Below the pieces are notes generated by a model that had not been told where the DNA came from, ran no database searches, and was given only the letters and a program-made list of their open reading frames with translations. DNA of 56,382 nucleotides from the NCBI GenBank assembly GCA_017470115.1, contig JAFUEZ010000002.1:113665-170046 (forward strand), read 5' to 3'. Position numbers and translations under genes: made by a program. The stretch's first letter is position 1. Each line of letters begins with the position of its first letter. This DNA is from Bacilli bacterium. GTDB lineage: Bacteria; Bacillota_I; Bacilli_A; RFN20; CAG-826. This document shows positions 1-56,382 of the stretch, in pieces.

Positions 1-1
1 A

Positions 2-814
2 GATTTCATTAACGAATACCTTGATTTTGTTAATGGCGATTCTAAAAAGGAACAACTTATCAAATTTTTAAAACGCTTTGATGTCTTCTTAATTGATGAT
101 ATTCAAATGTTAAAAGATAAGAAAAAGACACAAGAATTTTTCTTCAATATTTACGAAGATTTTCGTCAAAATCACAAACAAGTTGTTCTAACTTCTGATA
201 GACTTCCTGGTGAATTAGATGGAATTGATACAAGACTTATAACTCGTTTCACAAGCGGATTATCTGTGCCAGTTATGAAACCTGATTCTCATACATGTAG
301 AGAAATATTAGAGAAAAAACTTATTAGTGGTGGTTATGATGTTTCAAATTACGATGAAGAAGTTCTCATTTTCTTATCAGAAAAATTCAAAGATTCTGTT
401 AGAAATCTTGAAGGTGCACTTGTAAGATTAAATTTCTACGCTTCATTAAATAAATACGAAAGAATCACTCTTGATGTTTGTGCTGACGCATTAAGAGGAA
501 TGGTAGATGTTAGCGATGCTAAAAATAAAGTTACTGAACAAAAAATTCTTAACGTAGTTGCTGATTATTACTCTTTAAGTGTTGCTCAAATAACTGGTAA
601 AATGAAGACAGGCAATATTGCTAACGCAAGACATATCGCTATTTATTTAATTAGAGATATGTTAGACGTTCCATTCAAAAAAATTGGCTCAATATTTAAC
701 GGTAGAGATCATTCAACCGTTATGCACAGCGTTGAAATCGTTGAGAAAATGTTGAAAAATGACTCTCAAGCTAAACTTGTTGTTGAAGAGTTAAAGAAGC
801 GAATATTATCGTAA
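2..814 (+). CDS. dnaA: Chromosomal replication initiator DnaA (5' end missing)
   Basis: DnaA is the AAA+ initiator that binds DnaA boxes and opens the origin. The gene starts before the window and the reading frame is open from base 2. The visible part holds the Walker B region (LIDDIQM, about residues 31-37 of the fragment), then a sensor-I-like stretch (VLTSDRLPGEL) with an arginine-rich RLITRF segment, and the C-terminal domain IV with the family signature GRDHSTVMHSVE, which contacts the DnaA box. The Walker A region lies upstream of the window. The next gene is dnaN, 89 bp away, as in most Bacillota. The internal ATG at 107 is not the true start, because homologous sequence precedes it. 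Confidence 0.97.
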   Translation, partial: DFINEYLDFVNGDSKKEQLIKFLKRFDVFLIDDIQMLKDKKKTQEFFFNIYEDFRQNHKQVVLTSDRLPGELDGIDTRLITRFTSGLSVPVMKPDSHTCREILEKKLISGGYDVSNYDEEVLIFLSEKFKDSVRNLEGALVRLNFYASLNKYERITLDVCADALRGMVDVSDAKNKVTEQKILNVVADYYSLSVAQITGKMKTGNIANARHIAIYLIRDMLDVPFKKIGSIFNGRDHSTVMHSVEIVEKMLKNDSQAKLVVEELKKRILS

Positions 815-836
815 AATTCTTCTTTCAAAAATTAAG

Positions 837-879
837 TTTTCCACATTATTCACACTTTCCACAGTTACTATTATTATTA
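837..879 (+). other. DnaA-box cluster plus DnaA-trio run (candidate oriC unwinding module)
   Basis: Three abutting 9-mers read in one direction: TTTTCCACA (837-845), TTATTCACA (846-854) and CTTTCCACA (855-863). They match the DnaA box TTATCCACA at 8, 8 and 7 of 9 positions. After a 4-bp gap come CTA TTA TTA TTA (868-879), which on the opposite strand read 3'-GAT-AAT-AAT-AAT, the DnaA-trio form described for Bacillus subtilis. An AT-only stretch follows up to the dnaN ribosome-binding site. Position and order (boxes, trios, AT-rich DNA, dnaN) match the basal unwinding system of Bacillota. A second box cluster upstream of dnaA would be outside the window. Confidence 0.75.
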
Positions 880-903
880 AAATAAATTATAGGAGTATTA
901 AAT

Positions 904-2025
904 ATGAGATTTATTATTGATCGTGATGAATTCCTTAAAGGATTATTAAATGCTAGTCGTATTATTCAAGCTAAATCACTTGACCCTATTCTTAATTATT
1001 TAAAACTTGAATTAAACGATCATCAATTAGAGATTACTGGTTCAAATGGTGATTTATCAATTCTTACAACAATTCCATATTTCTTAAATGAAAAGCAAAT
1101 CATCAGAGATACGAGTGAAGGTGCTATTTTAGTAAATTCAAAATTAATTACTGAAATTGTTAAAAGAGTTGACGGAAATGAAATCAAATTTGATGTCATG
1201 GATGAATCTATTGCTAGAATTGAAGCAGAAAATTCAAATTTCAAACTAAATGTTATTAGAGCAAGTGAATATAGAGAATTCGATTTTGAAAAAACAGGAA
1301 TTGAAGTTAGATTATTTACTAAAGATTTCTTAGACGCTATTAATGAAGTCGGTTTCTGTGCTTCACAAAAAGATGGAAGAGCTATTTTAACTGCAATTAA
1401 TATCGAATGTAATTCACAAACCTTAACTTTCACAGCAACTGATGGTGCTAGACTCGGAAGAAAAGAATTAAGAGTCGAAAATAGTGAACTTTTCAATGTC
1501 AACGTTCCAGCAAAAGCATTACTTGAAGCTGCTAGATCAGTTGGAAACGAAGAAGAAATCTCATTATTTATAGCTGATAAAAAAGTTATTATCGCTTTAG
1601 CAAATACAGTTTTGAACTCAAAATTAATTCCTGAACAATATCCAAATGTTAAAAATATTATTCCTAAGACATTCAATTATTACTTAGAAGTAAATGCTAA
1701 TGAAATCTTAAATGCGATGAGTCGTGTTTCCCTCTTCTCAACAGAAAGAGAAAACATTGTCAAACTTACAATGCAAGAAGGCAAAATTGTCGTTTCAAGT
1801 AAATCACAACAAACCGGATCAGCAGAAGAAGAACTTAGTTTATTTAAATTTACTGGTGATAGATTAGAAATCTCATTTAACTGTGATTATGTCTCTGGAG
1901 CAATTAGAGCACTCAAGAGTCAAGATGTCTTAATTAGCTTTATTGGTGAAATGAAACCATTTACTGTAGTTGACAAAAATAATGACTCAGTAATTCAACT
2001 TATAACCCCTGTAAGAACCTATTAG
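904..2025 (+). CDS. dnaN: DNA polymerase III beta subunit (sliding clamp)
   Basis: This is the ring-shaped processivity clamp that tethers Pol III and many partner proteins to DNA. The 373-residue length is typical. The start MRFIIDRDEFLKGL and the C-terminal VIQLITPVRTY match the family ends (usual C terminus ..LI.P.R.Y). Three repeated clamp folds are expected. The ATG is preceded by a good ribosome-binding site (TAGGAG, about 892-897). The DnaA boxes and trios lie in its leader, so DnaA may also affect its expression; this is inferred from position only. Confidence 0.97.
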   Translation: MRFIIDRDEFLKGLLNASRIIQAKSLDPILNYLKLELNDHQLEITGSNGDLSILTTIPYFLNEKQIIRDTSEGAILVNSKLITEIVKRVDGNEIKFDVMDESIARIEAENSNFKLNVIRASEYREFDFEKTGIEVRLFTKDFLDAINEVGFCASQKDGRAILTAINIECNSQTLTFTATDGARLGRKELRVENSELFNVNVPAKALLEAARSVGNEEEISLFIADKKVIIALANTVLNSKLIPEQYPNVKNIIPKTFNYYLEVNANEILNAMSRVSLFSTERENIVKLTMQEGKIVVSSKSQQTGSAEEELSLFKFTGDRLEISFNCDYVSGAIRALKSQDVLISFIGEMKPFTVVDKNNDSVIQLITPVRTY

Positions 2026-2090
2026 AGAAAGATTTTTAATCAATCCGCTAAAAATCATCAAAAACATAAAAATCTCTTTAAAACAAAACC

Positions 2091-2115
2091 CCTTTAATAT
2101 ATAATATTAAAGGAG
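2091..2115 (+). promoter_or_regulatory. Hairpin covering the ribosome-binding site of the S4 gene
   Basis: A perfect 10-bp inverted repeat, CCTTTAATAT (2091-2100) and ATATTAAAGG (2104-2113), has a 3-nt loop. Its 3' arm contains most of the AAGGAG ribosome-binding site (2110-2115) of the next gene. A run of T follows (2116-2120), so it could also act as a weak terminator or attenuator after dnaN. Either way it sits where it could set the level of the S4-recF-gyrase genes. Confidence 0.5.
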
Positions 2116-2121
2116 TTTTTT

Positions 2122-2346
2122 ATGTCTAAGAATTATCAACAAATCAAAATTTCTACTGACTATATTACGCTTGGTCAACTTCTTAAATTTGCAAGCATTA
2201 TTGATAATGGTTCTGAAGCAAAAGTTTTTATTTTAGAAAACAAAATTTTAGTTGATGGCGAAGATTGTAAAATGAGAGGAAAGAAACTTAGAGGCGGAGA
2301 AAAAATAGAGATTAATGACTCAGTGTTTCTTGAAATAACTAGATGA
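2122..2346 (+). CDS. yaaA: S4-domain RNA-binding protein (YaaA/RlbA type)
   Basis: A 74-residue protein that is almost entirely one S4 RNA-binding fold (LGQLLKFASIIDNGSEAK ... VDGEDCKMRGKKL). It occupies the position found throughout Bacillota between dnaN and recF. B. subtilis YaaA/RlbA is thought to act in ribosome assembly. The stop is TGA and overlaps the recF start by 4 nt (ATGA), so the two genes are translationally coupled. Use of TGA as a stop here argues against the mycoplasma code. Confidence 0.9.
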   Translation: MSKNYQQIKISTDYITLGQLLKFASIIDNGSEAKVFILENKILVDGEDCKMRGKKLRGGEKIEINDSVFLEITR

Positions 2347-3416
2347 AAGTTACTAATTTAGAGCTCACAAATTTTAGAAATTATAAATATTTATCCGCTG
2401 AATTTTCTGATGGCATTAACTATATTGTAGGGGAAAATGCTAAAGGAAAAACTAATTTAGTTGAGGCCATTTATACACTAAGTTTTGGCAAAAGTTTTAG
2501 AACCAACGATACACTTGAGATGATCAATAAAGATTCTAAATATTCAATCATTAAAGCTAAAACAAAAAGTGAAACATCTTCAAAAGATATTGATGTTTAT
2601 CTATTGAGTGAAGGCAAAAAAATACGTGTTAATAAAAAGCCAATTTCTAAATTAAGCGACTTAAATGGGATTATAAATGTTTTGTGTTTTACTCCTAAAG
2701 ATGTGAATTTATTAAAAGATTCACCATCACAAAGACGCAAATTTTTAAATCAAAACATTTCAAAAAATAGCAAAATCTATTTAAGTAGTTTGATGGATTA
2801 TGAAAAAGTTCTAAAACAACGTAATGATTTACTTAAACAAGAAAAAGTGAATTTTGATTACTTAGGAATTTTAACTGATTATTTGGTGAGATTATCAAAA
2901 CCTATCTATGAATATCGTCAAAAATTCGTAAAAAGAATTAATGAGATACTTAAAGATGTCTATAAAAACATTTCACTTACTGATGAAGTTTTAAAAATCA
3001 AATATAAACCATTTCTTGATTCTGAAGAACATTATGAAGAAGAATTACAAGAACTCTATAAAGCGCAAACTCAAGAAGATTTAAAGAAAAAAGTAACAAC
3101 TATTGGAGTTCATAAAGAAGATTTTAATATCTATTTAGGAGATAAAAACTTAGGAGTATACGGTTCGCAAGGCGAAAATAGATTAGCGATTATCTCGTTA
3201 AAAATTGCTCCATATTTCTTAGCTAAAAGTGACAAAGAAAAACCAGTTATTGTTTTAGATGATGTATTAAGTGAGCTAGATGAAAATCATGAAAAGAATC
3301 TGTTAAATTATTTAAAAACTTTCAATCAAGTATTTATAACAAACACAAAAAAATCCGATTATTATCAAGAAAAATACTATATATGTGACAATGACAATAT
3401 TGTCAAGGAGGACTAG
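2343..3416 (+). CDS. recF: DNA replication and repair protein RecF
   Basis: RecF is an SMC-like ATPase that loads RecA at single-strand gaps together with RecO and RecR. The 357 residues are the usual size. Visible motifs are Walker A (GENAKGKTN, about residue 32), the signature region GSQGENRLAIISLK, and Walker B with D-loop (VIVLDDVLSELD) near residue 305. The start overlaps yaaA by 4 nt. The stop is 1 nt before the gyrB start, and the gyrB ribosome-binding site lies inside recF, so the genes form one operon. Confidence 0.95.
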   Translation: MKVTNLELTNFRNYKYLSAEFSDGINYIVGENAKGKTNLVEAIYTLSFGKSFRTNDTLEMINKDSKYSIIKAKTKSETSSKDIDVYLLSEGKKIRVNKKPISKLSDLNGIINVLCFTPKDVNLLKDSPSQRRKFLNQNISKNSKIYLSSLMDYEKVLKQRNDLLKQEKVNFDYLGILTDYLVRLSKPIYEYRQKFVKRINEILKDVYKNISLTDEVLKIKYKPFLDSEEHYEEELQELYKAQTQEDLKKKVTTIGVHKEDFNIYLGDKNLGVYGSQGENRLAIISLKIAPYFLAKSDKEKPVIVLDDVLSELDENHEKNLLNYLKTFNQVFITNTKKSDYYQEKYYICDNDNIVKED

Positions 3417-3417
3417 T

Positions 3418-5520
3418 ATGGAAGAAGAAAAGAAAATTCAAGAAGTTACTGAAGAAGTAAAACCTGAAGATGAAATTATTCCTGAAAACGAAGGCTTCAA
3501 TGAACAAGAAGAAAAAAACATTGATAGTAAAATCAGCGAAGAAATTATCGAAGGCGTCGATGAAAAAGTTTTAGAAAAAGTCGATAACGAATATAACAGT
3601 GACAGCTTAACCGTTCTTGAAGGTCTTCAAGCAGTTAGAAAAAGACCTGGTATGTATATTGGTTCAACTTCATCAACCGGTTTACACCATCTTGTTTGGG
3701 AAATCGTTGATAATGGTATCGATGAAGCTTTAGCAGGTTTTTGTGATACAGTTACAGTTACTATTAATCCTGATAATACAATCACTGTTACTGATAATGG
3801 ACGTGGTATTCCAACCGATATAGTTGCTAAAACAGGACTTAGTGGCGTCGAAACCGTTTATACTGTTTTGCATGCTGGTGGTAAATTTGGAGATGGTGGC
3901 GGATATAAAGTTTCTGGTGGCTTACATGGTGTTGGTGCATCAGTTGTTAATGCTCTTTCTGAATGGGTCGATGTCACAGTTCATAAAAATGGGGAAATTT
4001 GGTATATAAGATTTGAAAACGGTGGAAATGCTGTTGATAGATTAAAGAAAATTGGAACATGTGATGATCATGGAACAATTGTTACATTCAAACCAGATCC
4101 AACAATTTTTAAAGAAACAACTGTTTTTAACTATGAAACAATCAAAAACAGATTAAGACAAATGGCTTTCCTAAATAAAGGAATCACAATCACCTTAACT
4201 GATAAGAGAGTCGAACCAAACGAAAAAGAAAGTTTTAAATATGATGGTGGTATTAAAGAATACGTTTCTTTCATCAATAAGAAATCGTTCCCATTATTCC
4301 CAGATATTATTTATTGTGAAGGTGCTCAAAAGTTTGATGATAACGGTGTAGAAGAAATAATCTATGCTGAAATCGCACTTCAATACACATCAAATTATAA
4401 TAACAACGTCTATTCATATTGTAATAACGTTTCTACCGGAAACGGTGGTATGCATGAAGATGGATTTAATTTAGCTTTAACAAGAGTTTTAAATAACTAT
4501 GCTAGAGAAAATAAATTCTTAAAAGATCAAGATAAAGAAAAATTCAATCTCGATGACTGCTTAGAAGGTTTAACTGCAATTATTTCAGTTAAGCACCCAA
4601 ATCCACAATATGAAGGTCAAACAAAAGGAAAATTAGGCAATCTCGAAGTCAAAAAGATTGTTTCAAATATTTTTGGTGAGCAATTACAAAGATTCTTGCT
4701 TGAAAATAAAGCAGTTGCTACCGAAATCATGAAGAAAGTTAGAGGAGCTTATGAAGGAAGACTTGCCGCTAGAGCTGCTCGTGAAAATACAAGAAGAAAG
4801 AATGGCTTAGAGCCAACAACTCTTCCAGGAAAACTTGCTGATTGTTCATCAAATAACCCTGAAGAATGCGAATTATTCATCGTTGAGGGTAATTCAGCAG
4901 GCGGCAGTGCAAAACAAGGTAGAGATCCAAGAACACAAGCAATTATGCCATTAAGAGGTAAAATTCTTAATGTTCAAAAAGCTCAGCAACATAGAATCTT
5001 TGATAATGCTGAAATTGGAAACATGATTAGCGCAATTGGTGCTGGTTTTGGAGAAGATTTTGATATTAGTAAGATTAGATATCACAAAATTGTAATCATG
5101 ACCGATGCTGATGTTGATGGCTCACATATTAGAATTTTACTTTTAACATTCTTCCACAGATTTATGAAACCATTAATTGATCATGGATATATTTATATTG
5201 CTCAACCTCCACTATATAAGGTTGAATTCAAAAACAAAGCATACTATGCATATACTGATGAACAATTAAATGTTATTAGAAAGACACTTGATTTAAAACC
5301 AGGATATCCATATCAACGTTATAAAGGTCTTGGTGAAATGGACCCACAACAACTTGAAGAAACCACAATGGATCCTAAAGTTAGAAAGATGTTAAGAGTC
5401 ACTGTTGATGATGCATTAGCAGCAGACCAAGTCTTTAGTGATTTAATGGGTGAAGAAGTTGAACCACGTTCTGAATTTATTGAAAAGAACGCAAAATTTG
5501 TTAAAAACCTTGATATTTAA
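3418..5520 (+). CDS. gyrB: DNA gyrase subunit B, with acidic N-terminal extension
   Basis: ATPase subunit of the A2B2 gyrase that introduces negative supercoils. The GHKL ATPase starts near residue 63 (NSDSLTVLEGLQAVRKRPG) and includes GRGIPTD and GGLHGVG. The TOPRIM segment carries E490 and the DADVDG metal site. About 60 acidic residues precede the ATPase domain, which is unusual because the usual lead is under 15. The TOPRIM motif reads EGNSAGGSAKQGRD: Asn492 stands where most GyrB proteins have Asp (E. coli D426, a quinolone-resistance position). The ATG at 3418 was chosen over an upstream in-frame ATG (3385, inside recF) because AAGGAGG lies about 7 nt before it. Length from this start is 700 residues. 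Confidence 0.96.
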   Translation: MEEEKKIQEVTEEVKPEDEIIPENEGFNEQEEKNIDSKISEEIIEGVDEKVLEKVDNEYNSDSLTVLEGLQAVRKRPGMYIGSTSSTGLHHLVWEIVDNGIDEALAGFCDTVTVTINPDNTITVTDNGRGIPTDIVAKTGLSGVETVYTVLHAGGKFGDGGGYKVSGGLHGVGASVVNALSEWVDVTVHKNGEIWYIRFENGGNAVDRLKKIGTCDDHGTIVTFKPDPTIFKETTVFNYETIKNRLRQMAFLNKGITITLTDKRVEPNEKESFKYDGGIKEYVSFINKKSFPLFPDIIYCEGAQKFDDNGVEEIIYAEIALQYTSNYNNNVYSYCNNVSTGNGGMHEDGFNLALTRVLNNYARENKFLKDQDKEKFNLDDCLEGLTAIISVKHPNPQYEGQTKGKLGNLEVKKIVSNIFGEQLQRFLLENKAVATEIMKKVRGAYEGRLAARAARENTRRKNGLEPTTLPGKLADCSSNNPEECELFIVEGNSAGGSAKQGRDPRTQAIMPLRGKILNVQKAQQHRIFDNAEIGNMISAIGAGFGEDFDISKIRYHKIVIMTDADVDGSHIRILLLTFFHRFMKPLIDHGYIYIAQPPLYKVEFKNKAYYAYTDEQLNVIRKTLDLKPGYPYQRYKGLGEMDPQQLEETTMDPKVRKMLRVTVDDALAADQVFSDLMGEEVEPRSEFIEKNAKFVKNLDI

Positions 5521-5535
5521 TAAGGAGGTAAAACA

Positions 5536-8178
5536 ATGGAAAACGATGAAAAGAAATTAGAAAACCCTGCAGAAACCCCTTCAAATGAAGAAAATGATAC
5601 AAGTTTAGCTGAAGAAAACGCAGCTCTTGAAGCAGGAATTGAAGCATCACTTGTAGATACTGAAATCGTCTCAGAAGTTCAAAATGCCTTCTTAGATTAC
5701 GCAATGTCAGTTATTGTCTCACGTGCAATTCCTGATGTCAGAGATGGTTTAAAACCAGTTCATAGAAGAGTCATCTTCGGTATGATTGATGGCGGATTTA
5801 CACCAGACAAACCATTTGTTAAATCAGCAAAAATTGTTGGTGACGTTATGGGTAAATATCACCCACATGGCGATTCAGCTATTTATATGACAATGGTTAG
5901 ACTTGCTCAACCATTCTCGATGAGATATACACTTGTTGATGGCCATGGTAATTTTGGTTCAATGGATGGTGATGATCCAGCAGCTATGCGTTATACAGAA
6001 TCAAGAATGAGTAAACTCGCTCTTGAAATGACTCGTGATTTATATTCAAAAACTGTTGATTTTGTTCCTAACTATGATGGTTCACTTGAAGAACCAAGTG
6101 TTTTACCTTCTAGATTCCCAAATTTAATTGTTAATGGAAGTGACGGTATTGCTGTTGGTATGGCTACAAAAATGCCTCCACACAATTTAACCGAAGTAAT
6201 TGATGGAATTAAATATGTTGCTGAAAACCCAGAATGTTCAGTTGAAGATTTAATGAACATTATTAAAGGTCCTGATTTCCCAACTGGTGGAATTATTTAT
6301 GGATTAGGTGGAATTAGAGAAGCTTACACAACAGGTAGAGGCACATTTAAGGTCCGTGGTAGAGCTGAAATTAAAGAAGAAGCCAACGGAAAAAGCAAGA
6401 TTATAATCACTGAAATTCCTTATCAAGTTAATAAGAGTGCATTAGTTGCAAAAATCGGTGAACTTGCTAGAGAAAAAGTCATTGATGGCATTACATCAGT
6501 TAAAGATTTCTCTAAAACAGATGTTAATATTGAAGTCGAATGTAGAAGAGACACCGTTCCTCAAGTTATCTTGAATCAACTTTATAAGAATACTCAGCTT
6601 GAAACTAGTTATGGTGTAATCAACCTTTGTATTGTTGATGGCGCACCAAAAGTTTTAGGTCTTAAAGAGTTAATTAATCATTACACAAATTATCAAATTG
6701 AAATTGTTGAAAGAAGAACAAAATTCCTTAAAGAAAAGGATGAAGCTAGAAAACATATCGTTGAAGGTTTGTTAAGAGTTCATGAAATATTAAAGAAAGA
6801 TGAATTTGGCGGCACAAGTAAACGTGATGAATTCATTGAACTTGCTACTAGTAGCGCTAATCCAAACGAATTTGCCCAAAAACTTCAAGAAAAATATGGT
6901 TTCTCAGAAGTTCAAGCCAAAGCAATTGTTGCTATGACTTTAGGAAGACTTACTGGTTTAGAAACTCAAAAACTTGAAGACGAAAAAGCTCAACTTGAAG
7001 CAAATATTGCAAATTACAATTACATTCTTGAATCAAGAGAACATTTACTTGAAGTTGTCTTAAAAGAATTAGATGAAATCAAAGAAAGATTTGGAGATAA
7101 GAGAAGAACATCAATTTCAACTCAAGTTCTTTCAATCGATGATGAAGATTTGATTCCTGAAGATGATCTTGTTATTACTTTAAGTGAAAACGGTTATATC
7201 AAGAGAATGTCTACATCTGAATTTAGAGCTCAAAATCGTGGTGGAACAGGCGTTAAAGGTATGACTGTTTATAGTAACGATGAAGTTAAGATGGCAATTT
7301 TCTCTAAGACACATATGGACGTCTTATTCTTCACAAATTTAGGTAGAGTTTATAGAAAAAGAGGTCACGAAATTCCTGAATCAAGTAGAGTTGGTAAAGG
7401 AATCCCAGCACTTAATCTTTTAAATTTAGAAAAAGATGAAAAGGTTGTTTCTATTATTAATGTAGAAGAATATGAGAACCATTATCTTTTCTTCTGTACA
7501 GAAAAAGCCGTTGTTAAGAGAACACCTCTTGAAGAATTTAAGAGAATTAATGTCAACGGAAAATATGCGATTACATTCAAAGAAGGCGACAACTTATTTG
7601 GTGTAAAAGTAACTAACGGAAACACAAGGATTTGTATCGCAAGCAACGAAGGAAAACTTTGTATGTTTGATGAAAATGATGTTAGACCAATGGGTAGAAC
7701 TGCTGCTGGTGTCAGAGGTATGAGACTTGAAGGCGATGCAAAAGTTGTTGGTTTAGCAACAGATCAATATGGAAAATTGGTTTTCGTTATTTCTGAAAAA
7801 GGTTTAGGAAAATTATCACCAATTGACACCTATAGATTAACAAATAGAGGTGCAGGCGGTGTTATTACAATTAGAATCACTGAGAAAACAGGTGAACTCG
7901 TTGGTATGAATGTTGTTGGCGGTTATGAAGATTACATGACCATCACAAATAATGGCCAAGTTATTAGATCTCCAATTTCTCAAGTTAGAGTCTGTGGTAG
8001 AAACTCATCAGGCGTTAAAATCATTAATTTAAAGAATAAAGAAACAGTATCTTCATTTACAGTTTTGCCTCCAGCAGAAGATGAAAACATCGCTGAAAAG
8101 CAAGCTGAAATTGATGCTCAAATTAATGAAGTTGAAAAAGAAAATATTCAAGAAGAAAACGAAAATTCTGAAGAATAA
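5536..8178 (+). CDS. gyrA: DNA gyrase subunit A, with acidic N- and C-terminal tails
   Basis: Breakage-reunion subunit of gyrase, 880 residues. The catalytic Tyr is Y153 in [10 protein letters not shown] GyrA box is recognisable as [10 protein letters not shown] (about residue 570), so this is GyrA and not ParC. The quinolone-determining region reads [14 protein letters not shown]: Ser114 (E. coli S83) is kept, but the position of D87/E is Met118. An acidic, low-complexity extension of about 45 residues precedes the core, and another acidic tail ends the protein. TAAGGAGG gives a strong ribosome-binding site, 15 bp after gyrB, so the two subunits are co-transcribed. Confidence 0.97.
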
Positions 8179-8182
8179 TTTT

Positions 8183-8213
8183 AAAAAGCCTGCAAAACTT
8201 AATTATTTTTAAA
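8183..8213 (+). repeat. Dispersed intergenic element, copy 1 (+ orientation)
   Basis: Contains GCCTGCAAAACTTAATTATT followed by T and A runs, just after the gyrA stop. It is one of about ten copies in the window; see the finding on the dispersed element for all positions. It has no internal dyad strong enough for a terminator. Confidence 0.7.
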
Positions 8214-8240
8214 AAAATATATAAAACAAGGAGAAATTTT

Positions 8241-9521
8241 ATGATTGAACTTAATTATATTTTAGAGAATAAAGAAAAAGTAAAAGAACTTTTAGCTAGA
8301 AAATTATACGAAGCAGATATCGACACTCTTTGTAAAAACGTTGAAGAAAAAAGAGAGCTTCAAAGAAAGGTTGAAGCAAATAAAGCTGAGCAAAATAAAT
8401 TATCAAAATCGGTTCCTCAAGTTAAAAAAGAAGGAGGAGATGTAAATGCAATTTTCGCTCAAGTCAAAGCTTTAGCTGCTGAAAATAAAGAAAGTGAAGC
8501 AAAACTTGCCGAACTTGAAACAAAAATCAATGAAGTTTTAGTTGCTTTACCAAATCTACCTGATGAAGATTTAGTTGGTGGAGGAAAAGAAAACAACAAA
8601 CCAATCGCTTATGTATATGAACAACCAAAATTTGATTTCAAAATTAAAGACCATGTTGAACTTGCTGAAAGTTTAGGTTTAATTGATTATCAAAGAGCCG
8701 CTAAAGTTTCAGGACATGGAACTTGGTTCTATACCGGACTTGGTGCACAACTTGAATGGGCATTATTAAATTTCTTTATTTCTGAACATTTAAAAGGCAA
8801 TTTTACAATGATGCTCCCACCTCATATGTTGAATTACAAGAGCGGATTTACTGCTGGTCAATTTCCAAAATTTGAACAAGATGTTTTTGAACTTAAAGAT
8901 TTAGAACCAATGAGATTCATGCTTCCAACTGCTGAAACTGCCCTTGTTAATTATTATAGAGACGAAATTTTAGATGAAGCAGAGCTCCCAAAGAAATTCT
9001 TCGCATATACACCATGTTATAGAAAAGAAGCCGGATCATATAGAACCGAAGAAAGAGGTATGATTAGAGGTTATCAATTCGATAAAGTTGAAATGGTCGA
9101 ATATACTACAGAAGATGATAGCGATAGAGCATTCGATGAATTAGTCAAAAAAGCTACAAATTTATTAGAAAAATTAGGCTTACACTTTAGAGTAAGTAAA
9201 CTTGCAGCTGCTGATTGTTCACATTCAATGGCAAGAACTTATGATATTGAAGTTTGGTTACCATCTATGGGAATTTATAAAGAAGTTTCATCTGTTTCTA
9301 ATGCAAGAAGTTATCAAGCACGTAGAGGTATGATGAGATATAGAGATAAAGATGGTAAACTTCACTATATGCACACATTAAATGGTAGCGGACTTGCGAC
9401 ATCACGTGTTTTCCCAGCAATCTTGGAACAATTCCAACAAGCTGATGGCTCAGTTTTAGTCCCTGAAGTGTTACAACCATTCATGGGCGGAGTTAAAGTT
9501 TTAAAACCTATTAAAAAGTAA
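8241..9521 (+). CDS. serS: Seryl-tRNA synthetase
   Basis: Class II synthetase that charges tRNA-Ser, 426 residues. An N-terminal coiled-coil arm (about residues 30-105, rich in K/E/Q) precedes the catalytic core. Motif 2 is visible as YTPCYRKEAGSYRTEERGM, and motif 3 as NGSGLATSRVFPAILE near the C terminus. The gene follows gyrA at the same place as in many Bacillota origins. The ribosome-binding site AAGGAG is at about 8229-8234. An intrinsic terminator follows directly. Confidence 0.97.
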   Translation: MIELNYILENKEKVKELLARKLYEADIDTLCKNVEEKRELQRKVEANKAEQNKLSKSVPQVKKEGGDVNAIFAQVKALAAENKESEAKLAELETKINEVLVALPNLPDEDLVGGGKENNKPIAYVYEQPKFDFKIKDHVELAESLGLIDYQRAAKVSGHGTWFYTGLGAQLEWALLNFFISEHLKGNFTMMLPPHMLNYKSGFTAGQFPKFEQDVFELKDLEPMRFMLPTAETALVNYYRDEILDEAELPKKFFAYTPCYRKEAGSYRTEERGMIRGYQFDKVEMVEYTTEDDSDRAFDELVKKATNLLEKLGLHFRVSKLAAADCSHSMARTYDIEVWLPSMGIYKEVSSVSNARSYQARRGMMRYRDKDGKLHYMHTLNGSGLATSRVFPAILEQFQQADGSVLVPEVLQPFMGGVKVLKPIKK

Positions 9522-9545
9522 AGAAGCCAAGTGCTTCTTTTTCTT
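9520..9545 (+). terminator. Intrinsic terminator of serS
   Basis: AAGAAGC (9521-9527) pairs with GCTTCTT (9533-9539) around a 5-nt loop, with one extra A-T pair at the base. It is followed by TTTTTCTTT. Confidence 0.85.
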
Positions 9546-9596
9546 TATAGTTAATAAAACTATTTGTTTAATCAGTTAATTAATTTATAATAATTA

Positions 9597-9680
9597 GGCC
9601 GTTGCGAGTCATTGCTTCGAACCTGGTCAGGATGGAAACATAGCAGCCATAAGATGATTTTATGATTGTGCGACGGTTTT
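9597..9680 (+). ncRNA. ffs: Signal recognition particle RNA (small bacterial 4.5S type)
   Basis: The helix-8 core is present: GGTCAGGATGGAAACATAGCAG carries GGTCAG, a GAAA tetraloop closed by ATG/CAT, and the AGCAG internal loop bound by Ffh. The ends pair as CCGTTGC with GCGACGG (one G-U), and the helix runs into a T tract, which gives a built-in terminator. The length of about 84 nt fits the short form lacking the Alu domain. Placement between serS and tadA matches other Bacillota origins. Confidence 0.88.
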
Positions 9681-9699
9681 TATTTTGAATGAATTTATC

Positions 9700-9730
9700 T
9701 AAAATATTTGAGTTTTGCATGGTTTTTGTG
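9700..9730 (-). repeat. Dispersed intergenic element, copy 2 (- orientation)
   Basis: The + strand shows AATATTTGAGTTTTGCATGG then T-rich DNA. Its reverse complement matches the element core, with CCATGCAAAACTCAAATATT. It lies between the SRP RNA and tadA. Confidence 0.65.
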
Positions 9731-9816
9731 TAAAAATAGCGAATTATATGATTGGTAGAATAGTCAAAAAAATCACAATTTCTAAAGAGCAAATAGCATA
9801 TCAACATAAACGGTAT

Positions 9817-9831
9817 TATAATAAAACTATG
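9817..9831 (+). promoter_or_regulatory. -10 box placed for a leaderless tadA mRNA
   Basis: TATAAT at 9817-9822 is followed by exactly 6 nt and then ATG (9829). Transcription would start at or next to the A of the start codon. There is no Shine-Dalgarno sequence before this ATG. No good -35 box is visible. Confidence 0.6.
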
Positions 9832-10284
9832 ATTAAAAATGATGAATATTTCATGAAGGAAGCTTTTAAAGAAGCTAAAAAAGCATATAAAAAAGGTGAA
9901 GTTCCTATTGGTTGTGTCCTTGTAAATAACGAAAATAAGGAAATTTTAGCAAGAGCTCACAATTTAAGAGAAGAAAAACATGATATATCTGCTCATGCTG
10001 AAATTATTGCTTTAAAAAAAGCAGGACAAAAATCATTAAACTGGAGAAGCGAAAACACAACACTATATGTTACTGTTGAACCTTGTGTGATGTGTGCAGG
10101 CGCAATTTTACAATCGAGAATATCTAGAATTGTATTTGGAATATATGAACCAGCAACAGGTGGATTTGGTGGAAAGATAGATTTAACAAAAGAATTTAAA
10201 TCAAATTTGACGATAACAAGCGGAATTTTAAAAGACAAGATACAAGAATTAATGAAAGAATTTTTTGAAGAAAGGCGACAATAA
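9829..10284 (+). CDS. tadA: tRNA adenosine(34) deaminase TadA
   Basis: Zinc deaminase that makes inosine at the wobble base of tRNA-Arg(ACG). It has HAEI (zinc ligand His plus proton-shuttle Glu) near residue 56 and PCVMC with the two zinc Cys near residue 85. The length from this start is 151, typical. An upstream in-frame ATG at 9715 would add 38 residues unlike the family and would read through a dispersed repeat, so the ATG at 9829, 6 nt after a TATAAT, is preferred. Gene order (serS, SRP RNA, tadA) resembles B. subtilis. Confidence 0.93.
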   Translation: MIKNDEYFMKEAFKEAKKAYKKGEVPIGCVLVNNENKEILARAHNLREEKHDISAHAEIIALKKAGQKSLNWRSENTTLYVTVEPCVMCAGAILQSRISRIVFGIYEPATGGFGGKIDLTKEFKSNLTITSGILKDKIQELMKEFFEERRQ

Positions 10285-10369
10285 TCGTCTTTTTTTGAAC
10301 TAAGGTTTATAATTTAAAATTTTGAGTTTTTTACTATGTAAAAAAAGAAAATAGTAATATAATTTTCTC

Positions 10370-13174
10370 ATGCTAGAAATTGTAGATGTTATTAAAGATT
10401 ATTACGTAGACAAAAAAGCATTCAGAGCTTTAAAAGGAATAAATTTGTTTTTCCCAAAACAACAATTTTGTTCAATTTTAGGACCATCTGGGTGTGGTAA
10501 AACAACCACTTTAAATATTATTGGTGGATTAGATCAATACACAAGTGGTGATTTGATCATTGAAGGACAATCAACTAAAACTTATAACGATAAAGACTGG
10601 GATAATTATAGAAACAAAAGGGTTGGGTTTGTTTTCCAATCTTATAATTTAATTCCACAACTAAACTTACAAGATAATGTTGCGATGGCTTTGACTTTAA
10701 ACGGCGTTTTAAGAAAAGAAAGAATTGAAAGAGCTAGAGTAGCGCTTGATAAAGTTGGACTTAATGGTTTATATAACAAAAAACCTAATCAACTTTCTGG
10801 TGGCCAAATGCAACGTGTTGCAATCGCAAGAGCAATTATTAACAACCCTGAAGTTGTCTTAGCTGATGAACCAACAGGAGCCCTTGATAGTGTAACAAGT
10901 GTGCAAATTATGGATATTTTGAAAGAAATTTCAAAAGATAGACTTGTTATCATGGTCACTCATAACGAGGATTTAGCCAACAAATATTCGGATAGAATTA
11001 TTAAATTTTTAGATGGTGAAGTTTCTTCTGACTCTCTAGAAAAAGAAATGAAATCCTTAAGAGAAAAAGAAAATAAGGAATATCAAAAGAAAAACGATAT
11101 TTCATTAAAAGATTTTGAAATTATTGATGAAAAGAAAAATAGCAAATTAAAAAAAGCTATGAAAGAAAGAAAGAGTTCAATGTCTTTTTGGACCGCTCTT
11201 AAATTATCTTTTGGTAATTTATTAACGAAAAAAGGAAGAACATCATTAACTTCTGTTGCTGGATCGTTTGGTATTATTGGTGTTGCATTGGTTTTAAGTG
11301 TTAACAATGGTTTTGGCAATTATGTTGCTAGAATGGAAAAAGAAACTGCCTCACAAATGCCAATTACTGTTGCATCTTATTCAGTAACTTACGAATATGA
11401 TGCTGATTTTGTTGAAAATGAATCTTTTACTGATAAGCAAGAAATCTATGTCACAAGAGAAGGACGAATAGCTAGAAAACTTGTTTATAACAACATTACT
11501 CCTAAATATATTTCTTATTTAGAAAAACTTAAAAATAAAGAAAAAATCGTTAGTGATTATATTATTTCTTACGGTGATGAATATGGATATAACCTTTCCA
11601 CAACATTAGTTGGAAGCGACGAACCATATATAGTTGAAAACACCAGTTTCTTATCTTATTCGAGCATTTTATCGACTGTTACTGGCTTACCAACACAATT
11701 TTTCCATGTTCTTTATGGAGAAGAAAGTGATTACGATGTAATTGCTGGTAATTATTGTGATTCAGAAGATAAAGGCGATTTAATGCTAATGGTAAACGAG
11801 AAAAATGAACTCCCATTAGGCGTTTTAAAACGACTCGGCTTTATTCCAGATGATGAAAACTATGATGAAAAATATGCTGAAGAACACCCAATAAGTTTTG
11901 ATGATATTATTGGAAAGAAATTTAAAGTTTTCCCAAACAAAGACTTTTATACAACAAGTTCGAAGAGTGTTTCACAAAGTACATATGAAGCATATTATTA
12001 TGAACAAAAAGATTTGAAAACTTTATATGAAGATGAAAATGCAGGAATTGAGTGCAGAATAGCAGGGATTTTAAGACCAAAGAAAGATTCTTCGATTCAA
12101 ACAATGGCTTCTGGATTGTGCTATCAAAAGTCTTTGCAAGACTATTTAGTCGAATCAAATCAACAAGAAGAAGTTTATAAAAACATCGAACATAATATGA
12201 CTTGGAAAGATGGCGCATCGCTTATAGATTTATTAAGTGATCTTCAAGAGCTCCAAGAAGAGAATGTATCTGAACTTACTGCCACCAAATTAAATAGAAC
12301 TTTTAGTAACTATTTAACTTTCTATAACTTATTTAGTGGCGAAAGTGAAAATTCTTCTGGTGAACCTTATACATTTAGTGATTATATCGGTTGGGCTAAT
12401 AAACTAGGTGTAGAATTGATTGACGACGAATTAAAAGTTTCAGGATTAGATGGTATCTCAGATTATCTTGCGAGAATTATTAGATATTTAAGTGAAGGAT
12501 CGTTTGACGTTGCAACCAAACAAAAAGCATATCCTTATATAATTTCTGTCATGGCTTTTATGAATAATTATTCAGCTATTGATAATGTTATTATTTTCTC
12601 GCCTGATTTAACCGCAAAAGAAACTCTTAAAAAGAGACTCGACGATTACAATAAAATTGACACAACAGGAAGCTTAGATCACGCAAGCAGCCAAAAAGAA
12701 GTAGTGAATTATACTGATATTGTTGGCACATTAACCTCTTCGCTTTCTCAAATGATCGATATTATTTCAGTTGTTTTAATTGTTTTTGCCTCTATTTCGC
12801 TTGTTGTTAGCTGCGTTATGACTGGCATTATAACTTATGTTTCCGTTATTGAAAGAACTAAAGAAATAGGTGTTTTAAGAGCGGTTGGAGCAAGAAAGAA
12901 AGACGTTGGAAGATTATTTGAGGCTGAATGTGTTTTTATTGGATTAGGAAGTGGTGTATTTGGGTGTCTTGTTGCTTGGGGAGCGACATTCCCAATCAAT
13001 GGAATTCTTAATGCGCTTTATGGAAGTTACAACATTGGCAATATTGCAGATTTAGCGTTTACATCGATGCTTTTTCTTATTGTTATATCTGTTGTTTTAA
13101 CATTTGTTAGTAGTTTGTTCCCTGCAAGAGCAGCAGCAAAGAAGGATCCTGTTACGGCTCTTAGAACAGAATAG
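10370..13174 (+). CDS. MacB-like ABC transporter, ATPase fused to FtsX-type permease
   Basis: A 934-residue single-chain exporter. Residues 1-230 form the ATPase of the LolD/MacB class (Walker [11 protein letters not shown], signature [14 protein letters not shown], Walker [14 protein letters not shown]). A charged linker leads to the first membrane segment (about 295-315), then a large extracellular domain of about 470 residues, then three C-terminal membrane segments with the FtsX motif ([20 protein letters not shown]). Such proteins usually handle peptide antibiotics, lipoproteins or virulence peptides by mechanotransmission. The ATG is 6 nt after TATAAT (10358-10363) and lacks a ribosome-binding site. 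The TetR-type gene directly behind it likely controls it. Confidence 0.9.
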
Positions 13175-13183
13175 GTGGAAAAT

Positions 13184-13702
13184 ATGAAAAATACTGAAAA
13201 AGAGATTCAAAAAACATTTGTAAATTTATTAAGTTCATATTCAATTGAAGAAATTGATGTAAAAATGATTTGTGACATTTTGAAAATTAAAAGGCAATCA
13301 TTTTATTATCATTATAAAAACATTTATGATGTGATTTACTCAATGTTTAAAGATAACGATTTAGAGATTAAAAATAGTGGATCTTTAGAAATCATCGTTA
13401 AAGAATTAATTGAATATTTATTTAAAAACGAAGATTTTAATCGTGAAATTTTAATTAGTAGTGCTAGAGAAATATTAGAAGAATTCGCTTTCTCTTATCT
13501 ATATAGATCATTCATTTTGTATTTGGCGCAATATCGTTTATCAATCGATATTCAAAAAGAGACAGCAAGATTCTATGGTAAAGCAGTTGCAAGTCAGGTA
13601 CTTTTCTATTTTAAAAATGCGGATTATACTAAAGATGAGATATATTTAAAATTGAATTATTTATTCAACGAACAGCTTTTGAAAATTGCTGTTAAACGTT
13701 AA
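13184..13702 (+). CDS. TetR-type transcriptional regulator
   Basis: A 172-residue protein whose N-terminal helix-turn-helix (DVKMICDILKIKRQSFYYHY, about residues 27-46) is a clear TetR type. The rest is an all-helical ligand and dimer domain with little sequence identity to named members. The start at 13184 has AGGTGG about 6 nt before it; a GTG at 13175 is possible but less likely. It sits 9 nt after the ABC exporter and is probably in the same transcript, so it may act as a local repressor of the exporter. No clear palindrome was noticed at the exporter promoter. Confidence 0.8.
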   Translation: MKNTEKEIQKTFVNLLSSYSIEEIDVKMICDILKIKRQSFYYHYKNIYDVIYSMFKDNDLEIKNSGSLEIIVKELIEYLFKNEDFNREILISSAREILEEFAFSYLYRSFILYLAQYRLSIDIQKETARFYGKAVASQVLFYFKNADYTKDEIYLKLNYLFNEQLLKIAVKR

Positions 13703-13732
13703 AAACCCTGCAAATCTCGAATATTTTTAATT
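13701..13732 (+). repeat. Dispersed intergenic element, copy 3 (+ orientation)
   Basis: Contains ACCCTGCAAATCTCGAATAT then TTTTTAA, overlapping the last bases of the TetR stop. One of the best matches to the consensus. Confidence 0.7.
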
Positions 13733-13756
13733 AAAATCACTTTTTAGGAGAATTAG

Positions 13757-13906
13757 ATGTTAAAGTTTAGTGCAATTATGATGTCAATATCGGTAGTCGT
13801 TTTATTTGTTGGATTATCTCTTATGAATTCAATAATTATGATTGCTGGATCAGGAGTTGCTTTTGTTGGATTGGCAGCAGTGGTTATAAAGACTATTATT
13901 AGTTAA
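13757..13906 (+). CDS. Small hydrophobic membrane protein
   Basis: A 49-residue open frame with TAGGAG about 7 nt before its ATG. The product is almost wholly hydrophobic, with two membrane spans (about residues 4-22 and 27-45) separated by a short MNS turn and a GSG in the second span. No family was recognised. It lies 14 nt before the M50-like gene and probably shares its transcript, so it may be a partner of that membrane protein; this is inferred from position. Confidence 0.6.
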   Translation: MLKFSAIMMSISVVVLFVGLSLMNSIIMIAGSGVAFVGLAAVVIKTIIS

Positions 13907-13920
13907 GAAAGGAAACAATT

Positions 13921-15072
13921 ATGGAAAAAGAAGATTTTTTAAGCTTACTAATCTATATATTGATGGGGACAATTGTTCTTTTAACTGGTTTTTTAATTAT
14001 AAGGCCAGCTATGGAATCTGGATATTTATTTAATGAATTTGGAACTAATCTTTTGTTCTTATTTGTTGCTTTAGTTGTTTCTATTTTTGTTAATGCTGTT
14101 TTGCTTGAACTTGGCCATTATGTCGGTGCAAAAATAGGTAAATATAGAGTTTTAACATTTAACATTTTTGGATTTTGCTTTTATAAAGTTAAAGAAGGGG
14201 AAAAAATTAAGACAAAGTTTAAATTTGCAAAGCCTAATGGATTTATTGGATCAACAGAAATAGCTCCAAAATCTGAAAAATCTAATCCAATGCCATACGT
14301 TTTCACCCCTCTATTATTAATGCTCTTAGAATTTGTTGGCTTATATTGTGCTTATGCATTTATCAAAGATGTTGCTGATGATGCAAAAGTAATGATGATG
14401 GCAATTAAATATGGGACTGTTGTTTTGGCTTCAATTGGCGCTTGTTTTATTGTTTATAACTATTTCCCAGCAAAACTTGATTCACTAAATGATGGTTATA
14501 GAATCCTATTATTAAATAAGAAGATAAATATCGAGGCTTATAATTACGGATTAAGCAACAATGAAATTGAATATTATGGTGGGAAAGTTGATGAAATCAG
14601 AGTGTTTGATGAAATCACCGATTTCACAGCAAACGTTAATTTTACAGCAACACTTAATGAGATAATTGCTAAAGACTTTGAGAAAGCAAGAGAAATAATC
14701 GACAAAACAATTAGCGACAAAACAAAAATGGCTAGCTCAACTTATCGAAGATTTGTTGTGTTAAGTGTTTTCTTGGATTATTTGACTAAACCAGAAGAAG
14801 AAGCTACTAATATATATAAAGAAAAAATCGTAGGCACTGATGTTGCAGACATGGTAAGAAATTGCAAAACATACGATGGAATGCGACTTTATATTGCTTA
14901 TGTAGGCATTTCAGAAAAAAGCGTCAACGAAATTAAATACGCTTTAGAAAAGAAAGCTAAACTTGATAAACGCGAAGAAAAAGCAGAGATAGAGAAACAA
15001 AATCAAATAGTAAACATTATTCTTGATAGAGTTTCGGAAATCGTACCTCAAGCAAGCGAATTAAAACTGTAA
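13921..15072 (+). CDS. M50 (site-2 protease)-like membrane protein with broken zinc motif
   Basis: A 383-residue membrane protein. Residues 10-30 and 40-66 are hydrophobic. The segment LLELGHYVGAKIGKYRVLTF matches the M50 metalloprotease active-site helix (usual HELGHxxxA), but the first zinc His is Leu62 (codon CTT at 14104, one base from CAT). Glu63 and His66 remain. Two more spans (about 125-150, 158-182) precede NYFPAKLDSLNDGYRILL, which resembles the third-ligand motif of the family (N..P...DG) and keeps an Asp. A soluble tail of about 190 residues follows. The protein is therefore probably a non-proteolytic relative, or one with altered metal binding. The ribosome-binding site GAAAGGA is good. 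Confidence 0.7.
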   Translation: MEKEDFLSLLIYILMGTIVLLTGFLIIRPAMESGYLFNEFGTNLLFLFVALVVSIFVNAVLLELGHYVGAKIGKYRVLTFNIFGFCFYKVKEGEKIKTKFKFAKPNGFIGSTEIAPKSEKSNPMPYVFTPLLLMLLEFVGLYCAYAFIKDVADDAKVMMMAIKYGTVVLASIGACFIVYNYFPAKLDSLNDGYRILLLNKKINIEAYNYGLSNNEIEYYGGKVDEIRVFDEITDFTANVNFTATLNEIIAKDFEKAREIIDKTISDKTKMASSTYRRFVVLSVFLDYLTKPEEEATNIYKEKIVGTDVADMVRNCKTYDGMRLYIAYVGISEKSVNEIKYALEKKAKLDKREEKAEIEKQNQIVNIILDRVSEIVPQASELKL

Positions 15073-15109
15073 ACAAAAAAGGAGAAATAATTAAATCTCC
15101 TTTTTGTTT
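15073..15109. terminator. Bidirectional terminator between convergent genes
   Basis: ACAAAAAAGGAGA pairs with TCTCCTTTTTGT around a 10-nt loop. It has T runs on both strands, so it can serve the M50-like gene (+) and mscL (-). Confidence 0.85.
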
Positions 15110-15126
15110 GCGATGAAGTCTTAATT

Positions 15127-15723
15127 TTATTCAGCTGGTTCTTCGGCTGGTTTTTCTTCTTCGACTTTTTCGCCTTCAAGTTTTGCTTTTGCTTTTTCTT
15201 CAGCTGCAAGTCTTGCTGCTCTTAAAGTATTAACAACTTTAACAACAATGAATAATGTGATAGCGATAATTAAGAATGAGATGACAGCATTAATTAATGC
15301 TCCCCAATCTAAGAAGGCTGCACTATTCCAAACATATTGGCCACCATGTAAGGTGTATTTGCTTGTAAGTTGTTGTTGCCATTGGACAAATGTTGCATCT
15401 GAAGCGGTGATATCAACGTCAGCAGTTGATTTAGCATAAGTAATAGTCATTTGTGTTAATTCAGATGAATTAAAGACTTGACCAATTCCTGCTATACCTG
15501 CTTGATTTGATCCTGGTAGAGCTGGTAAGACAGTAATTAATCCAGCTAAGCCTCCTGGAACACCCCAAGTAGCTAAGCTCATTAAGATACCAACGAGTGC
15601 TGTGACGATTGCACTGAAAGCACCACCGATAACAACACCAACGGCCATATCGAAGGCGTTACCACGTGAGATGAAAGCTTTAAATTCGTTCCAAAGTTTA
15701 TGTTCTCTCTTCTTTTTTGCCAT
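15127..15723 (-). CDS. mscL: Large-conductance mechanosensitive channel MscL, enlarged loop
   Basis: Pressure-relief channel opened by membrane tension. The N terminus ([20 protein letters not shown] then [14 protein letters not shown]) is the conserved S1-TM1 region, and TM2 ([20 protein letters not shown]) is near residue 150. Usual MscL is 125-150 residues; this one has 198 because the extracellular loop between the two membrane helices is expanded to about 75 residues, and an acidic tail ([10 protein letters not shown]) follows TM2. A ribosome-binding site (AAGGAG) precedes the start. It is transcribed divergently from degV. Confidence 0.93.
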
Positions 15724-15865
15724 GAAATTATATCTCCTTATGCTTATTATTTTATTATTCTTGAAAACAAATGTATATTAAAAATAGTATTTTTAATTTC
15801 ATTTTTTAATTATGGTATTTTTATTATAATTATAAAGATAGAAATATCACGCAAAGGAGCAAACG

Positions 15866-16747
15866 ATGAATAAAGTTATTGTTATTGCGGATTCAACGGT
15901 AGATTTAAGTAAAGAATTAGTTGAAAAGTATCAAATTAAGATTGTCCCTCTACACGTTACAATCCCTGGAGATGAAACAGATTATTTAGATGGAGTAAAT
16001 TTAGATAGCGAATCAATCTATAAAAAAGTAGAAGAAATTGGTAAAACTCCAAGAACAGGTGCTAGAAACACCGCTGAATTTATTGAAGATTTTAAACCAT
16101 ATATTGAAAGTGGGTGTGACATTATTTTTACAGGTATTGGATCTACAATGTCATCAACCTATAGCAATGCATGTTTAGCTGCTCAAGAATTCCCTGAAGG
16201 AAGAATTGAAGTGATTGACTCAGCTAATTTATCAACCGGAACAGGTCTTTTAGTTATTAGAATGTGTGAATTAAGAGATCAAGGAAAAAATATTCATGAA
16301 ATTGCTGAGGAAGTGAAAAAACTGGTACCTTTAGTTAGTGCAAAATTCTGTATTGAAGTACTTGATTATTTATATAAAGGTGGAAGATGTTCTGGAATGA
16401 CAAAATTATTTGCTCAATTTCTAAGAATACATCCAGTAGCCAAGGTTATTGATGGAAAATTAACCATGTACAAACTTCCAAGGGGAAAATATAAAAAAGC
16501 TGTTGACCTTCAAATTGAAGAATTTGTTGAAGATTTTAATGCAAACAATATTTATACAGATCACGTTTTTGTTACTGATAGCGGAAGAATGGATGGGGAA
16601 TCAGAATATATCGTTGAAGAACTTTCAAAATATATTCCAAAAGAATCAATCCACATTACACAAGCAGGATGTGTTGTTTCTTCACATTGTGGGCCAAAAA
16701 CAATCGGAATCCTTTATATATTAAAAGAGAAAAGAAAATCTAAATAA
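15866..16747 (+). CDS. DegV family fatty-acid-binding protein
   Basis: A 293-residue protein of the DegV/FakB family, which presents bound fatty acid to the kinase FakA. The start VIVIADSTVDLS, the TGIGSTMSSTY lid and fatty-acid contact region, DSANLSTGTG, and the GGRCSG loop are all family landmarks. A TATAAT-like element lies upstream and AAAGGAG precedes the ATG. It stands alone between divergent mscL and a convergent terminator. FakA is not in the window. Confidence 0.92.
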   Translation: MNKVIVIADSTVDLSKELVEKYQIKIVPLHVTIPGDETDYLDGVNLDSESIYKKVEEIGKTPRTGARNTAEFIEDFKPYIESGCDIIFTGIGSTMSSTYSNACLAAQEFPEGRIEVIDSANLSTGTGLLVIRMCELRDQGKNIHEIAEEVKKLVPLVSAKFCIEVLDYLYKGGRCSGMTKLFAQFLRIHPVAKVIDGKLTMYKLPRGKYKKAVDLQIEEFVEDFNANNIYTDHVFVTDSGRMDGESEYIVEELSKYIPKESIHITQAGCVVSSHCGPKTIGILYILKEKRKSK

Positions 16748-16756
16748 GAGCAAGAA

Positions 16757-16782
16757 AAAAGCGGTAGAAATACCGCTTTTAA
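16757..16782. terminator. Bidirectional terminator between degV and pmbA
   Basis: AAAAGCGGTA (16757-16766) and TACCGCTTTT (16771-16780) form a perfect 10-bp stem with a GAAA tetraloop. It serves convergent genes. Confidence 0.92.
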
Positions 16783-16804
16783 ATCGAATTTTTAAAAAAT
16801 ATGC

Positions 16805-18127
16805 CTATTCTGCAGAGATTTTGAGGTTTTTAACAGCCATAGAAACAGAGTTTATCGAGCTTGAAAGAAGTTTTGAATTGTTACCTAATGCTATGACATC
16901 GTTGAAAACTTTAAATAGATTTCCACTTAATGTGAATAACTTTAATGCTTTTCCAAGTTTTCCACCTTTAATGTGGAAACCTTCTGCTTGTAGTGAAAAA
17001 TCACCACTTACTGGGTTTAAACCAGCATGAAGTCCTGCAAGACTTGTAACATAAACACCTTCTTCGATTTTTTCAAAGAGTTGTTCTTCGCTTAATTTTC
17101 CTGGTTTTAAGAAAATGTTCGTGAAGCCAATCCCCATCTTGGAGCCTCTACCTCTAGCATTACCTGTTGTTTCAACACCATCTTTTTTAGCGGTTGCAAG
17201 ATTATAGAAGAATGTTTTTAAAACACCTTTATCAATGATTTTTTTATTGCAAGTTGCTACGCACTCATCATCAAAATAAGTGTAGAAGAGGTTTTTCTCT
17301 AGTGGTCTTTCTTCTATTGTAATTTTGCTTGAGAAAATCTTTTGATTTAATTTACCTTCAAAGACTGAGGAATGTTTTTGGACAGATTCGCTGCTTGCGT
17401 TTGAAATTGCAGCAGCAAGTAAACTAGCAACACAATTTTCTTTCAAGACAATTTTGTGTTTTCCGCTTTCAATTGACTCCCCATTAAGCTTGCTCAATCC
17501 TTTTTCAACTAATTCATCAACAAATTTATCTAAGTCAAATTTATCTAAATCGTTATCGAAGAAAATATCAAAGGCCGATTTTGTTTCGTTTTCATTTTCA
17601 GAGAGAACAATTTCAGCATAGAAATAGAAGTAGTTATTCTTTGTTTTTAAATTGAGACCATAAGAATTTGCAAGGACAGAAGAATTGTCACTTAAGCTAA
17701 ATCCAACTTCAACATCTTTAATCTTGTCTGATTTTGCATATAATTTGTCTTCAATTTCATGAAGCATTTTGATGGCTTCTTCAGCTCCAAAACTAGATAG
17801 CCTCTCATTATAGACCCTTTTCTTTTTATATTTTGGTGAACCTTTGAAAATTATTGCTTCATCACTTGATTCGTTTAATGAAGCAGCTTCTTTAATTGTT
17901 TTAACAATATATTCAGGAGTAGATTTGTCATCGCTTTCAACGCTTACGAAGCCCATTTTTCCATTATAAATGCCTCTAGCAGTGAAGTTTTTATCAATTG
18001 AAACTGAATAAGAGACAATTTCGCCTTTAAATATTTCAATTGAAAGCGATTTGCTTCTAACTTCTTCGATGTCGGCAGATTCTAATCCATTAAGCTTTGC
18101 TAATTCAAAAAACTTTTTAAAATTCAT
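16805..18127 (-). CDS. pmbA: TldE/PmbA-type metalloprotease partner subunit
   Basis: The non-catalytic partner of the TldD/TldE protease, which degrades small unfolded peptides and in some bacteria trims modified peptides such as microcin B17. The family signature is seen in GNARGRGSKMGIGFTNIFL and in the C-terminal SGDFSLQAEGFHIKGGKL. No HExxxH is present, as expected. The start is placed at 18127 because GGAGG lies just upstream; an in-frame ATG at 18190 would extend 63 nt into the upstream tldD gene. From 18127 the length is 440 residues, overlapping tldD by 11 nt. Confidence 0.88.
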   Translation of the reverse strand: MNFKKFFELAKLNGLESADIEEVRSKSLSIEIFKGEIVSYSVSIDKNFTARGIYNGKMGFVSVESDDKSTPEYIVKTIKEAASLNESSDEAIIFKGSPKYKKKRVYNERLSSFGAEEAIKMLHEIEDKLYAKSDKIKDVEVGFSLSDNSSVLANSYGLNLKTKNNYFYFYAEIVLSENENETKSAFDIFFDNDLDKFDLDKFVDELVEKGLSKLNGESIESGKHKIVLKENCVASLLAAAISNASSESVQKHSSVFEGKLNQKIFSSKITIEERPLEKNLFYTYFDDECVATCNKKIIDKGVLKTFFYNLATAKKDGVETTGNARGRGSKMGIGFTNIFLKPGKLSEEQLFEKIEEGVYVTSLAGLHAGLNPVSGDFSLQAEGFHIKGGKLGKALKLFTLSGNLFKVFNDVIALGNNSKLLSSSINSVSMAVKNLKISAE

Positions 18128-19523
18128 AGATTGATCCTCCTCTGCCTCCAACGACAATTTCATCAACTCTAATGGTAGGTTGACCAACATTTACTGGAAT
18201 ATTTCCTGAAGAAGAGCCACACATTCCTTGACCAAGAGCTAAATCGTTTCCAACCATATCTATATGCATCAAAATATCGCGAGCGTTACCAACTAAAGTA
18301 GCACCTCTTACTGGTTCAGTAATTTTACCATCCTTAACTATATAAGCTTCTGAACAGCCAAAATTGAATTCTCCGGTTGCTGGATTTACACTTCCTCCAC
18401 CAAAGGAGACTGCATATAAAGCAAGTTTTGTGTTTTTAATAATTTCTTCTGGAGTAGATTTACCTGGAGCAATATATGTATTGCTCATTCTGGAAGTTGG
18501 TTCATATTTATAACTTTGTCTACGAGAAGCGCCGTTTCCTGCTTCATTCATTCTACGTCCATTAAAATCATCAATTAAATAACCGGTTAAAATTCCGTTT
18601 TTAATAAGTTCATGTTTAACAGGTTGATTTCCTTCATCGTCTACATTAAATGAACCCCATTCGTTTGGAATAGTTGGATCATCATAAGCTGAGACGATTG
18701 GATTGGCAATTTGTTCACCTTTTTTACCTGAAAAAACGCTCATTCCTTTTGCAACAGATGTTGCTTCAAGTTGGTGACCACAAGCTTCATGGAAGATAAC
18801 GCCACCCCAACCATTACCAATAATTACAGGGAACTTACCTGATGGAGCTTCTTTCGCTTGTAGCATTAAAATTACTTTTTCAGCGTTTTCTTTTGCTAAA
18901 GCCTTCAAATCTAAGGTTTTTGTGAAAAATTCCCAACCACCTTGAGTTGCAGGGCCATCAAATCTTGTTTCGATTTTTCCATTTTCTGAAGCGACTGACT
19001 CAATGATAAATCTCCCATATTCTCTATAATTTTTAAACATCAAACCTTTTGAGTTAAAGATTTCATTGTCATTAGTTTTAATGATCATTGCAGTTGTGCT
19101 TTTAACAATTCTTTTATCGTGAGAACTAAGCACTGAATTTATTTCTTTAAGTAAACTAATAATTTTTTCTGTAGGAATCGATGTTAGTGGGGTAGATGGA
19201 GTGTTGAAATTTTTATGTTTTTTAAGTTTGAAAGACTTAACATCCTCAATTTGTTTTTGGCCATTAAAAGAAGCAGATAATTCTTTTGCAAGCTCCAACA
19301 AAGATTTTCTTGAAATGTCTCCAGTTGAACCATAAACACTTTGAGTACCTTTAAGAAGTCTTAAGCCGACTCCAGAAATATTAGAATTTCTAGTTTCTTC
19401 AACCTTGCCATTTTCAACTTCTAAATATGTATTAAAGGAATTCTCAGCAAAGATTTCTACAAAATCTGCACCAGTTTGTGAAGCGACATTAATTACTTCA
19501 GCAGCAAGCTTTTTAGATATCAT
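18117..19523 (-). CDS. tldD: TldD-type zinc metalloprotease subunit
   Basis: Catalytic subunit of the TldD/TldE heterodimer, 468 residues. The zinc motif is HEACGHQLE (residues 245-253, HExxxH form). Other family stretches are GAGNGASRRQSYKYEPTSRM near residue 335-355 and the C-terminal CGSSSGNIPVNVGQPTIRV. AGGAGG lies just upstream of the ATG at 19523. The partner gene follows with an overlap, so the two subunits are coupled. A second, divergent pair is at 53421-56116. Confidence 0.92.
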   Translation of the reverse strand: MISKKLAAEVINVASQTGADFVEIFAENSFNTYLEVENGKVEETRNSNISGVGLRLLKGTQSVYGSTGDISRKSLLELAKELSASFNGQKQIEDVKSFKLKKHKNFNTPSTPLTSIPTEKIISLLKEINSVLSSHDKRIVKSTTAMIIKTNDNEIFNSKGLMFKNYREYGRFIIESVASENGKIETRFDGPATQGGWEFFTKTLDLKALAKENAEKVILMLQAKEAPSGKFPVIIGNGWGGVIFHEACGHQLEATSVAKGMSVFSGKKGEQIANPIVSAYDDPTIPNEWGSFNVDDEGNQPVKHELIKNGILTGYLIDDFNGRRMNEAGNGASRRQSYKYEPTSRMSNTYIAPGKSTPEEIIKNTKLALYAVSFGGGSVNPATGEFNFGCSEAYIVKDGKITEPVRGATLVGNARDILMHIDMVGNDLALGQGMCGSSSGNIPVNVGQPTIRVDEIVVGGRGGSIYEF

Positions 19524-19610
19524 AGTTTTACCTCCTGAAATAATTATAAATGGTGGTTGGAAAAAATAAATTTATTAATGAAAGAAACACAAAGAAAGTA
19601 TAATGAAAAT

Positions 19611-20390
19611 ATGAAAACTAAGTATCCGATTGTTTTAGTTCACGGAGCCTTTGTAAGAAATTGGCTGTTTTTTAAATGCTTTGGAAAGATTGATAAGATC
19701 TTGCGTGATGAAGGATATGACGTTTATGTTGCTAAAATTGATGCGTGTGGAAGTATAGAAAATAATGCATTACAACTTAAAACATATATAAATAAGATAA
19801 TAGAAAAATCAGGAGTAGAAAAAGTTAATCTTATATGTCACTCAAAAGGTGGATTAGATGCAAAGTATATGATTGACAATCTAAAAGGAGAAGAAGTTGT
19901 AGCTAGTATCACTGCGCTTTGTTCACCTTTTAAAGGAACTCCAGTTGCAAATGTGATGATGAATCAACCTAAATTTATGTTAGCAATCGAAAATTTCTTT
20001 ATTAATCTATGGTATAGAATTATTGGAGATAAAAAACCACAAGCAAGAATATTAGGAGAACAATTAAAAAGAGTTAATTCTCTTGATGAACCAGTAAAAA
20101 TAATAAAAGAAAGAGTTTATTATCAAAGTTTTTCTTCTTCAACTAATAATGTTAAAGATAATTTTATTGATGCGATTCCTCTACTTATATCTAGACACGA
20201 AGAAAATGTACCTACAGATGGCCTAGTTCCTCAAGATTCAACAATATTTGGTAACTATCGAGGAAAAATTAGTGAAGAGAACTTGTCGCACAATCAAGTA
20301 ATTGATAATACAGCATCATATAAAAAGAAGAAGATTGTCTTTGAATTCTATAAAAAAGTTGCAAAAGAATTAGCCGAAAGAGGCTTTTAA
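19611..20390 (+). CDS. Alpha/beta hydrolase, triacylglycerol-lipase-like
   Basis: A 259-residue lipase-like hydrolase. It opens with YPIVLVHGAFVRNW (oxyanion HG), and the nucleophile elbow is CHSKGG, with Cys in place of the first Gly of GxSxG. GLVPQDSTIFG and LSHNQVI near the C terminus supply plausible acid and His residues. There is no signal peptide from this start, so it is probably intracellular. The ATG at 19611 is exactly 6 nt after TATAAT (19599-19604) and has no ribosome-binding site; upstream in-frame starts (TTG 19557, ATG 19578) would put the -10 box inside the gene. Confidence 0.78.
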   Translation: MKTKYPIVLVHGAFVRNWLFFKCFGKIDKILRDEGYDVYVAKIDACGSIENNALQLKTYINKIIEKSGVEKVNLICHSKGGLDAKYMIDNLKGEEVVASITALCSPFKGTPVANVMMNQPKFMLAIENFFINLWYRIIGDKKPQARILGEQLKRVNSLDEPVKIIKERVYYQSFSSSTNNVKDNFIDAIPLLISRHEENVPTDGLVPQDSTIFGNYRGKISEENLSHNQVIDNTASYKKKKIVFEFYKKVAKELAERGF

Positions 20391-20454
20391 AAAGAGAATA
20401 AAAAATTAGTTGATTGATTAACGAAAAAATAATATCATTTATGCACATGCTTTC

Positions 20455-20492
20455 TTAAAGATCGCATTGAATCTTTAGGCGGAAGGAGTAAT
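20455..20492 (+). promoter_or_regulatory. Hairpin and leader before L31 (possible L31 autoregulatory leader)
   Basis: AAAGAT and ATCTTT form a small stem directly ahead of the GGCGGAAGGAG ribosome-binding site of rpmE. Leaders bound by L31 are known in Firmicutes. The resemblance here is only positional, so this is a weak call. Confidence 0.3.
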
Positions 20493-20497
20493 GAGAA

Positions 20498-20704
20498 ATG
20501 AAGCAAGGAATTCATCCAAATTACCATGTATGTAAAGTTACCTGTATCACATGCGGAAACGTATTTGAAACAGAATCAACATTAAAAGAAATTAAGGTTG
20601 ATACATGTTCAAATTGTCACCCATTCTACACAGGTAAGCAAAGATTTACACAATCAGATGGTAGAGTTGACCGTTTCAACAAAAAATACGGATTTAAAAA
20701 ATAA
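20498..20704 (+). CDS. rpmE: Ribosomal protein L31 (zinc-binding form)
   Basis: A 68-residue L31. [20 protein letters not shown] and the later [12 protein letters not shown] carry the four Cys of the C+ form, which binds zinc. The C terminus ([11 protein letters not shown]) is standard. A strong ribosome-binding site precedes it and an intrinsic terminator follows. Confidence 0.97.
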
Positions 20705-20711
20705 GAAAAAT

Positions 20712-20738
20712 TGGGAATCACGTGATTCCTTTTTTTCT
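20712..20738 (+). terminator. Intrinsic terminator of rpmE
   Basis: The palindrome GGAATCACGTGATTCC (20714-20729) is followed by a run of eight T. Confidence 0.9.
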
Positions 20739-20824
20739 ACATATTTCTTAACGAGATTATCATCAAATTCAATGAAAAAAAGATAATAAAGTGATAAATT
20801 ATTACAGGTAAGGAGAAAATGTTC

Positions 20825-22417
20825 ATGGAAAAGAAAAGATTATACATAACTACACCTATTTACTATCCAAGCGGAAATCCACATATTGGACATGCTTATT
20901 GCACTACATTAGCAGATGTTATTGCTCGTGATAGACGAATGAGACACTATGAAACATATTTTCTCACTGGTACAGATGAACACGGCCAAAAAATAGAAAA
21001 AAATGCCAGATTAGCAGGGTTATCGCCTTTAGAATACGTTGATAACATGGTTGCTGTATTCAAAAAATTATGGGAAGCATTAAAGATTTCTAATGACGAT
21101 TTCATAAGAACTACACAAGAAAGACATGTTGAATGTGTGCAAAAAGTTTTCTCTAATTTATACAAAAACGATGATATATATTTAGGAAAATATGAGGGTT
21201 GGTATTGTACACCATGTGAATCTTTCTGGACTGAAACCCAAGTGGGGCCAGAACATATTTGTCCTGATTGTGGAAGACCAGTTGAAAAATCAACTGAAGA
21301 ATGTTTCTTCTTCAAGACAAAGAAGTATTTAAATAAGGTTTTATCTTGGTATGAAGATCCAAAATCAGTCTACCCTGAAAGCAGAAAAAATGAGATGGTT
21401 AACACATTTATTAAACCAGGACTTGAAGATTTATGCGTTTCAAGAACCTCATTTAAGTGGGGCGTTCCTTTAAAAGAAGGTGAGAATCATATTTCTTATG
21501 TTTGGTTAGATGCTCTTGTTAATTATATTAGTGCTTTAGGTTATGGAACTGACCATGACGAGCTTTATCAAAAGTTCTGGGCAAGTGAAGAAACTGAAAT
21601 CATCCATCTTATTGGTGCCGATATTACTAGATTCCATACAATTTATTGGCCTGAATTCTTAACAAGTATTGGAGCAAGACTCCCTGATAGAGTTTTTGTT
21701 CATGGTTTACTTATGATGAAAGATGGCAAAATGTCAAAATCTAAAGGAAATGTTGTTTCGCCATACCCATTAATTGAAAGATATGGCGTAGATGCAGTTA
21801 GATATTATCTTGTTAGGGAAGTCGTTTTTGGACAAGATGGACAATTTACTCCAGAGCAATTTGTTGAAAGAATCAATGCCGACCTTGTTAATAATTTAGG
21901 AAACCTTGTTTCAAGAACAGTTTCAATGGTTGATAAATATTTTGGAGGTAAAATCCCAGAATTTAAGAGCGACATCAATGAATTTGACCACGAATTAGAA
22001 ATAATGACTAATAACACGATTAATAGTTATGTTGAAAAGATGAACAATCTTGAAGTCACTGAAGCTTATATTGATGTCATGAATTTGCTTGGAAGAGCTA
22101 ATAAGTACATCGAAGAATCAACTCCATGGGTTTTAGCTAAAGATGAGAATAAAAAAGAGAATCTTGAAAGTGTGATGTCACATCTTGCAAGAGTAATTTT
22201 TGTTGGATCAAAACTTTTAGAACCAATTTTAGTTGATAAGAGCAAAGAAATCTTCATTCAACTTGGCTTAAATGAATTAGAAACTGATTTTGATAATTTG
22301 TCAAACGTCAATTTATTAAATAATCATCAAGTAAACAAAACAGGAGTTCTCTTCCCAAGACTTGATGTAGCAAAAGAAGTTGAATACATCAAAAACTTAA
22401 TGGGTGGAAATAAATAA
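20825..22417 (+). CDS. metG: Methionyl-tRNA synthetase
   Basis: Class I synthetase, about 530 residues. It shows TTPIYYPSGNPHIGHAY (HIGH motif), the zinc knuckle CTPCESFW ... CPDCGRP, and KMSKSKGN (KMSKS loop). The C-terminal tRNA-binding (EMAP-like) extension found in many MetRS is absent, as in other short forms. Start: AAGGAG (20810-20815) is only 3 nt from an ATG at 20819 but 9 nt from the ATG at 20825, so the latter is preferred. A strong terminator follows. Confidence 0.96.
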   Translation: MEKKRLYITTPIYYPSGNPHIGHAYCTTLADVIARDRRMRHYETYFLTGTDEHGQKIEKNARLAGLSPLEYVDNMVAVFKKLWEALKISNDDFIRTTQERHVECVQKVFSNLYKNDDIYLGKYEGWYCTPCESFWTETQVGPEHICPDCGRPVEKSTEECFFFKTKKYLNKVLSWYEDPKSVYPESRKNEMVNTFIKPGLEDLCVSRTSFKWGVPLKEGENHISYVWLDALVNYISALGYGTDHDELYQKFWASEETEIIHLIGADITRFHTIYWPEFLTSIGARLPDRVFVHGLLMMKDGKMSKSKGNVVSPYPLIERYGVDAVRYYLVREVVFGQDGQFTPEQFVERINADLVNNLGNLVSRTVSMVDKYFGGKIPEFKSDINEFDHELEIMTNNTINSYVEKMNNLEVTEAYIDVMNLLGRANKYIEESTPWVLAKDENKKENLESVMSHLARVIFVGSKLLEPILVDKSKEIFIQLGLNELETDFDNLSNVNLLNNHQVNKTGVLFPRLDVAKEVEYIKNLMGGNK

Positions 22418-22423
22418 AAGTTG

Positions 22424-22450
22424 AAGACACGTTCGAACGTGTCTTTTATT
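22424..22450 (+). terminator. Intrinsic terminator of metG
   Basis: The 22-bp perfect palindrome at 22424-22445 (arms AAGACACGTTC and GAACGTGTCTT) is followed by a T-rich tract. Confidence 0.92.
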
Positions 22451-22518
22451 TTAAAGATTAGTTATGAAATGTTTATTAAATATTTCTTTGTTAATCTTTA
22501 AATATTAAAATATGAGAT

Positions 22519-23868
22519 ATGAAAAGCGTTAATGAAATTAGAAAAGTTAAATGTGTAGACTTTACTTTTGATGGTCAAGGTTTGGCAAAAGACGATAACA
22601 ATCGTGTTATTTTTGTTCCATCTTTATTAATCGATGAAGAAGCAGAAGTAGAAATTTTATATAAAAAGAAAGATTTTGATGTTGGAAAAATAAAAAAGAT
22701 TACGAAGTTTTCTGAGTATAGAATCGCTCCAAAATGTCCATGTTCAACATCATGTGGCGGTTGCTCTTTTCAAAATTTAGATTATTCAAAAGAGTTAGAA
22801 TACAAAAAGAAAGTTGCAGTTCAAACTATTTCTAAAATTGCTGGAATCGATGCAAGAAAAGCAAACATATTTGGGATGGAAGAGCCATATTATTATAGAA
22901 ATAAAATTCAAGTACCTTTTGGATACGACAAGCAAAAAAGATTAGTCTATGGATTTTATAAAATTAAAAGTCATGACATTGTTCCTATTACTGAATGCGC
23001 AATTCAATCAAAAGAACATGTTGAGATTTTAAAAGCTATAAAAGATTTAATAATTTCAATGAAGCTTAGAGCATATGATGAAGATACTGGACACGGCACC
23101 TTTAGACATGTCCTTATTAGAGTAGGTAAAGTCACAAAAGAAGTTATGGTTGTTCTCGTTGTTAAAGATGCAAAATTTGCTTCAAGACATAATTTTGTAA
23201 AAGCTTTAATTGAAAAATGTCCAAATATAAAAACCGTGGTTTTGAACGAAAATCCCCGCAAAACTAATGTTATTTTAGGAAATAAAGAAGAAATTTTATA
23301 TGGACCAGGATTCATTTATGACTACTTATTAGGAGTTAAATTTAAAATTTCATCCAAGTCTTTTTATCAAGTAAACCATGATCAATGTGAGAAACTATAT
23401 TCTCTTGCTATCTCAAAAGCTGAGCTAAAAAAGAGCGATGTGATTTTAGATGCATATTGTGGAATTGGAACAATTGGTTTAATTGCATCAAAACACGTTA
23501 AAAGTGTTGATGGAGTTGAAGTTGTTGAAGAAGCAATCGTTGATGCAAAAAACAATGCCAAACTTAACAACATTAAAAATTGTAATTTTGTTTGTAAAGA
23601 TGCAGCCGATTATTTGATTGATAAAAAATTTGATGTTGTGTTTGTTGATCCGCCAAGAAAAGGATTAGATGCTAAATTTTTAAATGGATTACTAAAAAGC
23701 AAACCAGAAAAAATAGTTTATATTTCTTGTGATGTTGGAACCTTAAGCAGAGATTTAAATTTGATGAAAAAGAATTATGAAATTAAATCAATTGATTTTG
23801 TAGACATGTTTCCAAGAACTTATCATGTTGAGACTGTTTGTTTGCTGACACTGAAAAATCAAAAATAA
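22519..23868 (+). CDS. RlmD/TrmA-family RNA uridine C5-methyltransferase
   Basis: SAM-dependent methyltransferase of the RumA/RlmCD group, acting on uridines of 23S rRNA (or tRNA), 449 residues. An N-terminal TRAM domain is followed by iron-sulfur Cys in CPCSTSCGGC (about residues 74-83). The SAM pocket shows LDAYCGIGTIGLIA and FVDPPRKGL. The catalytic Cys lies in YISCDVGTLSRDL; most relatives have SCNP, so the CDV is a variation. The usual VDMFPRTYHVETV end is present. The ATG is 7 nt after TAAAAT (22506-22511) without a ribosome-binding site, so a near-leaderless mRNA is likely. Confidence 0.88.
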   Translation: MKSVNEIRKVKCVDFTFDGQGLAKDDNNRVIFVPSLLIDEEAEVEILYKKKDFDVGKIKKITKFSEYRIAPKCPCSTSCGGCSFQNLDYSKELEYKKKVAVQTISKIAGIDARKANIFGMEEPYYYRNKIQVPFGYDKQKRLVYGFYKIKSHDIVPITECAIQSKEHVEILKAIKDLIISMKLRAYDEDTGHGTFRHVLIRVGKVTKEVMVVLVVKDAKFASRHNFVKALIEKCPNIKTVVLNENPRKTNVILGNKEEILYGPGFIYDYLLGVKFKISSKSFYQVNHDQCEKLYSLAISKAELKKSDVILDAYCGIGTIGLIASKHVKSVDGVEVVEEAIVDAKNNAKLNNIKNCNFVCKDAADYLIDKKFDVVFVDPPRKGLDAKFLNGLLKSKPEKIVYISCDVGTLSRDLNLMKKNYEIKSIDFVDMFPRTYHVETVCLLTLKNQK

Positions 23869-23961
23869 TCTAAATTGTAAAAGCACAAGTTAAATCATCT
23901 TAATTTGTACAATTTCATTCATAAAAAGGTAATCTACAATAGATCTTTTTTAAAAAGAAGT

Positions 23962-23989
23962 TGCGCAATCTAAAATGCGCAGATAAAAT
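23962..23989 (+). promoter_or_regulatory. Operator-like repeats over the promoter of the XRE-MNT gene
   Basis: Two copies of the self-complementary TGCGCA (23962-23967 and 23976-23981) are 8 bp apart and end 2 bp before a TAAAAT -10 box (23984-23989), which is itself 6 nt before the ATG. A repressor bound here would block the promoter. The XRE domain encoded next door is the obvious candidate. Confidence 0.55.
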
Positions 23990-23995
23990 TATATT

Positions 23996-24469
23996 ATGAA
24001 TGAATTAAGACAAAAAAGAAAAGAATTAGGTTTAACACAAATTGAAGCTGCTAATGCGTGCGGTGTTTCTCGTCGTACATATCAAACATATGAAGAGGGA
24101 AATCTTTTTAATAACACCTTTGACGAATTAATAAAAAAGCTAAATGAGTTAGGTGTACTTGATAGTACAAATTATGTGACAAATATTCGACATATTAAGA
24201 AAGTATGTGAACAATTATTTAGAGAAAAATATCCAGAAATTAAATGTGCATATTTGTTCGGAAGTTATGCCAGACAAGAAGCAACTAGCAAGAGCGATAT
24301 TGATATTTTGATAGTTTGTCCAGCAATGGGAATGAAGTTTTATGGTATAGCGACTGAACTAGAAGAAAGATTGCATAAGCAAATTGATCTACATACACAC
24401 AGGCAATTAATTACTAATGAAAAATTTTTAGAAGAGATACTAAAGGATGGAATCAAAATATATGGATGA
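23996..24469 (+). CDS. XRE-type helix-turn-helix fused to MNT nucleotidyltransferase domain
   Basis: A 157-residue two-domain protein. Residues 1-55 are a Cro/C1-type helix-turn-helix (LGLTQIEAANACGVSRRTYQ). Residues 65-157 are a minimal nucleotidyltransferase with LFGSYARQEATSKSDIDILI: Gly89-Ser90, Asp101 and Asp103 give an intact GSx10DxD motif. MNT proteins are known as antitoxins that AMPylate HEPN toxins (type VII systems), but no HEPN gene is adjacent; the following DNA is a truncated GNAT gene. It may be an orphan antitoxin or an autoregulated NTase of other use. The stop is TGA. The start has no ribosome-binding site and a -10 box 6 nt away, predicting a leaderless mRNA. Confidence 0.8.
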   Translation: MNELRQKRKELGLTQIEAANACGVSRRTYQTYEEGNLFNNTFDELIKKLNELGVLDSTNYVTNIRHIKKVCEQLFREKYPEIKCAYLFGSYARQEATSKSDIDILIVCPAMGMKFYGIATELEERLHKQIDLHTHRQLITNEKFLEEILKDGIKIYG

Positions 24470-24474
24470 GAAGA

Positions 24475-24834
24475 TATTAAGAAGAAAATAATCCAAAAAC
24501 ATTTAGATTTATGATTACCTTAAAAGATATTGGTGAACTAATTGGTTCTATAGATGTTGTTAGGTATATTGATAATAACCCTGAAATTGGATATTCCTTA
24601 TCAAGAAAGTATTGGAACCAAGGGTTGATGACTGAGGCCTGTAAAGCATTTATTGAATATCTTTTTGATATTGGCTTTACCAAAGTGTTAATTAAAGCGG
24701 TAGTGGAAAATATTGGTAGTAATCGTGTTATAGAAAAATGTGGATTTAAATTCACTCATCAAGAGCATCTTGAACATCAGTCATCATTTAAGCCTAATTC
24801 AGCAACAGTTAATTGTTACGAATTAGTTAAATAA
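24475..24834 (+). pseudogene. Truncated GNAT acetyltransferase (3' part only)
   Basis: The frame encodes the C-terminal 120 residues of a RimJ/RimL-like GNAT, from LEENNPKTFRFMITLKD through NPEIGYSLSRKYWNQGLMTE to FKFTHQEHLEHQSSF. It is closely similar over its full length to residues about 275-393 of the fusion protein at 25955-27136. The N-terminal acetyltransferase strands, the helix-turn-helix and any ribosome-binding site are missing, and the homology begins abruptly 5 nt after the XRE-MNT stop. An ATG at 24511 exists, but a 107-residue product would lack half the fold. This is a relic of duplication or recombination. Confidence 0.8.
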
Positions 24835-24859
24835 CCATATATCCCCATTGTAATGAAGA

Positions 24860-25010
24860 TAAAAACTGGGTGCTACGCATGTGAGAATCGAAATAGCTTC
24901 ATGTGATGGGAAAAAACCTTCTGTTACATCAAATGGTTGTCAGTCCACATATGATCCTTGAGGGTCTGTGGAGTAATAGCCCTTATAGGGTCTAGTCAGT
25001 GCAACTTATT
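24860..25010 (+). ncRNA. Structured non-coding segment; possible insertion-element 3' end or regulatory RNA
   Basis: No open frame fits this GC-richer stretch, but it folds well. TGATG (24904) pairs with CATCA (24927). TCCACA (24944) pairs with TGTGGA (24967) enclosing GATCC-TTGA-GGGTC. CCCT (24980) pairs with AGGG (24987). A row of hairpins downstream of mobile gene debris resembles the right ends and guide RNAs of IS200/IS605-type elements, but no transposase or TnpB piece was seen. It also lies 5' to the promoter of the membrane protein at 25067, so a separate small RNA is possible. The identity is open. Confidence 0.4.
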
Positions 25011-25017
25011 TTATGCG

Positions 25018-25045
25018 TTGGGATTAATATTTTCTTTGCTATAAT
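25018..25045 (+). promoter_or_regulatory. Promoter of the 25067 membrane protein
   Basis: TTGGGA, a spacer of about 16 bp, and TATAAT, followed by a ribosome-binding site (AAGGAG) before the ATG at 25067. It lies downstream of the structured segment, so that segment is not in this transcript. Confidence 0.6.
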
Positions 25046-25066
25046 GTTATTAAGGAGTTTTTTATC

Positions 25067-25666
25067 ATGAAAAAAATTAGCGAAATTATTAAGCCATTTT
25101 TATCAATTATATTTGGTGCGTTATTACTTTTAATTTATGTAAATTGGCTAGCAAGTGATGATAGTGGAACATTAGTATTAGGAATTTTTGGTGTCATTCT
25201 CAGTGTCTTTTATTTAACAGATGGAATTATGGACATCATTATCGGAGATAAATTACCTAAGAAAATATTTAATATATTCACAATCTCATTATATCCAATC
25301 TTTATGTTTATTATGATTTTAATTGGAATGATTAATTTAGCCGATTATATGGGACCTACCGCATGGATTATTTCAATTCTTAGTCTAATTGGTACTATTG
25401 CTTTCATATTAATATTTATTATCAATACATTTATTGAAAATAATTCATTAAGATTATTAACAACATTATTTGGTGGAATATTTATCTTAGTTATTATTGT
25501 AAATATATTATTTGATCAATTAGGCAACGTTGTAACATTAGGAAATTTACCTATTGTTAGTTTATTAGCTTCATTATCATATATTGGTATAGTTCTTGAT
25601 GTGTTATTTGGCAAAGGCGAATCTAATAAAGAAGCGAAGAACGAAGAACCTTCAATAAACGAATAA
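25067..25666 (+). CDS. Multi-pass membrane protein of unknown function
   Basis: A 199-residue protein with about six hydrophobic spans (starting near residues 9, 35, 67, 98, 130, 160) and a short charged C-terminal tail (GKGESNKEAKNEEPSINE). No motif was recognised, and the layout is similar to small DUF308/HdeD-like proteins without clear identity. It has its own promoter, ribosome-binding site and terminator, so it is an independent unit inserted between the two GNAT copies. Confidence 0.7.
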   Translation: MKKISEIIKPFLSIIFGALLLLIYVNWLASDDSGTLVLGIFGVILSVFYLTDGIMDIIIGDKLPKKIFNIFTISLYPIFMFIMILIGMINLADYMGPTAWIISILSLIGTIAFILIFIINTFIENNSLRLLTTLFGGIFILVIIVNILFDQLGNVVTLGNLPIVSLLASLSYIGIVLDVLFGKGESNKEAKNEEPSINE

Positions 25667-25691
25667 TCATTGACAAATTTAAATTTTAAGA

Positions 25692-25726
25692 TGGGTTTTG
25701 CGAAAGTGTAGCAAAATCCTTTTTAA
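25692..25726 (+). terminator. Intrinsic terminator of the 25067 gene
   Basis: GGGTTTTGC (25693-25701) pairs with GCAAAATCC (25711-25719, one G-U) and is followed by TTTTTAAT. Confidence 0.8.
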
Positions 25727-25806
25727 TATTTTTTACATTAAAATTGAACTTTTATATATATTTTTAATCATATATAAAGTTTTTCATTCCATAAATTTAC
25801 AGGAGG

Positions 25807-25862
25807 AACAGTCAATTGTTACGAATTGGTTAAATAATCATATATTCATATTGTAGTGAAGG
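25807..25862 (+). repeat. Remnant of a third GNAT gene end
   Basis: Bases 25807-25841 are identical to 27106-27140, the last codons, stop and first downstream bases of the fusion gene, and nearly identical to 24803-24838 of the truncated copy. The next 20 bp (CATATTCATATTGTAGTGAA) also resemble the flank after the truncated copy (24836-24856). The rest of this 288-bp intergenic stretch (25667-25954) holds a terminator and AT-rich DNA. Confidence 0.8.
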
Positions 25863-25919
25863 CACATGTTGAAACTATAGTAGGACTATATCAGAAATAA
25901 AAGATAATGTTTAATATAA

Positions 25920-25954
25920 TAGACATTAACTTAACTTTCTTGTATACTATAGAC
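25920..25954 (+). promoter_or_regulatory. Promoter for a leaderless mRNA of the XRE-GNAT gene
   Basis: TAGACA (25920-25925), 17 bp, TATACT (25943-25948), 6 nt, ATG (25955). There is no ribosome-binding site. This is the best example in the window of the leaderless layout with a recognisable -35 box. Confidence 0.65.
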
Positions 25955-27136
25955 ATGGAAAGCAAATTTGAAATTGGCCAAAAACTTAAAAACAAAAGAT
26001 TAGAACTTAATTTGAGAATGGATGATGTCGCTAAAGAAGTAGGTGTTACTAGATCTACTTTATGGGCTATTGAAAACGGAAGCGGCAATTACACTATTGA
26101 CACTCTTCTTAGATTAGTAAGCTTTTTAAACATGTCTATTGATATCGGTGCCCAAAAACAAGGAACTAGAAAAAGAGCAACTAGAACAAATAGTGCCTTA
26201 GACAAAAAGATAAATCGATTCATTGTTATGTGTGTTGAACAATATGCATCTAGCGTTAATCAAAGTAGTGGAACCATTTATAACGAACTTAATAAAGCCG
26301 GCATTATTGATGAATTAAAAGAGGATTATGAAGATATGCACGGTATGTCTACATATTCGATAAATGAGTATATCGGAAAAAGACTTGACGCGGATGTCTC
26401 ACAAGAACCAACAAACGATAATCACATCTTATCTAAAACAATTCTTATATCTCAGACCATTGAACTTATAGCGAAAAAATATAAGCTGAGCATCGAAGAA
26501 TCTAGAAACAGATTTTATCAGTCAGACGTAATTGAAATGTTGGATGATGATGAAACAGGCCTTTATGGTGAATCAGCGTTATATCTTTTGTCACTTTATG
26601 AGAATTATTTTAAAAATAAATGTATCGAAACAGAGAGACTTTTGCTCAGAAAACCAAGAATTGAAGATGCCAAACCAATGTTTGACAATTGGGCAAACGA
26701 TCCTGAAGTTACTAAATATTTAACTTGGAATCCTCACGAGAATATAGAAGTGACTAAAACGATCATTACCTGTTGGCTTGAAGAAGAAAAAGACTCGAAA
26801 ACCATTAGATTCATTATTACTTTAAAAGATGGTGGCGAACCCATTGGTTCTATTGATGTAGTTAACTATATTGATGATAATCCCGAGATTGGATATTGTT
26901 TATCAAAAAAATATTGGAATCAAGGTTTAATGACTGAAGCATGTAAAGCTTTTGTTAAATATCTTTTCAACAAAGGCTTTAATAAGGTCTTAATTAAAGC
27001 AGTAGTGGAAAATATCGGTAGTAATCGTGTAATTGAAAAATGTGGATTTAAATTCACCCATCAAGAACATCTTAAACATCAGTCATCTTTTAAGCTCAAT
27101 CCAGTAACAGTCAATTGTTACGAATTGGTTAAATAA
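25955..27136 (+). CDS. XRE helix-turn-helix / DUF3791-like / GNAT fusion protein
   Basis: A 393-residue three-part protein. Residues 1-65 are an XRE DNA-binding domain (MDDVAKEVGVTRSTLWAIEN). Residues 75-215 hold two consecutive helical segments that look DUF3791-like (INRFIVMCVEQYASSV ... and TIELIAKKYKLSIEESRN ... ETGLYGESALYLLSLYE); this family name is from memory and uncertain. Residues 220-393 are a complete RimJ/RimL-type GNAT (TERLLLRKPRIEDAKPMF to KCGFKF). DUF3791-type segments and XRE-GNAT pairs occur in toxin-antitoxin-like loci, so a self-regulated acetyltransferase toxin is one reading. The start at 25955 is set by the -10 box 6 nt upstream. Confidence 0.8.
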   Translation: MESKFEIGQKLKNKRLELNLRMDDVAKEVGVTRSTLWAIENGSGNYTIDTLLRLVSFLNMSIDIGAQKQGTRKRATRTNSALDKKINRFIVMCVEQYASSVNQSSGTIYNELNKAGIIDELKEDYEDMHGMSTYSINEYIGKRLDADVSQEPTNDNHILSKTILISQTIELIAKKYKLSIEESRNRFYQSDVIEMLDDDETGLYGESALYLLSLYENYFKNKCIETERLLLRKPRIEDAKPMFDNWANDPEVTKYLTWNPHENIEVTKTIITCWLEEEKDSKTIRFIITLKDGGEPIGSIDVVNYIDDNPEIGYCLSKKYWNQGLMTEACKAFVKYLFNKGFNKVLIKAVVENIGSNRVIEKCGFKFTHQEHLKHQSSFKLNPVTVNCYELVK

Positions 27137-27227
27137 TCATTTATAACTAACTCATTTTTATAAGATCATTGTTTTTGCTTTTCTATATTAATAATAAAAA
27201 TATGGTAAATAATTCAAATATTATTCT

Positions 27228-28481
27228 TTATTTTTTGAGCATTTGAGGAACATTAACAGTTTCAGGATTATCTGAGAATATAAAGCACATTGCGTTAAAT
27301 AAACCATCCATGTAAGACTGATACCAGTGATTCCCGCCTTTTACTTCTAATCTGAGACAATTTTTACCATATTCAAAATAATTATTATTTTCAACAATTT
27401 CTTGAAAAAATTCTCTTTGAGTTGCTTCAGCATCACTTTTTTCACTTGATTGTTGGAAAATAAAATGAACTTGGAGATTTTCTTCTGTCTGAAGTTCAAT
27501 CGCTTTTTCAATATAAGGAAGATATGTTAAATTGCTCCCTTCCATACATACAAAATTGCCAATATATGAATACGATTTGCAAAAACCTGATTGCCACGAT
27601 ACATGGCTTCCAACACTAAATCCACCCATAGCTCTATGTGCTCTAGTTGCAGTTAAATTTGCATCACTATCATCATTTTCTAGATATGTTGAATAATTAG
27701 TCTCGACTTGTTTAATTAAATCTTTAATTTCTCTATCGCAAACTCCTTCATAATCTTTAATCTCGTTTACTCCACCTTCAGTTGTGACAAATCTCATATC
27801 TGCATCAGCTTCAAATTTAACTTTTTCAGCATCGACTTTACTAGGATCATCATAATCTTCAATCATAGTATGGAAGTTGTAAGAAACTGCAATAAAATCT
27901 TCTGCCATATTTGCTTCTAAAAGATGATCAAAAACATTTGTTGTATAAACGCTTTGATCTCTGAACCAGTAATCATAAGATTCTAATTGGCCTGGAAGCA
28001 AATATATAACGTTATACTTTTTGTCTTCACTATAGTCATGAGGTAAATATATGGCTGCTTTTTTGGTGACATCGACTAAATCTGTTCCATAAGCCGCACA
28101 ATATGTGTAATTTTTAGTGTGATAAGTAAAATCTACAACTTGCCCTTTGTTAGTAACTGACGACTTAAATTCTTCAGGCACACTGTTTTCTAAATTTGTT
28201 TCTTGATGACAAAGTGTACATTCTCCATCATGGAAATTATGATAACTGTATAAACCACATTCATCACAAATATTATCAGTTGAATGACTCTTCAAGTGCT
28301 TGCAACTCATGTTGCAAATTGAACATTTTCCGTTTCCATTTGAATAATCATGTTCACATTCAAGCCCACAAATTGTACAGACTCCACTTTGCCAAATATG
28401 AACAGTATGTTCTTCTTTAGGAGAACAAGCACTTATAGCTAGTAGTGCAATTATTGGTATTATTTTTTGCGTGATTTTCAT
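27228..28481 (-). CDS. Esterase lipoprotein with N-terminal zinc-ribbon-like repeats
   Basis: A 417-residue exported lipoprotein with lipobox LLAISAC (Cys19). Residues 27-95 contain CxxC pairs in a repeating pattern (CTICGLEC, CSICNMSC, CDECG, CTLCH, with His between), like small zinc ribbons. Residues 105-417 are an alpha/beta hydrolase of the putative-esterase (feruloyl esterase / EsD) group: AIYLPHDYSEDKKYNVIYLL, nucleophile GGFSVGSH, and a late GGNHWYQSYMDG supplying His. It probably deacylates plant or host glycans outside the cell. The ribosome-binding site AAAGGAG lies before the ATG. No partner gene is adjacent. Confidence 0.82.
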   Translation of the reverse strand: MKITQKIIPIIALLAISACSPKEEHTVHIWQSGVCTICGLECEHDYSNGNGKCSICNMSCKHLKSHSTDNICDECGLYSYHNFHDGECTLCHQETNLENSVPEEFKSSVTNKGQVVDFTYHTKNYTYCAAYGTDLVDVTKKAAIYLPHDYSEDKKYNVIYLLPGQLESYDYWFRDQSVYTTNVFDHLLEANMAEDFIAVSYNFHTMIEDYDDPSKVDAEKVKFEADADMRFVTTEGGVNEIKDYEGVCDREIKDLIKQVETNYSTYLENDDSDANLTATRAHRAMGGFSVGSHVSWQSGFCKSYSYIGNFVCMEGSNLTYLPYIEKAIELQTEENLQVHFIFQQSSEKSDAEATQREFFQEIVENNNYFEYGKNCLRLEVKGGNHWYQSYMDGLFNAMCFIFSDNPETVNVPQMLKK

Positions 28482-28771
28482 AAAAACTCCTTTTTAATAT
28501 ATTAAAAGAATTAATTTAAAAACTTTTTATACTGGCATTAAAAACAATAAGAACGGCATAAATGACATTAAGTTAACAAATTTGGAATATTTTTAATTTA
28601 GTTCTGTTAAATATCGATTATTGGACATAAATCGTTACATTGTATTTCCGTTGCAGGGTCAAGTTGAAATAGGAAACATGTTTTTTGTGATATCGTTGTC
28701 ATCAGAAACATATCTTTATTACCTTTGTAGGCGAGGACATATCCTTTTACTTTTATGAATCAAAGTAATAA
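28482..28771. other. Intergenic region with a possible decayed reading frame
   Basis: A 351-bp gap lies between divergent genes. On the minus strand, 28759-28607 is open for 50 codons and reads like protein (GYVLAYKGNKDMFLMTTIS, then LDPATEIQCNDLCPI before a TAA). It has no start or ribosome-binding site in the right place. It may be the tail of a lost gene. The remainder is AT-rich, apart from the fic promoter listed separately. Confidence 0.3.
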
Positions 28772-28820
28772 TTGAATTTAGGGAACAAAATATCTATAAT
28801 AAAAGTTAAATGTTCCCTAA
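28772..28820 (+). promoter_or_regulatory. fic promoter with perfect dyad operator
   Basis: TTGAAT (28772-28777), 17 bp, TATAAT (28795-28800). Perfect 10-bp arms TTAGGGAACA (28778-28787) and TGTTCCCTAA (28811-28820) lie in the promoter spacer and just after the predicted start site. The left arm is outside the transcript, so the dyad acts at DNA level as two half-sites flanking the -10 box. The ribosome-binding site AAGGAGG follows directly. Confidence 0.7.
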
Positions 28821-28832
28821 GGAGGATATTTA

Positions 28833-29780
28833 ATGGAAAATACATTTATCCAAATTCAAGAATTATTAAATAGACGTGCGGAATTACAAACTCGTTTAAA
28901 TCTTTTGCCATACGATGGAACTCCAGAAATAAAAACTATATCAGGAAAGAAATACCTATATGTCCGTAAAAGAGAGTTAGATAAAGTTAAATCTACTTAT
29001 GTTGGGGAATATAGCGAAGAACTATACAGCACTTTATTAAGAAACAATGTTGAAACTAAATCTCTTCGCAAGGAAATTAGGCAGCTTGAAAAACAACTAG
29101 CGTTACTTGGTTATAATGAAGGTGAAATATCAGATAGAGTTGCTCTTAATCTAGATTTTGCTCGCGCTAATATGAAGAAAATTATTTATGATCAAGCTGT
29201 GTTAGAAGGGGTTGGAACCACCTTTCCTGATATAGAAGCAATTATTGATAATGGAATTGTTAAAAATGTAAAAGTAGAAGATGTTCAAAAAATCATTAAT
29301 TTAAAACACGCATGGCAATTTATCTTAGATAAAGACGTCATTCAAGCACCAAGCGATTATTATTTGGCCTCCTATATTGCTAGATTAGTTAATGAAGGAT
29401 TATTAGTTATTCAAAACGGAGGAAGAATTAGAAGTGTGCCAGTTATTATTGGCGGTTCTACCTATATTCCTCTAATTCCATTCGAAGACCAAGTTAAACA
29501 AGATTTATATAATGTTTTAAATAATGAAAAGGGAATTGATCTCGCTATTGATTTAGCTTTATATGTCATGAAAAAGCAATTGTTCTTAGATGGAAACAAA
29601 AGAACTGCAATTATATTTGCCAACCATTATTTGATTTCACACGCACTAGGTTTAATTGTGGTGCCCGCAGAACAAGTTAAAGAATTTAAAAAAGTCCTTG
29701 TGTCATATTATGAAGATGAGTCAAAGAAAGGCGATATTGTAGATTTCTTAAAAGAAAAGTGTTGGATTAAAATGAAGTGA
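28833..29780 (+). CDS. Fic-domain protein with His-less catalytic motif
   Basis: A 315-residue protein. Residues 1-110 are helical and charged (LRKEIRQLEKQLALLGY suggests a coiled coil), and the rest is a Fic fold. Fic enzymes transfer AMP or similar groups using HPFxxGNGR or HPFxDGNKR. Here the motif reads KKQLFLDGNKRTA, so the catalytic His is Gln249 and Pro is Leu, while the phosphate-binding DGNKR is intact. The protein may bind nucleotide without classic AMPylation, or belong to a Q-type subfamily. It has its own promoter with a dyad and sits beside an AbiE pair. Confidence 0.8.
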   Translation: MENTFIQIQELLNRRAELQTRLNLLPYDGTPEIKTISGKKYLYVRKRELDKVKSTYVGEYSEELYSTLLRNNVETKSLRKEIRQLEKQLALLGYNEGEISDRVALNLDFARANMKKIIYDQAVLEGVGTTFPDIEAIIDNGIVKNVKVEDVQKIINLKHAWQFILDKDVIQAPSDYYLASYIARLVNEGLLVIQNGGRIRSVPVIIGGSTYIPLIPFEDQVKQDLYNVLNNEKGIDLAIDLALYVMKKQLFLDGNKRTAIIFANHYLISHALGLIVVPAEQVKEFKKVLVSYYEDESKKGDIVDFLKEKCWIKMK

Positions 29781-29793
29781 TTTATCAAAACAA

Positions 29794-29831
29794 ATAATAG
29801 AGTATTTTCTTATTAGATTTAAGTAATTAGG
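29794..29831 (+). repeat. Direct repeat A flanking the AbiE module
   Basis: About 38 bp, beginning ATAATAGAGTATTTTCTT, located 13 bp after the fic stop. It matches repeat B at 31417-31455 at about 35 positions with one 1-nt gap. Confidence 0.75.
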
Positions 29832-29842
29832 TATGATTATTT

Positions 29843-29894
29843 TGCTTAAAATGCTTAAAAATAGTGTTGAATTCTCTACTAAATCCAATATAAT
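29843..29894 (+). promoter_or_regulatory. abiE promoter with tandem 9-bp repeats
   Basis: TTGAAT (29867-29872), 16 bp, TATAAT (29889-29894). Just upstream are two abutting copies of TGCTTAAAA (29843-29851, 29852-29860). AbiEi proteins are known to repress their own promoters through repeated sites, so these repeats are candidate binding sites. Confidence 0.55.
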
Positions 29895-29915
29895 TGTATT
29901 TATAGGAGCAAAAAC

Positions 29916-30509
29916 ATGATTTTAACCACATCAATATTAAAGTCAAATTATTCTAAGTATGTTAATCCTTTAGATAAGATTAAAAGAGATGTAGACGAAA
30001 GAAAATTATTTAGATTAACAAGAGGGCTATATGAAACAAATAGCGACACCAACCCTATCTTTTTAGCTGGCTCTATTCTTTCACCTTCATATATTAGTTT
30101 TGAATTCGCTCTTTCTTTTTATGGACTTATACCTGAAAAAGTGGTGGCGATTACTTCGGCATCTCTAGAGATAAGAAAAAATAAGACTTTTGTTAATATC
30201 TTTGGTAGGTTTGAATATACGGATATCCCATCTAGGGCTTTTTCTTGTGGCTTATCTTTAATTGAAAACGATGGCTATTTCGCTAAGATCGCTTGCAAAG
30301 AGAAGGCGTTGTGTGACTCTTTATATAAATGGAGGGTCACTAAAAGCATAAAGGAATTAAAAAAATTATTGTTTGAGGATAAAAGAATTGATGAAGAGGA
30401 ATTTGCTTCTTTAGATTTTAACGAATTAATAAGGCTTGCTTCTTTATATAATAGAAGCAACCTTGAACTATTAATAAAATTAATAAGAAAGGAATACTTA
30501 CATGAATAG
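29916..30509 (+). CDS. abiEi: AbiEi-family antitoxin and transcriptional regulator
   Basis: A 197-residue protein of the type IV toxin-antitoxin regulator family. The N terminus (KLFRLTRGLYETN) matches the winged-helix end of AbiEi, followed by SPSYISFEFALSFYGLIPE and AFSCGLSLIENDGYFAKIACKEKALCDSL, landmarks of the C-terminal antitoxin domain. In known systems AbiEi neutralises AbiEii without binding it and represses the operon. TAGGAG precedes the ATG. It overlaps the toxin gene by 8 nt. Confidence 0.88.
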   Translation: MILTTSILKSNYSKYVNPLDKIKRDVDERKLFRLTRGLYETNSDTNPIFLAGSILSPSYISFEFALSFYGLIPEKVVAITSASLEIRKNKTFVNIFGRFEYTDIPSRAFSCGLSLIENDGYFAKIACKEKALCDSLYKWRVTKSIKELKKLLFEDKRIDEEEFASLDFNELIRLASLYNRSNLELLIKLIRKEYLHE

Positions 30510-31359
30510 TATTTTAGAAGCAATGTTAAGCAAATATAATCCCAAGAACAACATTGATAAAGAAAACGCAATAAAAGAAATAGTTCAAGAAGTGGTTCTA
30601 GCAGGTCTTTCTCGTGGTGGTTTTTTTAACAAGGCAGCATTTTATGGTGGAACTTGCTTAAGGATATTTCATGGCTTAAATAGATTTAGCGAAGATTTAG
30701 ATTTTGCTTTAATTAATAAAGAGACTTTTAATATCGAAGACTATATTCCATACGTTAAAAAGGAGCTTCTTTCCTGTGGTTTAGATATGGACGTTTCTTT
30801 TAAAGACAAAAGCAAAGATAAAGAAATCCAAACCGCTTTTGTTAAAGGGAACACATTGTTGTTAATGATGAACTTTTTTCCAAGCTCTAATGAATCAAAA
30901 CAAGTAGTAGGAAACCAAAAGATTAAAATTAAATTTGAAATAGACACCGATAATCCTAGCGGCGGCACTACCGAAATAAAATACCAATTGTTACCTTCTC
31001 CATATGAAATAAGAATTTTTGATGAAAAGACTTTATTCGCAGGTAAAATCCATGCGATCATCTGTAGAAATTATAAAAACCATGTCAAAGGTAGAGATTA
31101 TTATGATTATCTTTTCTACTTAGGAAAAGGCACAAAAATCAATCTTAAATATTTAGAAAACAAATTAAAGAAAACAGGAAAAATTTCTATAGACACAGAT
31201 TTAACTTTAGATATGGTCAAAGATTTATTAAAAGAAAGGTTCTTAAATGTAGACTTCAATTCTGCGAAAGAAGATGTTGCTAATTTTATTAGTAATAAAG
31301 ATTCATTAAAGCTTTGGTCTAGTGATCTATTTATATCAACCTTAACAATGATTTCCTAA
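30502..31359 (+). CDS. abiEii: AbiEii-family nucleotidyltransferase toxin
   Basis: A 285-residue toxin of the DUF1814 nucleotidyltransferase family. FYGGTCLRIFHGLNRFSEDL gives the GGT motif, with Ser63, Asp65 and Asp67 as the NTase site, and VKGRDYYDYLFYLGKG is the second conserved block. Relatives stop growth on phage infection; homologues such as MenT transfer nucleotides to tRNA ends. All visible catalytic residues are intact, so the pair should be functional. It overlaps the antitoxin by 8 nt. Confidence 0.9.
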   Translation: MNSILEAMLSKYNPKNNIDKENAIKEIVQEVVLAGLSRGGFFNKAAFYGGTCLRIFHGLNRFSEDLDFALINKETFNIEDYIPYVKKELLSCGLDMDVSFKDKSKDKEIQTAFVKGNTLLLMMNFFPSSNESKQVVGNQKIKIKFEIDTDNPSGGTTEIKYQLLPSPYEIRIFDEKTLFAGKIHAIICRNYKNHVKGRDYYDYLFYLGKGTKINLKYLENKLKKTGKISIDTDLTLDMVKDLLKERFLNVDFNSAKEDVANFISNKDSLKLWSSDLFISTLTMIS

Positions 31360-31416
31360 TCTGAAACATATACTTTATCAATTTTTGTTAAGGTAAAAAT
31401 AAGCAAAAACAGTTAG

Positions 31417-31455
31417 ATAATAGACTATTTCCTTCATTAGATTTAAATAATTAAG
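31417..31455 (+). repeat. Direct repeat B flanking the AbiE module
   Basis: Begins ATAATAGACTATTTCCTT, 57 bp after the abiEii stop and 24 bp before HD-GYP homology resumes. Partner of repeat A at 29794. Confidence 0.75.
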
Positions 31456-31479
31456 TTTATCTAGTGTATATTTATTAAA

Positions 31480-31743
31480 AGATGGGACGGAAAGGGTTAT
31501 CCTAACGGTTTAAAAGGTGATGATATACCTTTAGAAGCGCTTATTATGGCAATCGCCGATTTTTATGATGCTTTGGTGAGTAAAAGAGTGTATAAAGATG
31601 AATTTTCTTTTGATGATGCAAACCGCATTATCATGGAAAACATGGGTAAACAATTTGATCCAAGTTTAGAAAAACATTTTGTTAGAGCAAGACCTAAAAT
31701 AGAAAAATACTATCTTGATATTAGAAATTGTAGCAACACTTAA
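31480..31743 (+). pseudogene. HD-GYP phosphodiesterase remnant (C-terminal part)
   Basis: In frame from 31480 the DNA encodes RWDGKGYPNGLKGDDIPLEA followed by IMAIADFYDALVSKR and the helices that end an HD-GYP domain. The upstream half, with the HD residues and the start, is missing; an in-frame stop at 31462 and direct repeat B lie immediately before. HD-GYP proteins degrade cyclic di-GMP, fitting the EAL protein and kinase that follow. The break coincides with the AbiE insertion, which probably replaced the 5' half. An internal ATG at 31546 would give only 65 residues. Confidence 0.82.
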
Positions 31744-31850
31744 TATGTGAATAAACCACAACTCGATGTTGAAAGGTACCTGAAACCCTAGACATTAAGA
31801 AAGGTGTAGACATCAAATTTAATTCTTTTTTATTTGTGTCTCTTTTGAGA

Positions 31851-31878
31851 TAATTTAAATGATAAATTATTTAAATTA
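31851..31878 (+). promoter_or_regulatory. Inverted repeat upstream of the signalling operon
   Basis: TAATTTAAAT (31851-31860) and ATTTAAATTA (31869-31878) are perfect inverted arms, 8 bp apart. They lie in the 219-bp gap between the HD-GYP stump and the kinase. Further down, a TATTAT -10-like element (31946-31951) and a weak AGGG site precede the kinase ATG. The dyad could be an operator or simply AT-rich. Confidence 0.35.
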
Positions 31879-31962
31879 AGTTGATAGCAATGAAAGTTTT
31901 CTTGAATTGTATAAAAACATTAAACAACTTAGTTTTAAAGTTAAATATTATAGGGAAAAAAG

Positions 31963-34494
31963 ATGAAAAAAATTTGGGTAGTAATTGTTAACGTATTTAT
32001 CATGATTTCGATGGTGGTTTTCGTTTTTATTTACGCTTCTACTGAAACAAAAGCGATCACTCAAAGCCAAATCGAAAATTTTGAAAACTCGACCGTTACA
32101 ATGGAACAAGTCACCGAAAATTACCTTAAAGGTGAGCAACGTATTTGTGATGTTTGGGCACATTATATCAACAGTGAAGACATGACTATGGAAGAAGCAA
32201 CTTCTTTTATTCGTGTCTCTCATGTTTTAAAAAATGCATCGGCACATTTGCTTTATTTAGACACACAAACTGGAAAATCTACAAAACCTAAAACCGGGAC
32301 TACCGATGAATATGATGTTTCATATAGCAATCTTGGACTTTTAAATGATTTGAGTTGGGTTCACGAAATCGGAACTTCAATTAATGTTTCACGAGCTTAT
32401 ACAAATCCAATTAATGGTGAACAATCGATTGCTTTTTGTAATTACATTACCTTAAAAGAAAGTGGAGAGGCTAAAGATTCAATTTTGCTTCGTGTCCTCC
32501 CTGTTGCTGAACTCAAAGATAACTGGGTATTCCTTAAAGAAAAATTTGAAAATGCCGAACTTTCAATTATTGATGCTAATGGAAACTATATTATTAAAGG
32601 CAATTCTTTTAAAAATTCAAGTTTCTTTGAGTTTTATAAATCATATAACAACATCGATTCAACAAAAGCCCAAGTTCTCTTTAATAAAATTACTTCAGAA
32701 ACCGGATCTTTAACGATGTATAATTCTCGCCATGAAGAATGCATCGTTGCCTATACTCCATTTAATGCAACAGGTGGTTGGGCACTTTTGAGTTTAATGC
32801 CAAAGAAAGATTTAATTGTTGATACTGAAAACTGGTTTTTAATCGGAGTTATTACATCGGGACTTATTATCTTATTTATTTTCGATCTTATCGTGATGTT
32901 AACGTTTAACAAAAAACTTCAACTTACTGCAAAAGAAGCAGATTCAGCAAATAAAGCAAAAACCATCTTCCTTTCAACAATGTCACACGATATTCGTACT
33001 CCAATGAATGCAATTATCGGTTTAACAACAATTACAGAAAAGAACCTTGAAAATGAAAAAATAGTTGCTGAAAATTTACGTAAAATAAATTTAGCTAGCA
33101 ATCATTTATTAACTTTAATTAATGATATTTTGGATATTTCAAAAGTCGAAAGTGGAAAATTAAATTTTGTTCCACAATCATTCTCAATCGTTAAAACGGT
33201 TGAAAATCTCATGAATTTATCTCAACCAATGATAAAAGAGAAGAACATTGACTTTAGTTTCCACATTTCTCGAATGGATAAAGAATATCTTTATGCTGAT
33301 CAACTTAGATTAAATCAAATTTATATCAATATTCTTTCAAACGCTATTAAATATACTGAACCAGGCGGCAAAGTTAGTGTAGATATGAAAGAAGAAGAGA
33401 GTGAAAAAGAGGGCTGCGTACGTTTAACTTATAAAGTTTCTGATACTGGTATAGGAATGAGCCCAGAATTTATGGCCAATATGTATCAACCATTTTCACG
33501 TCAAACTGATAGTCGTATAAATAGTATTCAAGGTACTGGATTAGGTCTTGCAATTACAAAACAAATGGTTGATTTGATGGGTGGGACCATTGAATGCGAA
33601 AGCGAACTAGGCAAAGGCACCACATTTACTGTAATTTTAGATATTCCAATTGCTGAGCACCAAAGATCAGAAATGAAGCTTAATTCAATGGATGTTTTAA
33701 TTGTTGATGATGATGAAGTCCTTTTAGAAACTGCTGTTGATACTTTAGAATCTTTAGGTTTAAAAGCTGAAAAAGCAGGAAGCGGATTAGAAGCTCTTGG
33801 AATGATAAAACATAGAGAAGGTACTGGGAAAAATTATGACATCGTTATCATAGATTTAAAAATGCCAGATGTTGATGGTATTGAAACAATTAGACGTATT
33901 CGTTCTGAAGTTAAAACAAATGTCCCTATCTTATTGATTAGTGCTTATTCTTGGGATGATGTTGAAGAAAAAGCAAAAGAAGCTGGAGTTAATGGCTTCC
34001 TTAGTAAACCACTTTTCCGTTCAACTCTTTATGATAAAATTAGCGAAATTGTTGGAAGCGAGGTTACATCAACTGAACCAGAAAGCGATTATTCAGACAT
34101 TGAAGGGATGCATGTCCTTGTTGCAGAAGATAACGACATTAACTGGGAAATCATTTCTGCTTTGTTATCAATGTATGGAATTACTTCAGAGAGAGCTGAA
34201 AACGGCCGCATCTGTTTAGAAAAAATAAAAGAAGCTAAAAAAGACACTTATTCACTTATTTTCATGGATATTCAAATGCCTGAAATGAATGGATTAGATG
34301 CCACTAAAGCAATTCGTGCTTTAGAAGATCCTTGGGCTTCTAAAATTCCAATTGTTGCAATGACTGCTGATGCTTTTTCTGAAAACATTGAAGAATGCTT
34401 AAATGCTGGTATGAACGGTCATATTGCAAAGCCAATAGACATCAAACTTGTTATTAAAGTAATTCGAAGAATTAAGGAGGAATCTAAAAAATGA
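31963..34494 (+). CDS. Hybrid sensor histidine kinase with two receiver domains
   Basis: An 843-residue membrane kinase. TM1 is residues 7-26, an extracellular Cache-like sensor spans about 30-280, and TM2 is about 288-310. HisKA carries the phospho-acceptor His342 in FLSTMSHDIRTPMNAI, and the ATPase shows GTGLGLAI. Receiver 1 has Asp631 (IIDLKMPDVDG) and receiver 2 has Asp769 (FMDIQMPEMNG). There is no Hpt domain in this chain; one is encoded separately at 37520, which completes a His-Asp-His-Asp relay. The stop overlaps the next gene by 4 nt (ATGA), coupling it to the solute-binding lipoprotein. Confidence 0.93.
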   Translation: MKKIWVVIVNVFIMISMVVFVFIYASTETKAITQSQIENFENSTVTMEQVTENYLKGEQRICDVWAHYINSEDMTMEEATSFIRVSHVLKNASAHLLYLDTQTGKSTKPKTGTTDEYDVSYSNLGLLNDLSWVHEIGTSINVSRAYTNPINGEQSIAFCNYITLKESGEAKDSILLRVLPVAELKDNWVFLKEKFENAELSIIDANGNYIIKGNSFKNSSFFEFYKSYNNIDSTKAQVLFNKITSETGSLTMYNSRHEECIVAYTPFNATGGWALLSLMPKKDLIVDTENWFLIGVITSGLIILFIFDLIVMLTFNKKLQLTAKEADSANKAKTIFLSTMSHDIRTPMNAIIGLTTITEKNLENEKIVAENLRKINLASNHLLTLINDILDISKVESGKLNFVPQSFSIVKTVENLMNLSQPMIKEKNIDFSFHISRMDKEYLYADQLRLNQIYINILSNAIKYTEPGGKVSVDMKEEESEKEGCVRLTYKVSDTGIGMSPEFMANMYQPFSRQTDSRINSIQGTGLGLAITKQMVDLMGGTIECESELGKGTTFTVILDIPIAEHQRSEMKLNSMDVLIVDDDEVLLETAVDTLESLGLKAEKAGSGLEALGMIKHREGTGKNYDIVIIDLKMPDVDGIETIRRIRSEVKTNVPILLISAYSWDDVEEKAKEAGVNGFLSKPLFRSTLYDKISEIVGSEVTSTEPESDYSDIEGMHVLVAEDNDINWEIISALLSMYGITSERAENGRICLEKIKEAKKDTYSLIFMDIQMPEMNGLDATKAIRALEDPWASKIPIVAMTADAFSENIEECLNAGMNGHIAKPIDIKLVIKVIRRIKEESKK

Positions 34495-35783
34495 GGAAAT
34501 TATTTCGCACTGCTTTAAGCATCATCTCGATATCTTTTTTGGTATCTTGTAACGGCAACACACCTGGAGAAACATCTGATGAATTTAAACCTTCATTAAA
34601 TACAGATACTGAATGTGAAATTACTATTGTTGGTTCGTATGATAATTTTGAAGCACTTGAAGCTGAATTTGATAGATTCAATGTTTATTATCCAAACGTT
34701 AGTTTAACTTATGAAAAAATTGATGATTATAACAACGTTATCGGAAGTGTTTTGGAAAGAGAAGAGAAACCAAATATTTTCTTTTCATACACATGGATGA
34801 TGGGCAATAGCAAGTACGATTCAGTAATCGATCACATGGAAAACCTTTCAGATTCCTCATTAAAATTAAATTTAGATTGTATCAGACCAGGCTTACTTAG
34901 CCATGATTCAAATAATAACGTATTGATGGTTCCAGTATTTTCAAGAACTTATGGAACTTTAGTTAATGAAAACTTATTTAAAAAAGAAAACTTGAAAGTA
35001 CCTGAAACATGGACCGAATTATTAAATGTTTGTAAATCATTTAGTGATAAAGGATATAAGAGTCCGATGATGGGATATACTGCAAAATCTTCAAGTTATT
35101 TGATGAATACTATTGCTTATCCTTCCTTTGTTGCTGAACTTGCAAACAATCCTACTGCACTTAATCTTGCAAATAATCTTGATCCATCAGCTGGACAATA
35201 TTTACGTAGTTCGTTAGAGAAAGTTAAAGCGCTTGTCGATAATGGTGCGATTGATGTCGAAGAATGTGACAAAATTGCAGACAACTATAATAAAGTCATT
35301 CTTCGTTTCTTTGAAGGCGATGTTCCTATGATGGTTTGTGCCGGAGACACTGTTTCTGGCACCAAAAAACGCGAATCACAATCAGAAGCTTTTGTTGCTT
35401 CACCATTTGATTACTCATTCTATCCAATCCCTTCAACAGAAAAAGGTGGTTATTTTATTGATAGTCCATCAATTGAATTTTCAATTAATAAAAGATGTGA
35501 TGATTTAGAAATGACTCGTGAATTCATGAGATTTTTAGTAAGTACTAAAGAATTAAATAACATGGCATCACTTAAACGACTAGTTACTCCAACAAAAGAG
35601 ATGTCGTTTGACTCAGTTTATGCTCCATTTGGAAAAGTTCCACAAGAACGTACATTCTCACCTGAAGTTATTGGAATTAAGGATCCACTTACCGCTCAAG
35701 TAAGAATTGCAGCATTGAAAGTTGGAAGAAAAACTTTAACAGTTGATGAAGCTGTTGCACAATATGGAGCACTTAGAGAATAG
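34491..35783 (+). CDS. Family 1 solute-binding lipoprotein without its own transporter
   Basis: A 430-residue lipoprotein with lipobox FLVSC (Cys20) and the fold of sugar-type extracellular binding proteins (EITIVGSYDNFEALEAEFDRF, then KKENLKVPETWTELLNVCKS). No ABC permease or ATPase gene of the matching type is anywhere in the window. It is translationally coupled to the hybrid kinase and precedes the response-regulator gene, so it more likely feeds ligand information to the kinase sensor than supplies a transporter. AAGGAGG lies before the start. Confidence 0.88.
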   Translation: MRKLFRTALSIISISFLVSCNGNTPGETSDEFKPSLNTDTECEITIVGSYDNFEALEAEFDRFNVYYPNVSLTYEKIDDYNNVIGSVLEREEKPNIFFSYTWMMGNSKYDSVIDHMENLSDSSLKLNLDCIRPGLLSHDSNNNVLMVPVFSRTYGTLVNENLFKKENLKVPETWTELLNVCKSFSDKGYKSPMMGYTAKSSSYLMNTIAYPSFVAELANNPTALNLANNLDPSAGQYLRSSLEKVKALVDNGAIDVEECDKIADNYNKVILRFFEGDVPMMVCAGDTVSGTKKRESQSEAFVASPFDYSFYPIPSTEKGGYFIDSPSIEFSINKRCDDLEMTREFMRFLVSTKELNNMASLKRLVTPTKEMSFDSVYAPFGKVPQERTFSPEVIGIKDPLTAQVRIAALKVGRKTLTVDEAVAQYGALRE

Positions 35784-35831
35784 TTGATTATTATCGTTAA
35801 AATTCTAATTATTTTAGAAAGGAAATAAATT

Positions 35832-37520
35832 ATGAAAGGAAAAAGACATTCTTTGTTTGAAATTAAAAAGACAATTTTAGTTGTTGATGATGAACCAATT
35901 AATAGAGAGATTTTATCAGCAATACTTTCTAATGACTTCAATGTGCTTAAAGCAGAAGATGGAAAAGAGGCAATCGATATCTTATTAAAAGAAGAACAAA
36001 AAATTGATTTGGTTCTTTTAGATGTTTTTATGCCTTATGATGGTCGAGAAGTTTTAAAAGATAGACAACAAAATCGAAAGCTCAAAAAAATTCCTTTCAT
36101 TGTTTGTACTAGTGATAAAAATATTGAAGAAGAATGTTTTCATTTAGGTGTTAATGATTTTGTTAAAAAACCATATGAAAATCCAGATATTATAGTTGCA
36201 AGAATCAAGAGAATGATTGAACTTTATGAAGATAGATCGATTCTTAAAGAAGTTGAAAGAGAAAAATTAACTAACTTTTATAATCGTGAATTCTTTAAAA
36301 AATATTCTCAACAATTTGACTCTTTATATCCTGATTTAAAAAAGGATATGATAGCAATTTCAGTCAATAGATTTAGATTAATTAATGAGCTTTATGGTCG
36401 GGCTTTTGGCGACAAAGTCCTTCTTGCAATCACAGAAACTCTAAATAAATGTTTAGAAAATTGTAGAGGAATCGTTGGAAAAGATGGTGGAAGCACCTTT
36501 ATAATTTATGCTGAACATCACGATAGTTATGAAGAATTATTTAATAAATTAGCTTCATCGATTAATAATGTTGTTGGGGATATTGGTATCTCAATTAGGC
36601 TTGGCGTTTATCCTTTTGTTGATCAAAGTATGGATAAAGAAATTGTCATTGAAAGAACCGAATCAACAGCCGATAGTTTATCTAACGATTATACGAAAAA
36701 TATCGCAATTTATAATGAAGAAAAGCAAGCAAAAACACTTCATATAGAAGAACTAATTGATTCTTTCCAACAAGCCTTAGAAGAAGAACAATTTAAATTA
36801 TTTTTCCAACCAAAATATAAGATTAAAGGTGATAAACCAGAATTTGTTAGTGCAGAAGTATTGATTAGATGGATTTCTCCAAAATTTGGTTTTGTTAATC
36901 CTGGAGAATTTATTAATTTATTTGAAGAAAATGGTCTTATTGGTCAACTAGATTCATATATTTTAGAAAAAGCTGCTAAATATATGGGTGAATGGAAGAA
37001 AAAATACGGCTTATTAATTCCTTTATCGGTGAATTTATCACGTGTTGATATTTATAGACCAACACTTGTAGAAGATATTATTAGATTTGTTGATTCTAAT
37101 GACATTCCTCATAGCGCATATAATCTTGAAATAACTGAATCAGCTTATGTTGAAGATGCAAAAGAAGTAATTTCAGTTGTTAATAAAATAAGAAATAGTG
37201 GTTTCAAGGTTGAAATTGATGATTTTGGAAGTGGATACTCCTCATTTAATACATTAATTGATCTTCCTTTTGATGTTTTAAAGATTGATATGCAAATTAT
37301 TAAGAGCATGGATAGAAGTGAAAAAGTTAAAGAAATTATTAAAATGATTATCAATTTATCCAAAACAATGGAAGCAGTTACTGTTGCTGAAGGTGTCGAA
37401 ACAGCTGATCATTATGCCTTCTTAAAAGAAAATGGTTGTGATGTCGTTCAAGGCTATTATTTAAGTAGACCTTTATCTCTAGCAGATTTTGAAAAATTAA
37501 TTGAAAAGGATTTAATGTAA
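35832..37520 (+). CDS. Response regulator: receiver, degenerate GGDEF, active-looking EAL
   Basis: A 562-residue protein. The receiver domain (residues 12-130) has phospho-Asp64 in LVLLDVFMP. The GGDEF-like domain (about 145-295) has GGSTF in place of GGDEF, so it should not make cyclic di-GMP. The EAL domain (about 310-560) reads AEVLIRW with the key Glu, NLSR, EITES, IDDFGSGYSS, KID and VAEGVET, so all metal and catalytic residues seem present and it should hydrolyse cyclic di-GMP. It probably receives phosphate from the kinase two genes upstream. GAAAGGA precedes the ATG. Confidence 0.92.
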   Translation: MKGKRHSLFEIKKTILVVDDEPINREILSAILSNDFNVLKAEDGKEAIDILLKEEQKIDLVLLDVFMPYDGREVLKDRQQNRKLKKIPFIVCTSDKNIEEECFHLGVNDFVKKPYENPDIIVARIKRMIELYEDRSILKEVEREKLTNFYNREFFKKYSQQFDSLYPDLKKDMIAISVNRFRLINELYGRAFGDKVLLAITETLNKCLENCRGIVGKDGGSTFIIYAEHHDSYEELFNKLASSINNVVGDIGISIRLGVYPFVDQSMDKEIVIERTESTADSLSNDYTKNIAIYNEEKQAKTLHIEELIDSFQQALEEEQFKLFFQPKYKIKGDKPEFVSAEVLIRWISPKFGFVNPGEFINLFEENGLIGQLDSYILEKAAKYMGEWKKKYGLLIPLSVNLSRVDIYRPTLVEDIIRFVDSNDIPHSAYNLEITESAYVEDAKEVISVVNKIRNSGFKVEIDDFGSGYSSFNTLIDLPFDVLKIDMQIIKSMDRSEKVKEIIKMIINLSKTMEAVTVAEGVETADHYAFLKENGCDVVQGYYLSRPLSLADFEKLIEKDLM

Positions 37521-37870
37521 TGAACATTAAGAAATTTTACGAAGACACAAATAGCAATTATCAAGGCGCTTTATCGATAATGATGAATGATTTATTAATT
37601 GAAAGAATGATCAAAAAATTCATGGAAAGCAATTCATATCATGCAATTATTGAAGCTTACGAAGCAAATAATATTAAAGAAGTTTTTGCTTTATCACATT
37701 CATTTAAAGGCGTTACGGGAAATCTCTCTTTAACCAATTTATTTAAACTTGCATCTGAATTAACTGAGGCAACCAGGAATAAAGAATCTGCAGATATTAA
37801 AGATCTAATTGAACAATTAAAAGCTGAATATAAAGTTGTTGTAGATGCATTCAATGCATTGAATAATTGA
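37520..37870 (+). CDS. Hpt phosphotransfer protein
   Basis: A 116-residue, all-helical protein with the Hpt signature LSHSFKGVTGNL, phospho-acceptor His60. The start overlaps the stop of the EAL gene (TAATG). It supplies the missing step between the receiver of the hybrid kinase and the receiver of the EAL protein. No other candidate partner is visible. Confidence 0.87.
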   Translation: MNIKKFYEDTNSNYQGALSIMMNDLLIERMIKKFMESNSYHAIIEAYEANNIKEVFALSHSFKGVTGNLSLTNLFKLASELTEATRNKESADIKDLIEQLKAEYKVVVDAFNALNN

Positions 37871-37889
37871 ATTCAAAACTTTGTAGTTT

Positions 37890-37941
37890 TAAAAAATAAT
37901 TGAGTTTTGCAGGGTTTTCATTAAAAATTACCCTGTTTTTA
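37890..37941 (+). terminator. Terminator overlapping dispersed element, copy 4
   Basis: Copy 4 of the dispersed element runs in - orientation (AATAATTGAGTTTTGCAGGG, 37895-37914). Its CAGGGT (37910-37915) also pairs with ACCCTG (37930-37935), and T5 follows. The element and the terminator of the signalling operon are therefore merged here. The gap to 38061 is otherwise AT-rich, with a TATACT-type -10 near 38037. Confidence 0.7.
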
Positions 37942-38061
37942 TTTATTTTTTAAGTTAATTCAAGGCAAGATATTAAACAGCATTTTAAAAATTAAACTTC
38001 TTTAAGCAATCTTAAAGAAATAAATTTAATTTATTGCTATACTAATTGAGAGGTACAAATT

Positions 38062-39096
38062 ATGATTAGAATTGCTTTTTTTGATACACGTTCATACGAT
38101 AGAGAAACATTTGGTAAATATATTTCAGATGATATTGAAATTTCATTTTTTGAAGGAAAGTTAAATATTAAAACAATCGAAGTTGTTAGAAATCACGATG
38201 CAGTTTGTGTTTTTGTTAATGATGAAGTAAACGAAGAAGTCATTAATAAATTATATGAATATGGAGTAAGAATAGTTGCTTTAAGATGTGCTGGATATAA
38301 TAATGTTGATTTAAAGGCCGCCTTTAAAAAAGTGCATGTCGTTCATGTTCCTGCCTACTCTCCATATGCTGTTGCTGAACACGCCATGGCTTTACTTTTA
38401 ACTTCAATTAGACGTATTCATAAAGCATATAACAGAACAAGAGAATTTAATTTCTCATTAGATGGTTTAACTGGATTTAATTTAGAAGGAAAAACTGTTG
38501 GAGTCGTTGGCACAGGTAAAATCGGAAGAATATTCATGGATATTTGCAAGGGATTTAAGATGAATGTCATTGCATACGATAAGTATCCAATTGAAGGTTC
38601 TGATATTAATTATGTTTCACTCGATGAACTCTTTGAAAAGAGCGATATTATCTCACTTCACTGTCCTTTTACTGAAGAAACTAAGCATATGATTAATACT
38701 GAATCAATCAAGAAGATGAAAAAAGGAGTTGTAATAATCAACACCTCCAGAGGAGCTTTAATAGATACAGAAGCATTACTTAATGGTCTTAAAGAAAGAA
38801 AAGTTGGTGCTGCTTGTTTAGATGTTTATGAAGAGGAAGAAGATGTTTTCTTCACCGATCGTTCTGGTCATATTTTAGATGATGATCTTTTAGCAAGATT
38901 GATTTCAATGCCTAATGTTATTGTTACATCACATCAAGCTTTTTTAACAAGAGAAGCTCTTGAAAATATTGCACAAACTACAATTGAAAACTTGAAATCA
39001 TTTTTCAATAACGAACCACAAATTAAAAATGAACTTTGTTATAAATGCGGAGAAATCAATAATTGCAAAAGAAAAAGAAAAGAAAAGTGTTTTTAA
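38062..39096 (+). CDS. D-lactate dehydrogenase-like D-2-hydroxyacid dehydrogenase
   Basis: A 344-residue NAD-dependent dehydrogenase that reduces a 2-keto acid such as pyruvate to the D-hydroxyacid. The Rossmann motif GKTVGVVGTGKIGR is near residue 143, NTSRGALIDTEALL near 230 holds the catalytic Arg, and SHQAFLTREALENIA near 295 holds the catalytic His. An additional tail of about 20 residues (CYKCGEINNCKRKRKEKC) carries four Cys, not usual for this enzyme. GAGAGG precedes the start. It is monocistronic by appearance. Confidence 0.92.
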   Translation: MIRIAFFDTRSYDRETFGKYISDDIEISFFEGKLNIKTIEVVRNHDAVCVFVNDEVNEEVINKLYEYGVRIVALRCAGYNNVDLKAAFKKVHVVHVPAYSPYAVAEHAMALLLTSIRRIHKAYNRTREFNFSLDGLTGFNLEGKTVGVVGTGKIGRIFMDICKGFKMNVIAYDKYPIEGSDINYVSLDELFEKSDIISLHCPFTEETKHMINTESIKKMKKGVVIINTSRGALIDTEALLNGLKERKVGAACLDVYEEEEDVFFTDRSGHILDDDLLARLISMPNVIVTSHQAFLTREALENIAQTTIENLKSFFNNEPQIKNELCYKCGEINNCKRKRKEKCF

Positions 39097-39160
39097 TTTA
39101 GTAGATTAAACTATTCGATTTACCTTTTTTATATTTAAAATATAAATAGAGGGAAAACAC

Positions 39161-39664
39161 ATGAAAGATATTCAAGCCAACAATAATGGGAAATATTTAA
39201 TTGGAAAAAAGGAATATAGTAGAGGAGAGTTGATTATTATCGGAAAAGAACAACATCCTAAACTATTTTATATTGCTAGATATTTTGGAGCAGTTTTGTT
39301 TTTTAATTGTCTTTTTGTTGAAATGATTTTAGGAATTATAACAATTGTGTTTGCAAATGTTGTGGATGAAACCTTTCCTATATGGGCTTTTTATATTCCG
39401 TTAGGAATTTTTGGAATATTGGTTCTTGTTGGTCTATTAATTTTCATTCTTTCTTTTTTGGGAAGAAGCGAAGAGAAATATTTTAGATATGGTTATAACT
39501 ACGTTTTGAGGAAGACAGATTATGGCGCCAATGATACAGTAGTTGAAACCGATATGGAGAAGAACGATCAAAAGAAACTTAGAGGATATAAAAAACTTGT
39601 TGAAGCAGGTATGATGGCCGAAGAAGAATTCCAAAAAAAGAGAGATGAATTGACCTTTAAATAA
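39161..39664 (+). CDS. Two-span membrane protein with SHOCT tail
   Basis: A 167-residue protein with membrane segments near residues 42-68 and 78-105. The C terminus (LRGYKKLVEAGMMAEEEFQK) matches the SHOCT short helical domain found at ends of membrane and shock-type proteins. The function is unknown. GAGGG before the ATG can serve as ribosome-binding site. Confidence 0.7.
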   Translation: MKDIQANNNGKYLIGKKEYSRGELIIIGKEQHPKLFYIARYFGAVLFFNCLFVEMILGIITIVFANVVDETFPIWAFYIPLGIFGILVLVGLLIFILSFLGRSEEKYFRYGYNYVLRKTDYGANDTVVETDMEKNDQKKLRGYKKLVEAGMMAEEEFQKKRDELTFK

Positions 39665-39676
39665 GATTAACTTATC

Positions 39677-39708
39677 AAAAACCCTGCAAAACGCAGTTAT
39701 TTTTAATA
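39677..39708 (+). repeat. Dispersed intergenic element, copy 5 (+ orientation)
   Basis: Contains ACCCTGCAAAACGCAGTTAT then T-rich DNA. It lies between convergent genes and its end overlaps the last codons of the SGNH lipoprotein gene. Confidence 0.7.
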
Positions 39709-40629
39709 ATTTTCAATGAAATCCTTCTCTAAAAAGTGCTGAATGTATGGTGTCCGCCATTGTAAATAACCAGCCTTTTTAGGGTGTATTGGATCGTTCA
39801 TTGCCCATGAATAATATTTCTCTGAAGCGAGTTCGTTGAACTCTTCATCGTTATACATATCAATTATTTTTACATCTACAAATTTAAATTTGTTCCGTTT
39901 CTCAGCAATTTGTTTTACTTGATCTACAAGAGCAGAATAGTCGCTTCCTTTTGGGTTGCTATTTTGTCTTTGATATTTATTAGAACCATCACCAAAATAT
40001 GAACCAGAATAAAAATATACAGGACATCCCCATGTATCTACAACATAACTAATTATATATTCAACTGCTCCTAAGGTGGTTGCTACATTAAAATTTTCAA
40101 GCTCTCTTTTGTCATCAGCAGTTATTTCACCTCTTTTTGATAGTCTTGCAGACGTGCAATCATTAGTTGAAATTTGACAAACAAAAGCGTCAACTTCCTC
40201 TTTTGTGTCAAATAAAGTGGTAGTTTTAAGTCTATTAACATATGATTTTTTGCCTGTATCATCGGTTAAACCATCATTTAATAGTGTTGTTCCTGAAACT
40301 GCTTCTTTAACTGAAATACACCCCGATCTTTTAGAAATAAAATCGGCCATAGATTGCCCAGAAGAGGAGGCACCATATGTAACTGAGGAGCCAAGCCAAT
40401 ATATTTTTTTATTTTTTAAGACGCTACCTTCGATTTCCTCAACGTTTGAAACATCAAATTGTGCATCATTTGCGGTTGTGGAAGAATCAATTTCTTCGTC
40501 TTCGGGAATGTCATAAGTTGGATCAGGAATTTGTGACTTTTTATTATCTTCTTGATTATTATTTGAAGAACACGCCGACATTGTAACCATTGTTGCAAAT
40601 ATAAATGGTAATAGTTTTATTTTATTCAT
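39703..40629 (-). CDS. SGNH/GDSL-type hydrolase lipoprotein
   Basis: A 308-residue lipoprotein with lipobox TMSAC (Cys20) followed by an acidic linker. The SGNH blocks are YWLGSSVTYG (nucleophile Ser82), STNDC, and MNDPIHPKKAGY with the Asp-x-x-His pair. Such enzymes remove acyl groups from surface or dietary glycans. It is transcribed opposite to its neighbours and has a ribosome-binding site (GGGG-type) before the ATG. Confidence 0.85.
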   Translation of the reverse strand: MNKIKLLPFIFATMVTMSACSSNNNQEDNKKSQIPDPTYDIPEDEEIDSSTTANDAQFDVSNVEEIEGSVLKNKKIYWLGSSVTYGASSSGQSMADFISKRSGCISVKEAVSGTTLLNDGLTDDTGKKSYVNRLKTTTLFDTKEEVDAFVCQISTNDCTSARLSKRGEITADDKRELENFNVATTLGAVEYIISYVVDTWGCPVYFYSGSYFGDGSNKYQRQNSNPKGSDYSALVDQVKQIAEKRNKFKFVDVKIIDMYNDEEFNELASEKYYSWAMNDPIHPKKAGYLQWRTPYIQHFLEKDFIENY

Positions 40630-40719
40630 AATGACCCCTTTATATATTTTCTATTTTTATTATAAATTAAATCTTTAAATAATTGCGAATTTTAAGGTAT
40701 GTAAAAACTCAAATTTGTT

Positions 40720-40750
40720 GAAAACACTGCAAAACTTAAATATTTTTTCA
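40720..40750 (+). repeat. Dispersed intergenic element, copy 6 (+ orientation)
   Basis: Contains ACACTGCAAAACTTAAATAT then TTTTTCA, in the 260-bp gap between divergent genes. The remaining gap holds a TATAAT -10 box (40840-40845) for the peptide gene. Confidence 0.6.
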
Positions 40751-40889
40751 AAAATTCTTTAAATCCATCACTATTTTAGTATTATTTAAAAATTAAAATA
40801 TTTTTAAATAGATTGTTAAAATACGATAAACATATATGATATAATTTGAAAATCAAGTAGTTACTTATTGATAATAGGAGAGCGTTTAA

Positions 40890-41039
40890 ATGGATAATAA
40901 ATTTGAACTCCCACAACTTATAATTGTTAATTTTGTTAATAAAGACATTATTACCTCTTCAGGACCTGGCGGCGGCCAAGGAACAAAGCCTGGAGATGAA
41001 TACGTCGATGAACCCGATTCTATTTGGCCATTGTTTTAA
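40890..41039 (+). CDS. 49-residue peptide with TSSGPGGGQG segment
   Basis: An open frame with TAGGAG 8-13 nt upstream and a TATAAT promoter. The peptide starts MDNKFELPQLIIVNFVNKDI and continues with ITSSGPGGGQG and an acidic end (EYVDEPDSIWPLF). From memory, short gut-Firmicute proteins with the pattern xPxLxxVxFxxxDII(T)TSSG are common and uncharacterised. It has no transmembrane helix or signal peptide. It is 21 nt before the secreted endonuclease gene, which lacks a good ribosome-binding site of its own, so the two are probably coupled. Export or processing of the peptide is a guess. Confidence 0.65.
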   Translation: MDNKFELPQLIIVNFVNKDIITSSGPGGGQGTKPGDEYVDEPDSIWPLF

Positions 41040-41060
41040 AGAACAAAAGCGAGCTGCATT

Positions 41061-44000
41061 ATGAAAATCAGAATTAGTTTATTAAAATCCTTAATTATCT
41101 CATCATTCATGATTATTGGTGGAAGTTTTTCTGTCGATTATAATCGTATTCCTGTTAAACAAGAAGCAAATCAATATTTAGCTGATTTTGCGCCATATAC
41201 ATATAGTGGCAACTACTATAATGCAATCGATTTTTCTAAATCCGAAGGAATGAATGGCGATTTAAGAAAAGCAATCACAAGTCTGATAGTTCCTCAAGGT
41301 TTTTATACATATAGTGGCTCTGGAGATAGCAGATATATATCTACCCAATTACAATATGCTGATGAAGACCCAACAAATAGCAGCAATATGATCTATTTAT
41401 ATACTCGTGATTCTGTTGCAAAAAATGCTGCAGTCACGTGGAATAGAGAGCATGTTTGGCCTCAATCTTTATCTAACGGGAACTGGGGCGAGAATAAAGG
41501 CGGCGTTGATATTTTACATTTAAGACCAACTTATAATAGCGTTAACTCTTCAAGAGGCAATAAACCATATGGTGATGTTCAAAAACAGGGACCAGTCTAC
41601 CATGAAACAATGCTTTATGGTTACACGGCTGGAGGAACTTATTTTGAACCAATCGATCAAGTAAAAGGCGATGTTGCTCGTACAATTATGTACTTGTGGA
41701 CAGCATATAATGGATATCCAAACTATGCTAGTTTAGACATAGAAGATGTTTTCCAAAGTTATGACACTCTTTTAAAATGGCATACACAAGATAAACCTGA
41801 TATGTTAGAAGGAAACAGAAACAATTATTGTCAAACATCTTTGCAAAAAAACAGAAATCCTTTTGTTGACCGCCCTGAATTAGCTTGGAAAATTTTTGGA
41901 AGCCAAGCAAGTACAGAAATAAAGAATGCTTGTATGGAAGCTTATCCTTTTGATAGTTCAAGTGGAGGCGACCTTATTGAAGAGCCAGAAGTTGATGATG
42001 TAGTTGAATTTGTTGCTGGCACCGATAAAGGGAGTCAAACCGAGGGAGCAAATGACTCATTAAGTAAAGGTGGTGTTACTCTTTCAACCGAATCAAGTCC
42101 TTTAGGAAATGATGATAATTATCGTATTTATAAAAATAAAACTTTAACAATTTCTCTTGCTCCCGGTTCAACAAAGACAATTAAAAAAGTATCTTTTGTT
42201 TGTACAACTCAAAACGCTGATAAATATGGACCAGGATGTTTTGAAGTGCAAGAAGGGTATACATATAGTGGATATAATGGTACTTGGACTGGAGATGCTT
42301 CCCGAGTTAGTTTTACTGCATCAACTAACCAAGTTAGAGCAACAAAAATTGTTGTTTCAACTGTAAGTGATGAGCAAATTCTACCTACTGGTATCGTTTT
42401 AGATAAAAGTTCATTAAATCTTGTTGTTGGGGATATTTCAACTCTTTCAGCTACATTATCTCCTGCAGGAGTAGAAGCAAATATTGCTTGGTCTTCGGAA
42501 GATGAAAATGTAGCAACAGTGAATCAAAGTGGAAAAGTAACTGCTGTTGGAGAAGGATCAATATCTATTAAAGCAAAAGTCAGTGATTCACTTTATGCAA
42601 CTTGTACAGTAACAGTTAAAGCTCAAGGAGAACAAGATACAAACTACAATTCTGTTGGAAGCCTAAGTTATAACAAAGATACTAGCGTTGTTATTGATAA
42701 CAATTTATCAGACAAAAATGATCCTCATATTTCTTATACATCAACAAGTGGTGTCAATGTTGATGTTAGAAAGAACACCTCAAGCAGTGATGTTAATGTG
42801 TGGCAAAACACATATCCATCTTGTAGATGGTATGTTGGACACAAAATTACAATTAATAGCGCTAGTGAATTCAATAGAGTTGAATTAACTTGTGATAGCG
42901 GTTATAGAACTTTTAAAAATGAGGCTGAAGGAAACACAATCACTACGTTAAAAGAACAAGGAGTTACTGTAGATTATGATGGAGCAAAGATAATATTAAC
43001 TTTTGACTCGCCAGTAAAATCCTTTAATTTGATACCAGATTCTCAAATTCGTCCAAGTTTAGTAGAGTTATTGTATAAATCACCATCCACAAAAGAGCGA
43101 ATTGAGCAAACAAAGACAAGTGCTTCATTATCATATAATTATGAGCAGGCAGAAGGTGTTGTTATGGATACATTAACAAAATCTTTTACTGGCGTTTCAG
43201 GAACGAGCTATTCTAATTGGCAAAACAAAACTGATGTTTCTGGAGTAGTTTATGCAGGAAATAGTGCTGGTGGCAATAGTTCTGTTCAACTTAGAGCTAG
43301 TGATAATGCTGGAATTATTACAACACAGAATAGTAATAACGCTTTAATAGCAAAAGTAGATATCAATTTTAATAGTGCAACCGCAGACGGTCGTACTATA
43401 GAAATATATGGAAAAAACAGCGCATATACTTCCACAGCTGATTTATATGATTCAAATAAAGCAGGTACATTAATTGGTTCTTTTGCTTATGATGGTTCAA
43501 ATCAATCTGGAACTATAGAAATCGATGGTAGTTATGAATATATAGGCTTAAAATCCAAATCTGGAGCACTATATGCTGAATCGATCAAGATTTATTGGAC
43601 AACACATAATGGATTTAGTTTTTCTGATGTTGCGATTAGATTTGGTGGATTTATTTCTAAAGAATTATGGGATGCATATGACACAAATGGACATAATATA
43701 AAAGGATATGGTGTTTTACTCTCATCTGTTGAATATTTGAATAGCAACGCTTTAAAGGATTATTACAATTCAATCGATGGCACAAATGTTAAAAAATTTG
43801 ATACAGATTTAGAGGAAAAAAATAAAGAGCATCCTGCTGAAGCTAATGATACTCAAAAAGGAGAATTAGAGGGCACTTATTATGTGTGGAATCTTTATAA
43901 AAAAATATCCAATGCTAAGCTTACTTATGATTATGTCTCAGTGGCATATATTAGAACAGAGAGCGAAGTAATATTTTTAAAGCAAACAATTGCTTCAGCA

Positions 44001-44090
44001 AAATCATTAGCAGCTCAAATGATTGAAAACGGAGTAGATGAAAATTCATACGATGGCTCTCTTAAATATTTGTCAAATATTATAATTTAA
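41061..44090 (+). CDS. Large secreted endonuclease I with Ig-like domain
   Basis: A 1009-residue exported protein. A signal peptide covers residues 1-25. Endonuclease I (NucM/EndA family) spans about 55-285, with the catalytic His131 in WNREHVWPQS and downstream RGNKPYGDV. A bacterial Ig-like (BIG2) domain at about 447-525 (LDKSSLNLVVGDISTLSATL, ending CTVTVK) is followed by several beta-rich modules to the end. No LPXTG or other anchor was seen. It probably degrades extracellular DNA for nutrition or biofilm escape. Confidence 0.87.
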   Translation: MKIRISLLKSLIISSFMIIGGSFSVDYNRIPVKQEANQYLADFAPYTYSGNYYNAIDFSKSEGMNGDLRKAITSLIVPQGFYTYSGSGDSRYISTQLQYADEDPTNSSNMIYLYTRDSVAKNAAVTWNREHVWPQSLSNGNWGENKGGVDILHLRPTYNSVNSSRGNKPYGDVQKQGPVYHETMLYGYTAGGTYFEPIDQVKGDVARTIMYLWTAYNGYPNYASLDIEDVFQSYDTLLKWHTQDKPDMLEGNRNNYCQTSLQKNRNPFVDRPELAWKIFGSQASTEIKNACMEAYPFDSSSGGDLIEEPEVDDVVEFVAGTDKGSQTEGANDSLSKGGVTLSTESSPLGNDDNYRIYKNKTLTISLAPGSTKTIKKVSFVCTTQNADKYGPGCFEVQEGYTYSGYNGTWTGDASRVSFTASTNQVRATKIVVSTVSDEQILPTGIVLDKSSLNLVVGDISTLSATLSPAGVEANIAWSSEDENVATVNQSGKVTAVGEGSISIKAKVSDSLYATCTVTVKAQGEQDTNYNSVGSLSYNKDTSVVIDNNLSDKNDPHISYTSTSGVNVDVRKNTSSSDVNVWQNTYPSCRWYVGHKITINSASEFNRVELTCDSGYRTFKNEAEGNTITTLKEQGVTVDYDGAKIILTFDSPVKSFNLIPDSQIRPSLVELLYKSPSTKERIEQTKTSASLSYNYEQAEGVVMDTLTKSFTGVSGTSYSNWQNKTDVSGVVYAGNSAGGNSSVQLRASDNAGIITTQNSNNALIAKVDINFNSATADGRTIEIYGKNSAYTSTADLYDSNKAGTLIGSFAYDGSNQSGTIEIDGSYEYIGLKSKSGALYAESIKIYWTTHNGFSFSDVAIRFGGFISKELWDAYDTNGHNIKGYGVLLSSVEYLNSNALKDYYNSIDGTNVKKFDTDLEEKNKEHPAEANDTQKGELEGTYYVWNLYKKISNAKLTYDYVSVAYIRTESEVIFLKQTIASAKSLAAQMIENGVDENSYDGSLKYLSNIII

Positions 44091-44196
44091 TAGCAAAAAA
44101 CAAAATTATTATAAATTTTGAAAAAATATTATTTGTTGGTTATGTTTTTTATCAGCAAAAAATATATAATTATTTCATTAACGAAAGGAAGTAAAT

Positions 44197-44925
44197 ATGA
44201 AAAGAATTAATTTAATTTCAAGTTTATTAGCGTTGGTTACACTTGCTAGTTGTAACGCACCTGCTCCAGAAAAGGGAACAGAAACAACAAAAGAAGATTT
44301 CCAAAGCAGAGTTGAAAAAATTGAAGAACATCAATATTTGAAAGCAACTTTGGTTGTTGAGGAAGTCGAAAATGGTGTTAAACAAGAAAAGGAGACATAC
44401 CATTACACATTTGAAGATGGTGATTGGGTTAGTAGCGAAGAAGGCAGCGACGATTACAAGTATCTTGTTGGGGAAAAAGCTCAAGATGATGTGAAAATGA
44501 CTGCTGAAGATGTATTTGCTCAATTAGGCGATAACAAAACTATGGCTCAAATGGGAATCAATATTGAGGTTGATAAAGAGAAAACAAAAATTACAGAAAA
44601 ATTCTATTATGATCCTTTACAAATTAATCGTGGAGGAAGGTTAGTAGCAAGTGGTGCAATTGATTTCATGGGTATGTCTGGCACATTCTCAATGGATGTA
44701 AACTCTGATCAAACTACAACATATGATAAATATGGCTTCTTAATTAAAAACGTGGCATCAATGGAAGGAACACATGTAATGAACATTACTGGTCTCCCAG
44801 ACATTCCTGACTTAAAACCTGTTCTTAGAGCAGAAGATCCTACATCAGCAGGAGAGGAGCCAACAGCTCAAGAGGAAGCCGTCAACACTAAGATGACTGC
44901 AACAATTGATTACTCAGATAAGTAA
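44197..44925 (+). CDS. Lipoprotein of unknown function
   Basis: A 242-residue lipoprotein with lipobox TLASC (Cys19), a short acidic linker, and a beta-rich body, with a Pro/Glu-rich end (AEDPTSAGEEPTAQEEAV). It resembles LolA/LppX-like or DUF surface lipoproteins only in layout; no family was recognised. AAAGGAAG precedes the ATG, and a terminator follows. Confidence 0.75.
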   Translation: MKRINLISSLLALVTLASCNAPAPEKGTETTKEDFQSRVEKIEEHQYLKATLVVEEVENGVKQEKETYHYTFEDGDWVSSEEGSDDYKYLVGEKAQDDVKMTAEDVFAQLGDNKTMAQMGINIEVDKEKTKITEKFYYDPLQINRGGRLVASGAIDFMGMSGTFSMDVNSDQTTTYDKYGFLIKNVASMEGTHVMNITGLPDIPDLKPVLRAEDPTSAGEEPTAQEEAVNTKMTATIDYSDK

Positions 44926-44940
44926 TAAAATATTATAACT

Positions 44941-44984
44941 ACCATTTGAACATTTGATTCATCAAACACTCAAATGGTTTTTAT
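44941..44984 (+). terminator. Intrinsic terminator after the 44197 lipoprotein
   Basis: ACCATTTGA (44941-44949) and TCAAATGGT (44970-44978) form a perfect 9-bp stem with a nested TTTGAT/ATCAAA hairpin in the loop, then TTTTATTT. Confidence 0.85.
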
Positions 44985-44990
44985 TTGCGA

Positions 44991-45064
44991 AAATATATTA
45001 GTTTTGCAAGGTTTTTCATTGAGTTAGCATTGTATACATTGGTAAAATTCAATTGTGTACAATT
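44991..45064 (+). promoter_or_regulatory. Dispersed element copy 7 (- orientation) plus two operator-like palindromes
   Basis: Copy 7 reads AATATATTAGTTTTGCAAGG (44992-45011). It is followed by ATTGTATACATT (45029-45040) and AATTGTGTACAATT (45051-45064), two near-perfect dyads of GntR-operator type. The same order of element and dyad occurs before the second TldD gene at 53303-53356. Confidence 0.6.
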
Positions 45065-45124
45065 AAATTGCTTACGAGCAAATTTTAAGTAACAAATTAT
45101 TTATTATTTTGTTTTTATTATTTG

Positions 45125-46504
45125 ATGCAAAATTCTGTAACAATAAATGAGGTTGTAAACGAAGCGAATAATAATATAAAATTATTATTAATTATGTGGC
45201 ACGAAGTTTTGTATAGAATTTTAAGCATCATCAACTATATAGTGTTGATCATTTTTGCAATTCCTTTAAGTGTTCAATTTTTAGAGGTTATCATCGCTTT
45301 AGTAACAAAAAAAAGAAAGTTTCCAAAATCTGAAAAGAAGGCAAAAATAGCTTTTTTAATTCCAGCTCATAATGAAGAAGATGTCATATTTTCGACTGTT
45401 AAAGATATTTTAGAAAATCAAGATTATCCGAAAGAGCTAATTACGGTTTATGTTGTTGCAGATAATTGCACCGATAAAACTGCTGAGCTAGCAAAAGAAG
45501 CCGGAGCAAACATTTTGACAAGATTCGATGATGATCCTAACCATAAAATGGCTTTATTTCCATTAAAAATGGGAATTGATTATATCTTAAAAAACCTTCC
45601 TGACGTCGAATTAATCGTACATTGTGATGCCGATAATCATTTTAATAAAGAGTTTTCTAGCAAAATGAATGACGCTTATCAACACGATGGAGACTTTTTT
45701 AGGCCATTTGAAGGAGCTATTAATGGTGCTCAAAACACTTTTACTAGGGCTTGTTCCTTCTTTTATTGTTATGATTCAAGATATTGTTCAAGAGCTAGAG
45801 AAAAAATGGGCATTGCACAACACATAAACGGAAGCGGAGCTACAATGTCAAGAAGACTATTGCTTAAAACAAATGGTTATGATGTTGAAAATATTTCCGA
45901 TGATACTGATTTCTGCTTAAACAGAATATTGGATGGAACTAAGATGCATTTTGTTGAAGAAGCAATAGTATATGAAGATATGCCATCTACAGGTAAAGAT
46001 ACAGTTAATAGAAATAAGCGAATTGCTCAAGGCGGTCAAGCTTTGATGAAGCAAAAGGTTGGAAAAATGTTCTTCCTTTTCTTTAAAACAGGAAGATTTT
46101 CTTATCTTGAAACGTTTTTCACATATATTTGGCTTTTTATAGGCGCACCATTATTTATTTGGTTGGCTTTCTATTATATATATTTTGGAATCTATTCTGC
46201 TTTGGTTTTTAATGGAACAGCAACGTTATCAATGTTTACTACTGAATATTTTGCTTCTATTGGTTGGGGTACAATGTGGGCTCTAGTAATCTTTGCGGGA
46301 TTCACTTTTGTAATATTTGGAATTGCCCAATCTTTCGTTCTAGCTGTTTTTGAATATGATAAATTTGGTGCGAAAAAACGTTCTCAATTCGTTTCACTTA
46401 TTTTCTTGTTCCCGGTTTATTTAATCATTTATGCATTTACAATTCTTGGTGGATTTATGTCTAAAAAAGGAAATAAATGGGAAAAAATCAAAAGGAATTC
46501 ATAA
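45125..46504 (+). CDS. Membrane glycosyltransferase family 2
   Basis: About 459 residues. A membrane segment at residues 25-60 is followed by a GT-A domain (AKIAFLIPAHNEEDVIFSTV, VVADNCTDKTAELA, DADN metal site in LIVHCDADNHF, and GSGATMSRRLLL). Three or four C-terminal spans follow, as in poly-GlcNAc or hyaluronan synthase-like enzymes, although the QxxRW motif was not found as such (NKRIAQGGQ is in that place). It may export or lipid-link a surface polysaccharide. The start is uncertain, because no ribosome-binding site is visible before ATG 45125. It is 3 nt before an ABC exporter, likely the same operon. Confidence 0.85.
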   Translation: MQNSVTINEVVNEANNNIKLLLIMWHEVLYRILSIINYIVLIIFAIPLSVQFLEVIIALVTKKRKFPKSEKKAKIAFLIPAHNEEDVIFSTVKDILENQDYPKELITVYVVADNCTDKTAELAKEAGANILTRFDDDPNHKMALFPLKMGIDYILKNLPDVELIVHCDADNHFNKEFSSKMNDAYQHDGDFFRPFEGAINGAQNTFTRACSFFYCYDSRYCSRAREKMGIAQHINGSGATMSRRLLLKTNGYDVENISDDTDFCLNRILDGTKMHFVEEAIVYEDMPSTGKDTVNRNKRIAQGGQALMKQKVGKMFFLFFKTGRFSYLETFFTYIWLFIGAPLFIWLAFYYIYFGIYSALVFNGTATLSMFTTEYFASIGWGTMWALVIFAGFTFVIFGIAQSFVLAVFEYDKFGAKKRSQFVSLIFLFPVYLIIYAFTILGGFMSKKGNKWEKIKRNS

Positions 46505-46507
46505 AAG

Positions 46508-47434
46508 ATGGAGTACGCATTAATTGTTAAAAATTTAAAGAAATCTTATGGTGATGTTAAAGCTGTTAACGATATTTCTTTTGAAGTAAAAAAAGGATCT
46601 TTGTTTGCTTTCCTTGGAATCAATGGTGCTGGGAAGTCGACAACCATCAACATTATTTGTTCTATATTATCTAAAGATGATGGTGAGATAATTCTTGAAG
46701 GATATGATCTTGATAAGGATAGAGAAAAAATTAAAAATCTAATTGGTTTTGTTTTTCAGTCTTCAGTTCTTGATGACAAATTATCAGTTTATGACAATTT
46801 AAGATTTAGAACAAAATTCTATGGAATGAACAAAGAAGAAGAAAAGAACAATATCAACAGAATAATCAAGCTTCTAGATTTAGAGCCTATTTTAAATAGA
46901 CCAATTAAGAATTTATCGGGTGGTCAAAAAAGAAGGGTAGATATTGCAAGAGCAATTGTTCATTATCCTAAATTTTTAATTCTCGATGAACCTACAACAG
47001 GATTAGATCCAAAAACAAGAGAGCTTGTCTGGGAACTAATTGACCACATTAGAATAGAAACAGGAATGACTGTATTCTTAACAACTCACTATTTAGAAGA
47101 GGCCGATCAAGCTAGTGATGTTGTTATTATGGATAAAGGAAACATTATCGCCAAAGGAACCCCTGTAGAATTGAAGAACCAATATTCAAGCGATTATATT
47201 ATTTCATATCAAGAAAAAAATGCGGAATTTGAAGGGTTATTAACTCAAAATAACATCAAATTTAAGTTTAACGAAGAAAAGAATCTTTATAAGATTCATG
47301 TAAAAGACACTAAAGAAGCCAAAGAAATCATCAATAAATTTGATAATTATCTTGAAGATATAGAAATCAAAAAAGGTGACATGGATGATGTATTTTTAAA
47401 TGTTACTGGAAGGGACATGAAAGACCATGAATAG
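46508..47434 (+). CDS. ABC-2 type exporter ATPase
   Basis: A 308-residue ATPase of the DrrA/NodI class. Walker A is FLGINGAGKSTTINII, the signature LSGGQKRRVDIARA, Walker B FLILDEPTTGLD, with the C-terminal domain typical of drug or polysaccharide exporters. It starts 3 nt after the glycosyltransferase and overlaps the permease by 8 nt. Together they form a glycosyltransferase-exporter operon. The substrate is not evident. Confidence 0.92.
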   Translation: MEYALIVKNLKKSYGDVKAVNDISFEVKKGSLFAFLGINGAGKSTTINIICSILSKDDGEIILEGYDLDKDREKIKNLIGFVFQSSVLDDKLSVYDNLRFRTKFYGMNKEEEKNNINRIIKLLDLEPILNRPIKNLSGGQKRRVDIARAIVHYPKFLILDEPTTGLDPKTRELVWELIDHIRIETGMTVFLTTHYLEEADQASDVVIMDKGNIIAKGTPVELKNQYSSDYIISYQEKNAEFEGLLTQNNIKFKFNEEKNLYKIHVKDTKEAKEIINKFDNYLEDIEIKKGDMDDVFLNVTGRDMKDHE

Positions 47435-48428
47435 TTCATTTAAAAAAGATCTTAGAATATTCTCATCTTTAACGCATCGTCATTTAAAGATGATTATGGC
47501 AAACAAAATTAGGCTGTTTTATACCTTAATGGTACCTGTAATTTTGTTATTGGTTTATGTCATTTTGTTAAGGACTTTGGAAGTTTCAATGGTCTCTAAA
47601 GGACTTGTTGAAATGGGGATTGATCTAAGTTCAAATCCAGAATTAGATAAAGGTGTTGCAACAGTAGTTGATGCCTGGATGTTATCCGGTTTCTTATCAT
47701 TATCAATATTAGCGATTGCTTTACAATCGAATTCACTACTTGTCGAAGACAAAGAAAAGGGCATTAATAGAGACTTTGTAGCATCTCCTGTTAAAAAGAA
47801 TGTTCTTATTGCAAGCTACTTTGTTTATAACTTTATTGTGACTTTAATTTTGTCCTTGGTTGTCGCGCTTTTAGCGATTATTATAATTGCATGTTATGGT
47901 GAATTTTACTTTAGTTTCCTTGATATTTTATCGATTCTAGGGACAGTAATTTTAAATACTTTTGAAGCAACATTAATTACAACATTTATTTGCTTGTTCA
48001 TTTCAAATGAACCTATTTTAGCTTCTGTTATTGGAATCGTTTCAGCTGCGGCAGGATTCTTAATGGGAGCATATATGCCATTTGCGATGTTGCCAACAGG
48101 TGTTCAGTATTTCTGTTGTTTAATTCCTGGAACTTATGGAACAAGTATAATTAGATATAGTTTCTTAGCAACACCATTTAGCAACATATCTAACTTCTTT
48201 GCTAACAATCTATCTGTAATTCCTGCAGGGGAAAGTGTTGAGTCAATAATGAAGCAAATTAATAGCTTTGGATATAATGTGAATTTCTTTGGAATCGATT
48301 TAGATTTATTATATTGCTTTATAATTACGCTCGCTTTTATAGCTGTATTTATTGTTTTAAATTTAATATTTGCTAAAAGAATTGTCAGTTTTGAAAAAGT
48401 AAAAAAACATAGAACTAATCAAAAATAA
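47427..48428 (+). CDS. ABC-2 type exporter permease
   Basis: A 333-residue permease with six predicted spans, beginning with TM1 near residue 28. The extracellular region between TM1 and TM2 is short (about residues 50-85), and the last span is near 300-322. It overlaps the ATPase gene, so a half-transporter pair is coupled. The same operon also holds the glycosyltransferase. Confidence 0.9.
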   Translation: MNSSFKKDLRIFSSLTHRHLKMIMANKIRLFYTLMVPVILLLVYVILLRTLEVSMVSKGLVEMGIDLSSNPELDKGVATVVDAWMLSGFLSLSILAIALQSNSLLVEDKEKGINRDFVASPVKKNVLIASYFVYNFIVTLILSLVVALLAIIIIACYGEFYFSFLDILSILGTVILNTFEATLITTFICLFISNEPILASVIGIVSAAAGFLMGAYMPFAMLPTGVQYFCCLIPGTYGTSIIRYSFLATPFSNISNFFANNLSVIPAGESVESIMKQINSFGYNVNFFGIDLDLLYCFIITLAFIAVFIVLNLIFAKRIVSFEKVKKHRTNQK

Positions 48429-48450
48429 TCGAGTTTTGCAGGGTTTTTGC
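48421..48450 (-). repeat. Dispersed intergenic element, copy 8 (- orientation)
   Basis: The + strand reads AATAATCGAGTTTTGCAGGG then TTTTTGC. It overlaps the last codons of the permease. Confidence 0.7.
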
Positions 48451-48480
48451 TAATATTTAAAAACTAAATTAATTAAAATT

Positions 48481-49170
48481 ATGAAAATCGAAGAAGAGTT
48501 AATGTTCGGATATAAAGCTAAAGAAGATTCTTTAATTAAGTATGGATTTAAAAAAGAACAAAACTCTTTTTTCTATATTACACCAATAATGAATGGTGAG
48601 TTTGAAGCTAAAATCACTATTTCAAAAAATGTTTTGAGTGCAAAAATTATTGATAAATCTTTTAATGAAGAATACTCCTTATTTAATAACGAACGTGCAT
48701 ATGGTGAATTCATTGGAAAATTAAGGGAAGAATATAAAAACATTTTGTTAGACATTAGAGAAAAATGTTTTATGAGAGCTTTATTTGCTGATCCTCAAGC
48801 AGAAAGAGTTGCTAAATATGTTAAAGAAATGTATGGTGACGACCCTGAGTTTCCTTGGAAAAGATATCCTCAATTTGGAATTTTTAGAAATAGATTAAAT
48901 AGACGTTGGTATGGATGCATAATGAACGTCGAAGATAATAAGCTTGCGCCAAACACGAAAGGTAGATTTGTAATAAACGTAAAAGCAGATAAATCAATTT
49001 TTAATGCCTTGCTTCTTGAAGAAAATATATTTCCTGGACGGCATATGAATAAAGAATCGTGGATTTCAGTTTCTTTATCGGATTATTTACCTGATGAATA
49101 TGTATTTTCACTTATTGATATGTCTTATGAACAAGTTAATGGCTCAAAGAAATCAAAAGTGAAGAAATAA
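48481..49170 (+). CDS. MmcQ/YjbR family protein
   Basis: A 229-residue protein. The C-terminal half (FPWKRYPQFGIFRNRLNRRW, then GRHMNKESWISVSL and a YEQV end) is the MmcQ/YjbR fold, a DNA-binding-like or regulatory family of unknown role. About 90 extra residues at the N terminus form a small alpha/beta domain. No ribosome-binding site is visible before the ATG. AT-rich sequence with weak -10 likeness lies immediately ahead. Confidence 0.82.
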   Translation: MKIEEELMFGYKAKEDSLIKYGFKKEQNSFFYITPIMNGEFEAKITISKNVLSAKIIDKSFNEEYSLFNNERAYGEFIGKLREEYKNILLDIREKCFMRALFADPQAERVAKYVKEMYGDDPEFPWKRYPQFGIFRNRLNRRWYGCIMNVEDNKLAPNTKGRFVINVKADKSIFNALLLEENIFPGRHMNKESWISVSLSDYLPDEYVFSLIDMSYEQVNGSKKSKVKK

Positions 49171-49183
49171 TTTTATATCCTTT

Positions 49184-49378
49184 TATAATATAGACATGAA
49201 GTATAAGTGTAACAAATGTAATAACGAATTTGATGGAACCTTACCAATTCATCCTCATCCAGGAGGTTTAGGTGGTAGATTATCTATGTATGGTTGTCCA
49301 GTTTGTGCAAAAATGGCAGCCACGCCTATAATTTGCCCAAAATGCCTGTCAGCCGATTTAACACCAATTCTTAAATAA
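49184..49378 (+). CDS. Small zinc-ribbon protein, leaderless
   Basis: The coding part is 49196-49378 (60 residues); the interval given includes the TATAAT at 49184-49189, which stands 6 nt before the ATG. Three CxxC pairs (CNKCNNEF, CPVCAKM, CPKCLSA) and a HPHPGGLGGRL loop suggest a zinc-binding protein of the rubredoxin/zinc-ribbon kind. The role is unknown. There is no ribosome-binding site. A terminator follows. Confidence 0.7.
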   Translation, partial: YNIDMKYKCNKCNNEFDGTLPIHPHPGGLGGRLSMYGCPVCAKMAATPIICPKCLSADLTPILK

Positions 49379-49387
49379 TTAAAATTT

Positions 49388-49414
49388 ACTTTAGCCTAGT
49401 GCTAAAGTTTTTTA
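49388..49414 (+). terminator. Intrinsic terminator after the zinc-ribbon gene
   Basis: ACTTTAGC (49388-49395) and GCTAAAGT (49401-49408) form an 8-bp perfect stem, followed by T6. Confidence 0.88.
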
Positions 49415-49449
49415 TTGTTGCACATAAACAAAATAAAATTATATATTTA

Positions 49450-49466
49450 TGATAGTTAAACTATCA
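49450..49466 (+). promoter_or_regulatory. Palindromic operator before the TetR gene
   Basis: TGATAGTT-A-AACTATCA is a perfect 8-1-8 palindrome, 34 bp before the ATG. A half-site CTATCA recurs near 49481. It is typical of TetR autoregulation. Confidence 0.75.
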
Positions 49467-49500
49467 TTTTGAGAATTTATCTATCAAAGGAACAATAATT

Positions 49501-50106
49501 ATGGGATTTCTTGATTTAAAAAGGACTTACATTGTAGATGTGGCAACTAGCCTTTTTTTAAGCGAAGGTATTGATAATGTCACAATCAAAGAGATAGCAG
49601 AAGCTGCAGATGTAGGTGAGATGACAATTTATCGTTATTTTGGGAAAAAGCAAAACATAGTTGCTGAGGCAGTTTTGAGCCTACAAGAAATAGTTTCAAA
49701 CGACTACTTTGCTTTAAAAGAAGCAAAGACAGGTTATGAAAAACTTAAAGTGTTTTATTTTTCCTATTTAGAAGTTTTTAAAAACAAACCTGAATATTTT
49801 AGATTCATTAGAGAATTTGATCTATTAATGATGGGTGAAGACGAAAATGTTTTGAAACAATATGAAAAAGGAATAGAAGGATTTAAGAATGCTTTTATTG
49901 ACGCCTATAATCTTGGCATTAAAGATAAAACCGTAAAAACCATTGATAATATCGAACTATTTTATTTCACGACAACTCATGCATTAATCGAATTATGCAA
50001 AAAGCTTTCTTATAAAAAAGGAGTGCTTGCTCAAGATAAAAAAATTAAAAAGACCGATGAGATTGGTTGCTTAATAAATACCATTTTGGTTTCGTTAAAG
50101 GCATAG
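49501..50106 (+). CDS. TetR family regulator of the galactosidase operon
   Basis: A 201-residue TetR protein; the HTH is TIKEIAEAADVGEMTIYRYF (about residues 26-45), followed by a helical ligand domain. It has a perfect operator upstream and lies 10 nt before the GH36 gene. It is likely a sugar- or glycan-responsive repressor of the operon, but the effector is unknown. AAAGGAA precedes the start. Confidence 0.88.
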   Translation: MGFLDLKRTYIVDVATSLFLSEGIDNVTIKEIAEAADVGEMTIYRYFGKKQNIVAEAVLSLQEIVSNDYFALKEAKTGYEKLKVFYFSYLEVFKNKPEYFRFIREFDLLMMGEDENVLKQYEKGIEGFKNAFIDAYNLGIKDKTVKTIDNIELFYFTTTHALIELCKKLSYKKGVLAQDKKIKKTDEIGCLINTILVSLKA

Positions 50107-50116
50107 AGGAGAAAAT

Positions 50117-51733
50117 ATGTTAGTTACTTATTTAATCAAAAATAAAAAATTTAAGACAAATGAATCAAATTCTGATGTAGAAATTATTTCGCATCATAAA
50201 AGAAATAGACATACAGTAGTTTTAAAAGCAAAAAATGATATAACTTTAGTTGCTGCAGAGCATGAGTTACCATGTTTTGTTAATTTTAAAGATCTATATT
50301 TTTTAAATGGTTACCAATCATGGACAGATACTAAAGAACACTATTTAAAGAAGAGATTAAGAAACATAAATAAATCGCCACATATTATTACTAATATGTA
50401 TGCTTTAAATAAATATGGAGATAGCTCTTTTTATAAGTATTCCATAAAAAAGAGCCATGGTTATGATGTTTTCTATTCAAAAGGAAAATTCGAATCGTTC
50501 TTATATTCTTTAAATTTTGATACTGCATATTTAATTATTGAATTAATTAAAGATAGAAGGAATTTGTTTTTAAGAAGCGATGTCGAAGGAATTACACTTC
50601 ATGCTGGAGAAGAAGTTACAATCTTCGATTATAAATATTTTCTTTCTTATGAAGAAGGAATTGAAGCCTTTGAAGAAGACTTCCCAAGCTTAAATAAAGA
50701 AAAGATTTTTGGTTACACATCTTGGTACAACTATTATCAAGACATTAATGAAGAAATTATTTTAAAAGATTTAGATGCGCTTGATTCAAGATTTAATGTG
50801 TTTCAAATTGATGATGGATATGAAACTTTTGTTGGTGATTGGTTAGATATTGATGAAAAGAAATTTCCTAACGGATTAGAAAAAATCGTTGCAAAAATCC
50901 ACTCAAAAAATTATAAAGCTGGAATTTGGCTTGCTCCATTTGCTGCTGAAACAAAGTCTAAACTTGTTGCTGAACATAAAGATTGGCTTTTAAAAGATAA
51001 AAAAGGAAAACCAATGTTAGCAGGTGGAAACTGGTCTAAATTTTATGCTTTAGATTTTACAAATGAAGAAGTTAGAAACTACATAAAGAAGTCTATAGAA
51101 TACTACATGAATTTAGGTTTTGATTTCTTTAAATTAGATTTTCTTTATGCAGCAGCTTTAAATCCTAAAAAAGGTAAAAGCAGATGCCAAACCCAAAAAG
51201 AAGCTTATGAGTTTTTACGAGAAATATTAAAAGATAAGATTATTTTGGGGTGTGGTGCAAACATTATTAATTCATATAAAACTTTTGATTATTTAAGAAT
51301 TGGACCAGATGTTTCTCTTAAATTTGATGATGTTCCTTATATGAGACTTTTCCATAGAGAAAGAATTTCAACGAAGGTTACCATACAAAATACAATTTAT
51401 AGACATTTATTTGATCAACATCTATTTGGTAATGACCCTGATGTTTTCTTACTTAGAGATGACAATATTGAATTAACCAAAGAGCAAAGAAAAGCATTAA
51501 CAATAATCAATGCATTAATGGGTAGTGTTTTGATGACGAGTGATAATATTGCAACTTATGATGAAGAAAAGAAAGCAATTTTAGACAAAGCATTTAATCT
51601 TTTCTACAACGCAAAAGTCACTCAAATTAAAAGAAATGGTCCATCTTTGATTGATATTGATTATGAAATTAATAACGAAGCAAATCGTTTAACATATGAT
51701 TGGAAGAAAGGAGTTCTAGTTGAACATGAATAA
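50117..51733 (+). CDS. GH36 alpha-galactosidase-like glycoside hydrolase
   Basis: A 538-residue, non-secreted enzyme. The (beta/alpha)8 domain has GYTSWYNYY, FQIDDGYE and the nucleophile Asp341 in FFKLDFLY. The acid/base Asp398 is in RIGPDVSLKF, as in GH36 (AgaR-like). Likely substrates are raffinose-type or other alpha-galactosides, but a mucin or lipid-sugar substrate cannot be excluded. GAGGAG precedes the ATG. It overlaps the following gene by 8-14 nt. Confidence 0.87.
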   Translation: MLVTYLIKNKKFKTNESNSDVEIISHHKRNRHTVVLKAKNDITLVAAEHELPCFVNFKDLYFLNGYQSWTDTKEHYLKKRLRNINKSPHIITNMYALNKYGDSSFYKYSIKKSHGYDVFYSKGKFESFLYSLNFDTAYLIIELIKDRRNLFLRSDVEGITLHAGEEVTIFDYKYFLSYEEGIEAFEEDFPSLNKEKIFGYTSWYNYYQDINEEIILKDLDALDSRFNVFQIDDGYETFVGDWLDIDEKKFPNGLEKIVAKIHSKNYKAGIWLAPFAAETKSKLVAEHKDWLLKDKKGKPMLAGGNWSKFYALDFTNEEVRNYIKKSIEYYMNLGFDFFKLDFLYAAALNPKKGKSRCQTQKEAYEFLREILKDKIILGCGANIINSYKTFDYLRIGPDVSLKFDDVPYMRLFHRERISTKVTIQNTIYRHLFDQHLFGNDPDVFLLRDDNIELTKEQRKALTIINALMGSVLMTSDNIATYDEEKKAILDKAFNLFYNAKVTQIKRNGPSLIDIDYEINNEANRLTYDWKKGVLVEHE

Positions 51734-53153
51734 ATCAGAAGTAATTTTTGGCAATAAACAGCCTGCAAAAGTAGTCAAGGGAGCAAAGAAAAGCAAAGCA
51801 AAATATATTAAAAAATATGGTGATGACTCTTCTAAAGACTATAAAATTAATTTTAAAGAAATCCCAACATTAGATTTTATTGATGCTTCAAATATAATTT
51901 TTGGCGAAGAAAATCAAAAATTTGATGAAAAAGCATTAATTGTCGGAAATATCCGTATGGGCTTTGGGCATTATAGAATTTCTATTGCTATGGCAAGTGC
52001 TGCAAGAGCGCTTGGATATAAACCATATTGGCTTGATTTAGCATCTTTTGATGCCACAGGATCAAAAATGATTCGTGAACAAAACGATATGTATTCATTA
52101 GCTTCGCGTATTTCTCAAAAATCAAAATTATTTAATAAACTTGTTTGGGAACCTTTAAATTCAGAAGGATTTAAAAAGATTTCATATAATGCAAAAGATC
52201 AAGCAAACAGTGAGCTTCTTGTTCCAATTTTTAGAAATATTCCAAAAGATATTCCATATATTGCAACACATGTTTGGCCATCTCAAGCAGCAGTTCACGC
52301 TGGGATGACTCATGTAGTTAACGCAATTCCTGATAACTGGCCAATGGGATTACATTTATCTGAAGGAGCGCTTCATGCAGTTCAAACTCCATTTGCCTAT
52401 TTTGGTTATAAAACATTAAATGGATTTGATAAAAAACCACTTCAAGGAATCCCTGAAGAAAGTTTAAAGATGGTTGGTTGTTTTATCGATCATGAATTGT
52501 TAGTAGATTTAGAAAACGATAACAAGAGAAGAAAAGAAAGAATTCAAAACGGAAAACCAATGAGGATATTAATGACTGTTGGTGGAGCTGGTGCTGGATT
52601 TGACATGTTCTTATCGATGGTTAAGCATCTTTTACCTTATGTAAAAGAAAAGAAAGCCACATTATTTATTAATTTTGGTGATCATCTTGATGTTTATAAT
52701 AAACTCATTTCAAAGGTTGAAATTGAAACCAAGAATTATTTCAATGAATATTCAAAATTAAAAGAGCTTGTTGATGAAATTAAAGAGGGCGATGCTGAAG
52801 GAATTTACGCTATATATAATAAGGATATATTTGAAGCAGTATATTCGACTAATCTTTTAATGCCTGTAACGGATTTGCTTGTAACAAAACCTAGTGAACT
52901 TGCATATTATCCAATTCCTAAACTATTCATGAGACATATTGGTGGACATGAAGTATATGGAGCAATTAATGGTAGAGAAAACGGCGATTCTACTCCAGAA
53001 TGCCCAACAGCAAAAGAGGCTAATGCAATGCTTGATCGCTTGTTAACCGATAAAGAAATCATCCCTCATATGTGCGATAGAATTGATGAACTTAAAAAAG
53101 AGGGTCATTATAATGGCGCATATGAATGCGTAAAATTAGCAGTTGGTAAATAA
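51726..53153 (+). CDS. GT-B-like protein of unknown function
   Basis: About 475 residues. RMGFGHYRISIAMASAARAL near residue 80 recalls the N-terminal loop of GT28/MGDG-synthase-type glycosyltransferases, and VGGAGAGFDMF, with TKPSELAYYPIPKLF later, sits where sugar-nucleotide contacts lie in such folds. No named family was recognised. The start is uncertain: TTG 51720 has the better spacing to AAGGAG (6 nt), ATG 51726 has 12 nt. It overlaps the GH36 gene and is probably coupled to it, suggesting work on the same glycan. Confidence 0.6.
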   Translation: MNKSEVIFGNKQPAKVVKGAKKSKAKYIKKYGDDSSKDYKINFKEIPTLDFIDASNIIFGEENQKFDEKALIVGNIRMGFGHYRISIAMASAARALGYKPYWLDLASFDATGSKMIREQNDMYSLASRISQKSKLFNKLVWEPLNSEGFKKISYNAKDQANSELLVPIFRNIPKDIPYIATHVWPSQAAVHAGMTHVVNAIPDNWPMGLHLSEGALHAVQTPFAYFGYKTLNGFDKKPLQGIPEESLKMVGCFIDHELLVDLENDNKRRKERIQNGKPMRILMTVGGAGAGFDMFLSMVKHLLPYVKEKKATLFINFGDHLDVYNKLISKVEIETKNYFNEYSKLKELVDEIKEGDAEGIYAIYNKDIFEAVYSTNLLMPVTDLLVTKPSELAYYPIPKLFMRHIGGHEVYGAINGRENGDSTPECPTAKEANAMLDRLLTDKEIIPHMCDRIDELKKEGHYNGAYECVKLAVGK

Positions 53154-53163
53154 ACGAGAAATT

Positions 53164-53302
53164 AAATCCTAAAGGATTTGTGAAAATAACTGGTCTTTGA
53201 CATGAAAATACCCCTCCATGTCCAGGATTTGGGATACATCTCATTTAAAATACTGAAATAATTAAAACGAACAAGATGGTGCCTTAGGCATCATCTTTTT
53301 TA
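53164..53302 (+). ncRNA. Candidate small RNA or leader ending in a terminator
   Basis: A 267-bp gap. AAATCCT (53164-53170) can pair with AGGATTT at 53173-53179 or with a second AGGATTT at 53224-53230. GACATG (53199) pairs with CATGTC (53217). The segment ends in a strong 11-bp terminator (AAGATGGTGCC, 53273-53283, loop TTA, GGCATCATCTT) with T6. The terminator closes the GH36 operon. The alternative pairings upstream look like a switch, but this may be chance. Confidence 0.4.
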
Positions 53303-53356
53303 TAAAAAAATGTTTGTTTTGCAATGTTTTTCATTAAAATTCAATTGTATACAATT
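53303..53356 (+). promoter_or_regulatory. Dispersed element copy 9 (- orientation) plus palindrome AATTGTATACAATT
   Basis: Copy 9 has TTGTTTTGCAATG (53314-53326). AATTGTATACAATT at 53343-53356 is a perfect 14-bp palindrome. The pair of signals repeats the arrangement before the glycosyltransferase at 45125. A TATAAT (about 53394) lies downstream, before GGAGGAG of the TldD-like gene. Confidence 0.65.
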
Positions 53357-53420
53357 AATTATCATTTATAAGTAGTTCAAAAAAATAATTGCTGTATAAT
53401 AATAAAGAAGGAGGAGAAAT

Positions 53421-54824
53421 ATGTATTCAAAATATTTAGAATCTAGAAAAGATTTAATAAAAGATCTTGTTACTAGGTTAAACAAAAAATATCCTTATGC
53501 AGCCATTCTTGGTAAACACGTTGTTGGTAAAACAATTAGAGTTACAACGAGAATGACTAGTGTTGGTGATACTATGGAAAAGCAATGTGGTTTCGTTGCT
53601 AAAATATTCAATGGAAAAACTTATTCCGAATACTCTTTTTCTGATATTACTAACAAATCAATTGATAAGATTGAAAAAGAAATTTATAAAAAAATCGCTT
53701 TAGATGAATCGCTTCTTGATAATCATGTTAATGTTCACCCTTTAAAAGACGAACCATTAGTCAAAGATTTTGCTCGAGAAGTAGAAGGTAAACATTTCTC
53801 GACAGAAGAAATTATTGAACGACTTAATAATATTCTTGGAAAAGCACACTCATATTCAGAAAAAATTGCGATGGTTATGGCAATGTTTACTGAATATGAA
53901 ACAAGCGCATTATTTATTTCTAAAAATAGAGAACTGACTCAAGTTTATACGTGGATGAATGTTGTTTTAATGACTGTTGCTGCAGAAGAAGGAAACATGA
54001 AACAAGCTAGATGCGTTGGAGCGTTTAATTCATATGAGAAATCTTTTGAATATGTTGAAAAACGTATTGAAGAAACTGCACAATTATCAATTGATTTATT
54101 AAAATCGACATTAATTAAACCAGGAGTTTACGATATTATCACCGATTCTTCTATTACTGGATTAATTGCTCATGAAGCATTTGGACACGGCGTAGAAATG
54201 GACATGTTTGTTAAACATAGAGCAAAATCAATGCACTATCTTAATAAACCAGTAGCTTCACCACTTGTTGAAATGCACGATGGAGCTTCTGCGGCGCTTT
54301 CTGCAGCTTCATATTTTTTCGATGATGATGGTGTTTTAGCTCATGATACATTGATTATTAAAGATGGTATATTGCAAACAGGAATTAGTGATGAAGTCTC
54401 GGCTTTACAACTTGGAACAGAACCAACTGGAAACGGAAGAAGAGAATCATATAAAAGAAAAGCATATACTCGTATGACAAATACTTTCTTTATGCCAGGT
54501 AAAGATAAGATAGAAGATATGATCAAATCTGTTAAGCACGGTTACATGCTTTTTGAAACTGATAATGGCATGGAAGATCCAAAAAATTGGAACATTCAAT
54601 GTGTTTGTAGTTATGGAAGAGAAATCAAAAATGGGAAATTTACTGGAAAAATCGTTGCTCCTGTAGTTATGTCTGGTTATGTTCCTGATTTATTAAAATC
54701 CATTTCAATGGTTTCCGATGAATGCGTGATTACTGGTTCAGGACATTGCGGAAAAGGATATAAAGAGTGGGTCTGTGTCTCAGATGGTGGACCACATTTG
54801 AAAGCGAGGTGCAAATTAAGCTAA
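53421..54824 (+). CDS. TldD-like metalloprotease, second copy (HEAFGH type)
   Basis: A 467-residue protein with the zinc motif HEAFGHGVEMD (His251, His256), differing from the first copy (HEACGHQLE). GNGRRESYKRKAYTRMTNTF is the matching conserved block. The sequences of the two TldD proteins differ strongly outside motifs, so this is not a recent duplication. A good ribosome-binding site (GGAGGAG) precedes the start. The partner subunit follows with a 1-nt overlap. Confidence 0.85.
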   Translation: MYSKYLESRKDLIKDLVTRLNKKYPYAAILGKHVVGKTIRVTTRMTSVGDTMEKQCGFVAKIFNGKTYSEYSFSDITNKSIDKIEKEIYKKIALDESLLDNHVNVHPLKDEPLVKDFAREVEGKHFSTEEIIERLNNILGKAHSYSEKIAMVMAMFTEYETSALFISKNRELTQVYTWMNVVLMTVAAEEGNMKQARCVGAFNSYEKSFEYVEKRIEETAQLSIDLLKSTLIKPGVYDIITDSSITGLIAHEAFGHGVEMDMFVKHRAKSMHYLNKPVASPLVEMHDGASAALSAASYFFDDDGVLAHDTLIIKDGILQTGISDEVSALQLGTEPTGNGRRESYKRKAYTRMTNTFFMPGKDKIEDMIKSVKHGYMLFETDNGMEDPKNWNIQCVCSYGREIKNGKFTGKIVAPVVMSGYVPDLLKSISMVSDECVITGSGHCGKGYKEWVCVSDGGPHLKARCKLS

Positions 54825-56116
54825 TGAAAAGATTAATTAAAGTATTAGAAAAGGCTAAAAACATTTCTGCTTGGAAAATAAATGCTAGTGAAACCGAATC
54901 TTGCGAACTTTTCTATGTTGATAAACGCTTAGAAACAAATAGAGCAACAAATGTAGTCGATTATACAGTTACTATTTATGTTGATAAAGATGAGCAAAGA
55001 GGTTCAGCGACATTCACCTATTATCCTTATATGGATGAAAAAGAAATTAAAGCTAAAATTGATGAAGCCGTATTTGCAAGCCAATTCACATTCAATAAAT
55101 TCTTTGATATTCCAGGAAAAGAAGAAGTAGAAATCAAAGAGCAAGAAACAAATTTGAAAAAGAAGCCATTTAATCGCGTTATTAAAGACGTTGAAAAAGC
55201 AGTATTTAAAGCTGATAAGTTCAAAGATGGTTATTTAAGTGCGACTGAAATCTTCCTTTATAAAATCACTAATAGAGTAATAAATTCAAAAGGAGTCAAT
55301 CTTGTTTCAACGAAATATCAAGGAAATATCGAAACAATTCCTTCTTGGAAGAAGAAAGATGACGAAGTTGAGCTTTACAACATGATGACTTTTTCAACTT
55401 TTAATCCAAAAGAAATAACAAAAGAAATTAAAGAAGTATTACTCCTTGCAAAAGCACGTGCTAAAGCTAAACATTTAAATATTAAAAAGCTGCCTCAAGA
55501 TCTAAGAATTATTATTCAAGATGAAGAAGTTGAGCAAGTTTTTAATTCATTTGCAGACGATTTGGCATATGGAACGAAATATCATCATAGAAATCATTTT
55601 AATGTTGGTGAAAGTGTTCAAGGAAAAGAAATCAAAGGAACAAAACTTAATCTTAAAATGGTGTCGATGTGTGAAGGCGCCGCAAACTCTAGTCCAGTTG
55701 ATGAAGATGGCGTTGTTTTAAAAGACATAGAACTTATTAAAGATGGTGTAGCACAAAATATGTTTGGATCATACAAATTTGGCTATTATCTAGGAATAGA
55801 AAAACCAACCGGAAATTTACCTGTAGTAGTTGTAAAAGAAGGAAAAGAGTCAATCGAAGAAATGAAGAAAAAGCCATATATAAGATGCGTAAGATTTTCT
55901 GGTATGCAACTAGATTTAGACTCTGGTTTCATAGGTGGAGAGGTTCGTTTAGGATTCTATTTTGATGGACAAAAAGAAATTCCTGTGACTGGTTTTTCAA
56001 TTTCTGGCGACTTTAATAAAGTAAGTAGTGAAATGGAGTTTTCTAAAGAAACAACAAATAGACCAAATTATCACGGACCAAAATATATTTTGTTAAAAGG
56101 CATGCAAATAATATAA
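54824..56116 (+). CDS. TldE/PmbA-like partner of the second TldD
   Basis: About 430 residues with no HExxxH. KGVNLVSTKYQGNIETIPSW and the C-terminal FSISGDFNKVSSEMEFSK are PmbA-like. The start (ATG 54824) overlaps the previous stop (TAATG). An upstream in-frame ATG (54767) would run through the previous gene. It forms the heterodimer with the gene before it. Confidence 0.78.
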   Translation: MKRLIKVLEKAKNISAWKINASETESCELFYVDKRLETNRATNVVDYTVTIYVDKDEQRGSATFTYYPYMDEKEIKAKIDEAVFASQFTFNKFFDIPGKEEVEIKEQETNLKKKPFNRVIKDVEKAVFKADKFKDGYLSATEIFLYKITNRVINSKGVNLVSTKYQGNIETIPSWKKKDDEVELYNMMTFSTFNPKEITKEIKEVLLLAKARAKAKHLNIKKLPQDLRIIIQDEEVEQVFNSFADDLAYGTKYHHRNHFNVGESVQGKEIKGTKLNLKMVSMCEGAANSSPVDEDGVVLKDIELIKDGVAQNMFGSYKFGYYLGIEKPTGNLPVVVVKEGKESIEEMKKKPYIRCVRFSGMQLDLDSGFIGGEVRLGFYFDGQKEIPVTGFSISGDFNKVSSEMEFSKETTNRPNYHGPKYILLKGMQII

Positions 56117-56145
56117 AAAGCCTGCAAAACACGAATATTTTTCAA
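56114..56145 (+). repeat. Dispersed intergenic element, copy 10 (+ orientation)
   Basis: Contains GCCTGCAAAACACGAATATT then TTTCAAA, starting at the stop of the TldE-like gene. Confidence 0.7.
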
Positions 56146-56150
56146 AAAAT

Positions 56151-56185
56151 AGCCTGTCAAGTATAAATACTGTACAGGCTTTTTA
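56151..56185 (+). terminator. Intrinsic terminator of the second TldD/TldE operon
   Basis: AGCCTGT (56151-56157) pairs with ACAGGCT (56174-56180), with an inner AGTA/TACT stem, then TTTT. Confidence 0.85.
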
Positions 56186-56382
56186 AATGTTTATGAACTT
56201 ACTATTTTCTCTCTTAAAAGTTAATATAAATCAAAATATTTGGTTAATTGAAATTTAAAATGCACCAAGTCTTTGAAATATTAAAGAAATTAACTTTTGA
56301 AAGAATAATTTTACTTTTTGGTGCATCCAATAATACTAAATATTGAATTTTTCATAAATTTGAAGGCAAAAAATGGTAAAAA
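56186..56382. other. Right-end intergenic segment with a long inverted repeat
   Basis: No gene was seen up to the window edge. ATGCACCAA (56260-56268) and TTGGTGCAT (56318-56326) are perfect 9-bp inverted arms around 49 nt, with TCTTT/AAAGA pairing inside. They may flank a transcript end or a small element. The rest is AT-rich. Confidence 0.4.

Follow-up and report, generated by a model that had tools for sequence, protein, structure and literature searches.

How a bacterial gene comes to survive only as its last few dozen codons, directly behind a complete-looking toxin-antitoxin pair, is the question raised by a locus in the 1.41-Mb genome of a small-genome Bacilli bacterium that is available as a draft of 23 contigs. 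Within the stretch of 56,382 nucleotides that we analyzed (hereafter, the window), an AbiE pair bracketed by direct repeats is followed by the headless end of an HD-GYP gene and then by a sensor-kinase operon. We favor, with a probability of roughly 0.7, a reading in which the interval between the core genes rlmD and tldD is a hotspot where exchanges of accessory modules added Fic and AbiE genes on the left and the kinase operon on the right. An amino-acid-permease::HD-GYP fusion gene would have been reduced to 291 bases in the course of these exchanges.

A doubly truncated remnant of a permease::HD-GYP fusion gene

The remnant and its intact relatives are located as follows:

31478-31768, forward strand: remnant of an amino-acid-permease::HD-GYP fusion gene with its final 88 codons and 3' UTR (DNA homology to intact genes)
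L015:2799-5039: intact permease::HD-GYP fusion; also in G133 (C53+C58), G055 (C31), G085 (C56), G031, G034, G044, G146 and G147

A reading of the window from sequence only had noted that C-terminal HD-GYP coding sequence resumes without its front half beyond the right repeat, and DNA homology to intact genes, which sets in at position 31478 and thus 22 bases past that repeat, bears this out. The homologous segment of 291 bases extends beyond the stop codon, and the HD-GYP frame, which opens at 31471 and ends with the stop codon at 31741-31743, covers no more than positions 107-170 in the 170-position profile PF13487 (HD_5). The HD metal-binding part is therefore absent from the scrap, while the GYP motif is kept (RWDGKGYPNGLKG). 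Since homology begins at the HHE/RWDGKGYP junction and stops in the loop of a terminator hairpin that lies 3' of the gene in G055, a genome of another genus, the scrap is truncated on both sides. Like HD-GYP phosphodiesterases (PF13487), it shows the C-terminal third of the domain with a retained GYP motif but, unlike them, it has no HD catalytic part, permease part or start and is not a functional member of the family. The missing front part was found nowhere else in the genome, in which the two other HD-GYP genes both look whole.

Whole relatives of the scrap encode proteins of ca. 746 amino acids in which an amino-acid permease (PF13520) is fused to HD-GYP (PF13487), and a membrane HD-GYP gene precedes the fusion gene wherever upstream sequence is present. 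The locus brings to light a conserved amino-acid-permease::HD-GYP fusion gene that spreads between genera, and we found no description of such a fusion in the literature searched. Its alleles in G055, G133 and G085, which represent three genera, differ by only 1 to 5 bases per 240, which indicates recent transfer. In G055 (L139), the contig end that carries the fusion gene has ca. 35% G+C and the remainder with ribosomal protein genes more than 50%, a step that reflects either recent import or a join made in binning or assembly.

The scrap is closest in DNA to the G055 allele (92.8% identity) and to those of G133 and G085 (91-92%), all from other genera, compared to 84.3% for G016 of the same genus, and it may for this reason descend from an imported allele. 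It differs from G055 by four amino acids over 80 codons, and three of these changes affect residues that are invariant in all aligned intact genes. Most nucleotide differences fall on third positions and hence predate the break, a pattern that fits a recently dead copy.

A sister species carries the whole gene, probably in the same interval

The closest relative in our comparison set, G016, is a sister species of the same genus (rlmD 90% identical in protein and 83% in DNA) with a fragmented assembly that is 74% complete. Collinearity of its contig C2 with the window extends to the end of rlmD, where the contig also ends, contig C8 (29.2 kb) carries the equivalent of window positions 48479-53153 in the same order and orientation with 53273-53383 at its very end, and contig C4 begins at window position 53607. 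Given the collinearity of C8 and C4 with the right side and the end of C2 at rlmD, we place C8 inside the rlmD-tldD interval, which measures 29.7 kb in the window as compared to 29.2 kb for C8; we infer the C2-C8 join, as the contigs share no overlap. An unrelated location of the fusion gene of G016 had been considered and was overturned by the collinearity of C8 and C4 with the right side of the interval.

Near the left end of C8, a whole HD-GYP gene is followed by a permease::HD-GYP gene on the same strand as the scrap in the window, and AbiEii was not found in this 74% complete assembly. G016 thus is the kind of relative that the sequence-only reading had proposed to look for, in that its HD-GYP gene is intact and AbiE is absent from the same rlmD-tldD interval as reconstructed from collinear contigs, and its whole, same-strand copy supports the proposal that an HD-GYP gene in this interval was broken during an exchange of accessory modules. 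The fusion gene is also found downstream of rlmD in G031, G034 and G044 (another genus), though in reverse orientation. Among the genomes available, none lacks AbiE while carrying one copy of the repeat.

The mechanism proposed alongside, insertion of AbiE into the HD-GYP gene between direct repeats, is not shown by these data: no 5' part lies to the left of AbiE, ca. 2 kb of the gene are missing and its right side has been cut as well. A simple insertion is unsupported because it would leave the front half of the gene beyond AbiE, where none is present.

A sensor-kinase operon common to other genera lies on the right

31963-37870, forward strand: operon of histidine kinase, solute-binding lipoprotein, RR-GGDEF-EAL and Hpt-like genes (profile search, genome comparison)

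The kinase operon is frequent in other genera, where its solute-binding protein finds relatives of up to 71% identity, but within the genus the 25 other genomes yield only weak partial matches. Unmatched sequence separates it from the cut right end of the scrap. In 15 other genomes, 300 bases or more are assembled in front of the kinase, and none of these has an HD-GYP or AbiE gene there; we therefore rejected the idea that HD-GYP is a normal member of this operon. Of the earlier suggestion that a cyclic di-GMP phosphodiesterase was broken next to a signaling operon, the broken HD-GYP gene stands, but the gene was a permease::HD-GYP fusion and, to judge from these genomes (0/15), lay outside the kinase operon.

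These data also bear on the best of the alternatives, namely that the gene was never whole at this site and that the scrap of a G055/G133/G085-like allele arrived from another genus as a passenger that came along with either the kinase operon or the AbiE unit. The greater DNA similarity of the scrap to G055 than to G016 (92.8% versus 84.3%), which continues through the 3' UTR, and the likewise frequent occurrence of the kinase operon in other genera speak for such a transfer. However, an HD-GYP scrap precedes the kinase operon in none of the 15 genomes with upstream sequence, no AbiE relative is followed by one, and in G016 the gene probably lies in this interval too, with unchanged orientation, so that we regard the passenger scenario as improbable, if less so than the other rivals.

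As a separate observation, arrays of peptides of ca. 97 amino acids that share a single conserved leader of the double-glycine type (MKKELLKGLTEEQIAKVKACK...AVSGG) but vary in their cysteine-rich, zinc-ribbon-like cores were seen in L051, L066, L063, L060 and L214, either near the kinase/solute-binding operon or downstream of rlmD.

The AbiE pair appears complete and lies between direct repeats

29794-29832, forward strand: direct repeat, left copy (repeat alignment, genome pattern search)
29855-29915, forward strand: abiE promoter region conserved among AbiE relatives, with the core AAATCCAAT-ATA-ATTGTATTT; the left repeat lies outside
29916-30509, forward strand: abiEi antitoxin gene (PADLOC AbiEi, E=3.3e-61, residues 3-192)
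30502-31359, forward strand: abiEii toxin (nucleotidyltransferase) gene (PF08843, E=8.7e-27; PADLOC, E=2e-100)
31417-31456, forward strand: direct repeat, right copy (repeat alignment, genome pattern search)

The two abiE genes form an intact-looking bicistronic pair with an overlap of 8 bases. AbiEii carries all four of its motifs (I-IV: G49-G50, R61-D65-D67, KIHAIICR and RDYYD), which in the forms GG, RxxxDhD, K-x6-R and +DxxD have been shown to be necessary for toxicity (PMC3985639). AbiEi had no match in Pfam and scored 16.8 bits against the NCBIfam model TAA_AbiEi with its cut-off of 150. The promoter core AAATCCAAT-ATA-ATTGTATTT is found in most relatives, though in an inverted-repeat test the window sequence taken alone was equaled by 37 of 100 shuffles. 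We predict from its motifs that AbiE is a standard type IV toxin-antitoxin pair, in which AbiEi would act as repressor of the abiE operon and counter AbiEii, a predicted GTP-binding nucleotidyltransferase that might cause growth arrest and possibly abortive infection. It resembles the described AbiE type IV systems (PMC3985639) in the overlapping order of AbiEi and AbiEii, the four nucleotidyltransferase motifs and the conserved promoter region; no structural difference is apparent, and only the paired direct repeats are peculiar to the window copy. The DNA identity of the pair to its relatives is only 63-71% and points to no immediate source. For AbiEii, phages yielded one weak match and plasmids only matches below 60% identity.

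That repeats bracket abiEi-abiEii, as had been read from the sequence, is real, but their description as near-identical over 38 bp was slightly generous: the copies of 39 and 40 bases agree at 35 of 40 positions with one gap (87.5%). Their alignment score of 51 exceeds all shuffled controls, which peaked at 34 for the two intergenic stretches (2000 shuffles) and at 38 for 2-kb flanks (200 shuffles), and the repeat core occurs exactly twice in the 1.41-Mb genome even with up to 3 mismatches allowed. DNA conservation with AbiE relatives from other genomes spans 29855-31345 and ends before either repeat. By sequence comparison, the repeat is absent from intact HD-GYP genes and loci and from the surroundings of AbiE relatives, none of which has a repeat pair of its own among the 27 with both flanks present (0/27); a regular feature of AbiE modules was therefore rejected. 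We also discarded a dispersed, family-wide element, since the 18 near matches outside the genome are background when compared to 29 for a reversed control pattern (224 genomes), as well as XerC/D (dif) sites, which the repeats match no better than shuffles do, and an abiE promoter or operator, given positions outside the conserved promoter block.

The repeats are central to a second alternative, in which AbiE was inserted straight into the HD-GYP gene, with the repeats as duplicated target or attachment sites, before the 5' part of the gene was lost. The repeats, absent elsewhere in the genome, do lie on either side of the conserved AbiE unit (29855-31345), and the scrap begins only 22 bases after the right copy. 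Against this, no 5' HD-GYP or permease sequence lies to the left of AbiE, the repeat is found in no intact HD-GYP gene and beside no AbiE relative, no recombinase was recognized among the nearby scanned proteins and there is no dif-type match; we consider direct insertion unlikely. Because they are missing from HD-GYP loci and AbiE relatives alike, the repeats cannot be called the insertion footprint, though they may still mark the arrival of AbiE; none of the data link them to the HD-GYP break. In a highly speculative view, toxin-antitoxin units in this family are moved by a cassette system not described so far, for which the repeats serve as recombination sites and the rlmD-tldD interval as a place of entry; this, if true, would account for the recurrent headless 3' scraps beside toxin-antitoxin genes.

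Probable turnover of toxin-antitoxin modules downstream of rlmD

20819-23868, forward strand: core anchor left of the site, metG (20819-22417) and rlmD (22519-23868) (NCBIfam/Pfam; collinear with G016 C2)
23996-24469, forward strand: MNT/HTH antitoxin-type nucleotidyltransferase, HepT partner missing (G094 and G144 keep HepT right after it)
24479-24861, forward strand: 3' scrap of a GNAT acetyltransferase gene, 86% DNA identity to G094 2381-2764; 5' part and HepT missing
25804-25877, forward strand: second GNAT 3' scrap, ca. 70 bases (DNA comparison)
25907-27136, forward strand: chimeric ORF of HTH-DUF3791, a small DUF3791-type domain and GNAT, DUF3990 gene missing (DNA comparison with G034 and G086)
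28833-29780, forward strand: Fic-family protein (PF02661; up to 88% DNA identity to other genera)

The favored reading of module exchange in a hotspot draws on further remnants in the same interval. Downstream of rlmD, G094 has an intact MNT gene and then a HepT-GNAT ORF. MNT ends at position 1883 there and at 24469 in the window, where the final 383 bases of the GNAT region come directly after it; ca. 497 bases including HepT have been lost compared to G094. The chimeric ORF at 25907-27136 is 90% identical in DNA to G034, which downstream of rlmD has a DUF3990 gene between HTH-DUF3791 and the small DUF3791-type domain; these 537 bases are replaced by ca. 70 in the window. Its DNA is also 87% identical over 1316 bases to G086, where the region comprises two ORFs. 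The window thus holds two antitoxin-type genes that have no toxin, MNT without HepT and HTH-DUF3791 without DUF3990, the latter fused in frame to GNAT. The Fic protein and its relatives share the motif QxxxDGNKR, in which the usual catalytic histidine is absent.

Accessory content downstream of rlmD varies among 36 relatives, with the right border of the interval compared in G016 only, and MNT, GNAT, DUF3791, kinase or Fic modules of the window recur downstream of rlmD in G094, G086, G034, G144, G047 and G072. The GNAT, DUF3791, Fic and HD-GYP-scrap sequences share 82-93% DNA identity with the closest copies from other genera but rlmD of the window only ca. 65% with its counterparts in G094 and G086, which indicates that the modules crossed genera recently. 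No recombinase was recognized among the scanned proteins of the island (some small ORFs were left out), nor did a search for known attachment sites give a dif-type match. A false join in the 23-contig draft seems a very poor explanation for the locus, as the left and right flanks are 80-83% identical to a single sister species, base composition is even across the region and several independent scraps follow the same pattern.

Accessory modules would thus be gained, partly deleted and replaced in the rlmD-tldD interval, with the permease::HD-GYP gene as a recurrent resident. Successive exchanges would have placed Fic and AbiE on the left and the sensor-kinase operon on the right, and would have deleted the permease::HD-GYP gene save for 291 bases that remain as a dead scrap. 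We infer the order of these events, and likewise a left break made either by the arrival of AbiE or by a deletion like that which left the first GNAT scrap.

Hotspots of horizontal transfer without visible mobile elements are well described (PMC5635113), and the locus shares with them variable content beside conserved core genes, fast turnover and the lack of a recognized recombinase; unlike in those, the interval can be traced across genera of one family and its deletion scraps are readable. Mycoplasmas carry AbiE and Fic modules and orphan antitoxins in variable regions (PMC8562856). The parallels extend to small genomes, signs of horizontal transfer and direct repeats near one toxin-antitoxin region, though the repeats lie at another region there, whereas in the window they bracket AbiE itself within the rlmD-tldD interval. 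The case is one of ordinary, well-documented gene turnover and a new instance of a known phenomenon. Its value lies in a readable fossil record, from different genera of a small-genome family, of toxin-antitoxin modules that arrive in, lose their toxins in and leave one interval, and several of the steps have a comparator.

Finally, a dispersed intergenic repeat was observed at the following positions:

8174, 9691, 13700, 37892, 39677, 40718, 44990, 48412, 53305 and 56107, both orientations: dispersed intergenic repeat

It comprises ca. 25 to 49 bases around GCCTGCAAAAC / GTTTTGCAGGGTTTTT and resembles a shared terminator or small repeat element.
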